From Massariosphaeria phaeospora (Eukaryota; Ascomycota; Dothideomycetes; Pleosporales), in assembly GCA_011032825.1 (NCBI GenBank), contig JAADJZ010000030.1:488282-552281 (forward strand): a stretch of DNA of 64,000 nt, read 5' to 3'. Positions within the stretch are counted from its first letter, which is position 1, and each line of letters opens with the position of its first letter. Both the position numbers and the translations under genes were made by a program. A model generated the notes under the pieces. That model was not told the origin of the DNA. It saw nothing but the letters and a program-made list of their open reading frames with translations, and did not search any database. Below, one piece after another: positions 1 through 64,000 of this stretch.

Positions 1-1075
1 TCGCACGCTTATAGATTAGCGTTACAATAAATTTCATAGTAAAGCTTTTAAAATTGTTAAAACTCGAATTAGCACGGCTATGCAACTCGATCTTAGTAAT
101 CGTAGATTAATTAACTAAAGAATTACATTTTGTACTAACAGAAGAATTAATTATAGTAAAAGAAATAGCTTACGAGGTTACAAAAGCACTTGTTGCTAAT
201 TACAAATTGCTAAAATAGTTTATTACTAATAGAAACAAGCTGTTTACATTAAAGTTTTAGAATACGTTTCTAGCCTAGTTAGAAGTTGCAAAAAAGCTAT
301 TAACAAGCTTTTACTCGCAAACAAATAGCTAAATAGAATAAACAAACTAAACGCTAGAACAGTACCTACGAATGTACACTAATAAGCTGCAAAACAACTA
401 AGTTAAACTTTTGCTAACAGCACAATTGGCATACAACAGCACGAGGTTTACGACAATAAAACACTCGCTATACTACGCAAACTATAGATATAAGCTAGTA
501 GCTTATTAAAATCTAAAGAATATTAAAAGCATTTCGCTAGCAGCAAACAACAAGGCTTTTAGAATACAAAAATTACATAACGAATTAAGCAAACAAATTG
601 CTTAAAAGAACTTTACAACAGCTAAGTTAGCAAACAAAAAAAAGCTTAAAAAACCAACTTTTAAAGAGAGAAATAGAGTTTTTCTCTTACGAAAAAATCT
701 AAAAACTAAACGGCTATGCAACAAACTAGACAACTTTCAAATAAAACTATTTAAAATTCTAAAAGTTAAGAAACTTGTATTATTTAAACTATAGCTACTT
801 ACAAGCATGCGCATACATCTAGTTTTTTACAAATTACTTTTTAAACTAGCACTACTAAACGCCGAAGTAGCAACTAATATCAAGCTTAAAGACAAAAAGT
901 ACGAAGTCGAAAAAGTTAAAGACCTACAAAAGTTCAAACGTTAGCGAAAATACTTAGTCAAATAGCAAGAATAGCTAGAAAGCTAGAATACATAGAAACT
1001 AATACGAAATTTTACGAACTGCAAGGAACTAGTGCGAACATATTACTAGCAAAATCTAGAAGCAAAGAATTCAAG
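1..1075 (+). pseudogene. Chromovirus copy A: integrase C-terminal half plus chromodomain, RIP-inactivated
   Basis: This is the 3' end of a Ty3/gypsy pol gene, cut by the window edge. Reading through the TAG/TAA stops gives integrase motifs such as FYSQTNGQTERTNQ and LAYNSTRSTTIKHSPYYA, where integrase binds and joins element DNA to the genome. It is followed by a basic C-terminal region and a chromodomain-like end (KYEVEKVKDL...KYLVKW). Almost every stop sits where CAG, CAA or TGG is expected, which is the RIP pattern. Copies C (11740-12830) and E (55005-56080) carry the same sequence with different mutations. It cannot make protein. Family assignment is firm; exact ends of the coding region are approximate. 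Confidence 0.85.
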
Positions 1076-1792
1076 TTCTCTAAGAAAGTAAAAGAATTAA
1101 AAGAAAAAAAAGCGAGTAGAGAAAAGTTAGTTTGTAACTAGCCTAAGTTAGTCGAAGAAGTTTCGAGTAGCAGTAGTGTAGAACTATTGGTAGAAACTAT
1201 ACTCTTAGAACTCGCAGAAGCTCTAGAAAGCGCGACCTCGCGGTTAGCTCGTTTTAACTCTTCAATCGCAATCTACTTTTAAGATAAACGAACGTGCTTT
1301 TTTATTTTTATAGCAAAAAGCTTAGCACGAAGTGCAGCAGCTTGGCTTTTTACTACAAAAAGCCGATAGCGTAGGTTGCGTCGCTTTTGCTAAAGCGTAG
1401 CTTACTTTTTAAAAAATAGCGCAAGCTTATAAAAAGCACTAGAGCTTAAACACTTAGCACACTTTTTAGACAATGCCTTTACGAGGCACTAAAAACTTTT
1501 TTTTAAGCAACAACTACAAAGATCTAGCATTTTACAACTACGTTTGCGGATTTAAGCAATTTGTTTGTAACAACAACAAGTTAATTTGCTTACTAAAGCA
1601 ATAGAAGAAAAGAAAGCCTTAGGCATAGTTAAACTCAAAAACTTAAAAAAATACAAAAAAAAGCTACGACACGATAAAAATTAAAGTTAACTTACTTTTA
1701 TACGAAAAAGCACTTTTAATGCAAAGCACAGAAAGAACTAGCACAGTACAGCAAAACAGCTATTAAAACAATATTTTTAAAGAAAAAGATAA

Positions 1793-2302
1793 TATTACAA
1801 ATAAAAATAATACTAGGTATTGTAAACTAAGCAACGACGTAAAAAAGTTGTTAAAACTCGCAGGTTTGCAATATAGAGGTACGAAAACGCGCGAAGCAAA
1901 GTTAAGTTAGCAGTTACGTAACAGCGCTTAGTCTTAGCAAACTAAGCAAAATAGCGCTTAGTTTTAGCAAACTAAGTAGAACTACGCTTAGAGCGCTTAG
2001 TGTGCTTAGGCTAAGCACACTAAGCAAGCAAAGCAAAACGCTTTTAGCAAAGAATTATAGAACTATATAAATTAGCAGAATTTTTTTTATAGTTTAGATT
2101 CTTTGTAGTTAACTCTTCTAAGTACATTTTATACATAGATTAAATCTATAGGCAACAAATTGTTACTTTGTTATTCTATTCAAGATAAAATTAAGATTGT
2201 TTTTTTGTTGTTATCTAGCTTTTCAAACACAGAACAATTTCTTAAGCGAAATCTCTAAGTCTAATAACTCGTACTTTTGGTAAGAGAACACTTTTGATAA
2301 CA
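1793..2302 (+). repeat. 3' LTR of chromovirus copy A
   Basis: About 510 bases homologous to 6895-7396, 13851-14361, 50170-50670 and, inverted, 3558-4058. Copies begin TGTTAC (here mutated to TATTAC) and end ...GATAACA or ...AATAACA. It lies about 700 bases downstream of the copy A integrase, where a 3' LTR is expected; the intervening 1076-1792 is non-coding element sequence. The LTR carries short internal repeats of the type GCTTAGTCTTAGCAAACTAA, which in the unmutated copy read as GC-rich units. Directly to its right begins an inverted copy of the same element, so copy A appears to have inserted into copy B. Confidence 0.85.
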
Positions 2303-3557
2303 TGTAGGTAACTTTACCGCATATCTAGCACTCGTAGTTTTAAAGTTAATTTGTAATTGCTTTTGCTTGTAAATAAGCGAGCTTGGCTTCTTAGCTTGCT
2401 TATTTCTTCGTTATTAAATTTTCAACCTTAACTTATTTGTTCTCTAGTTTTTTGTGGATTTTTGAATATAGTGTAGCTACTTGCTATAGTTAAACTATAG
2501 CAATAGTAGTAGCTTACGCGCTTGCTACTTTCTGTAGTGTTTTTAAGCAGTTTCTGCAAAAGTATTCGTTTTTACTATATTAAAAACATACTTTATTGTT
2601 GTAACGCTTTTAGCGTTTTTTTTTAAATAGCTTGTTTTTAAAGTTTTGCTTTGTTAAAGTAGCGTTTTTTTTGTTAAACTGCTTTTGTAGTAGTTTGTTG
2701 TTTTAAATTTGTCTAACGCTGTTAATATCTATTAAGTTGTAGTAATAAGTTTTTTTAATTGTTGCTACTAGGCGTATGTATAGTTTAATAGTAAACTTGC
2801 GTTTCTACTATTGTTGCTATAGTTAGTTATTAATTTATACTACAGTTTTAATTAGCTTGTTAAGTTTTTTTAGTTTTTTGTTTTAACTAATTTTATTTTT
2901 TACGTATTTTTTTAACTTTGCGTAGTAAAACTTGCATAAGCTGCGTTCTTTTACATTGTCTACTTTAGCTTAAATTTTTTTAAATTTAATTGTGTACTTG
3001 CTAGCTAAGCTTTTTTGCTTAAGTAGTTTAAGTTAGTTTATTGCTTATTGTGTTTCGTTTACTTTGCTGTAAATTGTATAAAGTTTTTGCTTAAACAACT
3101 TTTAGTTTTTAAAAATGCGCTTCGTGTTTTGCTTTATTTTTTTTACGTTTTTTACGTGCGTAACGTAATTTTTAGCGTATAGCTAAAACTATTTTACTAC
3201 GTTGTCTTTTATGTGCATTTTAGCTACTAAGATTTTATTTTAATTTGTGTAAAAGCTATTGCTATAATAACAGCAGTAAAAGTCTACGTTAGTAAAAAAA
3301 AGTTTTAAGTTTTTTTTTTTTTTGCTATATTTCTCTAGAGAGAGTGCTTTTGCTAACTTTTTTTTTATTTTACTTTAAAGCTTTGTAACTACTACTAATA
3401 GTTTTTAAATCTATTTCGCTTGCTGCTGTATCTAGTTAGCTTGCTTTGCTATTACAGTTGCTAGGTTCGTTGTAGGTGTAGTAACGCTGCTACTTATTAT
3501 GCGTAAGCTCGTAAGTATTGCTATGTTATTTTAGTTTTAAACTTAAAGTAGTTAATG
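2303..3557 (-). pseudogene. Chromovirus copy B: inverted 5' fragment (gag region), RIP-inactivated
   Basis: The minus strand here matches the plus-strand gag region of copy C (7397-8640) and copy E (50671-51900), including the stretch around 51780-51900. Gag would form the virus-like particle. The fragment is joined to an LTR at 3558-4058 and cut at 2302/2303 by the end of LTR A. It is full of TAA/TAG stops. The best explanation is that copy A landed inside B, so the rest of B should lie to the left of the window. Confidence 0.8.
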
Positions 3558-4058
3558 TGTTATTAAAGTTGTTCTTTTACTAAAGGTACGAGTTATTAGA
3601 CTTAAAAATTCTGCCTAAAAAATTGTTTTGTGTTCAAAAAGCTTAATAACAACAAAAAAACAATTTTATTTTTATTTTAAATAGAATAACGAAGTAACAA
3701 TTTATTGCCTATAGATTTAATCTATGTATAAAATGTACTTAGAAAAGTTAACTACAAAGAATTTAAATTGTAAAGAAAATTCTGCTAATCTATATAGTTC
3801 TATAATTCTTTGCTAAAAGCGTTTTGCTTAGTTCGCTTAGTGTGCTTAGTTACTAAGCGCTTTAGGCTAGCTAAGCGCTTGCTGCTTAGTATGCTTAGTT
3901 CGCTAAAGCTCTAATCGCACTAATTACTATTACGTAACTGCTAACTTAATTCTGCTTCGCGCATTGCTGTACTTTCGTCTTGTAAACCTGCAAGTTTTAA
4001 CAACTTTTTTGCGTTATTACTTAGTTTACAATACTTAGTATCGTTTCTATTTGTAACA
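3558..4058 (-). repeat. 5' LTR of chromovirus copy B (inverted)
   Basis: Reverse complement of the other LTRs in this window, 501 bases from TGTTATTA to TTGTAACA in plus-strand reading. Its outer end at 4058 falls inside the C-terminal reading frame of the pogo-like transposase on the same strand, so copy B interrupted that transposon. Confidence 0.85.
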
Positions 4059-5411
4059 AATAGCTGCTTTCTTTGAAACTTTTTTAAAAGCTTTTACTAT
4101 AAACGTTGGTAAGCTATTTATATACTTCTAAATTCTTGCTTTTACAAGCGTTAATTGCGACTTTAGTTCAAAAGTATTACTTAGAGTTTGCAATTGCTAA
4201 AGCTCGTTGTTAATAGGTAGTAGTAGTAATAAAGTACGTAGCCAAACGTTAAAAGCTATTATAACTTGTTCTAGGTTAAATAGAACTAATTCAGCGCTTC
4301 GAAACTTTTCTTAGATATTACTAAAAGTAATTGCTGCATTATAGGCGCGTATAAAGCATAGTAAAAACTTAAGTTTTATAATGTAGGTAATTTAGTTGCG
4401 CATAAAATCTTTAGCTTAGCGCTCGTACGCTTTCTTTAGAAAAGCAAAACAACCTACATTAAAAAGCTATAAAAAGTGCGATAAGTGCGAAAGTATGCAA
4501 ATAGTAATAATTTTGTTTTTCTTGTAGTATTGCTAAAATGCAAGCGAGTTATAGCTCTTATAGCCGTTAATTGCGAGTAGTTAGTAGCTGCTAACTACTT
4601 TTTTCTTTGTATGCTTATCAAAGTGCTTTAACTACTACAGTCTAAGCTTATTTGTTGTTTAGCTCTTTTTAGAAACTGCAATAACCTAGTTCTAAAGCAG
4701 ATTCTCTTTCTTGTACTAAGCAAAGAGGTAATAGTAGCTCTTAAAAATAATAAAAAGTAAAATAGCTTACTTTGTTGCGTTGATGCTTTGGATAACTGTT
4801 GTTTACTTTCTATTGCTTTGCTGTATTGCCTTTAGCCGTTCTCGTTTTTCTAAAGCAGTAATAACTGCTTTAGTTAATATCTAGCCTATTATAAAGCTTG
4901 TTTTGTTAAAGTTGTACGTGTTTACATTTTAGATACTGTACTTAGCTTTTATGTTAGCTACTAGGCGAAACTAGTTTTAGATAACTTTAGAATTCTCGCA
5001 AAGCGCTTTTTTGTAATTGTACTTGCGATTGAACTTTATTGTAAACTTAAAGCAGTGCATAACCTACGTACTAGACTAGTTTAAGCTAACCTAGCCTAGA
5101 TTGCGCTTTGCGCGCAAGGAATTAGCTATATTAGCTACAGCTGCGAGCTTAAAAAGAAATTCGCGCAATATAAGCTTAAGTATATGCTCAACAACTACGC
5201 TTTTCTTAGTTTTTGTTAGATTCTTTAATTTAGGCTAGTAATCTACTTGTAAAGTTTGTTCTACGCGTTAGTAGCTTAGTGTTAATTAATCGACGTTGTA
5301 GATAGCTGCAGCGCGTTGCTAAGAAAGTATTGCGTTTTGTTTAAAAGCCTAAAGAGCAAGCTGTATTTAACGTTCTTTAGAAAGTTTTATTTAGTATTGT
5401 TGTTAAAGCAT
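4059..5411 (-). pseudogene. Fot1/pogo-type DDE transposase, RIP-inactivated
   Basis: Read on the minus strand from a putative ATG at 5411 and ignoring TAG/TAA, the frame shows a pogo-family transposase. In order: an N-terminal helix-turn-helix region (LALQAFKQNAI...RAAAIYNV), the Tc5/CENP-B-like segment (KFNRKYNYKKALCENSKVI), a catalytic block now reading YNFNKTSF where the family has FDETGF, then HSSHFL.PLNVGCFAFLKKAYER, and a C-terminal tail (SAELVLFNLEQV...VWLRT). Such enzymes move Tc1/mariner-superfamily elements by cut and paste into TA. The D to N and E to K changes are G to A mutations expected from RIP. The C-terminus is cut by LTR B at 4058. Repeated AATGCACGAAC motifs at 5451-5481 may belong to its terminal repeat. 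Confidence 0.85.
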
Positions 5412-5499
5412 TACGTAGGAAGTAGAGTTTGGTAAAAGCTTAGCAAAAGTAATGCACGAACCTGTGTAATGCACGAACTCGTAAAGTACGTTACTACTA

Positions 5500-6894
5500 T
5501 TACTATTACTAGTTTATTAGCCGTAGAGTTTTCTATACAATAAGTTTGATTTCTACTACTAAGCGTTACTTAGAAAAGAATAAGCTTAGCTACAATATTT
5601 TCAAGCTAAGCACGACACTAAAAGCAAAGCTAAAGAGTACTATTTACAACGTTTTAGTAGCTAGTAGCAAGCTCGTTTTGCAAGCAGTTGCAAATAAGCT
5701 TAGTAATTTTAATATTTACTACTTTAAGCTCGCAGCTGTTAGGTAGCTTATTAAGAATAATTACCTACTTTCTAAGTTTAAAAAGCTAGCTTTTTAACGC
5801 TTTATACGCTTTGCTAACTTGTTAGCTAAAAACGCTTTATAAGCGTTTTATAACAGCGTCTCGCGCTACGTTATACGCTTATACGATTATTTTAAGTTAC
5901 TAGTTGTTATAAAGCTATTACACGCAATAAGCAAAGTACACCTAAGCTTTAACAAATAAACAACAAAAAGTAGCAAAAAAAGCTTTTTTAGTATTGTTGC
6001 TTATTACGTTAGAGCTAATAGCAAGCTTTGCAACTTGCTTATTACGCTACTTTAGCTTACAAGCGCTTACTTAAGCGAGAAAATAGCTAAAGTAGTGCTA
6101 ACAAGTTTGCAGAACTTTGGCATAAGTATACGCAATATTAGCTATTTCGTTTTTAACAATGCGAGCAATAACGATACGGCTATTAAAGCTATCGCGCAAT
6201 TGCCTAAGTAAAGCTTTAATGCTATTTACTATCGTTTTCGCTGCGGTTTTTATACACTTAACTTTATAAGCTAGATACTTCTTTAAAGCAAGAAAGTAAA
6301 AGCTTTTAACAACAATTACGCTATATTTTATATAGTAGAAAAAACGCAGCTTCTAAAGAACTAGCAACGCGATAAGCTATTAAGCGTACTTTTTAGCGTT
6401 ATTACTTTTATCAAAACACCGTAGTAGTACAAGCTTTTTGAAAATTTTCAACGCTTAGCTTAACGCGAGCTACTTACTAACAAGTAAAAAATACTTAAGC
6501 TTATTAAGCTAGTTGTTACACGCTAGAACTTGTACTACTTATACTTTAAGCGCGCTGTTAAACTGCAAGTAGTATGTAATAAGCTAGAAGCTTTATAAAT
6601 TACTTTAGTTGTAAAACTTTAGTAGATCTTAGAGCTAATATATAGCGCTTAAGTAAGCTTTGTACTTTTTCGAGTAAGCTTCGTAAACTTGCTAGCTTAG
6701 TATATTAACGATATATTACTTGTAGCTACAAACGCTTTAGGCTTCTAGTAGAGTACTAATAGCTACTTAGCAAGAAGTATATAAAGTTACTTCGCTTTCG
6801 CTGTAAATAAACTTTATTGAATTTATTATATTCTTTATCTAGAACATGCTTGTAAAAGCTAAGCGAATTTAAAAAAGTTGTTTATTAAGCTTAG
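5500..6894 (+). pseudogene. hAT-family transposase, RIP-inactivated
   Basis: Reading through RIP stops from about 5546 gives a hAT transposase: ...STTKRYLEKNKLSYN..., then LLHAISKVHLSFN, the region equivalent to DGWTTKGGKKGFFSIVAYYV, and SYFVFNNASNNDTAIKAIA, typical of the hAT catalytic RNase-H fold. hAT enzymes mobilise DNA transposons with 8-bp target duplications. The C-terminal dimerisation region (about 6570-6800) is degraded. The element stops at the start of LTR C (6895). A rearranged copy of its 3' end sits inverted at 12831-13136. The N-terminus and terminal repeats could not be placed confidently. Confidence 0.75.
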
Positions 6895-7396
6895 TGTTAC
6901 GAATAGAGATAATACTAGGTATCGTAGACTAAGCAACAACGTAGAAAAGTTGTTAAAACTTGCAAGCTTGCAAAACAAAAGTACAGCAATGCGCAAAGCA
7001 GAATTAAGTTACTAGTTACGTAATAGTAATTAGTGCGATTAAAGCTTTAGCAAACTAAGTATACTAAGCAGCGAGCGCTTAGCTTGCTTAGAGTGCTTAG
7101 CAACTAAGTATACTAAGCAAACTAAGTAGAACGCTTTTAGCAAAGAATTATAGAACTATATAGATTAGTAGAATTTCTTTTACAATTTAAATTCTTTGTA
7201 GTTAACTCTTTTAAGTATATTTTATACATAGATTGAATCTATAGGCAACAAATTGTTACTTTGTTATTCTATTAAAAATAAAATTAAAATTGTTTTTTTT
7301 GTTGTCTTTAAGCTTTTCGAACATAGAACAATTTTTTAAGCAGAATTTCTAAGTCTAATTGCAAGTACCTTTAGTAAAAAAACACTTTTAATAACA
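6895..7396 (+). repeat. 5' LTR of chromovirus copy C
   Basis: About 502 bases, TGTTACGAATAG... to ...TAATAACA, heavily RIP-mutated. It shows the same internal repeat block as LTRs A and E. Compared with its partner at 13851-14361, nearly all differences past position 45 of the LTR are C to T or G to A. Confidence 0.88.
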
Positions 7397-9700
7397 CTTT
7401 AACTACTTTAGGTTTAAAACTAAAATAATATAGCAACTTTTACGAGCTTACGTACAACGAGTAGTAGCGTTACTATACCTACAACGAACTTAGCAGCTGT
7501 AATAGCAAAGCAAGCTAATTAGATATAGCAGCAAGTAGAATAAATTTAAAAACTATTAGTAGTAGTTACGAAGCTTTAAAGTAAGCAAAAAGAAAAGTTA
7601 GCAAAAGCTTTTTTCTTAAAGAAGTATAGCAAGAGAAAGAAAAACTTAAAACTTTTTTTACAAACGTTAACTTTTACTACTGTTATTATAGCAACAGCTT
7701 TTACATAGATTAAAACAAAATCTTAGTAGCTAGAATGCATATAAAAGACAATGTAGTAGAATAGTTTTAGCTATACGCTAAAAACTACGTTACGCACGTA
7801 AAAAACGTAAAAAAAATAAAGCTAAACACAAAGCGCATTTTTAAAAACTAAAAGTTATTTAAGCAAAAACTTTATATAATCTACAGCGAAGTAAACGAAA
7901 CGCAGCAAGTAATAAACAAGCTAAAACTACTTAGACAAAAAAGCTTAGCTAGCGAATACACAATTAAATTTAAAAAAATTTAAGCTAAAGTAGATAACGT
8001 AGGAGAACGCAGTTTGTGCGAGTTTTACTACGCAAAGTTAAAAAAACACGTAAAAAATAAAATTTGTTAAAACAAAAAACTAAAAGAACTTAACAAGTTA
8101 ATTAAAACTATAGTACAAATTAACAACTAACTATAGCAACAATAGTAAAAACGCAAGTTTACTATTAAACTATACATACGCCTAGTAGCTACGATTAAAA
8201 AAACTTATTACTACAACCTAATAGATATCGACAGCGTTAAACGAGTTTAGAACAACAAACTACTACAAAAGCAGTTTAACAAAAAGAACGCTACTTTAAC
8301 AAAGCAAAAACTTAAAGACGAGTTATTTAAAAAAGAACGCTAAAGACGTTACAATAACAAAGTATGTTTTTAATACAGCAAAAACAAATACTTTTGCAAA
8401 AACTACTTAGAAACACAATAGAAAGTAGCAAGCGCACAAGCTGCTACTATTGCTATAGTACAACTACAGCAAGTAGCTACGCTATACTCAAAAAACCTTA
8501 AAAAATTAAAAAACAATTAGATTTAAGTAGAAAGTTTTAAAAACGTTACAAAGCTAACAAACAAAAACAATAAAAAACTATTAACTTTACAAGTTTAGAA
8601 AATTAACGAATAGCTATAAAACTACAAATGCTAGATGTGTAGCTAAAAAACTTACATTGCTTAGTATTGCAAGAACAAGTTTTATACGCTTTAAATTAAA
8701 GAACTACAAAAATAAAAAGTTAAAAACGCAGCAATAGCACAACAAAAGCTAAAAAAAAAAAAATATAATTCGCAGATTAAGAAAACTATAGAAACCTACT
8801 TTAGCACTAGTGCAATAAAAAAAACTGCGTATACTACGCAAACAATAGAATTTTTACTTAGCAATAGCTAAAATTACTATTACACGTTTTGCTCGAAGAT
8901 AGCAAGTGTATAGTAACAAAATGCTACGTACACAACTACAACAACTAGTTTAAAAACTATAGCAGCAGCTGCGAATAGGTATAGTGTTATAATAAAAAAT
9001 ATTAAACACACTAGTTTTGCAAGCATATTACAAAATAGTAGCTTATAAGTTTAAAAAATAAAAACTACTTAAAATGCAACAATAAATTATGCATAGAAAA
9101 CTACGATACGTGCTAAGTAGCACGCTAGCTTTTCTATACTTCAAAATGCACTATCTATTAGCTATAGAAATATGCAACAAAATAGAATTTTAAAAATTAA
9201 AACTACAACAAATATCTACAGCTATAGAAATGTTTTATTAACTAATACAAGTACTACGAGCAATAGAACATTCTAAAAAAACAAGCTTTAAAAGCTTTTT
9301 TAGCAAAAAACTAGTAGGCTACTAGACTTATAGTTAGAATAGTATAAATGCTCTTAGCACAACTATACAAAACGTATAAAAAACGCAACTAAAATAAAAT
9401 TACATAAAAGTAAAAGCAAAAGTTGCAAGTTAAAAGCTTACCGCGCTACTTAATAGTAAAGCTGCCTAAACATTAGTTTCTTTAGAATAAGTAAAAAGAA
9501 ACAGAATACTTTACTAAGTTAAAAGTTAACTAATACGAATAGTGTTAGCTAACGAACAACTACTAGAATATAAAAACAGTTTAATTAACTTAAAAACTTA
9601 AAAAGTTAAGTTAAAAGTTGCAAGCATTAGGCACTAACAGCGCATTAATATTATAAACTTTAAAAGTTCTAACATGTATATTAGGTACAACTAGCTACAA
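7397..9700 (+). pseudogene. Chromovirus copy C gag region, RIP-inactivated
   Basis: This region follows the 5' LTR and is co-linear with copy E 50671-53000. Restored only at the level of motifs, it shows Lys/Glu-rich helical sequence and cysteine/histidine clusters, e.g. C-x2-CSRTTYIAQHC in copy E near 51900, compatible with gag nucleocapsid. There are dozens of in-frame stops in all frames. The gag/pol boundary is approximate. Confidence 0.6.
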
Positions 9701-9749
9701 AAACACAACTTTAATATTAATTAAGAAAACAAAACAATACGCAGCTAAA

Positions 9750-12700
9750 GGCTTAAAAAGAAAGTTACTATAGTACAACAAAACAAATTAACAATTTAAA
9801 GCTTACTTAAAAATAAAAGAATTAGTCTAATAGCACTTTACAAGATCGCGAGAATTTGTAAAAAAAACTCTTAGCAAATAGGCGTTATATAGATACAACA
9901 AGTTGCGCTTTTAGTAAACAAACTACAATTCAACTCTCTAAAGAAATAAAAAAAGAAGTTTAAAAACTTTTCTACTAAATACTAAACAGAGTTTAAAAGC
10001 TTTTTAAAAAAAAATAAAAAGCACAACTTAGCAAACTACTAAAAATAGAATTACAAAATTATTCTTAAAAAAAGAACAAAACTGCGACTAAAACTAATGT
10101 ATTCTTTAACTTATAACTAGTAAAAAAAATAAAAAAAATACATTTAAAAGAATATCTAGCAAGAAAATATACAACTAAGCGAAAGCTTAATAGCTTCGCT
10201 AATATTGTTTGTACTAAAGAAAAACGAAGAATTGAAACTATGCGTAGACTATTAACAGCTTAACAACGTTACACAAAAAAACTAATACTTACTACTACTT
10301 ATTTAAAAGCTTATAGATTAACTTTAAAAAGTAAAATAAATTACAAAACTCAACGTACAAGATAGATACTATCGCATTAAAATTGCAAAAAAGCACGAAT
10401 AGTTAATAGCTTTCAAAACTTAATACAAACTTTATAAGTACTAAGTTATGCTATTTAAATTAACTAATGCTTTAGCTACGTTTTAAGCTTTAATTAACAA
10501 AGCATTATACAAATACTTAGACATTTTTGTTATAGCGTACTTAGACAACGTATTAATATACTCTAAAAAAACGCTCGAAGAACATTAGAAACATGTTAAA
10601 AAAGTGCTACAAAAAATAAAGCAGTACTAGCTACTACTCTACTTAAAAAAAGTTAAATTTTACGTTACAAAAACTAGCTATTTTAGATTTATTATTTTAA
10701 AAGAAAGTATGTTAATAGACTTAAAGAAAATTTAGACTGTACAAAAATAGCTAACTTTTAAAACAGTAAAAAACGTGCAGTTTTTTTTTAAAATTTGCTA
10801 ACTTTAATTAAAAGTTTATTAAGAATTACTCTAAGACTACGACACCGCTTTTAAAAGTTACTAAAAAAAATAAAAAGTTTAAATAGACAAAAGTACAAGA
10901 ACAAGCGTTTTAAGAACTTAAAAAAAAGTTTACTACAGCACTAATGCTACAAATGCACAACCTAAAAAAAAAAACTTAAGTAGAAACTAATGCTTTAGAC
11001 TACGCATTAAAAGCGATACTTTAACAACAATGCAACAATAGAAAATAAAAACTAGTGTTTTACTATTCTAGAAAGTTCTTAAGAGCAGAACTTAACTACA
11101 ATGTTTACAATAAAAAGCTATTAGCAATAATAAACGCTTTTAAACAATAAAAAGCATAGCTAAAAAAGCAAAGCATTAAGTACAAGTGTACTTTAATTAC
11201 TAAAACCTTACTAGCTTTACTACAACTAAAAAATTAAATAAACAACAAGTTAAATAAGCTAAATTTATAGTAGATTACGACATTAAAATTTACTATTGCA
11301 AAGAAACTAACAACAAAGCCGCAAACGCGCTTAGTTAAAGATTAGATTTTATAGAAACTAACAAACTAGTTACGCATAACTTAATATTACAACGAAACTT
11401 AAACAAAACTTTCAAATACAACTAACTACAATTAGCTAAAATAGCTAAAGTTACAAGCATCAAGGAAAAAATGCACTAAAAATAGAGTAAAAACGACTAG
11501 CAAAGATAGATAGTTACAAATAACACTTAAGCTATATAGTTTATTTAGAAATTACATACTTTACAAGCATACAAATACCTAAGAATTAACAAAATAGTTT
11601 AACAAATTTTAAACGAGTACTTAATGCTCTATGTACAAAATATAGTTTAGAAAGCAATAAGCAACTATTTAGATTGTTTAAAAAACAAACCTAAAAAATA
11701 TAAGCTCTACGAATTACTTTAACTACTAGAACTACTCTTACGCTTATAGATTAGCGTTACAATAAACTTTATAGTAAAGCTTTTAAAATTGTTGAAACTC
11801 AAATTAGCACGGCTATGCAACTCGATCTTGGTAATTGTAAATTAATTAACTAAAAAATTACATTTCGTACTAATAGAAAAGTTAATAACAGCAGAAAAAA
11901 TAGCTTACGAGGTTACTAAAACGCTTGTTGCTAATTACGAATTGCTAGAATAGTTTATTACAAATAAAAACAAGCTGTTTACATTAAAGTTTTAGAATAC
12001 GTTCTTAGCTTAGTTAAAAGTTGCAAAAAAACTATTAACTAGCTTCTACTCGCAAACAAACGGCTAAACAAAACAAACAAACTAAACGCTAGAATAGTAT
12101 TTGCAAATGTACACTAATAAGTTGCAAAACAACTAAGTTAAACTTTTGCTAACAGTACAATTAGCATACAATAGCATAAAGTTTACAACAATAAAACACT
12201 TGCTATACTACGCAAACTATAGATATAAGCTAGTAGCTTATTAAAATCTAAAGAACATTAAAAGCATTTTGCTAGCAGCAAACAACAAGGCTTTTAAAAT
12301 GCAGAAATTATACGACAAATTAAGTAAACAAATTGCTTAAAAGAACTTTACAACAGCTAAGTTAGCAAATAAAAAAACGCTTAAAAAACTAACTTTTAAA
12401 AAGAGAAATAGAGTTTTCTTTTTACGAAAAAACCTAAAAACTAAACAACTATGCAACAAGTTAAACAACTTTTAAATAAAGCTATTTAAAATTTTAAAAG
12501 TTAAAGAACTTGTATTATTTAAATTACAGCTACTTGCAAGCATGCGCATACATCTAGTTTTTTACAAATTACTTTTAAAACTAGCACTACTAGACGCTAA
12601 AGTAGCAACTAATATTAAACTTAAAAACAAAAAGTACAAGGTTGAAAAAGTTAAAAACCTATAAAAGTTTAAACGTTAGTAGAAATACTTAGTTAAATAG

Positions 12701-12830
12701 CAAAAATAGCTAAAAAGCTAGAATACATAGAAACTAATACAAAATTTTACAAACTGCAAGGAACTAGTGCGAACATATTACTAGCAAAATTTAGAAGCAA
12801 GAAATCTAAGTAAAAGAAAATCGCCAAAGA
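9750..12830 (+). pseudogene. Chromovirus copy C pol (RT, RNase H, integrase, chromodomain), RIP-inactivated
   Basis: Stop-ridden reading frame with Ty3/gypsy polymerase blocks in the order reverse transcriptase, RNase H, integrase, chromodomain. The RT catalytic box reads YLDNVLIYS (10538-10564) where active chromoviruses have YLDD, a G to A change. RNase H shows TNALDYAL and a YSRKFL block. Integrase runs from about 11500 to the LAYNS block near 12170. The final chromodomain-like segment is interrupted downstream by a hAT fragment. Copy E has the same order and the same YLDN. Confidence 0.8.
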
Positions 12831-13136
12831 TAGTAGGTTCTAGATAAAGAATGTAATAAATTCGATAAAGTTTATTTACAGCAAGAGTAGAGCAACTTTA
12901 TATACTTTTCGCTAGACGGCTATTAGTACTCTACCGAAAGCTATTAGTGCTCTATCGAAAGCCTAAAGCGTTTGTAGCCGTAGGCAATATATTGTTAATA
13001 TACCAAGCTAACGAGCTTGCGAAGCTTACTCGAAGAAGTGCAAAGTTTACCTAAGCGCTGTATATTAGCGTTGAGATCTACTAACGTTCTACGACTAAGG
13101 CAATTCATAGAGCTTTTAGCCTATTACACTAAGTTC
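12831..13136 (-). mobile_element. Inverted fragment of the hAT element 3' end inside copy C
   Basis: About 300 bases matching the reverse complement of roughly 6560-6860, e.g. the shared stretch around TTCTAGATAAAGAATGTAAT. Copies A and E lack it at this position, so it is an insertion in copy C. It is flanked by TCTAAG (12805-12810) and ACTAAG (13128-13133), possibly a decayed target duplication. It is less AT-shifted than its surroundings in places. A 60-codon open frame across it (13017-13199) has no sign of being a gene. Confidence 0.7.
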
Positions 13137-13850
13137 TTCAAAAAAGCAAAAAAGTTAAAAAAAGAAAAAGCAAAAAGAAACGAGTTAGTTTGTAACTAGC
13201 TTAGGTTAGTTGAAAAAGTTTCGAGTAGCAGTAGTATAGGACTATTAGTAGAAACTATACTTTTAGAACTCGTAGAAACATTAAAGCGCGCAACTTCTTA
13301 GTTAGCTCGTTCTAACTTTTCAATTGCAATTTACTTTTAAAATAAACGAACGTGCTTTTTTATCTCTACAGCAGAAAGCTTAGCACAAAGCGCAGCAGCT
13401 TAACTTTTAACTACAAAAAGCTAATAACGCAGGTTGCGTTGCTTTTGCTAAAGCGCAGCTTACTTTTTAAAAAACAGCGCTAGCCTATAAAAAGCACTAG
13501 AGCTTAAACACTTAGCACACTTCTTAGACAACGCTTTTACTAGGCACTAAAAACTCTTTTTTAAGCAACAACTACAAAGATCTAGCATTTTACAACTACG
13601 TTTGCAAATACAAGCAATTTGTTTGTAACAACAACAAGTCAATTTGCCTACTAAAGTAATAGAAAAAAGAAAAGCCTTAGGCATAGTTAGACTTAGAGAT
13701 AAAAAAAAATACAAAAAAAAGCTACAACACGACGGAGATTAGAGTTAACTTACTTTTATACAAAAAAGCACTTTTAATGCAAAGCACAAAAAAAACTAGC
13801 ACAGTACAGCAGAACAGCTATTAGAACGATATTCTTAAAGAAAGAAATAA

Positions 13851-14361
13851 TGTTATAAACAAAGACAATACTAGGTATTGTAGACTAAGCAACGACGTGG
13901 AAAGGTTGTTCAGGCTCGCAGGACCGCAAGATGGGAGTACGACGACGCGCGGGGCAGGATTAGGTCAGCGGTCACGTGACAGCGCTCAGTCTTGGCGGAC
14001 CGAGCAGGACAACGCTCAGTCTTGGCAGACCGAGCAGGACCACGCTCGGGGTGCTCAGGCCGCTCAGGCTGAGCACACCGAGCAGACTGAGCAGGACGCT
14101 CTTGGCGGAGAATCGTGGAACTATATAGATTGGCAGGATCTCCTTTACAGTTTGGATTCTTCGTAGTTAACTCTTCTAAGTACATCTCATACATAGATTG
14201 GATCTATAGGCAACAGATTGTTACTTTGTTATTCTATCCAGGATAGGATTGAGATTGTTTCCCTTGTTGTCATCAAGCCCTCCGAACACAGAACAATCCC
14301 TCAGGCGGAATCTCCGAGTCTGATAACGAGAACCTTCGGTAAGAGAACACCCCTGATAACA
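13851..14361 (+). repeat. 3' LTR of chromovirus copy C, largely free of RIP
   Basis: Homologous to the four other LTRs, but from about 13895 onward it keeps the presumed original sequence: GCTCAGTCTTGGCGGACCG here corresponds to GCTTAGTCTTAGCAAACTA in LTR A. Units of about 28 bases of this GC-rich motif are repeated in tandem at 13980-14070. The 89-codon open frame at 13897-14166 exists only because the LTR repeats lack stops. The first 45 bases still look RIP-mutated like the upstream element. Confidence 0.85.
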
Positions 14362-14720
14362 GTAGAGCAGATCCTCGAAGCCCGTGTCTATCGCAGAAAG
14401 CTACAGTACCGTGTCAAATGGTTAGGATATGAGAACGATCCGGCGTGGTACGATGCATCCAACTTCAAGAATAGCCCTCGCAAGCTCCGTGAGTTTCACA
14501 CCACCAACCTTACCCGCCCAAGGCCCCCAGAAAGGTTGGAGGTGTGGTTACAGTGTTGGGAGGAGGATAGAGATACGGACGATCACTCCGATGACAACAA
14601 GCCTCAGAGGTCACAGACAGGACGCGGGATACTGAGGATACCCGAGCCATGCGGATATTCGCTCCGCAGATACAGCCGACATCCGGTTTCTGCGGTGCAG
14701 CAGCAAGAAGCCATGCTGTA
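14362..14720 (+). pseudogene. Chromodomain tail of another Ty3/gypsy pol gene
   Basis: Directly after the LTR end a frame reads VEQILEARVYRRKLQYRVKW...YENDPAWY..SNFKNSPRKLREFH, a clear chromodomain of the type ending fungal chromovirus integrases, where it reads histone marks and guides insertion. A Pro/Arg-rich stretch and an acidic tail (CWEEDRDTDDHSDDNKP) follow, then stop at 14719. It is not RIP-mutated and differs from the chromodomain of copies A, C and E, so it belongs to a different element. The rest of that element is absent; the junction with the LTR is exact and in frame by chance. Confidence 0.8.
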
Positions 14721-14820
14721 GGCTCTTCCTCCAAGTCGTCACGCTGCTGTTCACGTAGCACCGCAGTGACAGCCCCTCGAGCAGTCTAAGTAACTCATCA
14801 CCCGTAGCCGCTGCAGCGAA

Positions 14821-15838
14821 ATGCAAACTCAAATGCTTTGCCTACACTCTTCCTGGTACCAAGTCCTGAAAACCCTCTTTAACTTACCTCCTGTCGGTAA
14901 CACCACTTGGCGGCCTTTCTACTCTTCCAACATTGTGTCGACTCTCTACTATGTGGTTGGCAAAGGTTCTTTCAGGGACTATGCAAGCGATTCGATGTGC
15001 AGTGGCTGTAGCAGTTCCCGTAAGGGAAAGGTCTTCAAGAGCTATCGCCAGGTCAAGTGGAACGATCGTCTGATGGGCTATGGATCCTGCACTAACTGCT
15101 CCTTCGATGGTAATCATGCTAGGTACTCCTTCTACCGTGAGTGTCTCCGATCGTCTGTCGAGCTACTCAAGCTAATATTTTTCTAGGTGGCGTGCCTCCT
15201 ATTAAGAAAGCGATTGATCCTGCGAATATTGTTCCTGGTACCCGTGCTTGAAACCCTACTGCTGGCTCTAAGATTTCTTATCCCTCGATGACTTTTCACC
15301 CCATTCAGCCTCTTGAGGAGGCTTCTGGTGGATCTAGCAACAACTCTCAGTCTTCTGGTGGTTCTCAGACTGGTAGTCTCTCAGGAAGTCCAGCTCCAGG
15401 TCCTTCTACCCCGGGTCCCTATCGTCCATCCTTGGCTAGATCTTCTCCGCATGGTTCTCGACGTAACAGCAGCGGTTCTACTTTCGAAGGCTTTTCGGAT
15501 ACTGAGAACGTTCGAATGCGCTCTGCTAGCCCCGATGATGTGAGGATGCGATCGCCAACTCCTGATCGTCCTGCTATTCCTGGAATTTTCTCTAGTCGAT
15601 ATGCTTCAGGTAACCGCGCTCCCTCTGGATCTAACGAGTGCCTTCTAGTCTTCCTCGAATGCCTTCCGGTCGTTCTGAAATGGCTCTAGCCGATGATGAG
15701 GATGAGAGCTACGATAATTCTTCGTCCAGGAACAAGCCGAGGAAGAAGAAATCTAGCTCCTGAGTGGATCTCGAACGCATTGCTAAGGGTCTTCCTCCCA
15801 AGAGGCGTGATCGCGATAGTGATCAAGGCACGGCCTAG
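14821..15838 (+). pseudogene. Cysteine-cluster protein gene, broken
   Basis: A frame to about 15135 contains MCSGCSSSRKGKVFKSYRQ...YGSCTNCSFDG, two C-x2-C pairs about 30 residues apart. A consensus intron (GTGAGT at 15136 to TTTTCTAG at 15185) joins it in phase to GVPPIKKAIDPANIVPGTRA, then a TGA where TGG is likely (15249-15251). After that comes a Ser/Pro-rich stretch with a twofold VRMRS motif, a frame change near 15640, and a charged segment (ADDEDESYD...NKPRKKKSSS), another TGA and ...LPPKRRDRDSDQGTA. Two stops and at least one frameshift argue for a pseudogene. The function is not known to me; gag-like or DNA-binding roles are possible. Confidence 0.5.
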
Positions 15839-16492
15839 GTCTGATGGTGTGTCGGCTGTATGTGGCGAATCCCGATTATCTCCTTTCGTTGCAAAAGTTG
15901 TCGTGGCAGTCTCGGGAAGCTTAATGTGGCCAAGCTCAAAGTGTGGGAGGAAAATGTGATGTAACAAGTCGACCTTTAGTGGTCTGATTGTTGTTCGGAG
16001 ATAGGAGGCGGCTTCAGATGAACTTTAGTCATCCTACACCACACATGGTAGCTCTTCATAGCAGTAGCAATATAACTACCTATGATATACGAAGTTCCCT
16101 CAAGCAGAGCATCCCTAACACAACACCACGCCAAGTAATAGTGCACAAAAGCGCAGGATACCTTCCTTATTCGCTGGTCTTGCGTACGTTACCTTTTGGC
16201 GTAACACTAGGGACACGCTCGCCGCTGTGTTTTACCTAGCAGATTGCGGCGCAATTGCGAATATTTACATTATGCCAGTTGTTCCTGTTGTCTGTGAATA
16301 ATGGGAACTTCGCATCTAGGGATTAGCAGCCAGGGTTACGTCACGGATGGGAATTTGCGGATAAAACAGTTCAGGGAGCACGCTTTTCATATCATGCTAC
16401 TCGCTGTTGGCACGTCGGACGTGCCAGCGCCCGTATCCTAGGCTACTAACGCCACGCTACGCCACGACCACATGGCTAGGGAACAGGTGAGC
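15839..16492. other. Intergenic stretch with no recognised gene
   Basis: Normal base composition. The open frames here (up to 93 codons) have no recognisable motifs or splice structure. I see no tRNA, repeat or transposon end. Confidence 0.5.
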
Positions 16493-17741
16493 TTACTCGG
16501 ACTCGTAGCCAGAACTCTCGGAATCGTACTGGCCGCCAGTTAGGACGATTCTGTTAGCCTTGACCCACTTCTGCATCTTAGGGACCGACGCGGCGGTGGG
16601 CAGTTGCGGCTGCTGGAGGTCGTTTGCGATGACGTCGGCCTTTGGGGACCATCTGACGATGCGCCACTGGGCAATCAAGTTGGCGTGGTTGAAGAAGCCG
16701 TAGGTACCTAGAGGCGTCAGCGTACTGCGGAGCTCGATACAGCGGGTGGGGGGAACGTACGGTGAAACCAGCGGTGTTCTTCGTCGACCTTGCAGTAGGC
16801 GGGGTTAGGCCAGATCTCCACGGAGGTGGTGAAAAAGTAGGTGAAGAGTTGATCGCGGAGAGTCGACAGCGCCATCCAGGTCTCGTGCTGGAGCGTGAAC
16901 TTCTCAGGCCCGTATTCGACTCGCAATGTCGTAGGATCGCAGAATCCCAAGGTCTGGGTCTCTCGAACGTGTGCCCACATCTCGTCGTCGTCGTTGTCTT
17001 TGTGCCTGCCGCGGTAGACGTGCACGCGCCAGTGGTGGTACCACTTGTAGGCCTTGGCGATGTTGTCGACGGTCTCGACGTGGCCCGTGTCTGTGTCGAG
17101 TTCGACGAAGAAGGCGTCGCACAGGAGCACGAACGAGGTAGCAGGGGGCGAGGTTTCGACGCTGGTGAAGCCGGCTGATCGAGCTGGGAGCTGGGGAGTC
17201 TGGGCGAGCTTCGGAGGAATCGTGGCCGGGTTGAAGGCAGCCGCGGTGCCGAAAGTAGGGATGGCGGCGTGTTGCACCATGTTGACGAGCGTGTCCTTCA
17301 TCCACCATAAGCGATCGGCGAGGCCGCCCGGGAGGCGCATGCTGGGCAAGGCGGGCTCGCGGCGGGTCTAGTAGCAGGACGAACGGTGCACATTAGTGGG
17401 AGTTGTCTAAGATCGAGATCGCCGGGGCGTAAACGTACCGAGTTGCTGCGTGCCACCTGGCTTAGTGTGGGAGCGAGAGGGACGGACGTGGGTCGTGCTG
17501 GCTGCAAGGGTAGAGGGTGGAGGAGAGGAAACGGGGTGCGGCGGGAGGGCTCTGCGTGCAGAGGGTGGAGGAAGGAAACCAGGGTAGGGTAGGAAAGGTC
17601 GGAGCGCGGAAGGTCGGGGAAGGGCGATGGAGGCAAGGTGATAAAGTTTCGAGGGTGGCGGGGTGAGGGAAGAGACGGAAGGTGAGAGAGCTCTAGGAGC
17701 GGAGGGCAGAGGGAAGGGGCCAACGCGTTAAGCTGGTCCAT
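16493..17741 (-). CDS. Hypothetical protein, three exons visible (unrecognised family)
   Basis: Three minus-strand exons fit in phase: 17741-17439, 17367-16761 and 16707-16493. Intron 17368-17438 starts GTACGT and ends CTACTAG. Intron 16708-16760 starts GTACGT, has a CTGAC branch-like site and ends CTCTAG. The join gives ...WFHRTYGFFNHANLIAQW. The spliced product is about 374 residues with a Pro/Leu-rich N-terminus, a middle region (VLLCDAFFVELDTDTGHVETV, AKAYKWYHHWRVHVYRG) and a Ser/Glu-rich end. The start at 17741 is the first ATG in the open frame, but coding-like sequence continues upstream to about 17875 (EAEYQLRPYLPVFFPRKDG), so the true N-terminus may lie further up or the gene may be broken. 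No family recognised; regulatory signals not evident. Confidence 0.5.
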
Positions 17742-18290
17742 AGAGATGAGCCCGGTCGAGTGGCGGATGAAGATGAGCGTGAGCGTGAAGGTGAATTCAG
17801 AACCTGACGGCGCATAGTATCCATCTTTGCGAGGAAAGAAAACGGGCAGGTACGGGCGCAGTTGGTATTCGGCCTCTATAGTCACCGCTGGCGGGCCTGG
17901 CCTTTTTTCAGGAGGGAGAAGGCGTCGGCCACGCTTATGATATGACTCTCAGGGAGCCTTCCATCACGTTTCATGCCACTCCTTTCATTCTGCTGCACAG
18001 CTACGGCGCTGCTGCTTCAGTTCTATAGCGTTGGGAGATGGAGGGATGTCTAGGTCGCGCGGTGAGAGGATTACAGTCGAGAAATGCTCCTTAAGAGTAA
18101 TGGGGAGTTCGCGGCCGTAATCGACGAGAATCTGGTATGCAGCGTCTGATGGGCGACGGTGGGCGCGACATAGCCGGACACAAGTAGGTCGGCGTTGGGA
18201 ACGATTGGGACTCAAGGCGGCGGCGATGAGCAGACTTCAGGCGTCGCACTATCTTCCGATCGTGCGCATTTTCGCGGTGGCATGAAAGTG
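17742..18290 (-). pseudogene. Coding-like upstream pieces of the same gene, apparently frameshifted
   Basis: On the minus strand, three coding-looking pieces follow one another in different frames without good splice sites between them. They are MPPRKCARSEDSATPEVCSS (ATG at 18284), AAYQILVDYGRELPITLKEHF...IPPSPNAIELKQQRR ending in a stop at 17985, and an overlapping frame ...NERSGMKRDGRLPESHIIS...LLKKGQARQR that ends in TGA about ten bases before EAEYQLRPYLP. One missing G at that point would join the last two. This suggests a full-length ancestral gene from about 18.29 to 16.49 kb that has acquired indels, but unrecognised introns cannot be excluded. Confidence 0.4.
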
Positions 18291-18710
18291 GGGTAAAGGA
18301 GATGGTGAGATAGATGGAGAGACGGTATGGTTGCTGACAGCCTGAGGATTCGACGTCTGGAGATATGTGACAGTTGTCTAGTAGCTTGGCGAGCGATTGT
18401 CAAGGGTAAGAGTAAATGCGCTAGGTTATTCCTAGATGCATCCTATTCTGGTCCCCAGACCCTTTTTTAGCACCAGTTCCTGGATCCCTTATGGTGCACC
18501 TCGGACAGTGAGGTGGCGTAGATGAACTTATCCGATCCTCCTGTTCGTTTTATGTAGATGTTCAGACACGAAGGATGTTCGAATACTGCCTGGACCGAGC
18601 CTCAAGGGGGCCTATATTGACCACTCCGGCGTAAGCCATGCCACAGCCACCCGATCGCAGAGAATCCAGTCGAAGCCCAACATCTTCAATTACTATTTAA
18701 CGAGTTGAAC
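18291..18710. other. Intergenic stretch
   Basis: No coding frame, repeat or RNA gene recognised between the truncated nuclease-like gene and the 5' end of the gene remnant to its left. Confidence 0.45.
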
Positions 18711-19789
18711 TTATAGAAGCACCTTCAATGCACACAGCTCTCTTGTATAATGTGCTTCTTGGAGGTTTCCCGAGGGGGATTTGACTTCGATACCGGTGAA
18801 GAGGGCGGCGGCTTCGGTGTAAGTGTCGGTGGTGTGGCTGATGGAGGCATGGCGGAGGGTCTTGTAGAGGCTGGCATACAGAGGGTGGAGGTGTGAGTAG
18901 GAGAGGCAGAAGTCGGTTTTGCGGAAGACGGGGGTGGGCTTGGAGCGGTGGGGGGCGGTGGTGGAGAGGTAGGCGGGCTGGATAGATTGCGATTGTCTAT
19001 GTCATTAGTATGCAGAGAGGATAGGAAGAGAGATACATACACACTTTCCTGCCGGAACCGCCCACGCCTATATAGGGTGATAGCTAGTTGGAGCAGCGGC
19101 GTCACAATATGCAAGCACCACGCATTTTCATCCATGGTATGCTCCTTGCACAAATGGGTCCCTTGAAACACGGCTTTGACGCGATCCAGCACCAGCGCAG
19201 CATCCGCTTCCTCCTCGTCGTCGTCATAATACGCCGCGTCCTCAATTAGATCGAACAGCAGCGACGCCTTGTACGTTGGATCTTGCTCCAGGGCATCCCT
19301 TAGACAAGCCGGAATGTACTCCCTCTCTAGCCGATGCCGGAGATGGGTCTGCAGTGCCCGAATACGCGGCGCAACAGCTGCAGGGACGCATTCGCCCGCC
19401 GCGGCCAGCGGGTGGAGGGATATGGGCGGGTGTGCGGTTCGCAGCTGGGTGATTTGGCGCTGCGGGGAGGATGATCGCGAGGCGCTGCTGCGCACGCTGA
19501 GCGTCGTCTTCTCCGTAAGACTCGTCACGCTGCCCACCACTGACGCGCTTTGTGTGGGCGTAATGGGCTCGTCGATGCGGGGCCGTTTGGAGGGGCTGTG
19601 TGGGCGTGATCGCTCCATGGGGCATGGGCATGAGTCGCTGTGTCGGCGGCGCTTGGATGGGCGCGGGTGCGAAAAAGCGGCTTCAGCGTCGCTTTCGGGA
19701 TTTGCAGAGTCGCGCAGCCATACGTTGATGCGCTCTGTGGTGGCGAGGACGGGGGTGAACAGAGGCGGATGCGTTGCATGTTGAGCCAT
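18711..19789 (-). CDS. Fungal PD-(D/E)XK nuclease-like protein, C-terminally truncated
   Basis: Exons 19789-19041 and 18996-18711 encode 344 residues; the start is the ATG giving MAQHATHPPLFTPVL. The 44-nt intron (GTATGT...ACTAATGACATAG) restores RFRQESV|QSQSIQPAYLS, a hallmark of this fungal family. Before it lie a basic Ser/Pro-rich N-terminus (SKRRRHSD, PSKRPRIDEP) and a helical block (LEREYIPACLRDALEQDP, HTMDENAWCLHIVTPLLQLA). Exon 2 holds RKTDFCLSYSHLHPLYASL and FTGIEVKSPSG, matching the D and E-x-K metal-binding positions of the PD-(D/E)XK fold. Family members normally continue about 100 more residues after the EAxYQ motif. Here the frame diverges after QEAHY and stops, so the fold lacks its last strands. 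Substrate unknown; the truncation probably makes it inactive. Confidence 0.7.
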
Positions 19790-20042
19790 GTATGCGGTAT
19801 GCGATGTGGTCGTTGTTATGGGGGAGAGGGATTTCACAGCCGCGGCGGCTGTCGCCTGTCCTCCCTTGGCATGACGTACTTAGTCAGATGATCGCTTCGT
19901 TTGCCAGGTTAGGCTAAGCTAACTACAGACAGGGCTTAGTCTGCCAATCCCCTGGATAGCAGGCAAATTCCTCAAAAGTTGCTCCACGAAACGACCAGTG
20001 TCTATATTGAGGCTTGCCGCAGAGGAAATTGTCTTACTAGGC
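19790..20042. promoter_or_regulatory. Shared upstream region of divergent genes
   Basis: About 250 bases separate the start of the minus-strand nuclease-like gene and the plus-strand phosphatase gene, so both promoters must lie here. I see no convincing TATA box or known operator. Confidence 0.35.
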
Positions 20043-21747
20043 ATGATGCTTCAAGCTCTTGAGTACCTCGGAGTCATTTCTCCGAAACCAGTGACCCCGT
20101 CCACTCCTCATACTGCTACCGTTGTTGCTCACCCAGTTGTCACGGATCTGACCGTACGCATTTTCTCTCCACCAGATTCTCCTTCCACCTGCGAACTGGA
20201 CCCGCGAATATGGCACCGTATAGAGAAAGATTTACACCTATATGCATCTCATCAGAGTGCATGGTTATACGTAGCCCTAGCGAATGAGGAAAAGCTTGCA
20301 CCTGAAGATCTGGTAGTCGTAGATATCAGAGTTGGCGAGCCGCCTCCCAACACTAGCCCGGATTGTGCATGGGAGAGTCGACACGGCGGGATTTGGGTGC
20401 GGAGGAGGAGCAAGTCATCTTGCAAGATCGACCAGGCTGTGACAGGAATGGACGTTCTCTTTGGTATAGATGCCGTCGACCCACGACCACAATGGGCTCT
20501 CATGCAATCACCACTCCAACTCAACACTCGCCAAGATGTCCCGGTTGCACGACTGAGTGTGCTTCATGGCCGGGCTAAGCCAAGATCAGATACTCGACCG
20601 ACATTGAGAGTCAGGGCTGATGGCACATTCAAGATTGTCCAGATCTCTGATACACACATGGTCACTGGTGTAGGAGTTTGCAAAGATGCTATTGACGCAG
20701 ATGGGCGGAATTTGCCGGAGAGCGAGGCGGATCCACTTACGGTAGACTTCATTGGAAAAGTCTTGGATGCGGAGAGACCAGACCTTGTGGTATTCACTGG
20801 AGACCAATTACACCACGGCATCCGCGACAGCCAGTCTGCCCTCTTCAAAGTGGTTGCTCCTGTTATCGAGCGTTCGATTCCATTCGCAGCTGTCTTTGGC
20901 AACCACGATAGTGAGGGCGACCACGCATTATCACGTAAGTTAATACACTTGGAGTTACCAGTAATCTGGTAATAAAAACAAGCTATCCGTTTGTACTAAC
21001 AAGGTTATAGGCACGGCACAAATGTCAATACTTCAAAATTTACCTTTCAGCCTTTGTGAACCAGGCCTGGAGCAGGTTGACGGCATTGGCAACTTCTACC
21101 TTCAGGTCCTGGCTCCTGCACCATCACGGCTTGCGTTAGCGACTTTATACTTGTTGGATTCGCACGGTGAAATTCCGAGTAGAGTATTCAGTTCTGGCTA
21201 TGATCATATCAAGCAAAGCCAGATTGAGTGGTTCCTGAAAGCTTCCCAAGCGCAGCGCAGCGCGCGTGAGAAAAACAACGACCTTTCTATAGCCTTCCTA
21301 CACATCCCTTTACCCGAGTTCAAAGACCGCCGTCTTGTTGTACGTGGCGGTCGCCGGAGGGAACCGACTGAGGGCCCTAGTTGCAACTCCCATTTCTATG
21401 ACGCTTTGGTGAAAGAACGCATATCAGCATTGGGCTGCGGGCATGATCACGTGAATGATTTTTGCGCTCTGCTGCCACAGGAGTATGGCGACAACCCCCC
21501 CCTGGCTGGCCCTTGGCTATGCTATGGAGGTGGCAGTGGGTTCGGGGGATATTGTTCGTACGGAAAATCGCGATTTCACCGCCGAACCCGAACTTGGCAA
21601 TTCGACACGAATGCCAGAAGCTTGAAAACTTGGAAGCGGGTCGAATATGCCTCAGATAGGGTTGATGAACTGGTCCTTGTGAAAGGTGGAGCGGTGGTAA
21701 ATGACCTGGGAGAAGAAGGTGACGGCAGAAGTTGCGCTGTAAGTTGA
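20043..21747 (+). CDS. Dcr2/Sia1-type metallophosphoesterase
   Basis: Exons 20043-20934 and 21011-21747 encode 542 residues. The 76-nt intron begins GTAAGT, carries GTACTAAC and ends GTTATAG. The calcineurin-like phosphoesterase signature is complete: QISDTHM (D-x-H), VFTGDQL (GD), FGNHDSE (GNHD), FLHIPLPEF (H) and GCGHDHVND (GHDH), the ligands of the two catalytic metals. The first 200 residues form the extra N-terminal domain seen in Dcr2 homologues. In yeast Dcr2 acts on cell-cycle and unfolded-protein-response targets; the target here is unknown. The start ATG gives MMLQALEYLGVI, a short hydrophobic segment; an upstream start cannot be excluded. All catalytic motifs are present and there are no stops, so it looks functional despite its subtelomeric place. 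Confidence 0.85.
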
Positions 21748-21878
21748 AGCTGGTTTTCCAAAGTGGTGCTGAGAACGAGAGTCGTCAATTTGTCAATGGG
21801 CGGAGGAAATACCCAGCGTAGATAACGGTCATATTTAAATCAATTCCTTCCGGCAGGCTCTGTATATACCTCAACAGG

Positions 21879-24375
21879 CTACGGGCCAATGTCATCCTCC
21901 GCCATGAGTTTATGTATTTCTCCCCGCACTTTGTCGGCGTCCTGTTCCCGGCCCCATGTTCGAAACCAACCCTCCAGAACATTCATGAACTCAGGTACCC
22001 AAGAATGCTGTCTTCCCCAATGACGCTCGATTATCTGGATCGCCTCCAGCATACACTCCTCTGCCAACACAATTGACCCTTGATAAAAGTGAACGTGAGA
22101 AATTATTTTCCGACATTCAATCTGCTCGACAACTCTCTCGGCATACATCTCATGTTTGTCAAGCAGCGAAAGAACTTTCAGAGCTGTCTCCTTTGCTTCG
22201 TTATGGCGTCTCTGTTTGTTCAAATTATGGGCGAGATTAAGCATAATTCGCGGTGTCGAGGGTTCAGGTTTGGCTCCAAATCCAGCAAGGAGCGTTCGCA
22301 GAAGTCGCTCTTCTTCAAGACGGAGTGTGTCCGTATGCCCGTAAACGCGCTTGAAATAATCGAGACGAACAGCCACAGCGAGTGGGTTGGAATTTCCGAG
22401 TGTGGACGTAAAAACATCAATGGTGCATTTCCAAATGTTCGCCAAAGCCTGAACAAGAGCTCCCGAGTCAAGTTCACCAAGGAGCCAACATATTTGACGC
22501 CAAGGATGTCCTTCCGTTACGACCAATGCGGACATTTTTTTGATGTAATCTCGGAAAAGGTCAGTGACATTAGAAAATCCAGTTTGAATGAGGTGGATGA
22601 ACACTTCGAGGAAGCAGGCCAGGGTTCGAGGATGCTCAGCCAGAAGGATTGGTTTTACAAGAGTAGAAGCTTTGGAAATTGCGCGGTTGAACTCAAAGTC
22701 CGATCCCTTCTCTGCGAAAATCGTAGCATTGAAGCAATAGGAGTCGAAAGCGTTGCATAGATCGTTACATAATATGGCGCCATCTGGAGTGAGGAGAGTC
22801 CCACGGTTGTCTAAAATCATATTTTGACAAGAATATTCGAAATAAACCCTGATAGTATGGAACAGCTGTGCATCCGAGGTGTGGAGATAATATGCAAATG
22901 GAGAAGTGGTATCCGAGTCTGAAAGTTGTCGATCGAGAGTAGTTGTTTCAAACCGATGAGAGTTCCGAGGTCCACCGTTGCTCTGGAACGAGTCTTCGTC
23001 TGAAACTATGAATTCTTGCTGTCGAGGAGCAAGCAAAAGGGGAACGCGTAATACAGGAGGAGAAATGTCGTCAGGTGGTGTTTCGGGTGGCCTACCCGTT
23101 ATGTCCGTTTCAAGTCTGCGTCGTTTCCTTGGAACTGTTCCATTCTCCCCGGCCAACTCCCTTTGGTAAGTCTGCAATGCTGAATCAGTTAGTCAACCAC
23201 ACAGTGACGATTCTTAACTAGCTCACGTTGTTTTTGCAGTGCAAACGAGAGTATATTTTCTCCATAGAGCCGTCCTTGAACAGCAGAATCGAAGGGCGCC
23301 CTCAAGATCTCTTCGATGCTCCTTGCAAGCTCTACCGCACCTGACTGCGTGACCTTAATGGCTATGCCACAGCTATTTAGTAGTTTCGCAGCCCGGTCGA
23401 ACTTCTCTTGGGGAAGATGTTTCCACCAACTAAAACAATTAGACCAGGAGTATTTTGTGACGGGAACGTATACCCACATCCATTCGCTAATTTCGGGGTA
23501 GAAGAAATAGGAGCCAGAGCCTCCCGTCTTATTGGCAAGAGCTCGGTATCTCGAGCCCTCCCTTGCCCAATCCAAAATGTTCTTACGAACTTTGTCCGAT
23601 TTATGGGAGGCCGATTGGCAAACCACGTCGATTACATGAACGACTGCCGGGTCTGTTGTCTGAAGCTTTAGTGAAGGAGAGAGCGCGGACATAACGTCGT
23701 ACAATGTAGTCATGACAAATCTTCGTAAAATCTTACTAGACATCGGCAGGGTGTGCACTGCAAGTGCGTAATCATAGTAATCTTCAAGAGACGAAGGTAC
23801 CTGTAGTGCATTACTCTTTAAGAAGGTTACGGGCTCCTTCTTCCATTTCTCAAAAAGATCCGTTAATTCTGAAGGTATAGCAACCTTTTCTGCTGTAATC
23901 GCCCACAGTGGACGAAGTCGCGCTTCTGGTGAAGTTGGCTCGTCTGGTGAAGTTGGCTCGTCTGGTGAAGTTGGCTCGTCTGGTGGTGTTGGCTCGTCCG
24001 GTGGTGTTGGCTCGTCCGGTAGTGTTGGCTCGTCCGGTGGAGTTGCCTCGTCCGGTAGTGTTGGCTCGTCTGGTGGAGTTGCCTCGTCCGGTGAAGTTGG
24101 CTCGTCTGGTGGAGTTGCCTCGTCCGGTGAAGTTGCCTCGTCCGGTAGTGTTGCCTCGTCTTGTGAACTTAAAAGCTCGTTTAGATTTCTGCGAGCATTG
24201 TTATCAAGTGCTGGTAGTTCCCTCCATGATTTTGCGATAAACTGATAATTGTGTTAGAAAGTGATCATATCTACATGATACGTCAAGAAAGCTTCACCTC
24301 ATTGTCACACAGCAGCTCAGCCAAAGTTGAGCGCTCGAGGTCTGCCTTGACAGACCTACTGAATTTAGCACCCAT
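21879..24375 (-). CDS. Large hypothetical protein with Asp-Glu-Pro-Thr repeat and helical C-terminus
   Basis: Three minus-strand exons: 24375-24298, 24241-23227 and 23179-21879 (797 residues). Intron 1 (56 nt) runs GTGAAG...TTATCAG. Intron 2 (47 nt) runs GTGAGC...GATTCAG with a TGACTAAC branch site. The start gives MGAKFSRSVKADLERSTLAELL. Residues about 55-130 are 13 copies of a six-residue repeat (PDEPTS/PDEATP type). Then comes a globular region (ITAEKVAIPSELT..., TTLYDVMSALSPSL, SGSYFFYPEISEWMWVYVPV), a basic RKRRRLE patch near the exon 2/3 junction, and a long alpha-helical C-terminus with tetratricopeptide-like pairs (MLNLAHNLNKQRRHNEAKE, VLAEECMLEAIQIIERH). Fungal Clr5-type regulatory proteins have similar tails, but I cannot confirm the Clr5 domain. 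It converges on the phosphatase gene with 131 bases between stops. Confidence 0.65.
23925..24158. repeat. 18-bp coding minisatellite (13 units)
   Basis: Thirteen imperfect tandem copies of TCTGGTGAAGTTGGCTCG and variants (TCCGGTGGAGTTGCCTCG). The unit length is a multiple of three, so the minus-strand gene keeps frame through it and encodes a PDEPTS-like repeat. Unit variants are interspersed, suggesting expansion and contraction within the allele. Confidence 0.9.
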
Positions 24376-25985
24376 TGATGAGATGGTAGTGTGATGAGAA
24401 TTACGGGCTGAGACCGCAGAGATTTCCCGTGTCCCCCGTCAATGCGCTAGGCTCAAATTGATCATCAAGCAGAACATGTTCCATTTGCTGGAGGTTTTGG
24501 GTCTAGCGTGAACGTGTCATTTTACCGATCTTTTCAGGATCTTCGGCACCCAAGCGCTGGATTTAGCGAAAAGAGAATAGCGCTGTAGATGTCTGCCCAA
24601 TGAACTTCAAAGCCCTGTCCACGTGGCTGTATATATTGTCGGCAATCATTGTCCTTGAACTCTGCGGCTAAGGTGCTGTAGCAAGGACAGTTAGAACAGA
24701 GTTAATGGTGCCGAACCCTTTCGGGGTGTAAGGTCCTCCCAGTGTTCCTGAGGTCGCTGGAATAGGCTGCAACGCAAGAAGCAAGACAGCATATGAGAAG
24801 TCGGCTAGAGCTCGTATCTCATTCAGCCACATGAAAAAGCATAATGCGGAGTGTCAGGCGTGCTGATGAGTCGTGATGCAGCCGACTAATCGCGGAAGGG
24901 TTGTGCAAAACCTGGTCGAACGTGCGCTTCATCTGCAGTAGCTGAGGCATGGTTTGATCAAGTGGCTTCCGTTCTAGAGGTGCTACGCGGCGTGGGCCGA
25001 TCCGTATCCTTAGAAAAGAAGCAGTCTTAATTAATCCCTCTTAGCAACATTGAACGCATGCGGCCTGGTGTTCAGGGATATTGCTCACCTGCGCCGTTTT
25101 CTCAGGGCAGTAAAATATCCTGGGTTCGGTTCGGTGTTGCCGTCGACCAGATCTTGCAGCCTCCGAATAGCTGTGTTGACTTTTTGCACGAAATTCGGAC
25201 TATGATTGCATCTCGCCAGCGGGGGGCGTGTTTATCCCGGCTTTATTTCCGAGGTAGCTGCTACTTCGCTTGGTTTTTTAGGCTAGCGCATCCTTTGGCA
25301 AGCGATCAAAGCTATGCGGTCTTTCAAAATCACCGTCAAAGTTCTGACGGGCAGCCGTCAGAGCTCGCACCATGGCCGCTCAATTGTGTCCATTCGGCAA
25401 CTCTCACATACCCGCAGGAGCGACCCGCTAACTCGTTAATCGAGGGCGGTACGTGCCCTCGTCTACATACGATCAGCACTCACGAAGTGTGTCATGCGCG
25501 GCTATCCGCCGTTTCTAGGGAGGCTGTAGCAGAACGTGTGGGGTGTGACTGCCGGCCGCCTATGGCAGAGAGGGCGCCGGACGGCTGGGCATCCTCAGCG
25601 GTGTGTGGGCGAAATGGGGACTCATCCGGCGTAGGTTGAGGCGTCTCGTAGGTAGGCAAAGTGAATGGGCCGCCGCACTTGACTCTGTGGAGGCTGTATC
25701 GATGTGCAGGTCGCTGACTTTAGACCGACCCGTGTGTTCACAAGCCAACGCGGCTATCGAATGTGGGATCCAAGACAAAGTTGCTTGATGATCGCGACTT
25801 CTCCCACGACATTGCGGGTGGTGTCGATTCGGTTATATAGATGCACGCTCCTCAACGAGGCTGAGATGTCCTCTTCCTTCACTCTTTGCCTCGCCGTTTT
25901 CTTAGTCCTTCACCGGTCGTCTTCCTGCATGTTTCTACGTTGATTGGTCTATCCAGCCTGGCCTAAAGACGTAGCCAAATCCAAC
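24376..25985. other. 1.6-kb intergenic region, no supported gene
   Basis: Normal GC. A 193-codon open frame at 25058-25639 has no recognisable motif, no clear splice partners and an overlapping frame on the other strand, so I do not call it. The first 300 bases presumably hold the promoter of the minus-strand gene to the left, and the last few hundred that of the membrane protein to the right (a TATATAGATG at 25834-25843 could be a TATA-like element). Confidence 0.45.
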
Positions 25986-27161
25986 ATGAGCCGCGAAGAA
26001 ATCGGGTCGTTCTTGTTATGGGCGGCCGCCCTCGCGATGTGCTTTTGCGCAGCCACTACTCTTTTTTTCCGTTGGGCCTATAAACCCAAAGTGGAGGATC
26101 TACTTATGTTCATCGGCTATGCTATTTCAGGGATTCTTATATTCCTTGTACCACTTCCTTTCCCAGGCAAAATCCGACGCGAGAACATTCAAGGCCTCAT
26201 CGCAGCTTCCTCTCTTTTTGTTCTGAGCTCAACTGAGGTACGTGTTTTTTTAATTGCTTTTAGGTATTCTGCTTATTTGATTGGAAGGCATTCTTCTTCT
26301 TGTTCTATATGAGACGGATGTTTGAAGCCATTGGAAGAAAACAGCAGTTTTTGTGGACGGCTGGGCTTGTCACGGTGCCACTAGCACAGACTGCTTGTTC
26401 TGTTGTTGTATTTTCTCAGTAAGGTTACAACCCCCATTTCTACTCCTTGTACTAATAACGAGAAGACTCAATCTACATCCGCTGGTCCGTCTTTTTCTCG
26501 TATATCTAATACCTGCTTTCATTACCCTTCGGTCCGGTCTTGCGTTATTGGGATATGTACACCTTGCACACAGTACGATGCGATTACAGGATAGCACCGC
26601 CTATTGGATGTGCAGAAAAGCTGCCACGATATCTAAATCGGAGACGTTCATTCTCGGGTGTTGTGTTATTCCGGCAAAGTGGTGCTTTGGCCCTTCCTAC
26701 ATTTTGGTACGTTCTTTACCGCAAAGGCAGCTCAGGCATCCGCCGAACTTTTCCGCTGACTGAGCTGTAGTTCTTAGGCACGGTGTCCACTTTCAGTCGG
26801 GGCTACATAGCCCACAGGTATCTTGAGGGGAAAAGCTCTTCGGCGCTTCAGGTTGTTGCGTCACTGGCGGCTTCAACGACCCATGGTACGGATACCGAAG
26901 GCGCTGCAGCGGGGGCCATCGAAAGTTTGGCTTCAGTGCCCCATGCCCAAGAAAGGTAAGCGATACGCTGGTTTCTGCACACTAAATTTTAACCATTGCA
27001 ACAGAATATGGAATATCACAGTTCAGACCGCAACCTACACTGCGACACAACACGACATGCCGCTCACACCTGAACAAACACCTCCGCCTACGCCTCCACC
27101 TACACCTACCTACACAGGTGTTACCAGCGCCTATACTTCGTCTCCAGTCCACCAGACCTAA
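25986..27161 (+). CDS. Polytopic membrane protein, five exons (unrecognised fungal family)
   Basis: Exons 25986-26237, 26288-26418, 26466-26706, 26771-26955 and 27005-27161 join in phase to 321 residues. Introns start GTACGT, GTAAGG, GTACGT and GTAAGC; intron 2 has a perfect ACTAATAAC branch site. Hydrophobic segments lie near residues 7-30, 38-56, 68-90, 100-120, 130-160 and 190-210 (e.g. FLLWAAALAMCFCAATTLFF, LLMFIGYAISGILIFLVPL), so about six or seven membrane passes. The last 100 residues are hydrophilic and end in a Thr/Pro-rich tail (TPEQTPPPTPPPTPTY). The plan resembles fungal rhodopsin-like integral membrane proteins with a cytoplasmic tail, but no diagnostic motif is visible. Intron 1 is the least certain; a read-through would stop at 26312. 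Confidence 0.6.
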
Positions 27162-27456
27162 CCTGGGCGGTTGGTGAGCGCGGCCAGCCGGACCCCGGGC
27201 AACTGCGGATAAGTGTCGTTTTTAGGCGAGTCTTCTGCTTTGGTGTCATCCTTCGTATTGGTGGACCTCATCCTTTTCGTATACTAGCTTTGCCTGCTTT
27301 TCTCTCTTTTGTATTTCCGCTTGTCGTCCCTGCACGTTCCAGCAAGCTTAATTTCATCCATAACCTTTGTCGTACCTTCTTTGTGAATTGTCTATTGCCT
27401 ACCTACATCTTTAGTGCCTCTATTCAGCCTTGCCTTTCTGTGTCTCTTCGGGCATA

Positions 27457-28142
27457 ATGGTTACTCGCCCCATACTTCCAAAGGGTAACGATGTCTCTCA
27501 ATCCGAGCTAACGGCTCATATCAGGTTCGTAGGCAGTGTCAGGAAATACCTTTGGCTTGTCTAACTTTGTGCAGGGACGACAGCATTGAAACTCGACGGT
27601 TTCTGCACGATCGATCACAGTACTATTTGATTGCGCATTACCACCTATTCATTGCCGCGCCCGGTCAATCTGGAATATCTATGACCGATCTCCAGAACCA
27701 TACAAGCATACGTCTAGGGAGGATGCCCAGCCAGAGCGAGCTAAGCGCTTTGAAGTGCTATTCATGCCTTCGGTTCCACGCTGAGAGCGACGTGTTCTTA
27801 CACGATCTAAGGAACTGCGTATGGACAGCAGCAATAGTTGTCCACCAGGCTATATCGCAACAGCCTATCCCTCACTTAGAGATTCAAGACCTTTTCCATC
27901 ATCTCCAGATCAACAAGACCTTGATGAACGCGTCAATTCAAAGCATAGAATGTGGCCATCACGATGACGATTTGATCTTACATCATGGCGACTGCAACTT
28001 TCTTGAATATGAAGGAACCTGGATAGACAGTCACATTAGGTGTGCTTTGGCAAACTCGGCGCCACTCATGAATCCCGAATACTGGACTCTGGAGGCTGAC
28101 TTACTGTTGGTTGGGGCTAGAGACGGGAGCGAGCTTGGATGA
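27457..28142 (+). CDS. Hypothetical protein, two exons, possibly continuing out of frame
   Basis: Exon 1 27457-27524 (MVTRPILPKGNDVSQSELTAHI) is joined over a 50-nt intron (GTTCGT...CTAACTTTGTGCAG) to exon 2 ending at 28142, giving 211 residues. Exon 2 has a Cys/His content (ALKCYSCLRF, SIECGHHDDDLILHHGDCN) without a known zinc-finger spacing. Immediately downstream an overlapping frame (28111-28527) is also coding-like (DVGTVTYIIRSRYPTSDW, VWKRLRALKARQ) and lacks its own good start. Either a missed intron near 28.04-28.11 kb (ending GGGGCTAG at 28115) or a frameshift separates the two halves, so this may be a broken gene. Family not recognised. Confidence 0.5.
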
Positions 28143-28527
28143 CTTGCCGGCCGATGTTGGCACAGTCACCTACATCATTCGATCGCGCTATCCCACATCT
28201 GATTGGAGTTGTGAGGGTGTCTGGAAAAGATTGAGAGCCCTGAAAGCTAGGCAGGTTTCTAACATGAGCATTGAGTTGGACACCAAAGTTCAAAGCGCCC
28301 TTCCGCTCCACACAAGCCGTGAACATGAGTTTCTAGTCGAGGTAATGCGCAGGCCAGGAGCGTTGAGTCCGTATTTGAAATTCCCAGCTGCAGAGTGGGA
28401 AGCGCAAAAGCAAGGAGAAGAAATTGGGCAAACCCACCTGAAGGAGTGTGTTACGAAAAACCTCTGCTTTGTCCGCGATAATTCTGGGGGTTGGGTACAT
28501 AACCTCGCGCGATGTACTTATTGGTGA
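28143..28527 (+). pseudogene. Likely 3' half of the preceding gene in another frame
   Basis: The frame 28111-28527 reads ...DDLPADVGTVTYIIRSRYP..., a charged central helix (EVMRRPGALSPYLKFPAAEWEAQKQGEE would span it) and ends GWVHNLARCTYW. It has no ATG near its beginning and overlaps the end of the upstream exon by 32 bases in a different frame. I read it as the continuation of that gene. Confidence 0.4.
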
Positions 28528-28548
28528 TAGTCTAAATGAAAACTCTCC

Positions 28549-28582
28549 CCCTCCTCCTCCTCCTCCTCCTCCTCCTCCTCCC
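28549..28582. repeat. (CTC)n microsatellite
   Basis: About ten uninterrupted CTC/TCC trinucleotides between gene ends. A shorter TCTC/GCTC low-complexity tract follows at 28989-29015. Confidence 0.9.
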
Positions 28583-29371
28583 GCATTACTTTTAGAGAAC
28601 AAGTGATTCGTCCGCGATAAGTTTAGGTGTTGGTATTAAGATATCAATACATGTTCTTTCTGGTGAGTATAGTTAAGCGATCGATATAGGCCCGAATTTT
28701 GAAATTCCCCATTTCCCATAATCAAGCAGCTGGGGATGTGTTTGACCCTGAGGAGGCCGCAGAACCACTCAACCAAGAACTGCGTGTTGGTGATGCTGTG
28801 CCAAGTCCGCGAACGCACAGGTGGCGGCGCCAGGTAGAAACACCCGCCTCCCTGTCCTGCGACTATCGCTTGGTGGTTACGGTTGCCTTCTTGCACCCTA
28901 ATAACTCTTGCTCAAATACATATAAATTATTTGGGGGCTGGAAAACAGCAGTTGGAGCGAATAAGAGCTTTTGCAACCGTAAAAATTTTCTCTCTCTCTC
29001 TCGCTCGCTCTCTCCCCCTTGATTCTAAGGCGTAAGTGGAGCGGGCGCACCAGGGCTTAGGGATCAGGTCTCGGGGCTTAGGGGACAATGTGGGTAACCC
29101 CAAAACCGCTAATTCTGCAGGTTGAAGGAAGACGCTGATACGAACCAAACGATTTAGGCGTTTGGGTACTGACGCACCCGTGCATCAGCTTGCATTTGTG
29201 GTGACTTGTCACAATCAGCTTGCTGACCCGCGTTGTTGTTTACGGACGAATTAGTCTTTAGCGTCTCGCTTTCATGCATGCATGATCCAAATAAACAGTT
29301 AAAGAAAATTGAATTTTCCTGCATCCCAGTGCTTCACCTTCTCATCTCTTGCAATTTACGACCCTGAAGCC
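28583..29371. other. Intergenic region upstream of the F-box gene
   Basis: No supported gene; small open frames on both strands lack motifs. Contains the TC-rich tract and a repeated CATGCATG at 29275-29282. Presumably includes the F-box gene promoter. Confidence 0.4.
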
Positions 29372-31234
29372 ATGCCAGACACTCTTGACAGGCTTCCATT
29401 TGACATTCTCTTCTACATAATACTCCACCTAGATTTCGACGATCTTGTCAGCCTCGCGTATACATGCAAACAACTCAAAACACTGCTCAACGAGAATAGT
29501 ATTTGCAAAAAAATCATTCAGGTACAGCGACATGGAATCTCTAGTAAACGGCTAGCTGATTAATGGCAGACTCGGTTCCCGTACAGCAAAAAGGCACAGC
29601 TCGCTCAAAACCAGCACATCTCGTATCCCCAGGCTTTCAACCACATACAAGACAGACGAAATGCTTTTTCAAACGCCCACCCTTTCTCTGCGCGTATTGT
29701 TGGAAAAGCTAACGATTTCTGCTATCGACAAGGAAAGTTATGCATATTAAAAGGAAATGTTATCAGTGTCTTGGACTCTATATCTAAAGATGTCATCATT
29801 AACCTCTCCACGATATCCCCAGGATCGTGGGCATCTTCAGAAGAACTCAGGCTATCTTTATTGTTTTATAACGATGACATCGTTACTGTTTACTGTAAGA
29901 AGGAGGGCCGGCCTAACAATGGTCATATACTCGCGATTAGCATCAGGCCCGGACTCCCGGACGAAGACAGATTGATCAAATCGATACCTCTTGAAGATAC
30001 TCGCAAGCTTTTTGCACGCCATACGTCACAATATCTCTACTATGGAACCTATAGCTCCGTGGGACCTCAAGGACACGATGAGTGGGAAATACGAGGTGTT
30101 TCTTTGGATGTCAATCGTACAATGCCCAGGGACAGCCTAAAACTACGAGGGTTTTTTGGAACAGATGTCGGCTCAACGATAGCTTTCGAAATCCATAACG
30201 ATGCCTTTTGTGCGGTATCTAATCAGACAACGTTCGAAGTGGAAGAGATCGACTGGACATCGTTTTATCATTGTATTAAATTTCCACTTCACGACCCAAC
30301 ACCTGCAGCAATGGAATCCAACAGAAACCTATGGCGGCGCCAGCACGATGAAGGAGTTCTTCAAGATTCTTGGACAGACTTGAGCTTGCAAATCGACGAA
30401 GCTACCCATAGTCTTATGATTGTGGAGGCTCGCCGCGAATATCAGAAGACATGCCATCAGCAAGTAAGAACGTTTTATATTTCGGAATTTGTATCCAGTC
30501 CCGATTCTTCTATACCTTCATCCGAGGCATTAACGGGACTGGTGCTGCCTTGGGACGATGCCTACGTTGCTACACTAGACTCGACGAACAATCCTAACTA
30601 TGCGCGACCGGAGCCACGAAACAATTGGAATTTCCACCCCGAAGTACCTTTCAAAAGCAACCCGAATCGATCCTTCCTACTTGCTAGGACAAAGCTTCGA
30701 GCCTACAATTACTCTTGTGCCTCGTTTCTGGACATGGTTGAAGACGATCGCTGTTGCCACCTATCTGAATCCTGCTTAAGGCTACGTATCGGATCTCGCC
30801 GTGTTGCACCCCTTGATTGGAGGCCGCTCGAGGAAAGCATGCCGGAGCGACTCAGTGCCCCTGCTCTATCCGGCGACGTGGCCTACCGCCATTCAAAAGT
30901 CAAAATGTGGCCTCCACCATCATCTAGATGCCCGTGCTCCAAAAGGCTGCATCAAATTCTCAATCCTCCCCTCCCTTCTGGCCCGGCGTACAACCGATCC
31001 ATTACTGGGACCTTGGACGAAGACAATCTCGTGTACATGATTCGCCCAGGACAGTCATATAACCCCAGCGACGACAAAGCATTGGGAATCATCGTCATGA
31101 CCAATTTCAATCAGGCCGCTCTGCCACCCAAGAGTATGCAAGACGAGTCACAGAATTTTAAGGAACGTCAGGAGGGCATCAAGTCTGAGTGGCATTGGCA
31201 GCCGGGGGCCTGCAGAAGCGGTAGTTGTCGTTGA
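29372..31234 (+). CDS. F-box protein
   Basis: Exon 1 29372-29521 and exon 2 29570-31234 encode 604 residues. The 48-nt intron runs GTACAG...CTGATTAATGGCAG. The start ATG gives MPDTLDRLPFDILFYIILHLDFDDLVSLAYTCKQL broken into helices typical of an F-box (residues 5-45), which binds Skp1 in SCF ubiquitin ligases and presents a substrate through the rest of the protein. The remaining 550 residues show no Leu-rich or WD repeats that I can see; they contain mixed beta-like segments and end in a Ser/Cys-rich tail. The gene is intact. The substrate cannot be inferred. Many such F-box proteins are present in fungal accessory regions. Confidence 0.8.
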
Positions 31235-31346
31235 CTTTTCCTTAGTATTATGTAGTAATGAGTCTATAAACAAAAAAAATACAGACTTAAGCGGATAACC
31301 TACGATACTGCCCGAAAACTTCGCAGAAGTAAGCATACCGGTCAAG

Positions 31347-31616
31347 ATGCGCGGCCTCTACACTACTATGAGAGTATACGAGGGCCGGAAACACGTGGTG
31401 CTTGTCTCATCTCAAGATACAACGGACATCAAAATTACGGCAGAACTCACAGTCATTCCGATACCCTCTGGACCTCTTCTGAAAGCTTATTTATACTGCC
31501 TTCTTACGAGTTTCATTCAACTCTCACTCGGTTCCTGTTCGGATGCGGAGGAGATCAAGGTCTTATTGGGAAGAAAATACCCCAAGCAGTATGCTCAATT
31601 CTTTAAGCTTGAATAA
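31347..31616 (+). CDS. Small hypothetical ORF (89 aa)
   Basis: ATG-initiated frame, MRGLYTTMRVYEGRKHVVLV, with a hydrophobic stretch (LLKAYLYCLLTSFIQLSL) and ending RKYPKQYAQFFKLE. It lies 112 bases after the F-box gene stop. No family recognised; could be a genuine small gene or the 3' exon of something lost. Confidence 0.3.
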   Translation: MRGLYTTMRVYEGRKHVVLVSSQDTTDIKITAELTVIPIPSGPLLKAYLYCLLTSFIQLSLGSCSDAEEIKVLLGRKYPKQYAQFFKLE

Positions 31617-31858
31617 GACTACTTTATGGTTCTGAGTCCTCGTCAAAATCTGTCGCGTTTGGCTACAATGTAAAGGCGCCGAGGTAGAACTATTGGTGAA
31701 TTCTATTCAGTGGCAGGAAACGAAGCGGAGAAATTCGAGAAAGAGCTTGAGACAGAGCGCCCTGGTTTGAGTCACTATGCAGGGTATGTAATCCCCAGTT
31801 CTATCTAGGACCTCAGATGTACTGTGTTCTGGTGGGTTCGTGATTCGACATACGATGA

Positions 31859-32257
31859 TCAACAAGCCTTGCCCTCCAGACCCCCATCTCTCCTGAGCTC
31901 CGCTCTCACATCAGTCACGGGCGCACCGCCAGCAACGTATTCTTCAACCAGCTTTCCGATCCCCTCCTCGGCTGTGGTACCTTTTGCCTCACACATCTCT
32001 TTCAACAAATCGTAATAGAGATCCTTGTTCCGGTCTGGGACGTTGCGCACCCTATCCACCTCCAATCGTGTAATTTCAGGGTGTTTCTCGAGATATACAT
32101 TTGCAGCTTTGTCATATGTCTTGAGATGAAATTCGATAATAGCTTCCATTTGTCTCTCGCACTCGTGACAAGTTCGACTCGGTAGCTTCTTCGTCTGTCG
32201 TTCTATCCAGACGTTACGAAGAAGAACTTCCGATTCTTCTCGACTCCATGGCCGATA
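31859..32257 (-). CDS. 3' exon of a hypothetical gene, 5' end lost or displaced by the copia element
   Basis: The minus-strand frame is open from an intron-like acceptor (ACTAACGGCAG, ending at 32258) through YRPWSREESEVLL, a cysteine pair (RTCHECERQM) and a charged helical C-terminus (HPEITRLEVDRVR, LLKEMCEAKGTTAEEGI) to the stop at 31859, 133 codons. The only in-frame ATG (32149) would discard coding-like sequence, so I read it as a 3' exon. The target-site duplication of the copia element begins 32 bases upstream of the acceptor. Sequence beyond the element (37622 onward) begins GTGAGT-like on this strand but does not join in phase in an obvious way. Confidence 0.45.
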   Translation of the reverse strand, partial: YRPWSREESEVLLRNVWIERQTKKLPSRTCHECERQMEAIIEFHLKTYDKAANVYLEKHPEITRLEVDRVRNVPDRNKDLYYDLLKEMCEAKGTTAEEGIGKLVEEYVAGGAPVTDVRAELRRDGGLEGKAC

Positions 32258-32293
32258 CTGCCGTTAGTATGATACTGTAACACTGACAGATCT

Positions 32294-32467
32294 TGTAACT
32301 AGGTAAGCAGTGTCAATTGGGTGCTGCGGATCAACGCTTGTATTGCTATCTGTTGTCGTGTTGTGATCTAGGTGTACAGGAGCTCTCGGCTCAGAGGTAA
32401 GTGCACTTGCCCAACGGGCAGTGCCTGCTATAATAAGATATCATGTAATCCAGCCTACGTAGTTACA
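32294..32467 (-). repeat. 3' LTR of the copia element
   Basis: 174 bases, identical to 37443-37616 except A at 32447 instead of G. On the element's strand this is a C to T change in a CpA context. Confidence 0.95.
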
Positions 32468-32479
32468 CACCCCCTCAGC

Positions 32480-35400
32480 TGAGGTGCCAACTAAAGCTGA
32501 TCTCCCTGGCTGATGCTCCATGACTGATGCCACACAGTTCCAGCCTAGTACCAGTGAGTCAAGCTCGCTGGATCAGGGCTGTCCTGCTCTTCGATCTCTG
32601 ACGGGCAGCTCTTGACTTCTCTCAGACCAAGCTGTCGGACGAACTCAGCATGCTTTTGGCGCACTAGGATCTTGGTAAGTCCGTCAGCTGGCATAAAGTT
32701 GGTAGGCTTCCATTGAACTAATATCCGTCCAGCCGCTACCTCCTGCCTTAGCCAATGTTAGTGGACGTCCACATGGCGCAAACGCGTAAACAGCTTGTCC
32801 TCGTGCTTAGTAACAACACCTACTGTCTGCAGGTTGTCGCAATAGATTTTAGGCACCATCTCCAGGTCAAACTTGATATGTTTGAACAGTCGGTTCCAAG
32901 CCTGTAGCTCGCTGGCCGCTGTCGACAAAGCGAGCAGCTCTGCCTTAGTAGTCGATTTCGTAACTGAACGTTGGAGCGTCGCTTTCCAGTCAATAGGCAT
33001 GCCATACAGCATGAATAGATATCCCTAAGAGCTACGCCGTGTCGGCAGGTCGTCAGCAAAGGCTGCATCAGAGGCACCGTAGAACAGTAGCTCTGTTCCA
33101 GCACCCCCTAGGCTTGAGCCCATGTATATCGTGCGGCTGCTCTGATCTCCATGAGCACCAATCGCCAGGCGCTTCTGGCCGATTAAGTACTTCCAGACGT
33201 GATATGCCGCGCTGATATGCTTTTGGCCTGGATTTTGGAGATATCGTGATAATTCGGAGTGAGCTTGCGCAACGTCAGGCCGGGTGTAGGTCGAGATGTA
33301 GGCCAGTAATCCCACCAACTCCTAGTATAGCTTCGTGCGCTGTTCATCCGGCTCCTCCGTACTTAGGCCGATATTTCCATTCACTAGCGGTACTGCTAGG
33401 TATCTGCTCGTTTGAGCAATGTTGTATTTTGCTGCTACTTTTTCGATAAAGCTGTCTTGCATCAACCAGATCTTTCTCTGGCCGCGATCTCGGATCACGC
33501 GTATACCTAGGAACCATTTCAGCTCTCCTAGAAATCGCATGTCGTATGCAGCTCGCAGCTTTTGATCAAATTGGCTATAGGCGTCCTTGTTCTTGGAAGC
33601 TACAGCTACGACTATATCGTCCACAAAGAAAAAGACAATCAAGCAATCGTTGCTGAACAGGCAAGGTACTCCTGGCACCTGCTAAAGGCCTAGCTTCTCG
33701 AGCGTAGCAGTAAGGTGTTTGTACTATAATCGTAGTGCATCTCGAAGCCCGTATAGTGCTCGCTTGAGCTCAAGCAGCTGACCTAGCTCACTCTCGTATC
33801 CTTCTGGACATCGCACGTATGTGAGTCGATCGAGTTCAGCGTTCAAAAAGGCGTTTAGGACGTCGTACTGATATAGCTCAAAGTCAAAAACAGCTGCTAG
33901 GGCGATTAAGCATCGAAAGATCTTCGCGGCTAGCGTCGCCGCGTACGTGTCGCCATAGTCCTGCTGCAGGTCTCCCCTTACTACTAGTCTCGCCTTGAAC
34001 TTGTAGAAATATCCGTTCTTGTCAAACTTGTACGTGAATACCCACATAAGTGGCAGTATCTCGGCGTCTATCACTTCTGACGCTTTCGCCGATTGCCTAA
34101 AACAGCTCCTCTGGATAAAGCTGTCAATCTCTTTACGGCTTGCTTTCTCAAATTCAGCTCCAAATAGATGCTGATCTAGGTCTCTCCATCGCTTTGGCTC
34201 AGCAGGCAGTTGATCACAATGGATTCAGATTTTCGGCGCTTCGCTAAGCAGCTTTTCTAGTGCTGTAGAGTTGATACAGGCCGCAAACGTCGCTAGATAG
34301 GTGCCAAACTTGGCTAGCTTTCGACTCCGCTTGCCTTCTACGATAAACTGCTCTAATACTTGGCTGCTAATTTCTTCTCGTCGTGCAGCGTTGTTGGACG
34401 TTCGGTCTAGCTCTTCCCCTTCTAGTGCTAGAACATATCCGCGTCCCTAGCTAGTATCCTCTATCAACTGATTGGTGAGCGGCTGGCCCGTGATCTAGGC
34501 CAATTCCCCTAACTCTGGCGTCGCCTCTAGAGTTATGAGCGCTCCAGCGTCCTTCTCCTGAGCACGGCCTTGCTGATGAATCGGCCGTGGTTGAACATGG
34601 ATCGTATCTCCAATCTAGTTCTCAGCTTCTCTCTCCTCCTCGTTCTCGGGAGCGGAGAGCTGTTCTGTCAATATATTGCTGTGATCGAGCGTCTCCTCGA
34701 TATCCAGCACTTCTGCTGCCTCCTAAATGTAGCTCTTCTCTGCGTACTAGCCTTAGCCGTCACAGAGCTTGCCTCGAGCGAAGACAACGTCTCGGGTTCG
34801 TATCACTCGTCCGATACTCGGCAACCAGACTCGGAAAATGTTGGTAGAGTCAAAGCCTACCAGGTGGCCGATTAGAGCTCGAGATTCGAGCTTCGCTCCG
34901 CGTGGCAGCTTCTCATTGAGCACATAGGCTCTAGCTCCGATCACCTCAAAGTGAGCAACTGATGGCTTGATTCCCTTGACTTTGGTGTATGGGCAGCTCC
35001 AGCCGATCGCTTCAACCGGCGTTCGATTGAGCAGGTATATGGCCGACATGACGCACTCGTTAGCGTACTCCTTGGGTAGGCCAGCATGCAGCCGGATAGC
35101 TCTGGCTCGGATAATAATTGCTTTCCCTGCGCGCTCAATCGCTCTATTCTAGGCTTCGGTCGCTCTCGGCTCTATAGCAATGCCAAGGTCTCTGCAGATC
35201 TCGAGCAGCTCGACGTAACCAGTCTCCATGTCAAGCCTTACGATAATGACTTGGCTATCAAACTGGCGTTTAATTTTAGCTAGCAATCGCTTGAAAACTC
35301 GTGTCAACGTTGCTTTCGTCTTGTCTGGCATACAGCTTCCTTCATGCCACTTTGTATGCTGGTCAACCATGTGGAAGAGGTATTGGTCGCTATTGTAGCA

Positions 35401-36339
35401 ATGCTCGCCTCGCTCCAAAAGCTGCACCAGGTCAATACTGATGCGCTCGAACGGTCGAGTAGCAGGCTCGCGCGGTGGCCTCCGGCTGACTAGCTTTGTG
35501 AGTTTCGACTGTATACAGATCTTACAATTCTTCCACTTTGGTGCTAGATCGCCGTTTACTAGTTGCAAACCGTCTACGCTCTCCGGCAGTTAGTCGATCG
35601 CCTCTTGACCTGCGTGGCCCCACATGATGTGAGCCTTTTCGGGCGTAAGCTGCAGCGGCTTCCTCGGCTCGTACGAGGGCTTCTTGTGGGCATAGGCTGA
35701 GGCTGCAAGCAAGGAGCCAGCGTCCGGCCGCTCCATGCTATCAGCATCTATCAGCCAGTGACCGCCCATGTACTGAAGCTTGCTTATAACGTTGTTCCAT
35801 CTGCGTTGGTATAGGCAATCTCTGCCTGAGTCGAAATGGATGCCAACAGATCGACAGCGAGAGAGGCCAACAACGTTGGTGAGAAAGCCTGGCACATACG
35901 CCACGTAGGTGAGCTCGATCTGCTCCGTGCCCGTAGGCGTATTAGTAAGCAGAACCACGTCTCCCCACTCTTGTATCTCAAGCTCTTGGTTGCCAGCTTT
36001 GACAACCTCACCTTTCCCATTAGCTCGCTTTTTCCAGCCGTAGGCTCTGGTATTGGTGACATGCGTGTTCGATCCAGGGTCTAGGATCCATCGATTGATT
36101 AGGCTTGGCTTGATCGCCTGCTTGTTCGTGCAATCTGTGCTCATCGTGAGCTGCAGCACACAGCTATCGAGATCTTCGATCGTCGGGCTCCGATCGTCGA
36201 ATCGACGCGGTGTATTCGAGGCTGCTGTGCCTGAGTTGGCCTTGAGGGCTGCCTTCATGGCTCGTCCAAACGGCGACTCGCTCTCCATTGCTCGGCTGAG
36301 CTTCTCTTGTATCTCAGGCTTCGGCGTCCAGCCTTAAGG
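32480..36339 (-). pseudogene. Copia pol (protease, integrase, RT, RNase H) with a few stops
   Basis: Reading on the minus strand: protease-like WILDPGSNTHVTNT (near 36075, where DSG is usual); the pre-integrase zinc region (HIMWGHAG, CKICIQSKLTK); integrase core (FERISIDLVQL, HMVDQHTKW, VIIVRLDMETGYV); reverse transcriptase (FKARLVVRGDLQQ.YGDTYAAT, YQYDVLNAFLNAELD, then FFFVDDIVVA near 33615 in the catalytic position); and RNase H (SDAAFADD, KAELLALS, KIYCDNLQT). The frame is interrupted by single stops, e.g. at ID*LPE, EA*NRA, LY*ELVG and SS*GY, most consistent with CAG or CAA turned to TAG or TAA. Much less mutated than the gypsy copies. Confidence 0.85.
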
Positions 36340-37269
36340 CTTGCCCTTCGCTCTAAGATACCAACAGTCCTTGAAGCGATGCTTAAAACCGCACAGACAT
36401 TCAAGCCTTCTGTCTTTACCCTTGTCAATATCTCGCGTCCCTGTGCCATCTGATCGTCGACGATCGTCGCTCTGATCGATGCCTAGTGTCGCGAATGATC
36501 CCAGCGATGAGGCTACCGGCTTCGTCGAGCGCCAGTACATGGCAAACTCAGCTACGAGGTCGTCCAACGTCGGTATCAGCTGAGCGTTCAGCTGAGCTCG
36601 AAACAACGTAGCTTGCTGAGTTGTCGCCCAGGTGTCGTCGAGGCCCTTGATAGCGAGCAGGAAGTCGCGCTGTGCTCGCGGCGACGTGACGTCAGGCAGA
36701 TAGACTGCCTCGCACATCCGTACGACGTGCAACTACTCCTCAAGCCAACTGTCAATGTTGCTTCGTGGTCGACTCTGTAGTTGTCGATATTTAGCTATCA
36801 GCTGCAGCTCCCTCTCAGCCTTCGATGGGCAGAGGTGCTTCTTCAGCCTTTTCAAGCGAGCGTACGCGGTCTCGTCGCTCTGTATCAGGTGTATGTGGCG
36901 GCGGCTGATCGTTCGGCCGATCTCCTGGGTAAAGTCGTTCAACGCTTTCCTCTTGATCGTGTATCTGGCCAGTGCTCGATCGTAGTTCCTCTCCGCCTGC
37001 TGGTATCGTTGGAATTCCTTAGTCGTCATGTCCTTGAGCACGACGCCGGTGTCCTCTTCGACCTCGTCATGGTACTGCTCTGGCTCGACAGCTTCTGGCT
37101 CCTCAAGCTTCTCAAGGGCCGTCTCATCAAGGTCAGGGTTGACCATTGACCACAGTTGATGCCTGTCCGCGCTATCCTTTCGTAGGAAGATCCATTCTTC
37201 CCAGTCCACAGGCTTCTCAAGTATGACCGTCGTCCTCGTAATCAGTCTATCCAGCTCGGTAGTAGCCAT
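36340..37269 (-). pseudogene. Copia gag with one internal stop
   Basis: The ATG at 37269 gives MATTELDRLITRTTVILEKP and runs 178 codons to a TAG after SNIDSWLEE. The same frame continues as LHVVRMCEAVYLPDV... to a zinc-knuckle-like CLCGFKHRFKDCWYL near 36375. Copia gag forms the particle and packages RNA. The single TAG is probably a former CAG. A primer-binding site should lie just inside 37442 (TTATGAGCCCGG on the element strand), but I could not match it to a tRNA with certainty. Confidence 0.75.
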
Positions 37270-37442
37270 CCTGAATCAGGCTCTATCGGCTCTCAGATAT
37301 CGACTCTCGTACGGGACAGTGCGCTCGAGGCTCTCGGTAGTAAGGTAGCGGTTCGATGACGTAGCTCGGTTGACAGCGGTCAACAGCTCGTCGGCATGCA
37401 GTAGCAGATACAGCGTGTGTAGTCGACAGCCGGGCTCATAAC

Positions 37443-37616
37443 TGTAACTAGGTAAGCAGTGTCAATTGGGTGCTGCGGATCAACGCTTGTATTGCTATCT
37501 GTTGTCGTGTTGTGATCTAGGTGTACAGGAGCTCTCGGCTCAGAGGTAAGTGCACTTGCCCAACGGGCAGTGCCTGCTATAATAAGATATCATGTGATCC
37601 AGCCTACGTAGTTACA
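37443..37616 (-). repeat. 5' LTR of the copia element
   Basis: 174 bases, TGTAAC to GTTACA, followed on the + strand by target duplication GATCT. It contains the element promoter; TATAATAAGATATCATG at 37578-37594 could be a TATA-like region. Confidence 0.95.
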
Positions 37617-38221
37617 GATCTACTCACTCGTTACACGTATCAGCCGAGGGGGCGAATATCTTGGCTATGATTGAAAGCAGCATCGATCCAGTCACTTAGA
37701 CTAAGCTATATTTGCATGTAATTTGGTCTGGCACACGCTCAAAGATCTCAAGAGTGCCCAGGAACCGATTTTATGCAAGTTTGTAGCCAAGTAAACGCCA
37801 GCTGCATGCTTCAGCGCTAGATTATGCAGGACCTCAGGCTTCCTTCTTTATTGGTAATGATAACCCTTCCGTATATACTGCATCCATGTAGGATTTGGTT
37901 ACGCTCCGTACTAGCCGAGCCCAAGTTTGGGTCTTAAGGGCTGGGACGTGAATCATCGAGCACTCCGAGCTCGTATTGCTGATTGCGACGGAGAATGGGC
38001 TGCATGGCGGCAAGGTTTGGTGAATGAGGTGATAAAAGTGCAAGTAATGGATGTCGCTATGACTCACTGGTGTACTGCACCCCTCAAAGCATCCTTCCTT
38101 CGCCTTTCCCAGACGTCACAGACCATGGGATTTTGCACTGACTCCTGGGACGCTAGGGACTGCGCTGATACGGTGGCTTCAACGCCCAACACAACCAGGT
38201 AGTCGCGCATTCGACCCGGTC

Positions 38222-38400
38222 CGAGAAGGCTGGGATGCGTTGGGTGATCTCACGTCTGAGCCAGTCAATCTTAGTGTCGTTAGCTGACTGCGACCAGGGG
38301 GCGCTTGCTGATCGTCACAAAGTATTTCGTGGAAATCTGGCGATTGGGATGGCAGTCATGCGATGTGGAGCGGTTATCCTGCCGTCGTGCTTAGGCAGCA
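38222..38400 (+). repeat. Repeat fragment A
   Basis: About 180 bases with clear similarity, in inverted orientation, to 40599-40757 (shared blocks include GTGGAGCGGTTATCCTGCCG and AAAGTATTTCGTGGAAA). Fragment A has about 25 extra bases in the middle. Neither copy encodes a recognised protein. Confidence 0.75.
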
Positions 38401-38517
38401 CTTTGATTGATTGACGGTATCGATGTTGATCTCACTCATTATCTAACTTCATTTACAAAGGCAATACTCACCTGCAGCTAAACTGACGTTTTTACATGCA
38501 ATTCATTAATCCAATAG

Positions 38518-38574
38518 AAGCCACTGGCTATGACTCTCACTTCGAGAGTTCACACGCACCCGCGATATGCAGGT
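38518..38574 (+). repeat. Repeat fragment B
   Basis: 57 bases matching the reverse complement of 41731-41789, including GAAGCCACTGGCTATGACTC and CACCCGCGATATGCAGGTTT. It contains a small internal palindrome around CTCACTTCGAGAG. Confidence 0.7.
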
Positions 38575-39774
38575 TTGTGATGGGTGGGCACTGCGAGGAT
38601 TGAGGATAAGAAGTAGATCACAGTAGCGTGAAACGGACGAAAATAACCTATCGCTGTGCTTGTCACTAGAAAGGGGCCAGCCGTCTCAGCTGCTTACTTC
38701 CATGTTATAAACACAGACTGTTATTCGTTAAGGGACTCGAAAGGTAGTTGCGATACTACCTACTAGCAAGCCTCCGCACTGTACGAATCGTTAAACAGAT
38801 ACTATGTAGGGAATATTAAATAACCTGTTGTTAGTAAAATAACACGTAGGCTAGGACTACTACTACTACTTCTCCTTCTAATCGAGCGGAAACCCGAAGA
38901 ACTAAGCCTATAATTAAGCCAAACCTTCCGCCACAAGGTGATTGTCTTTGTTCGCGGTGCACACCAGAAGAAAGGCGTGTATTAAGAGGGGAGATAACCG
39001 CACTTTAGAATACGCGTTAACAGAATACCAAGTTAGATTTAGGAAAGACATAAACACTAGGAGTAGCTGGGGGGGGCGACAGCAGGGAGCAGGATAGGCG
39101 CTCGGGTGATCTCCCTCGGGATGAGCAACCACAACGTAGGAAGGGACATGCTGAGCGGAGATAGGGTTAGGGAGTACTTTCATAACACATCATAACAAGG
39201 TCTTTAACACTAAACACGTTCAATTTATTGTTTACTAATAATCCTCCCTAAATTAGTTTTAGCCTAGAGATGACGTTTTGTGAACTGTGCAGCAAGCTGA
39301 CCACGTTCTACAATATCTATTATAGACCTCGTTAGCAACGCATTACTGGATTTGCTGTTCTCTTCGACTTAAGTTCCCTGCGTACCTGTGACTCTATGAC
39401 GGGGTCTGACAAGCCTCCAGTACACAGTATACTCCCCGTGCTACCCCGCAACCCTGATTGAGACGCAGAAGTGAGGAACTATCAAGCGGCTTACCAAACT
39501 TTCTATGTCGCGTGCATATTAGACAGTACAACTCTACAAAATCTCGCGATAAAAGCTTTCGTGGGTAGTTCTCCAGCCTCAAATCTATAGGTGGTGATGA
39601 TGGTGATGGTGGCTCAGCGCACCGGCTGGCTCGTCCCGGTGTAAAATACGGTAGGAGCACGAAAGGATATTATAGTATGAGATTAGAAACGCGATCGTAC
39701 CGCAGGTCCTGCCTGAGGTATTTCAATTTCCTTGTAACTATTTGCTCAAGACTTGTCTCCCTCTAATTAGACTC

Positions 39775-40155
39775 CTAGGCCTTGTCTTCAGTCTCCTCTT
39801 TGGTCGTCTCTTTAGTCGGTCGGTCTCCCCTCTGGTCTCCCGAGGTCCCCTCTAGTATCCACCTCAAGCGCAGCTTAGCAGCCTCGTTCTCCTCGTCGGT
39901 CCATCCTTCGGCCCTCTCTTGAAGTCGCAGCGCAAGCGTGTGATCACTCTTTTGCAACTCCCTTTTCTGTTCTTCCGTCACCACCTGCACCGTTTCGTCC
40001 GTATTCTCCAAGAGTTTTGCGTAAGCGCGAGAGATATCGCCTTCATCGATACCACTGCTCCTAAGTAGATCCTCTTTGTATTGTTAGAGGTGGACCTATA
40101 GCGATAGGACTAACATACTTAACAATTCTTCGGGGGACTGTTGAACAGAAGACAT
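39775..40155 (-). pseudogene. Short hypothetical gene with two RIP-like stops
   Basis: ATG at 40155 gives MSSVQQSPEELLSMLVLSL, then TAG, VHL, TAA, QYKEDLLRSSGIDEGDISRAYAKLL and an open frame ending in a highly charged tail (RPTKETTKEETEDKA). Both stops are at places where CAG and CAA would restore a continuous helix (LSL-Q-VHL-Q-QYKEDLL). The length of about 127 residues and low complexity suggest a gag-like or small regulatory protein; the family is not recognised. Confidence 0.5.
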
Positions 40156-40598
40156 GTTCACGATTCGATACTCAATTGATGTTCGATACTCGATTGATAA
40201 GAGATATTTGATTGATGAGAGATGAGAGATATTCGACTGATGAGAAGGTTAGAAGCCTGGGTCTAAATATTATAATGTCGTGTCTTTCCACGATAAATAA
40301 TAGACAAACGCACACTTGCAAGGAAGGAGTCATAACTGCAGTGACTCATAGACCACTGGCCGAGACGAACGCCCGAAGTGGGCAACTGCAAATGAACCCA
40401 ACCTCCCCTAAGATACAGGGGTTATGCCGTTAATGGCAAACTAAGTACGTCCAACGTAGGCAAATAGATCCGTGACGACGGCAACGCTCGAAACACGCGT
40501 GGCTCCAATCCAACCCTCCAAATCGACAAGGACTAGATCCGTGATAAGAGACGATCGCAAGGCACGCAGGGGGGAGGCTGAAATCGCGCACGCAAATG

Positions 40599-40757
40599 GC
40601 TGCCCAAGCACGACGGCAGGATAACCGCTCCACATTGCATGAATGCCATCCCAATCGCCAGCTTTCCACGAAATACTTTAAGACGCAGTCAGCTAACGGC
40701 ACTGAGATTGACTGGCTCCGACGTGAGACCACCCAAGGCATCCCAGCCTTCTCAGAC
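40599..40757 (-). repeat. Repeat fragment A, inverted copy
   Basis: Inverted relative to 38222-38400. It lies inside a 130-codon minus-strand open frame (40430-40822) that shows no motif and is probably non-coding. Confidence 0.75.
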
Positions 40758-40980
40758 CCCGCCTCGGCAAGACGGGTTCCTTCGCATGTCACCCATCCAG
40801 CTCCGGTAAAGGCGTACCCCAATTAGGTCCCCAAGCTGCGCACGGCAACAGGATCAGCACGCAGCCTGCGACGAGATTTATCCTCACCTAATATAAGCCA
40901 GAGGACGCATACATGGGTTCTCGTACGACCCCATCAGAGACTCATAATCGTCAAAGCTTTGCTTCCGTCGACCAGTATTG

Positions 40981-41421
40981 ATGGAAAAGATACGAGACTA
41001 CGGCGGTTGGTTTGAAAGCAAGGATTTTTGGAAGGCTGCATACAACACTGCGGAGTGTCTAGGAATGGGGCGACAGGAAGAGGACAACAGCAAAGGTATT
41101 GCAACGAACCCCTTTTCTATTACAACTAACGCTTCTACGAAAGATATCACTTTTAAGGTTGAAGATATAGTTGGAGGGGACGAGATAAACCTATCTCCTT
41201 CCCTAAAGAACGGAAAGACACGGCGATTGATATTGGAACAGCGGGAACACGATTTTGCCTTGCAATCGGAGAAGGCTAATCGCCAAGTCCTATTCGAAAC
41301 TGTTCGGAACCTGCTTAAAGAAAATACTGCCAACACGCAGCTTAAGAAGGATGTTTGTTTTAAAAGGTGGATTCGCAAGTTTAGAGAAGGGACGAAGCAC
41401 ATCGATTCACCCATAGCTTAG
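40981..41421 (+). CDS. Hypothetical protein (146 aa)
   Basis: ATG at 40981 (MEKIRDYGGWFESKDFWKAA) opens a 147-codon frame with a charged helical C-terminal half (RRLILEQREHDFALQSEKAN, FKRWIRKFREGTKHID). A short ATG frame upstream (40914) ends just before it and could be a 5' exon or unrelated. No family recognised. The following frame 41432-41731 looks non-coding. Confidence 0.4.
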   Translation: MEKIRDYGGWFESKDFWKAAYNTAECLGMGRQEEDNSKGIATNPFSITTNASTKDITFKVEDIVGGDEINLSPSLKNGKTRRLILEQREHDFALQSEKANRQVLFETVRNLLKENTANTQLKKDVCFKRWIRKFREGTKHIDSPIA

Positions 41422-41730
41422 ATGGCTGGGAATGGCCATCCTGTTTGGTCTCACTTCCGGGGGTTCTTTCGCGTTGCGCCAGGTGATTTTCTTTTACACA
41501 GCTAATAACGTTGGTAGCATTCAGTTACGTAGCACAATGCTCCAAGAAGCACTTCTAAAGGTCACTAGCAAAGCAGCGGAAAACTCATTAACGAACAACT
41601 CGCCCAGCTACCCCTGTGTTTATGTCCTTCCTGCACCTAACTTGGATCCTGAAGTGCGGTTTCTATGCATGCCTTTCTTCCGATATGCACCCCGAACAAA
41701 GATAATTACCTTACAACGGAAGGCTTCATA

Positions 41731-41789
41731 AACCTGCATATCGCGGGTGCGTCTGATCTCTCGAAGTAGGAGTCATAGCCAGTGGCTTC
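41731..41789 (-). repeat. Repeat fragment B, inverted copy
   Basis: Inverted relative to 38518-38574. The order of A' and B' on the chromosome is not that expected of one simple inverted duplication, so they were placed by separate events. Confidence 0.65.
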
Positions 41790-42509
41790 TGTGCACAGTC
41801 AGAGCTTTCGCACTAAGACAGGTTTATTCGCTCTCAGCGGGTAGGATGGGGTGGTGTCGTAGCCTTGCAGACAACGTTACAAGTGCTCATGCATGTTGTC
41901 GGTTATCGGTCATTTGGCAGGCTCAACGCATGTGCGGGCGCAGCGAGACCCAGCCATTGACCTGCCCCGGCGCAAGCCGCTCTATGGCGGCGCAATCTAC
42001 GGCTATTGGTTTCCTCTTTAGGAATCAGCCTGTATGAGTTGCACAAACTCTAACTTGCGAGAACTCTACGCCTAATCGCAAACAACTTCCTCAATGCAGA
42101 ACGAATCGAGAAACTGCACAGAGAAGAGGACGAAGAAGAGATCAATCCGAAACCGAGCAGGTGTGAGAAGAACAGAGGATTTGGGTGTTGAATAGCTACA
42201 GACGTTCCGAGCTGGGCACGTTTCGACGCGATGCTGCACATTTGATGTCCGAGCGGCGGCCCGTAAACCACCCTGCAGTGGTAGCCAAGATTATACCATC
42301 AGTCATAGCAGCTGGAGTAAATGGTTGCCGGTCCGAGCCCCGCAGTGAGCGGTGACTTATCTACCTGTAGCCAAGAAATGCACGCGCCCAACGGTCATGC
42401 CAAGACCTCACAATCTTAGCCCGCTCTCGTGTCATCGCAATTCGCATCCTTCTACCACCGAACGCGCCGGCCATATAAAGATACCGTCTTTCCCCCACCA
42501 ACAATCGAA
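41790..42509. other. Intergenic region upstream of the DUF7924 gene
   Basis: No supported gene. Small frames on both strands overlap and lack motifs. The 150 bases before 42510 (including CATATAAAGATACC at 42471-42484, a TATA-like element about 35 bases upstream of the start) are the likely promoter. Confidence 0.4.
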
Positions 42510-44204
42510 ATGGCCCACAATCGCGACAAGTTAGCCCCTCAGACACGGCGGCAACAGTTGAAACAGAGAGATCAAGGTGGGTTTTTGCTGACTCCATCCA
42601 ACCAACTGCCTGCTAACTTGCCAGCAGCAGGGAAACGTCCTCAAGGTGTGCGCAAAGAACAGAGACCTCCCCGTAGAAGTGCACGCCTGAACCCCAAGTC
42701 TGGTGAATACGCTGAACAACAACGTTCTCCTACGGCGAAGAAGACTTTGCAGCAAAGGGTATGTCGTGTTGTCCCTCTTATGCCGACCCAGGCTGAATTT
42801 CTACAGGATCGATCAACAACTCCCCAGCGCAGGGGTCAAAAACGATCGCGTGAAGCCGAAGACCTACCCGTCGACGTCACGACCGCGTCCTTCTCAAAGC
42901 GACCGCGAATATCTCCCCCAGAGTTTACCGCTACGAGACCGGCCATCGAGGCGCCCATTGATCCTGTTGATTACTGGCGGAGGGAACAAACTTGGCCTAA
43001 AGAATATTTTGAGCCAGAGGACACAATGGATTATCTGCTTGCAAGGAGGAAGTCGACGCCTTCCCTTCGCCGCAAACGATCGGAGGGTTCTCTCGCGGCA
43101 AGCTCAACCACGCCTAGTGATCAGAAGCCGAGAGAGGAGAAAAGTGCTCCATATCGGGATGCGCGTTATGAAACCCTACTCGCAACCAAAGGCAGCATTA
43201 TGGATATATCTGAGCAGGGTATTACGAGTACAAGTAAGGTCCGATGTGGCACATTGTTGGAGAAAGAGCAGGATGTCCCTAAAGAGTCATTATTTCGGGA
43301 TGACCTTTTCGAATTAACCTGTCGGAAGATACGAAACAGGAATGAGGCTAGGGTCGTCCGAGATATTTCACTATTAATCGCCCCGTCTGCAGAAACGCTG
43401 GCTACGTGTGGTTCTAGGGAGCTAGACATTTTGATCGAAAGTACGAACGAAGGCTGGAATAACTCTATCTCTCTGACTGGGATCCGTCCGCAGCCCGACT
43501 ACTCTGTCGGATTCAAGCGGGAGGCGTTTACGGAAAAGCAGCGCGAGAAGCTTGCACCTTTCATCGGTAACTTCATCGCCGGTGACCAGTCTTTCTTCAT
43601 GGCCACATACTACATGTACTTCCCGTTTCTCACGTGCGAAGTAAAGTGCGGTGCTGCGGCCCTCGACATCGCCGACCGGCAGAATGCGCACAGCATGACC
43701 CTCGCAGTGAGGGCTGTAGTTGAGCTTTTCCGGCTCGTCAAGCGTGAGGAGGAGATCCATCGGGAAATCCTCGCCTTCTCGGTCTCGCACGATCATCGGT
43801 CAGTCCGGATCTACGGCCACTACGCTGTAATTGATGGGGCCAAAACTACCTTCTACCGCCACCCCATCCATACCTTCGACTTCACGGCGCTGGATGGGAA
43901 AGAGAAGTGGACGGCATACAAATTTACCAAGAACGTCTATGATACATGGATGCCGACCCACTTCAAACGACTCTGCTCAGCCATTGATGATCTACCCACC
44001 GAGTTGGACTTTGATGTCCCGTCACTTCAAGACTCCGGACTTTCGCAAGATCTGGAGTCTCACCATCTTTCGCGATTCATCGCAGGATCAGCATCTCGGA
44101 CGGGAGATGAAGATAGTCAGTCAGGTATTGGGGATACCACCCCAGACACCTCGTTCACCCAACAAGAAGCCACGAAAAGGTCGAGAAGACAGGTGGCAAA
44201 ATAG
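42510..44204 (+). CDS. DUF7924-type fungal protein with PD-(D/E)XK-like motif
   Basis: A single uninterrupted exon of 564 residues. The ATG at 42510 gives MAHNRDKLAPQTRRQQLKQR; an upstream GTG is in frame but not a eukaryotic start. The N-terminal 200 residues are basic and disordered (PPRRSARLNPKSG, RRGQKRSREAEDL, SKRPRISPP). A globular domain follows from about residue 210: YRDARYETLLATKGSIMDIS, SLFRDDLFELTCRKIRNRNE, RPQPDYSVGFKREAFT, then FPFLTCEVKCGAAALDIADR and NAHSMTLAVRAVVELFRLVK. The PD at RPQPDYS and E-V-K in CEVKCG have the spacing and context of a PD-(D/E)XK nuclease core, with a following helix carrying Q/N and H. A nuclear localisation and DNA-related role is an inference; no function is established to my knowledge. 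The gene is intact, unlike the related-looking gene at 18.7-19.8 kb. Confidence 0.8.
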   Translation: MAHNRDKLAPQTRRQQLKQRDQGGFLLTPSNQLPANLPAAGKRPQGVRKEQRPPRRSARLNPKSGEYAEQQRSPTAKKTLQQRVCRVVPLMPTQAEFLQDRSTTPQRRGQKRSREAEDLPVDVTTASFSKRPRISPPEFTATRPAIEAPIDPVDYWRREQTWPKEYFEPEDTMDYLLARRKSTPSLRRKRSEGSLAASSTTPSDQKPREEKSAPYRDARYETLLATKGSIMDISEQGITSTSKVRCGTLLEKEQDVPKESLFRDDLFELTCRKIRNRNEARVVRDISLLIAPSAETLATCGSRELDILIESTNEGWNNSISLTGIRPQPDYSVGFKREAFTEKQREKLAPFIGNFIAGDQSFFMATYYMYFPFLTCEVKCGAAALDIADRQNAHSMTLAVRAVVELFRLVKREEEIHREILAFSVSHDHRSVRIYGHYAVIDGAKTTFYRHPIHTFDFTALDGKEKWTAYKFTKNVYDTWMPTHFKRLCSAIDDLPTELDFDVPSLQDSGLSQDLESHHLSRFIAGSASRTGDEDSQSGIGDTTPDTSFTQQEATKRSRRQVAK

Positions 44205-45679
44205 AAGCCCTGTACGGACATGGAAGGCTACCTCTAAGTAGTAGTATGTGGAGTCTCTGCTGTCCATGCGCCCCGACTGTCTTCCTAATGCGTAGGTAGC
44301 TCTGTAGGGAGTCTATCTTGTTGATATGTGTACGATAGCCTCCATCATGCTTGTGATCCACATATTGCACGGGTATTCAACTGATCGTTTCTGGGCTTGT
44401 CGATGCAGCAGGTGTCAACCCACAAGTATTCGAGGTCGTCTGCTGCAGCTAGCTCGCTACAGAACAGGTTTTTAGGTCTTTACTCGCCGCAGAGGCATAC
44501 TGCAAACGGCTCTCATTGCTATCGTGACACGCCATCCTTCTTGATTTGCTGCAATATGCCGGCAGTACAGTATGATAAACTGCTGTTTGCAATTCTCTTA
44601 CCTTTACCGTCTCCAATGCTGCGAGGAGGAGCTGCTTACTGGGTATACCTCTGCACCTAATTCTCTTCTCTCTCATACCCTACACACATCACGCTCCCAG
44701 AAGCCTGCAAAGAGCCTCCAGGAAAGTTCGCTTCGCTTCGTCCCCGCCGCTTCGCTTCAGCGCTTCGTTCATCTGCTTCGCTTCGTTCCCGCCCCTTCGT
44801 TCCCGCCACTTCGCTCTACTGCTTCGCTCCTCTTCTCCGGACCTTTGCTCGACTTCTGCGTCGAGAGCCTCGTTGATCCATGCTTCGAGTCTCCCATGGT
44901 CACTAGTTGAGTTAGCCTCTGAGCTCCAGCAACACTTGGCTCTGGCTTATGCTGAATTTTTCTCAAGTGGGTATAGCTAGATAGCAGGATAGAGTTGCTC
45001 GATTTTAGTATTAAGAGCGAGGGCATCTGATTATAGAACGATGGCTGCACGTAATGCGACAATTTGGTTTTGCATCTATCGCACGCCCATGGTGAGGAGA
45101 TGCATCTTCGCACGCCCCTGGAATTGCCGGACCAGGGCTCTACACTGAGACGTAGAGCAAGAGTTTTACAATCACTGTCTTAAGACGCGACTATGTACGT
45201 CTCTCCAGGGTAAGACAGGGCCAGGTAAGGCTGCCAAACTGGAATGTTATCCCTGCTTCAGCCAATGAGAACATGCTAAATAAGATGGGGGCTCTTGATT
45301 AGGCGCTAATATCTGCCACCAATAATTAAGTACCAAGAGGCGCGCAGGCGACAACTCCAGGGATCTCGGTTCCCCAGGTGTGACGTTCATTGGTCAACAT
45401 TCGTTGACACCAATCCGAAATTAGAACCACAAGTGCCAATGGACCAGTCATCAATGCTGGCACGTAAAAAATGGTGGGACTGTCAGCCAACAATACTTCT
45501 CCGACCCCCTTGCCAGTGGGAAGGCCACCTGTTCACCCTTGGTGAGACGATCGTACGTCGCACCCTCCTCGTCACTCAAAGGAAGCAAGTCCCTTCTCTC
45601 TGGACTTCCACGCAATACCTCTCTCAACGAGCACGCCCCGCGATTCTAAACTCTTCCCTGATACCCCGCGAACGATCAG
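44205..45679. other. 1.5-kb intergenic region with a degenerate CTTCG repeat
   Basis: No supported gene. At 44725-44845 there are many imperfect CTTCGCTTCG / CCGCTTCGTTC units in tandem, also readable as GAAGCGAAG on the minus strand. The rest has only short motif-free frames. Confidence 0.5.
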
Positions 45680-46874
45680 ATGTCGGTCCCATCCTTGAAA
45701 GAGAAGTTAGACATGATTGGAACGGATATATGGCACTATGATGGTTCCGACCTCGACTTCGACCTCATTTTCCAGACATTATCGCAACTTCATAGCCAAC
45801 TCAAAGTGCTGGAAAAGCTACATGCTGCAGCGAAACTATTGCAACTTTCATCCTTTCCGAAACAAGAGGCGACTAGAGTCAAGCACTTCCTCAAGTTCGT
45901 GTTCGAACGAACAACCCGGGGAAACAATAGGCACTTAGCGTTCCGTCAACTAGATTGCAATGCCTTGACGTTCTGCGGATTAACGTATAGGGTTAAGGAC
46001 ATCATTGAACTACCACAGACGCGATTTGAGTTCCTAGTCAAGAATGTAAGCGACTTTGTGCAGCGAAGCAGAATTGGAGACAGTCTTTACCGCGACGAAA
46101 TTAACAATATGGTCTCCACGAAATTGAGTGCCGAAGATGAAGATTTATATGGAAACTTTTTGAAAGGTACCTGCGCTTGCTTGTGGGCAACGATGAAAGA
46201 CGCTGATGATCGACTAACAAGCTCGCATCGACCTGAGACCGAAGAAACGTAAGAGACATTCTAGTGTATGCTGTCATCTCCAGCAGGACCAGAGACTATC
46301 TAGTAAGCGCAACAACTATACCGGCTTTCTCGTTTCCATGACTTATCAAGGCAGTACCTCAAAGCCCATGTTCCCGTCATTCGTCGGACTCTCCGGGAGT
46401 TCGGGTAGACAGAGTGCGCTTAACGGAATCCAATGGACATACATCCTCTCCAGATGCTACTTCAACGATCACCACGGCTGACCAAAGTAAAGCCAAAGAG
46501 GATGCTGCAACGGAGCGACCCCAGCTTCGACTGCCGCACCCACTAGGTATGTGAGGCGTCTTTGGTGCTTTTCACAGTTGCTGAAGACTAGTACTAAACT
46601 ATATTTAGCACTACCTGAGCTTGACAATTACTGTTCTTTCTCGTTCATGAGCCGTCAGCTGGTCGAGACCATACCCGAGCCCTTCCGTACGGGACTGAAG
46701 ACGAGTAAAGGTTGGACGCAGGAAAACGATCAAGGAGGACTAGCGGTTACAAACGGCGTCACCATCCTCTTACCAGAAATGTGTAACGAGGATTCCTTTA
46801 TCTTAATCAGGATGGGATACAAAAACGGCTTTCATATAGCTAATTCCTTACGGATGGGGGATGAAATAGGCTAG
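45680..46874 (+). CDS. Hypothetical protein, three exons, exon 1 end ambiguous
   Basis: Exon 1 starts at ATG 45680 (MSVPSLKEKLDMIGTDIWHY) and is largely helical (LSQLHSQLKVLEKLHAAAKLL, FLVKNVSDFVQRSRIGDSLY). A second coding block (about 46355-46541) is Ser/Thr-rich and ends PQLRLPHPL. It joins over a clear intron (GTATGTGAGG to TACTAAACTATATTTAG, 46542-46608) to exon 3, ...ALPELDNYCSFSFMSRQLVETI... to the stop at 46874. For intron 1 the in-phase solution is a donor at about 46167 (AAAG|GTACCTG) with acceptor GGCAG at 46354, but the skipped part is itself coding-like and ends in its own stop at 46252, so a shorter product is possible. No family recognised. Confidence 0.5.
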
Positions 46875-46895
46875 GATACGAGTGGGTAACGGTCA

Positions 46896-47240
46896 TTATC
46901 CATCCTTTCTAACAAATTTGACCTTCGCTTTCATCACAAAGCATTGGTAACCTGGCAAAACATGCCTCTCTGCCAAACCGTCTTTATCTCCTAGCTTCTC
47001 AATAAGTGCTCCCCCGCCATCCGTGATATTGCAAGACCGGCCCTGGAACGACATCATCATATTCTCCGTAATGTTGAATTTATAATTCGAGATTCTCTCC
47101 CAATCTCCCCCTAGTGCCATATCCCCAACCGTAGACATGCGCTCGAATCGTTGCGCAAGTCCACGATGATAATAGTTGCGAGACGGGTGATCGGAAGGAA
47201 CGAGTGTTTGTCGTTTAGGAAGCCTCAACACTGTGCGCTA
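46896..47240 (-). CDS. Hypothetical 3' exon, partial gene
   Basis: Minus-strand frame open from an acceptor-like CTCTTAG (ending at 47241) through LRLPKRQTLVPSDHPSRNYYHRGLAQRFERM and GRSCNITDGGGALIEKLGDKDG to VMKAKVKFVRKDG and stop at 46896. It has no good ATG near its start and the preceding exon is not evident; broken copia sequence begins just beyond. The 3' ends of this and the neighbouring gene are only 21 bases apart (convergent). Confidence 0.4.
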
Positions 47241-47439
47241 AGAGCGCTATGGAGGTTCTAGTGGAAGGCGAGGAGGTTTTCGCTACATAAAAAGAGCTGT
47301 CAGTTGCTAGAAGGGAAGGTTGGATTTGTTGGTGGCCTTACCTCGATATTGTTTCGAAAGAAACCTTTGTATGCCGTGGGGCTAGTGCTATGGGAGATGA
47401 GCGCCTCAATAAACCGAGGAGATCGACGAGCGCAGCAAA

Positions 47440-49555
47440 AGAACAGTTATGTGGATGAGCGAAGTGTTGATGCCCAACCACTTGGTCCAGACGCAGGCGA
47501 GGCAAAGCCCGCTTCTTGGTGGCAGAATAACCTTGAATTGTATGCCGCTCAGTGTTGGAACAGTGTCGATGATATGAGTGCGAGCCCCATCTTGTCAACC
47601 GCTTCCTCACTAGCCTCGGTCCAGAATTCGCAACGTTTCTGTCTGCCTTCTATCAGGTGAACTCTCTCATACCTGAGAGAAACAACGAAGGGGCTATTAC
47701 TCGTAAAGCAGTCACGTTCGACACTGCGGTGATGGCTGCCGAAAAGGAGGAACAATCTCAACAGTTGATTGACGCGGCACCTGCCCCAGTAGCACTAGCG
47801 GCGAACTTTGGCGGGAACAAGCTCTGTACCCACTGCCGCGGCACCACCCACAAGAAACACAACTGCTAGGTGCTGTACCCAGACAAGAGGAAGGCGTTCA
47901 AAGAGGACCAGGCGAAGCACCGGAAGGATAGGGAGAAAAAGAAGGTAGCGAGGCAGGCTAAGAATAGTTCACCTCCGGTAGCCTCGCTTGCCTATCGGCC
48001 ATATCAACCTCCAAGTGGAGTAGGCATTGTCGAGTTCGCCTCTGCAAAAGGAAACGCCCGCTCTATGCTCTAGGAGAATTGGCTTTTCAACAGTAGTGCA
48101 AACTAGCACATCTCTGACAACCTAGGATACTTTGTAAAAGACACCCTTCGCTCTTATAAAAGTAACGAAGTTACTAGCTGTAAGAGAAGCACAACTCCAA
48201 CTCAAATTGGAACTGCTTAGATACCATGCGACGTTGACGGTCGCTGTGTCTAGTTGTCCCTCACGGACACCCTCTATTCCGCTAATAGCAGCTGCAACCT
48301 CGTCTCTTATTACCAATTGAAGGCTAAGAGTGCAAAAATGACTTTTCTGGATAGTGGCGTTGGTATCTCCACACTACAAGGAGTTATCAAGTGCGATGAT
48401 CGCTAGGGATTGCTACCGCTGCGCCTATGGAAAGGCGAAGCAAAGTAGAATACTCTAAACATCGCCCTCCCTGCCTACAGCATCCAAGACAACTAGCTGC
48501 AAGCCTAGCATGCGCGTTTCGGTTACCTAGGTGAAAAGACCCTAGCTGATACAGCATTATTAGTGTTAGGCATGCGCCTACTCTCGCACTCAAGCATGTG
48601 CGTTAGCTGCGGTCGGGCGAAACAGCGTAAGAATTCTCACACATCGCCGTCCCGCAGAGAGGAGTATTCAATGGAGTTCATGCATGCTAACCTCTCTGGT
48701 CGCCTCGCTAAAGGATACAATAGAGCTAAGTACTATGCAGTCTTCATTGATGATTTCACCGGTTTCACTTGGGTAGTTGCTCTCTGATCTAAAGCAGAGT
48801 TCGCTTCTGCTCTTAGGGATTTGCTGGAGAAGTTTGAGCGCCCTGAAAGACGCTGCCATCGAATTTGCTTTGACCAAGCAGGAGAGAACACCTCGAATGA
48901 AGTCAAAGATCTCTGTCAAGATCGCGGAATCGAAATGGACACAACAGGCACTGACCAGCATCAACAAAATGGTATAGCTGAGGTTACTATTCGCATTATC
49001 ACCGAACGGACCCACGCTACGATAGATGCTGAATCAATTCCGAAAAACCTCTGGCCCTTTATTGTGGAATCAATGGCCTACCTCCGGAACCTTACTTGCT
49101 ATTCAAGGACGATAATTACTCCGTACGAAGGTTGGTGGGGTTGTAGACCTAACGTTTCCTATCTCCGGCTACTTGGCTGCAAAGCTTTCGCCTACCGAAC
49201 TAGGCATCGCCGAAAGCTTGTGAACGACAAAGCAGTACCGTGTTGTTTCCTTGGTTACCAAGGAGCTCACCTATACCGCTTAATGCGAGACGACAGCGTT
49301 ATCATACTCTCTTCAAACGTAGTGTTTAGAGAAAGAAAGCCTTGCCTAGACGTAGCAGACGACCTATCACTCGCAGTGCCTGCCCAACGAAAGCGAGTAA
49401 AGTTCGACGACGCTGTTCCTCAATGCGAAGTTGAACACAATTGTTACCTCCTTGCTCAAGGGACCTCCCTTGAAGCCCCTAAGCTTCCACCTGCGCCTAT
49501 ACCAACGCTAGCAACGACCTTAGCCTCATCGCTAGCATCAACGCTTCTATCCTAG
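47440..49555 (+). pseudogene. Second copia element, gag to integrase only, broken by stops
   Basis: Plus-strand frames give gag (NRFLTSLGPEFATFLSAFYQ), a CCHC zinc knuckle (CTHCRGTTHKKHNC, 47827-47868), protease-region debris (TFLDSGVG), the integrase zinc and core regions (MHANLSGRLAKGYNRAKYYA, VFIDDFTGFTW, CFDQAGENTSNEV, NGIAEVTIR) and the post-integrase region (LLGCKAFAYRTRHRRKL, CCFLGYQGAHLYRL). Repeated TAG/TGA/TAA stops occur at likely CAG, CAA or TGG positions. There are no RT, RNase H or LTRs: the element is cut at about 49555, close to where AT-rich DNA begins. It is distinct from the copia element at 32-37 kb. Confidence 0.8.
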
Positions 49556-50067
49556 AGCGCGACCTCGACTTAGCCCTAAGTTGGAGCTGGCTAGGGACTA
49601 GATCTACGCGTATCCGCGTGTATACCTTATTACACTCTCTCTAGGTTAATTAAACTTTAGAGTATTAGTCGAGGTACGTTTCCACGCTTGTATTAAGCTA
49701 TAATTTAAACTTGTTACTTATAGCAATGTCTTGCACTGTTGCTAAAATTTGCATTAAAATTGTATACGTAGTCGTAGTGTTTAAAGTTAAAGTTACAAAG
49801 CTTAGTAAAGCGACGTAGTAAAAAGAAACGCAAGTATAACGTTACGCAACTGTAACACAAATAACAAACGCAGCAAAAAAAACTTATGCAAGCAGCGCGT
49901 TTGTATAGCAAAGGCATAGTAGATAGATTTGTAGCTAGTAGATAATATAAGCAGCATTTACACAACGCGCAACTTGCAACGCGCAACTTGCACTTGTTGC
50001 AAAATCTATTAACCTATGTTTGTCAAAGCTTATCTACGCTATAGCAAAGACAAATATTAAGTTCTAG
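49556..50067. other. Transition into AT-rich RIP-mutated DNA
   Basis: GC content drops at about 49.6 kb. No readable gene; the sequence contains a duplicated AACGCGCAACTTGC motif at 49967-49990. It probably represents the 5' part of the zinc-finger gene remnant that follows, but I cannot read it. Confidence 0.4.
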
Positions 50068-50169
50068 CATTTTAAGTATCTAGCAGAGTACTGCATAGCT
50101 GTATGCAAAGAATGCAAGCATAGCGTGCTACTTAGCTATATTAAAAGTTACCTGCAACGCGCGCACAAG
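50068..50169 (+). pseudogene. Remnant of a C2H2-type zinc-finger protein (OrsD/DUF3505-like)
   Basis: A short readable frame: HFKYLAEYCIAVCKECKHSV then LLSYIKSYLQRAHK. The C-x2-C pair, LxxYIKSxLxxAHK pattern (with one His to Tyr change expected from RIP) and the preceding YLxxY closely resemble the N-terminal zinc-finger module of OrsD/DUF3505 proteins, which are often encoded near fungal chromosome ends. The remnant is interrupted at its 3' side by LTR E. Confidence 0.5.
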
Positions 50170-50670
50170 TGTTACAAACAAAAACGATACTAGGTATCGT
50201 AGACTAAGCAACGACGCAGAAAAGTTGTTAAAGCTTGCAAGTTTGCAAAACGAAAGTACAGCAATGCGCGAAGCAGAATTAGGTTAGCAGTTACGTAATA
50301 GTAATTAGTGCGATTAGAGCCTTAGCGGACTAAGCACACTAAGCGGCGAGCGCTTAGCTAGCTTAAAGCGCTTAGCAACTAAGCACACTAAGCGAACTAA
50401 GCAAAACGCTTTTAGCGAAGAATTATAGAACTATATAGATTAGCAGAATTTCTTTTATAGTTTGGATTTTTTGTAGTTAACTTTTCTAAGTACATTTTAT
50501 ACATAGATTAGATCTATAGGCAACAGATTGTTACTTTGTTATTCTATTCGAAATAGAATTGAAATTGTTCTTTTGTTGTTAGCAATCTTTTCGAACACAG
50601 AACAATTCTTTAGGCGGAATCTCTAAGTTCGATAACTCGTACTTTTAGTAAAAGAACACTTCTAATAACA
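50170..50670 (+). repeat. 5' LTR of chromovirus copy E
   Basis: 501 bases, TGTTACAAACAAAAACGATA... to ...TCTAATAACA, RIP-mutated but somewhat less than LTR C. It interrupts the zinc-finger remnant after AHK. Confidence 0.88.
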
Positions 50671-53600
50671 CGTTAACTACTTTAGGTTTAGAACTAAAAC
50701 AATATGGCAACACTTACGAGCTTACGCACAACGAGCAGCAGCGTTACTGCACCTACAACGAATCTAGCAACTGTAATAGCAAAGCAAGCTAATTAGATAC
50801 AGCAGCAAGTAGAATAGATTTAAGAACTATTAGCAGCAGTTACGAAGCTCTAAGGTAGAATAAAAGAAAAGTTAGCAAAAGCACTCTCCCTAGAGAAATA
50901 TAGCGAGAGAAAAAAAAACTTAAAACTTTTTCTTACTAACGTAAACTTTTACTGCTGTTATTATAGCAACAGCTTTTACACAGATTAAAACAAAATTCTA
51001 GCAGCTAGAATGCACATAAAAGACGACGCAGCAGAATAGTTTTAGCTCTACGCTAAAAATTACGTTACGCACGCAGAAAACGTAAAGAAAATAAAGCAAA
51101 ACACGAAGCGCATTTTTAAAAACTAGAAGTTGTTTAAACAAAAACTTTACACGATCTACGGCGAAGTAGACGAAACGCAGCAAGTAATAAACTAACTTAA
51201 ACTACTTAGGCAGAAAAGCTTAGCTAGCGAGTACACAATTGAATTTAAAAGAATTTAGGCTAAGGTAGACAACGTAGGAGAACGCGGCTTATGCGAGTTT
51301 TACTACGCAAGGTTAAAAAAACACGTAAAAGATAAAATCAGTCGAAACAAAAGACTAAAGAAACTCAACGAGTTAATTAAAACTGCGGTACGAATTAACA
51401 ACTAACTATAGCAACGATAGCAAGAACGCAAGTTTACTGTTAAACTATACATACGCTTAGTAGCAACGATTAAAAAAACCTATTACTACAACCTAATAGA
51501 TATCGACAGCGTTAAACAAGTTTAGAACAACAAACTACTACAAAAGCAGTTTAACAAAAAAAACGCTACTTTAACAAAGCAAGACCTTAAGAACGAGCTG
51601 TCTAAAAAGAAACGCTAGAAGCGTTACAACAATAAAGTATGTCTCTAATGCAGTAAAGACAAATACTTTTGCAAAAACTGTTTAGAAACACTACAGAAAG
51701 TAGCAAGCGCGCAAGCTGCTACTATTGCTATAGTCCAACTACAACGAGTAGCTACACTATATTCAAGAATCTACGAAGAACTAGATAGCGAGTGAGTTAA
51801 GGTTAAAAACTCGATAGCAAAGAAACTGTTAGACTAGGAAACAAAACCTACTCATCTACAAGCAAAAGAGATTACAAATTAACTTTAAAACTACGAGTGC
51901 TAGATGTGCAGTAGAACTACCTACATTGCCTAGCACTGCGACCAACAGTTTAAAGAACTACAAATTAAAAAACTACAAAAATAAGAAGCTGCAAAAGTAG
52001 CAATAGCACAACAAGAACTAACAGAAAAGAAAATAAAGTTCGCTAATTAGAACAATTACGGAAACTTACTTTGGCACTAGTGCAACGAAAAGAACTGTGT
52101 ATACTACGCAGACAATAGAATCTTTGCACAACAATAGCTAAAATTACTATTACACGTTTTGCTCAAAGACAGCGAATGTACAGTAACAGAATGTTACGTA
52201 CATAACTACAACAATTAGTTTAAAAACTACAGCAGCAGCTGCGCATAGGCATAGTGTTACAACAAAAAGTATTAAACACACTAGTCTAGCAAGCATATTA
52301 CAGAATAGTAGCTTATAAGTCTAAAGAACAAGGACTACTTAAAATGCAACAACAAATTATGCATAGAAAACTACGAAACGTGCTAAGCAGCACGCTAGCT
52401 TTTCTGCACCTAAAAATGCGCAATCTACTAGCTATAGAAATACGCAACTAAATAGAATCTCAAGAATTAAAACTACAGCAAATACTTACAGCTATAAGAA
52501 TGTTTTATCGACTAGTGCGAATACCACAATCAATGGAACATCTCAAAAAAACAAGTTTTAAGAGCTTTCTTGGCAAAAAACTAGCGGGCTACCAAACCTA
52601 CGGTTAGGATAGTATAAGTGCTTCTAGCACAACCGTACAAAGCGTACAAAAAACGCAACTAGAATAGAATTACATAAAAGTAAAAGCAAAAGTCGCAGGC
52701 TAAGAGCTTATCGCACTACTTAATAGCAAAGCTGCCTAAACATTAGTCTTCTTAGGATAAGTAAAAAGAAACAGAATACTTTACTAAGTTAAAGATTGAC
52801 TAATACGAACAGTGTTAGCTAACGAACAACTACTCGAATATAGAAACAGTTTAATCAACTTAAAAACTTATAAAGTTGAATTGAAAGTTGCGGGCATTAG
52901 GCATTAACAGTGTATTAATATTATAAACTTTAAAAGTTCTAACATGTATATTAGGTACGACTAGCTACGAAAACACAACTTTAACATTAATTAAGAAAAC
53001 GAAACAATACGCAGCCGAAGGCTTAGAAAAAAAGTCGCTGTAGTACAACAAAACAAATCGACAATTCAAAGCTTACTCGAGATCGAGAGAATTAGTTTAA
53101 TTTTACACTACAAGATCGCGAGAATCTGTAGAAAAAACTCTTAGCAAATAGGCGTTATATGGATACGACGAGTCGCGCCTTCAAAAATAAGCAAACTACA
53201 ATTCAACTTCTTTAAAGAACAGAAAAAAGAGTTTAGAAACTTTTTTACTAAATACTAAGCAGAGTTCGAAAGTTTTTTTGAGAAAAACGAAAAGCACGAC
53301 CTAGCAGACTACTAAGAATAGAATCACAAGATTATTCTTAAAGAAAAAACAAAACTGCGACTAGAACTAATGTATCCTCTAACTTACGACTAGCAAAAGA
53401 AATTAAAGAAATACATTTAAAAGAATATCCAGCGAGAATACATACGACCAAGCGAAAGCTTAATAGCTTCGCTAATATTGTTTGTACCTAAGAAAAACAA
53501 GAAATTGAAACTGTGCGTAGATTTTTGACATCTTAACAACGTTACACGAAAAAACAAATACCTACTACTGCTTATTCAGAAGCTTATAAATCAACTTTAA

Positions 53601-56083
53601 GAGGTAAAATAAATTACGAAACTTAACGTACAAAACGAATACTATCGCATTAGAATTGCAAAAGAGCACGAATAGATAACAGCTTTTAAAACTAGATATA
53701 GACTTTATAAGTACTAAGTTATACCGTTTAAATTAACCAATGCCTTAGCTACGTTTTAGGCTTTAATCAACAAAGCACTACACGAATACTTAGACATTTT
53801 TGTTACAACGTACTTAGACAACGTATTGATATACTCTAAAAGAACGTTCGAAAAACATTAGAAACATGTTAAGAAAGTGCTACAGAAGATAAAGCAGTAT
53901 TAACTACTACTTTACTTAAAAAAATGTAAATTTCACGTTACAAAGACTAGCTATCTAGGATTTATTATTTCAAGAAAAAGCGTGTTTATAGACTCGAAGA
54001 AAATTTAGACTGTACAAAAGTAGCTAACTCTTAAAACAGTAAAAAACGTGCAATTCTTTTTAAAATTTGCTAACTTCTATTAAAAGTTTATTAAGAATTA
54101 CTTCAAGACTACGACACTGCTTTTAGAAGTTACTAAGAAAGATAAAAAGTTCAAATAAACAGAAGCACAGAAACAGGCGTTTCAAGAACTTAGAAAGAAG
54201 TTTATTACGGCACTAATACTACAAATGCACAACTTAGAAAGAAAAACTTAAGTAAAAACTAATGCCTTGGATTACGCATTAGAAGCGATACTCTTACAAC
54301 AATGCAACGACAGGAAATAGAGACTAGTGTTCTACTATTCTAGAAAGTTCTTAGAAGTAGAACTCAACTACAACGTTTACAACAAAAAGCTATTAGCAAT
54401 AATAAACGCCTTTAAACAATAAAAAGCGCAACTAAAAGAGGCAAGACATTAAGTACAAGTGTACTTGAATTACTAGAACCTTACTAGCTTTACTACAACT
54501 AAGAAATTAAATAGACAACAAGTTAAATAGGCTGAATTTATAGCAGATTACGATATCAAGATTTACTATCGCAAAGAAACCGACAATAGAGCTGCAAACG
54601 CGCTTAGTCGAAAATTAGATCTTATAGAGACCAACAAACTAGTTACGTACAACCTAGTATTACGACGGAACTTAGACGAAACTCTCGAATACAACTAACT
54701 GCAATTAGCTAAAATAGCTAAGGTTACAAGCATCAAAAAAAGAATGTACTAAAAATAGAGCAAAAACGACTAGCAAAGATAGATAGTTACAAACGACACC
54801 TAAGCTATATAGTTTATCTAGAAATTACATGCTTCACGAGCATACAAACACCTAAGAATAAACGAAATAGTTCAACAAATCTCAAACGAGTACTTAATAC
54901 TTTATGTACGAAACACAGTTTAGAAAGTAGTAGGCAACTGTTTAGATTATTTTAAAAACAAACCTAAGAGATACAAGCTCTACGGATTACTCTAACTGCT
55001 AAAACTACTCGCACGCCTATGAATTAGCGTTACGATAGACTTTATAGTAAAGCTTTTAAAATCGTTAGAACCTAGATTAGCACGGCTATGCAACTCGATC
55101 TTAGTAATCGTAGATTAATTAACCAAAGAATTACATTTTGTACCAACAGAAAAGACAATTACGGCAGAAAAAATAGCTTACGAGATTACAAAGACGCTTG
55201 TTGCTAATTACAAATTGCTAGAACAGTTTATTACAAACAGAAACAAGCTGTTTACATTAAAGTTTTAGAATACGTTCTTAGCCTAGTTAGAAGTTGCAAA
55301 GAAGCTATTAACTAGCTTTTACTCGCAAACAAACGGCTAGACAGAACAAACGAACTAAACACTAGAATAGTACCTACGAATGTACACTAACAAGCTGTAA
55401 AACAACTAAGTTGAACTTTTGCTAACAGCACAATTGGCATACAACAGCACGAGGTTTACAACGATAAAACACTCGCTATACTACGCAAACTATAGATATA
55501 AGCTAGTAGCTTATTAAAATCTAAAAGATATTAAAAGCATTTCGCTAGCAGCAAACGATAAGGCTTTTAGAATGCGAGAATTACACGACAAATTGAGCTA
55601 ACGAATTGCTTAAAAGAACCTTACGACAGCTAAGTTAGCAAACAAGAAAAAGCTTAAGAAACTAACTCTTAAAGAGGGAGATAGAGTTTTTCTCTTACAA
55701 AAAAATCTAAAAACTAAACAACTATGCAACAAATTAAACAACTTCTAAATAAAACTATTTAAAATCCTAAAAGTCAAAGAACTTGTATTATTTAAACTAC
55801 AGCTACTTGCAAGCATGCGCATATATCTAGTTTTTTACAAATTACTTCTTAAACTAGCACTGCTAAACGCCGAAGTAGCAACTAATATTAAGCTCAAAGA
55901 CGAAAAGTACGAAGTCGAAGAAGTCAAGGACTTACAGAAGTTTAGACGTTAGTAGAAATACTTAGTTAAATAGCAAGAATAGCTAGAGAGCTAGAATACA
56001 TAGAAACTAATACGGAATTTTACAAACTGCAAGGAACTAGTACGAAAGTATCACTAGCAAAATCTAGAGGCAAAGAATTCGGT
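50671..56083 (+). pseudogene. Chromovirus copy E gag-pol, RIP-inactivated, lacking its 3' LTR
   Basis: Co-linear with copy C: gag (about 50671-53000, with a C-x2-C...HC cluster near 51900), RT with QILTTL-like and YLDNVLIYS (53811-53837; D to N in the catalytic box), RNase H (TNALDYALEAILLQQ), integrase (YSQTNGQTERTNQ, LAYNS) and the chromodomain-like end (KYEVEEVKDLQKF). The last recognisable residues match copy A up to QQNLEAKN near 56080. The roughly 700 bases of 3' non-coding sequence and the 3' LTR are missing; TTAGAG repeats follow immediately. Fewer G to A changes than in copy C in several blocks. Confidence 0.85.
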
Positions 56084-56136
56084 TAGAGTTTAGAGTTAGA
56101 GTTTTAGAGGTTAGAGTTAGAGTTAGAGTTAGAGTT
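56084..56136. repeat. TTAGAG-type telomere-like tract
   Basis: About eight irregular units of GTTAGA/GTTTAGA/GTTAGAG between the cut end of copy E and the start of the subtelomeric element. Similar two-unit TTAGAG sequences precede each later element copy (60007-60020 and 63871-63884), the last within RIP-free DNA, so TTAGAG is not simply a RIP product of TTAGGG. Confidence 0.8.
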
Positions 56137-56999
56137 GTATGTAAAGTAAAATAATTCGATTGGATTTGGTCTTTCTGCAAAGAAGAGTCGTTGAAATGCC
56201 TTGGTTCGCAAGACACTTTTCGTTTCTTGTTGTATCTACAGAAAGAAACTTATTAGGAATGAGAGAAAAGCTGTTTATATACATTAGAATTAGAGGGAAA
56301 GTTTCTCTAAGTTGTTTACTTGCTGCGCTGCTAGAAGTTTAAGCTTTCGGCTGCTGCCTAGCCTTTGCAGAGGCTAAGTGCGAGTAGAGGAGCCAAGACA
56401 ATGCAAAACGTTGTGCTGTAGAACAAGCAGCTCTAAAAGTCTGTTAGTAATTGGTAGGTACTAGAGTTACTTAGGGTTTGAGTTAGAGTTAGCGCCTTAG
56501 CGCTAGGCTCTTACCCAAATCTTTTGTTTCCAAAAACCGCAATAGTTGACCTAGATCGAAACAATACTTTTATATTACTAACAGACTTTTTCTACAAGCT
56601 AGCAGCTTTCTTTTGAAACAAGTTGTTTTCACGCGTAGTTGTCCGCTGCGCGAGTGTTTCTCTAGATTTTCAAGCGTCCGCGCCGTTGCTAGCACTTTTA
56701 TTCGTCTATCTAAGTACTTTACAAGCGCAGCAGTCGTTCTGCTGTTTCTTAGAGTCCTTAAATCGCAAAAGCGACGCTACTCCGCGACGCTCTCTTTCTA
56801 GAAGAAGTATTATACTCGAAGAAGCATGCGAAGCAGTGAAACTAGCAAGAGCAGCAATAGGTTTTACAGGTTTTACATCTTGAACCTAACTCAACTTCTG
56901 CGACGCACCTCCTCTAGAGGAAGCGCATGCAAAGGAAGAGAAAAAAACAAGAATGCTATGCGCTAAAGCTGCAACTGCTTGTCACTACAGCTTAGAGCG

Positions 57000-58850
57000 A
57001 AGAGTAGAATAATCTAGTATCTAAAAAAGACACATTTACTAACAGCTTCTTAATGTCGGTTTCTTCGATTTCTTTGTAAAAGATGCTTCGATTTACTGCC
57101 CAAACGAGATTCCACATGAATCTAGTCCGTTTTTTGGCAACAATACACTGCGGTAGGTACGGTAGGTTTAAGAATCTAGCTCAAACTTATTTCGATCGCA
57201 TGTCGTTTTAGATGGTGGAGGAAGAAACCTAGTTCTACACAAGGTTATATTTAGAGACGGCAATAATTGCATCACGTGCGACCCTAGTTTTTAGCTTAAA
57301 ACTAGAAAAGTACGATCGCTATTGGACCTGTCGTCTTTAAGAGTGTAACACTTGTTTTAGCTAGCCGCGCGCTCGAAGCTTCGACATAAATGTCGCTTTT
57401 TATGTTAGAAAGTATATTTTCTTGTAGCATATTGCGCGGATCCGGCAGAGCTCGCCTTTAACTAGCCCTTTTTTAACTAAAAAAGAGTAGAAGCTTGCCT
57501 ATAGAAGGTATTGATAGTAGTTTAGCACTTTGTTGAAAGGTGCGAAACACACTGCTGCCAACTTAAAGTGCGTGTAGAAGCGTACGTTAAGGAACGAGAG
57601 TTCGTAGGCAAAGTGCGTTTACAGGATTTGCAAGCTTAAAACGCGAATAGCTTCGAAAGCCTCGTTAGATAAGTTAAGGACAAGAATATTATTAATATAC
57701 TAGCATAAAACTAAGGCGTACGTTGATAGAAGTATAGCTATTTGTAGTAGGCCATGAAGAGATTTGCAAAGACAAGAGCGCAATGTAACTCTATTAGGAC
57801 CTCGTCAACTTGGCAAACTAATTTAGGCTCAATCTGAAATAGCGCTTCGTGCCAAATAAAATCGGAAGCTTCGAGAATTTAGTTTCTAGTTTGCTCATTA
57901 TACTAGTCGCTGTTTTTAAGAATAAACTAAAGAGCATGCACGAAATTTTTCTAACAGATGTTTGTATACATGCTTGCAACGTCGCTAGTGTGTAGTCGCA
58001 TAGAAGTTGTGTTGCTACAGTTGAATTCTGCAACTTTTAAACATAGATTCGGCTGCTTCGCATATCTACAGAAAAGAGCGTTGAACTGGTAGTAGCATAG
58101 CGTGCAGTATTCTGCCTAGAGGTCCTAGCACATAGAAATGCATTAGTACAATAAGCTTGATTTTCTATAAACTTTTGTAGATCTTAGGGATGCTATAGAG
58201 AATTGGAATTGCCTTTATTTGTATAAGCTAAACGCTAAAAACGTAATACCCGCTTTCGTGTCTAGATGCAGGTAATATAAGCTATTCTAATGCACACAAA
58301 GAAGTTAATGCTTAAAGTGTTAAACAGCACTTTGATAGAAGTTATCGAACTCTGCTTTTTTTAGTGCTGAATTTAAATTTGTGGTATGTAGAAAAAGCTT
58401 CTACTTGTGTTTCGTACTACTTACGAGTAACAACTAAAACTCTAAAGTTTTTGTTAGTAATTAGTGCTAGAAGCTGAGCTTTTAATAGCCAATCGCGCAG
58501 ATTTTTCGAAGGACTACGACTCGAAAGAGAGCGTCGTTCTTAGAGTTAGGTCGAGTATAGGTTGCCTGTAAAGCGCACAGCGCAAGGCCTTTCTCTTAAC
58601 CTAAATACTGTTTGCGAAACTAATCGTCGTTAATGCCTGTGTCCTAGCTAGTTAACAGATACAGAATAGATTTGTGCTAGCTAAGCAGTACGTCTGTACC
58701 GTTGCTTCAAAAATGCGTTATAAAACGACACTTTCGACTTAGTTGCTCAAACTAGTCTAGCGCTACTTGTTGATAAGCGGCTTGAGAAACAAAAACTTTA
58801 GATTTACGCTAAGCGTGTACTCGATGTCTATAGAAGTCTAACACTATCGA
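57000..58850 (-). pseudogene. Penelope-like reverse transcriptase, unit 1
   Basis: Minus-strand reading (frames shift at small indels) shows the RT blocks in order. IPILYSIPKIYKSL...VLGPLGRILHA spans about 58210-58110 (PKIYK at 58174-58188). DVASMYTNI (57957-57983) contains the first catalytic Asp. VDEVLIEL..ALVFANLFMAYY is about 57740-57811. YINNILVLN (57673-57699) stands where YIDDILVLN is expected. FLNVRFYTHFK and then VKKGLVKGELCRIR (about 57475) form the thumb, and CIVAKKRTRFMWNLVWAVNR (about 57090-57150) follows. PKIxK with RPIV-like context, YTNI and KKGxxKGE are characteristic of Penelope-like RTs, which are related to telomerase. No GIY-YIG endonuclease is seen downstream. Stops and the DD to NN change make it inactive. 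Confidence 0.75.
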
Positions 58851-58975
58851 GTTTGTATACACCTAGGCGCTAGTTTATAAGCGTCTCAAACTAATGCGCA
58901 AGCTAGGTGCGCCAGATGTACATTATTTAAAATAAAGAGTTTTAAAGTTAAAAGAACTTCAGAGGCAGCGCGCCG

Positions 58976-59980
58976 TTTGCATGAAGCAATAGTGCATTTA
59001 GCGCTTTTTCTGCTGCTTTTTAGAGAAAGTGCCGCGTTTTTTGTTGCTTTCTTAGCGGCGCTTCGACACCTTAGCGGTGTTCTTCGTCTGGTTTTTGGTC
59101 TTCGAAGAGACCAGCTTCTTTTTGACCTTTTTCTCGATTTCGATTTAGCCTGCTTATTCTTCTTGAATTGTTGCTAGCGTTTGCCGAATTTTTTGATAAA
59201 CTCGGCCAAAGCTTTCTTGTTGCTAGGCAGGCGCTAGTAGCTTCGACCTAAGCTTTTTTCTGCGTTGCCGATTGTTTTTTTTAGTTTCGATTTGTCGGTA
59301 GGCAGCGTTGGCTCTAATTGAAATAGTTGTTTTGACTAATAATTCTTTGCACGGTTGGTTTATTAGGAGCGTAAAAGCTTTAAAGCTGATGTAGTCGTTA
59401 TCCGCTGCTAATTTCTAGCCGTTAAGAAGAGCTTGGTCTGCGCGTCTAGATCGCACAATTGTTCAAGAATTTCGATCTCGGCTTTCTTAATTTCAATTAT
59501 GCGTTCCAGCGCTGCTTTCTTTGATACTTTAAAAGCTAAGGAGAAGTCTTTAGGAGCGAGTTGCCTATGTTCGGTAGCTAGTTTTAAGACTTAAACAGAG
59601 GAGGCTTAGAAGAATTTTAGTTTAAAAAAATTGAAGTTTGTTTTTGCTAAAGGGTTGGTAATGGACTTCGCAAAGGAGTTTTCTTATTCTTTTAAGACAA
59701 CAATAGCGTTGGCTATTTTAAAGTGCGCTTAAACGATTTGTTCAAGTAACGTCTTCGTTCGTTTCTAAACAAGGCAAGAACAAGCGCTACAAGTTGAGCA
59801 GTGAATTTAGCGTTAACAATTGTTTAACAAAGCTGCCGATAAGCTTATTAGCAGTTTTTAGATTAAACTCGGCGTCTAGGTGTTGATAGTAGAAGAAGCT
59901 TCAACACTAGACATTTTCTTTATTAGCTTATTCTAAGTCGGACAGCTAGAGTAGGACTAGAATCGTAGTGCTTGTAACAT
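58976..59980 (-). pseudogene. Lys-rich coiled-coil ORF1, unit 1
   Basis: RIP-mutated counterpart of the ORF starting at 63843 in unit 2; the ATG is at 59980. It is helical with many Lys/Glu/Ala residues and ends in basic clusters (KKSKKRR-like near 59.07 kb). Several TAG/TAA stops at likely CAG/CAA positions. Coiled-coil first ORFs occur in some Penelope-like elements; a nucleic-acid-binding role is an inference. Confidence 0.55.
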
Positions 59981-60899
59981 AGTAGAGTACAAAAGAATCG
60001 AGGTAGATAGAGTTAGAGTTGTATGTAAAGTAAAATAATTCGATTGAATTTAGTCTTTCTGCAAAGAAGAGTCGTCGAAATGCCTTGGTTTGCAAGACAC
60101 TTTTCGTTTCTTGTTGTATCTACAAAAAGAAACTTATTAGAATAAAAAAAAGAGCTGTTTATATACATTGAAATCAAGAGAAAGTTTTTTCAAGTTGTTT
60201 ACTTGCTGCGCTGCCGGAAGTTTAAGCTTTTAGCTGCTGCCTAGCCTTTGCAAAAGCCAAGTGCGAGTAGAGAAAGCTAAGACAATGCAAAACGTTGTGC
60301 TGTAGAAACAAGCAGCTCTAAAAGTCTGTTAGTAATTGGTAAGTACTAGGGTTACTTAGGTTCGAGTTAGAGTTAGCGCCTTAGCGCTAGGCTCTTACCT
60401 AAATCTTCTGTTTCTAGAAAACCGCAATAGTCGACCTAGATCGAAACAATACTTTCATATTACTAACAGACTTTTCCTACAAGCTAGCAGCTTTCTTTTG
60501 AAACAAGTTGTTCTTACGCGTAGTTGTCCGCTGCGCGAGTGTTTCTCTAGATTTTCAAGCGTCCGCGCCGTTGCTAGCACTTTTATTTGTCTATCTAAGT
60601 ACTTTACAAGCGCAGCAGTGTTTTGCCGTTTTTAGAGTTCTTGAATCGCAAAAGCAACGCTACTTCGCGACGCTCTCTCTCTAGAGAAAGTATTATACCC
60701 AAAGAAGCATGCGAAGCAGTGAAACTAGCAAAAGCAGCAACAGGTTTTACAGTTTTACATTTTAAACCTAACTCGACCTTGCACGCACTTCCCTTAAGGA
60801 AAGCGCATGCAAGAAAGAGAAAAAAACGAGAATGCTATGCGCTAAAGCTGCAACTGCTTGTCACTACAGCTTAGAGCAAAGAGTAGAATAATCTAGTAT

Positions 60900-62650
60900 C
60901 TAGAAAAGACACATTTACAACAGCTTTTTAATGTGGTTTTTTCGATTTCTTTGTAAAGAATGCTTTGATTTACTGCCGAACGAGATCTACATGGATCTAG
61001 TTCGTTTTTTGGCAACGATACACTGCGGTAGGTACGGTAGGTTTAAAGTCTAGCTAAACTTATTCTAATCGCATGTCGTTTTAGATAGGGAGGAAGAAAC
61101 TTAGTTTATACAAAGTTATATTTAGAACGGCAATAATTGCATTACGTGCGACCTTAGTTTCTAGCCTAAAACTAGAAAAGTACGATTGCTATTAGACCTG
61201 CTGTCTTTAGAAGTGTAACACTTGTTTTGCTAGCCGCGCGCTTAAGCTTCACATAAATGTCGCTTTCTATGTTAGAAAGTATATTTTCTTGTAGCATATT
61301 GCGCGGATCCGGCAGAGCTCGCCTTTAACTAGCCTTTTTTTAACTGAAAAAGTAAAAGCTTGCTTATAGAAAGTATTAATAGTAGTTTAGCACTTTGTTA
61401 AAGAGTGCGAAACACACTGCTGCTAACTTAGAGTGCGTGTAAAAGCGTACGTGAGGAACGAAAGTTCGTAAGCAAAGTGCGTTTACAGGATTTGCAAGCC
61501 TAAAACGCGGATAGCTTCGAAAGCCTCGTTAGATAGGTCAAAGACAAGAATATTATTAATATACTAGCGATAAAACTAAAGCGTACGTTGATAGAAGTAT
61601 AGCATTTGTAGTAAGCTATAAAGAGATTTGCAAAAACAAAAGCGCAATGTAACTCTATTAGAACCTCGTTAACTTAGCAAACTAATTTAGGCTTAATCTA
61701 AAATAGCGCTTGTGCCAAATAAAATTAGAAGCTTTGAGAATCTAGTTCTAGTCTGCTTATTATACTAGTCGCTGTTTTTAAGAATAAACTAAAGGGCATG
61801 CACAAAATTTTTTAACAGATGTTTGTATACATGCTTGCAACGTTGCTAGTGTGTAGTCGCATAGAAGTTGTGTTGCTACAGTTAAATCTGCAACTTTTAA
61901 ACACAAATTCCAGCTGCTTTCGCATATCACGAGAAAGAGCGTTGAACTAGTAGTAGCATAGCGTGCAGTATTCTGCCTAGAGGTTCTAGCACATAGAAAT
62001 GCATTAGTACAATAAGCCTAATTTTCTATAAGCTTTTGTAGATCTTAGAAATGCTATAGAGAATCAAGATTGCTTTATTTGCATAAGCTAAACGCTAAAA
62101 ACGTAATACTGCTTCGTGTCTAGATGCGAGTAATATAAGCCGTTTAATGCACACAAAGAAGTTAATGCTTAAAGTATTAAACAGCACTTTAATAAAAGTT
62201 ATTAAACTTTGCTTTTCTTTAGTGCTAAATTTAAATTTGTAGTATGTAGAAAAAAGCTTCTACTTGTGTCTCGTACTACTTACGAGTAACACTAAAACTC
62301 AAAGTTTTTGTTAGTAATTAGTGCTAGAAGCTGAGCTCCTAATAGCTAATCGCGCAGATTTTTCGAAGGAACTACGACTCGAAAGAGAGCGTTGTTTCTA
62401 GAGTTAAGTTGAAGTATAGGTTGCCCGTAAAGCGCACGCGCAAGACTTTTCTCTTAACTCAAATACTGTTTGCAAACTAATTGTCGTCAATGCCTATGTC
62501 CTAGCTAGTTAACAGATACAAAATAAATTTGTGCTAGCTAAGCAGTACGTTTGTACCGTTGCTTTAAAAATGCGTTATAAAACGACACTTCTAACTTAGT
62601 TACTTAAACTAGTCTAGCGCTACTTGTTAATTAAGCGGCTTGAAGAATAA
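60900..62650 (-). pseudogene. Penelope-like reverse transcriptase, unit 2
   Basis: Same motif series as unit 1 with different RIP changes: ILYSISKIYKSL (Pro to Ser), K-I-R-L-I-V, DVASMYTNI, a VxxV...ANLF block, YINNILVLN, the KKGxxKGE block near 61.32 kb and AKKRTxF near 61.0 kb. Unit 2 keeps a G near 61568 that unit 1 lacks beside the YINN box, giving FYR-stop-YINN and implying an ancestral FYRWYIDD. Confidence 0.7.
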
Positions 62651-62859
62651 AAACTTTAGATTTACGCTAAGCGTGTACTTAATGTTTATAAAAAGTCTAA
62701 CACTATTAAGTTTGTGTACACCTAGGCGCTAGTTTATAAGCGTTTTAAACTAATGCGCAAGCTAGGTGCGCTAGATGTACATTATTTAAAATAAAAAGTT
62801 CTAAAGTTAGAAGAACTTTAGAGGCAGCGCGCCGTTTGCATAGAGCAATAGTGTATTTA

Positions 62860-63843
62860 GCGCTTTTTCTACTGCTTCTTAGAGAAAGTGCCGCGTTTTT
62901 TGTTGCTTCTTTAGCGGCGCTTCGACACTTTGGCAGTGTTTTTCGTCTAGTTTTTGGTTTTCGAGAGACTAGCTTCTTTTTGACTTTTTTCTAATTTCAG
63001 TTTAGCTTGCTTATTCTTTCTAGATTGTTGCTAGCGTTTGCTAATTTCTTTGATAAACTTGGCCAAAGCTTTCTTGTCGCTAGGCAAGGCGCTAGTAGCT
63101 TCGACCTAAGCTTTTTTCTGCGTTGCCGATTGTTTTTTCTTAGTTTCGATTTGTCGGTAGGCAGCGTTGGCTTCAATTGAAATAGTTGTTTTAACTAATA
63201 ATTCTTTGCACAGTTGGTTTATTAAGAGCGTAAAAGCCTTAAGGCTAATGTAGTCGTTATTCGCTGCTAATTTCTAGCCGTCGAGGAGAGCCTTAGTCTG
63301 CGCGTCTAGATCGCACAATTGTTCAAGAATTTCGATTTTAGCTTTCTTGATTTTAATCATGCGTTCTAGCGCTGCTTTTTTTGATACTTTAAGAGCTAAG
63401 GAGAAGTCTTTAGAAGCGAGTTGCTTATGTTTAGTAGCTAGTTTTAAAACTTGAACAAAGAGAGCTTAGAGAGATTTTAGTTTAGAAAGATTAAAGTTTG
63501 TTTTTGCTAAAGAGTTGGCAATGGACTTTGCAAAGAAGTTTTCTTATTCTTTTAAGACAACAATAGCGTTGGCCATTTTAAAGTGCGCTTGAACGATTTG
63601 TTTAAGTAACGTTTTCGTTCGTTTCTAAACAGGGGCGGGAACAAGCGCTACGAGTTAAGCGGTGGATTTGGCGTTGACAATCCGTTTAACAAAGCTGCCG
63701 ATAAGCTCATTAGCAGTTTTCAGATTGAACTCGGCCGTCTGGGTGTTGATGGTGGAAGAGGCTTTAACACTAGACATTTCCTCTATTGGCTCATCCTGAG
63801 TCGGACGGCTAGGGTGGGACTGGGATCGTGGTGCTTGTGACAT
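62860..63843 (-). pseudogene. Lys-rich coiled-coil ORF1, unit 2 (start intact, then RIP stops)
   Basis: ATG at 63843 gives MSQAPRSQSHPSRPTQDEPI, then EFNLKTANELIGSFVKRIVN, and the first stop comes at 63655 (TAA where CAA is likely). Reading on: LVALVPAPV, KRTKTLLKQIVQAHFKMANA, LATKHKQLASKDFSLALKVSK, ERMIKIKKAKIEILEQL, ending in a very basic region (KNKQAKLKLEKSQKE). The N-terminus is disordered and acidic, the rest predicted coiled coil, about 310 residues. Its start is only 78 bases from the TTAGGG array. The first 62 codons are RIP-free. Confidence 0.65.
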
Positions 63844-63884
63844 GGTAGAGTACCAAAGGAATCGAAGTGGATAGAGTTAGAGTT

Positions 63885-63920
63885 GTATGTAAAGTAAAAT
63901 GATTCGATTGGATTTGGTCT
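63885..63920 (-). mobile_element. 36-bp stub of a third Penelope-like element
   Basis: GTATGTAAAGTAAAATGATT continuing to GGATTTGGTCT repeats the first 36 bases of units 1 and 2 (their 3' ends on the coding strand) and then switches directly to TTAGGG. In the full units the same place continues with TTCTGCAAAG. Confidence 0.85.
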
Positions 63921-64000
63921 TTAGGGTTAGGGTTAGGGTTAGGGTTAGGGTTAGGGTTAGGGTTAGGGTTAGGGTTAGGGTTAGGGTTAGGGGTTAGGGT
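63921..64000 (+). repeat. Telomere, (TTAGGG)n
   Basis: Thirteen tandem TTAGGG units running to the window end, with one TTAGGGG variant near 63989-63995. G-rich on the + strand toward the end, as expected for a right chromosome end. Confidence 0.98.

Follow-up and report, generated by a model that had tools for sequence, protein, structure and literature searches.

A probable telomere-primed, Penelope-like retroelement in head-to-tail arrays at contig ends of the ascomycete Massariosphaeria phaeospora

Contig JAADJZ010000030.1 of Massariosphaeria phaeospora (here C24, 552281 bases) ends in telomere repeats, and its last 64,000 nucleotides (positions 488,282 to 552,281, forward strand), called the window here, contain directly beside these repeats a tandem array with traces of a reverse transcriptase (RT). 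The question raised by this locus is what kind of element forms the array and how it came to lie at the end of the contig. In our view it is very probably an endonuclease-lacking, telomere-primed Penelope-like retroelement of about 3.9 kb with two ORFs. This kind of element is known already; its growth history is unusually detailed in this genome.

The array (56137-63920) consists of two head-to-tail units of about 3.87 kb on the minus strand and a 36-nucleotide stub of a third unit, flanked by mutated telomere repeats on the inner side and intact ones on the outer side. An earlier note on this DNA had described tandem minus-strand units of this size with telomere-like junctions, and their boundaries could be confirmed to the base. 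The degenerate repeats of the TTAGAG type at the inner junction (56082-56136, plus strand) are likely the former chromosome end that received unit 1. Unit 1 (56137-60007, minus strand, with the 3' end at 56137 and the 5' end at about 60007) is complete but mutated and has a GC content of 0.39. It contains a TATATAAA box 145 nucleotides from the 3' end (56274-56281, minus strand), a candidate promoter, and an internal telomere-like seed about 355 nucleotides from the 3' end (56483-56496, plus strand). Mapping from the little-mutated copy L014 located the remnants of ORF2, encoding the RT, from the first ATG of its frame (56992-58926, minus strand) and of the Lys-rich ORF1 (59001-59980, minus strand); the start of the open ORF2 frame of L014 maps to position 59144. 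Exactly two telomere-type repeats (60008-60020, plus strand) join unit 1 to unit 2 (60021-63871, minus strand), which is complete and mutated apart from its last 240 or so bases, this less-mutated final stretch (63640-63880) having a GC content of 0.485. Unit 2 likewise carries a TATATAAA box (60158-60165, minus strand), an internal seed (60367-60380, plus strand) and remnants of ORF2, mapped from L014 (60871-62785, minus strand), and of ORF1 (62860-63843, minus strand), whose start, MSQAPRS, is legible at 63823-63843. Two telomere-type repeats (63872-63884, plus strand) follow, then the stub, which is the 3' end of the third copy (63885-63920, minus strand), and finally the terminal (TTAGGG)n with about 13 copies (63921-64000, plus strand). 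Mutation of a RIP-like type and GC/AT blocks fit an ascomycete host.

Copies that are less mutated than units 1 and 2 exist elsewhere in the genome, and one of them, L014 (C32:310533-314431), has a natural open RT frame of 718 codons (P0001) behind the Lys-rich ORF1. The RT motifs quoted in the earlier note are present on the minus strand of unit 1 (PKIYK at 58174-58188, DVASMYTNI at 57957-57983, YINNILVL at 57676-57699 and KKGLVKGEL at 57448-57474), though spread over more than one frame, the three frames holding 75, 71 and 92 stops; their counterparts in L014 (PKIHK, GDVASMYTNI, YIDDILVL and KKGLVKGEL) stand in one open frame. Since L014 keeps YIDD in this frame at the site of YINNILVL, the NN of unit 1 is a mutation, as had been proposed. 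The Lys-rich ORF mentioned in the same note was also found, with 15% Lys in a 224-aa piece of ORF1 (P0002). None of the three little-mutated complete copies has both ORFs intact. A -1 frameshift site, GGGAAAA, lies in the ORF1/ORF2 overlap (element 896-902) in the right phase in all three; we do not claim that it is functional, about 0.2 such sites being estimated by chance.

The motifs DV.S.YTNI, YxDD and FLD...SxHP..K, which we take to be the Penelope-type RT boxes, all occur in the single natural frame of L014. Together with the anatomy of the element, these motifs make assignment to the Penelope-like elements the best reading. P0001 matched Pfam RVT_1 with an E value of 4.9e-6 and 26.8 bits, which is under the curated cut-off of 29.6 bits, and matches in PDB, PADLOC, NCBIfam and PHROG were to generic RTs only. 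In a BLASTP comparison with the host telomerase (TERT) only boxes B-C align, over 58 positions (E 0.001 for that single pair). One scan of viral contigs found no relative. No GIY-YIG domain was detected in four proteins (Pfam, E<=1) or in the six frames of three little-mutated copies (regex), in agreement with what had been noticed in the window. A hammerhead-like core (CTGATGA, a 7-bp stem II and GAAA) at element position 3780 was equalled in one of 3000 Markov sequences. Hammerhead_3 gave 13.5 bits over a short stretch (E 3.8, gathering threshold 48.5), stems I and III were not seen, and a search of four loci at E<=5 gave no Rfam match to a hammerhead ribozyme.

The same niche is occupied in ascomycetes by CRE/SLACS-clade non-LTR elements like MoTeR1 and FoTeR, which insert into telomere repeats with their own restriction-like endonuclease (REL), but it is highly improbable that the element belongs to them. 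Its A-box DVASMYTNI and C-box YIDD are unlike the LINE type, and the RVT_1 score is weak. The reading is already disfavoured by the 718-aa frame, in which a regex search found no REL motif (CxxC...H...C, RHD) of the form given in PMC12857005. What the two kinds of element have in common is the niche, the orientation, the truncations and a short telomere motif at the 5' ends (PMC12857005).

A search with a 23-letter 3'-end pattern located at least 50 element 3' ends on 16 contigs of the 42-Mb genome, such counts being lower bounds, and none with the reversed control; unit 1 had 25 BLAST matches, itself included, figures far from what chance would give. The idea that the copies are confined to chromosome ends, with the 3' end inward, held when they were mapped. 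With contig ends as proxy for chromosome ends, all 46 3' ends on the 15 long contigs have this one orientation and lie less than 31 kb from a contig end (39 within 13.1 kb, the farthest at about 30 kb), and no copy was found away from the ends. Four further 3' ends on one 10.8-kb contig are uninformative for position. An element piece at C46:3339-4779 lacks the 3' end, and in two interior copies (C11:767005 and C21:573240) the 5' side abuts another repeat instead of telomere repeats.

The 3' join is constant: GTTRTATGTAAAGTAAAATRATT is exact at 45 of the 50 3' ends, in a single telomere-repeat phase, the search pattern itself containing GTT, and at least two telomere-type repeats (up to three mismatches allowed) adjoin 48 of them. 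Among the body-truncated 5' ends examined, 10 of 12 pass directly into telomere-type repeats, and no two of these 12 truncations share a position, although two are separated by no more than about 10 nucleotides. The complete 5' ends examined (14/14) have exactly two telomere repeats followed by part of the 3' end of the element itself, giving tandem or partial tandem copies with flanks of the pseudo-LTR type. These joins, a pseudo-LTR or HeT-A-like arrangement, are a new detail, as is the recurrent breakage of stubs at the internal seed. The lack of a GIY-YIG domain, the confinement to ends, the inward 3' end and the telomere-repeat joins are all traits of endonuclease-deficient telomeric Penelope-like elements.

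It might also be that a subtelomeric 4-kb block bordered by telomere repeats was spread by recombination, being copied from end to end and multiplied in tandem through break-induced or rolling-circle replication in telomere crises, with the RT gene as a passenger. A recombination origin has been proposed for a 4-kb RT repeat of Pyricularia oryzae, which has the same anatomy and was amplified after deletion of TERT (PMC8381367). In our genome, contig C18 contains two consecutive modules, each a unit plus a 409-nucleotide stub, and six stubs have one break point in common, as duplication would give. Stubs elsewhere in the genome break repeatedly at the telomere-like seed 355 nucleotides from the 3' end; a chance estimate for this common site, which assumes independence and an arbitrary n=30, is illustrative only. 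Since the 5' side faces the telomere, erosion and healing would truncate 5' ends just as abortive reverse transcription would. However, copying of a donor end would repeat the truncation of the donor, whereas the 12 truncations lie at 12 places, and a passenger fits poorly with selection on ORF2 and, weakly, on ORF1. Counting transversions only, 16 of 42 were synonymous in ORF2 (1103-3040; 18% expected, p=0.002) and 8 of 24 in ORF1 (45-886; p=0.05), which we read as signs of purifying selection on both ORFs, weak for ORF1. A mixed-class test gave a dN/dS-like value of 0.21, but it lumps transitions and transversions and was not relied on. We regard recombination with a passenger RT as an unlikely origin; retroelement addition and recombination may act together.

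For the preferred reading, a telomere-primed Penelope-like retroelement, the following course can be proposed. The element RNA would end in AACCC-type sequence and pair with the G-rich telomere overhang, and the RT would extend the chromosome's own 3' end, the cDNA becoming new terminal DNA with the element 3' end inward. Host telomerase, the gene for which is present, would re-cap incomplete cDNAs or eroded ends, producing the joins that are seen. Successive rounds would generate head-to-tail arrays with outer copies tending to be younger. The outermost copy was the least mutated at five of six contig ends tested; a clear trend with age is seen only at C11 (rho 0.92, n=9) and C31 (rho 0.90, n=5), that at C18, C2, C26 and C46 being weak. 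Left out of this test were the multi-copy ends of C51 (87, 87), C8 (inner 99, outer 98), C32 (100, 100) and C24, where, contrary to the trend, the inner unit 1 is the less mutated (89%, vs 87% for unit 2).

The least certain step is the start of the complete RNA, which probably lies within the 3' region of the adjacent outer copy. Such a start would yield complete copies with two telomere repeats and a 3'-end piece at the 5' side, and the resulting pseudo-LTR might serve both as promoter source and as erosion buffer. A TATA box is present in the 3' region, 145 nucleotides from the end; stubs of 355-532 nucleotides exceed the length expected from a start just below it. In a variant compatible with the preferred reading, the full-length joins would come not from such a start but from the RT jumping end-to-end between RNAs, the second of which bears two repeats at its 3' end. 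A fixed RNA 3' end would explain the fixed two-repeat joins equally well, and stub lengths vary as with abortive second copies, some reaching beyond a TATA-driven start. However, the jump would be required in 14 of 14 complete copies examined, and a TATA box does lie in the 3' region; we consider this variant rather doubtful. Also tentative, and less likely than not, is a joint reading in which the element, in a telomerase-positive fungus, has converged on the HeT-A plan: the promoter would lie in the outer neighbour's 3' region, that neighbour's 3' end and two telomere repeats would form a renewable 5' buffer, the seed 355 nucleotides from the 3' end would be a fixed place for re-capping by telomerase that keeps the TATA region, and the Pyricularia 4-kb repeat would be an unrecognised element of the same kind.

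The genome offers a well-preserved, probably telomere-adding fungal retroelement with little-mutated copies and with arrays whose mutation load reflects the age of the copies. This allows a test of whether such an element merely rides on telomerase or helps to maintain chromosome ends on telomerase failure, and of whether the crisis-amplified Pyricularia repeat belongs to the same kind.

The novelty that the earlier note saw in such an element in an ascomycete was overstated, as family 4 of Zymoseptoria tritici (Mycosphaerella graminicola), full-length at 3.4-3.5 kb, has been reported as a telomere-localised, putatively Penelope-like family (PMC4522978). Like the element described here, it is restricted to subtelomeres, lacks an endonuclease, coexists with a telomerase gene, always has its 3' end with TTAGGG copies away from the telomere, and occurs in full-length and truncated copies, with 13 tandem cases; unlike here, its 3' ends have one to three TTAGGG copies. 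The parts of that description consulted mention neither the rule of two repeats plus own 3' stub nor an internal seed. The label is not uniform, since a repeat pipeline lists only one Penelope in the Z. tritici genome in the part of the report consulted (PMC7181583). RPP_Circe of Leptosphaeria maculans, another lead, was left unused: no paper on it was found, and the main text of PMC4210507 contains neither Penelope nor Circe.

By anatomy the element resembles the Athena and Coprina Penelope-like elements, which also lack an endonuclease, prime at chromosome termini and have telomere repeats on truncated 5' ends (PMC3846280); telomere-linked Penelope elements are mentioned for the basidiomycete Agaricus bisporus as well (PMC7473861). 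The Pyricularia oryzae repeat, compared by its description, measures 4 kb and has direct repeats, telomere tracts, tandem truncated copies and an RT closest to telomerase RTs; its authors deem the resemblance to LTRs coincidental and suggest an rvt gene plus recombination (PMC8381367), and the word 'Penelope' is absent from their text. Canonical Penelope/Poseidon elements also form pseudo-LTRs from tandem or partial tandem copies, but their endonuclease is of the GIY-YIG type and they carry a hammerhead ribozyme that is protein-assisted (PMC11167929); here no GIY-YIG match was obtained, and of a hammerhead only the core was seen. MoTeR1 and FoTeR share the telomeric niche and a 5' end toward the terminus, and differ in the REL endonuclease and a CRE-clade RT (PMC12857005). 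In Drosophila, the 3'-region promoter of HeT-A serves the inner neighbour and is said to buffer erosion, a function that would be similar here; HeT-A, however, is a non-LTR element that replaces telomerase (PMC5537684), whereas in M. phaeospora telomerase is present.

Contig C24 (552281 bases) stops where the window stops. Its terminal array is made up of two units in head-to-tail order plus a stub of 36 nt, a short piece of the element's 3´ end, all on the minus strand (56137-63920; unit 1 56137-60007, unit 2 60021-63871, stub 63885-63920). Re-reading the window sequence confirmed the array coordinates of the earlier note to the base. The inner border is formed by TTAGAG-type repeats (56082-56136) and the outer border by (TTAGGG)n. 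Further inward, 49552-50174 is a second subtelomeric repeat: it matches (90%) the sequence that adjoins the 5´ end of an interior copy on C21, and this C21 sequence also matches its counterpart at an interior copy on C11.

The genome searches, whose counts are lower bounds, gave 25 BLAST matches for unit 1 (including itself) and 49 for the 3´-terminal 600 nucleotides of L014, a little-mutated complete copy (C32:310533-314431) used as reference. A 23-letter 3´-end pattern, with up to three mismatches allowed, was found at 50 places on 16 contigs versus none in the reversed control. Four of them lie on C46, which at only 10.8 kb is uninformative for position. On the other 15 contigs all 46 3´ ends face inward and are located less than 31 kb from a contig end; for 39 the distance is no more than 13.1 kb. 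Zones of 31 kb at both ends of the 51 contigs amount to 7% of the genome. On these contigs the copies are confined to contig ends in one orientation, in line with the telomere-linked element of the earlier note. C11 has the longest series, with nine 3´ ends, and C18 follows with eight. In the whole genome (TTAGGG)3 had 198 overlapping matches on the plus strand and two on the minus strand; in the places listed, which extend up to C18, left contig ends seem to lack telomeres, perhaps a sequencing or assembly artefact.

The 3´ join with the telomere repeats is constant: it has a single phase, with an exact pattern match at 45 of the 50 places, and two or more telomere-type repeats adjoin 48 of the 50 (up to three mismatches). 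The 5´ ends fall into two classes, body-truncated and complete. Telomere-type repeats stand directly at ten of the 12 readable body-truncated ends (C12, C13, C26 twice, C51, C31 twice, C11, C46 twice), several more being cut by contig ends or outside the set; the other two, interior copies at C11:767005 and C21:573240, join a different subtelomeric repeat. At all 14 complete ends read, which reach the first bases of the unit, exactly two repeats come next, and beyond them lies 3´-end sequence of the element itself; a fifteenth (C2:1245, three mismatches) is outside this set. The sequence beyond is a full unit for unit 1, 36 nucleotides for unit 2, 40 on C51, 22, 355 and twice 409 on C18, 355 on C31, 355 at each of three ends on C11, 532 on C8, at least 333 up to the contig end on C32, and a truncated unit of about 3 kb on C2 (stub lengths on C11 and one on C18 are alignment coordinates). 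A longer telomere tract capping the complete end directly was seen at none of the 14.

L014 contains CTAACCCTAACCC, a telomere-like seed, 355 nucleotides from its 3´ end. Six stubs are broken at this seed, on C18 and C31 as read from the junction sequence and on C11 (three) and C2 according to alignment coordinates; on C46 one more breaks 6 nucleotides beyond it, and another is cut near this position by the contig start. The simple reading is healing by telomerase at the internal seed; alternatively, one event may have been duplicated within an array.

In the mechanism we propose, the telomere 3´ end would prime reverse transcription of the element and ends would be healed by telomerase; a host telomerase gene is present on C23. 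The RNA might start in the 3´ region of the outer neighbour, where the TATATAAA box, a TATA box and candidate promoter, is located 145 nucleotides from the end. However, the stubs of 355-532 nucleotides are longer than such a start would give; they require transcripts that read through, jumping from one RNA to another or a further round of addition. A hammerhead-like core (CTGATGA, 7-bp stem, GAAA) without recognisable stems I and III begins at element base 3780 (numbering of L014 as cut for analysis), 25 nucleotides below the first base of the TATA box; its place in unit 1 is from about 56256 downward, and it is mutated in the window copies.

The majority of copies are strongly C-to-T mutated (GC 0.33-0.40), and nine of the 49 matches have at least 94% identity to L014 (on C32, C8, C31, C18 and C26, and one C11 stub). 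L014 has a natural open frame of 718 codons (ORF2) with the reverse transcriptase boxes GDVASMYTNI, GVPMGLHCAPVFANLFM and RRYIDDILVL, overlapped in a different frame by the lysine-rich ORF1 (ATG at element base 45). Each of the three complete copies with little mutation has at least one damaged ORF: ORF1 of L014 contains stops, ORF2 of the C8 copy is interrupted by a single stop, and the C18 copy is frame-shifted. Pfam gave an RVT_1 match (E 4.9e-6, below the curated cut-off) and no endonuclease domain, in agreement with the earlier note, which saw no GIY-YIG domain. We observed signs of selection: in ten copies, changes other than C-to-T are biased to synonymous sites in both ORFs, with 16 of 42 transversions synonymous in ORF2 (18% expected, p=0.002) and eight of 24 in ORF1 (p=0.05).

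The RIP-like C-to-T mutation in window 1-13000 and 50001-63620 and in copies in L009-L018 and L043 seems to require a pyrimidine 5´ of the C. With eight mutated copies pooled and the C32 copy as reference, Y[C]N sites were mutated at 0.35-0.81 versus 0.02-0.09 for R[C]N, and the 3´ base acted in the order A>C>G>T. The YC share of C is 0.50 in the GC-balanced part of the window and 0.19 (1-13 kb) and 0.30 (50-56 kb) in the AT-rich blocks, a loss matching this context. In the part of PMC4352252 consulted, RIP is usually described by its 3´ base, CpA, and TpCpG is cited for Microbotryum; a pyrimidine-before-C signature in ascomycetes was found neither there, nor by term in PMC7882544, nor in a search of one open-access library, which does not cover all that has been published. 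Telomere repeats enclosed between units become TTAGAG, mostly by change of the middle C of CCC (at the inner border of the C24 array and at inner junctions of other ends), so the buried tracts are themselves mutation targets. In unit 2 the ~240 bases adjoining the telomere (63640-63880) are little mutated (GC 0.485, YC share 0.517), unlike the remainder of the unit; either the terminal zone is protected or this patch is younger.

With identity to the little-mutated copy as a measure of age, identity climbs outward on C11 (81 to 94%, rho 0.92, n=9) and C31 (78 to 98%, rho 0.90, n=5). The outermost copy is also highest on C18, C2 and C26, with a trend that is not significant; on C46 the outermost is not highest. 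Alignment identities, outside the trend test, show no outward rise on C51, C8, C32 and C24; on C24 unit 1 has the higher identity of the two units.

By its reverse transcriptase motifs and anatomy, the element is a putative Penelope-like element. The earlier note considered such an element in an ascomycete notable; however, as far as the part of PMC4522978 consulted goes, a family of putative Penelope-like elements confined to telomeres is already described in Zymoseptoria tritici, oriented in the same way and with truncated copies in tandem, and thus neither the kind of element nor the ascomycete host is new. The telomeric niche is shared with MoTeR/FoTeR, which, according to the portion of PMC12857005 seen, have a REL endonuclease; the motif of this endonuclease is absent from the 718-codon frame here. 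The 4-kb reverse transcriptase repeat of Pyricularia foxtail strains has the same anatomy in the sections consulted of PMC8381367, a text that does not contain the word Penelope; from this description, we infer that it may be an unrecognised telomeric Penelope-like element.
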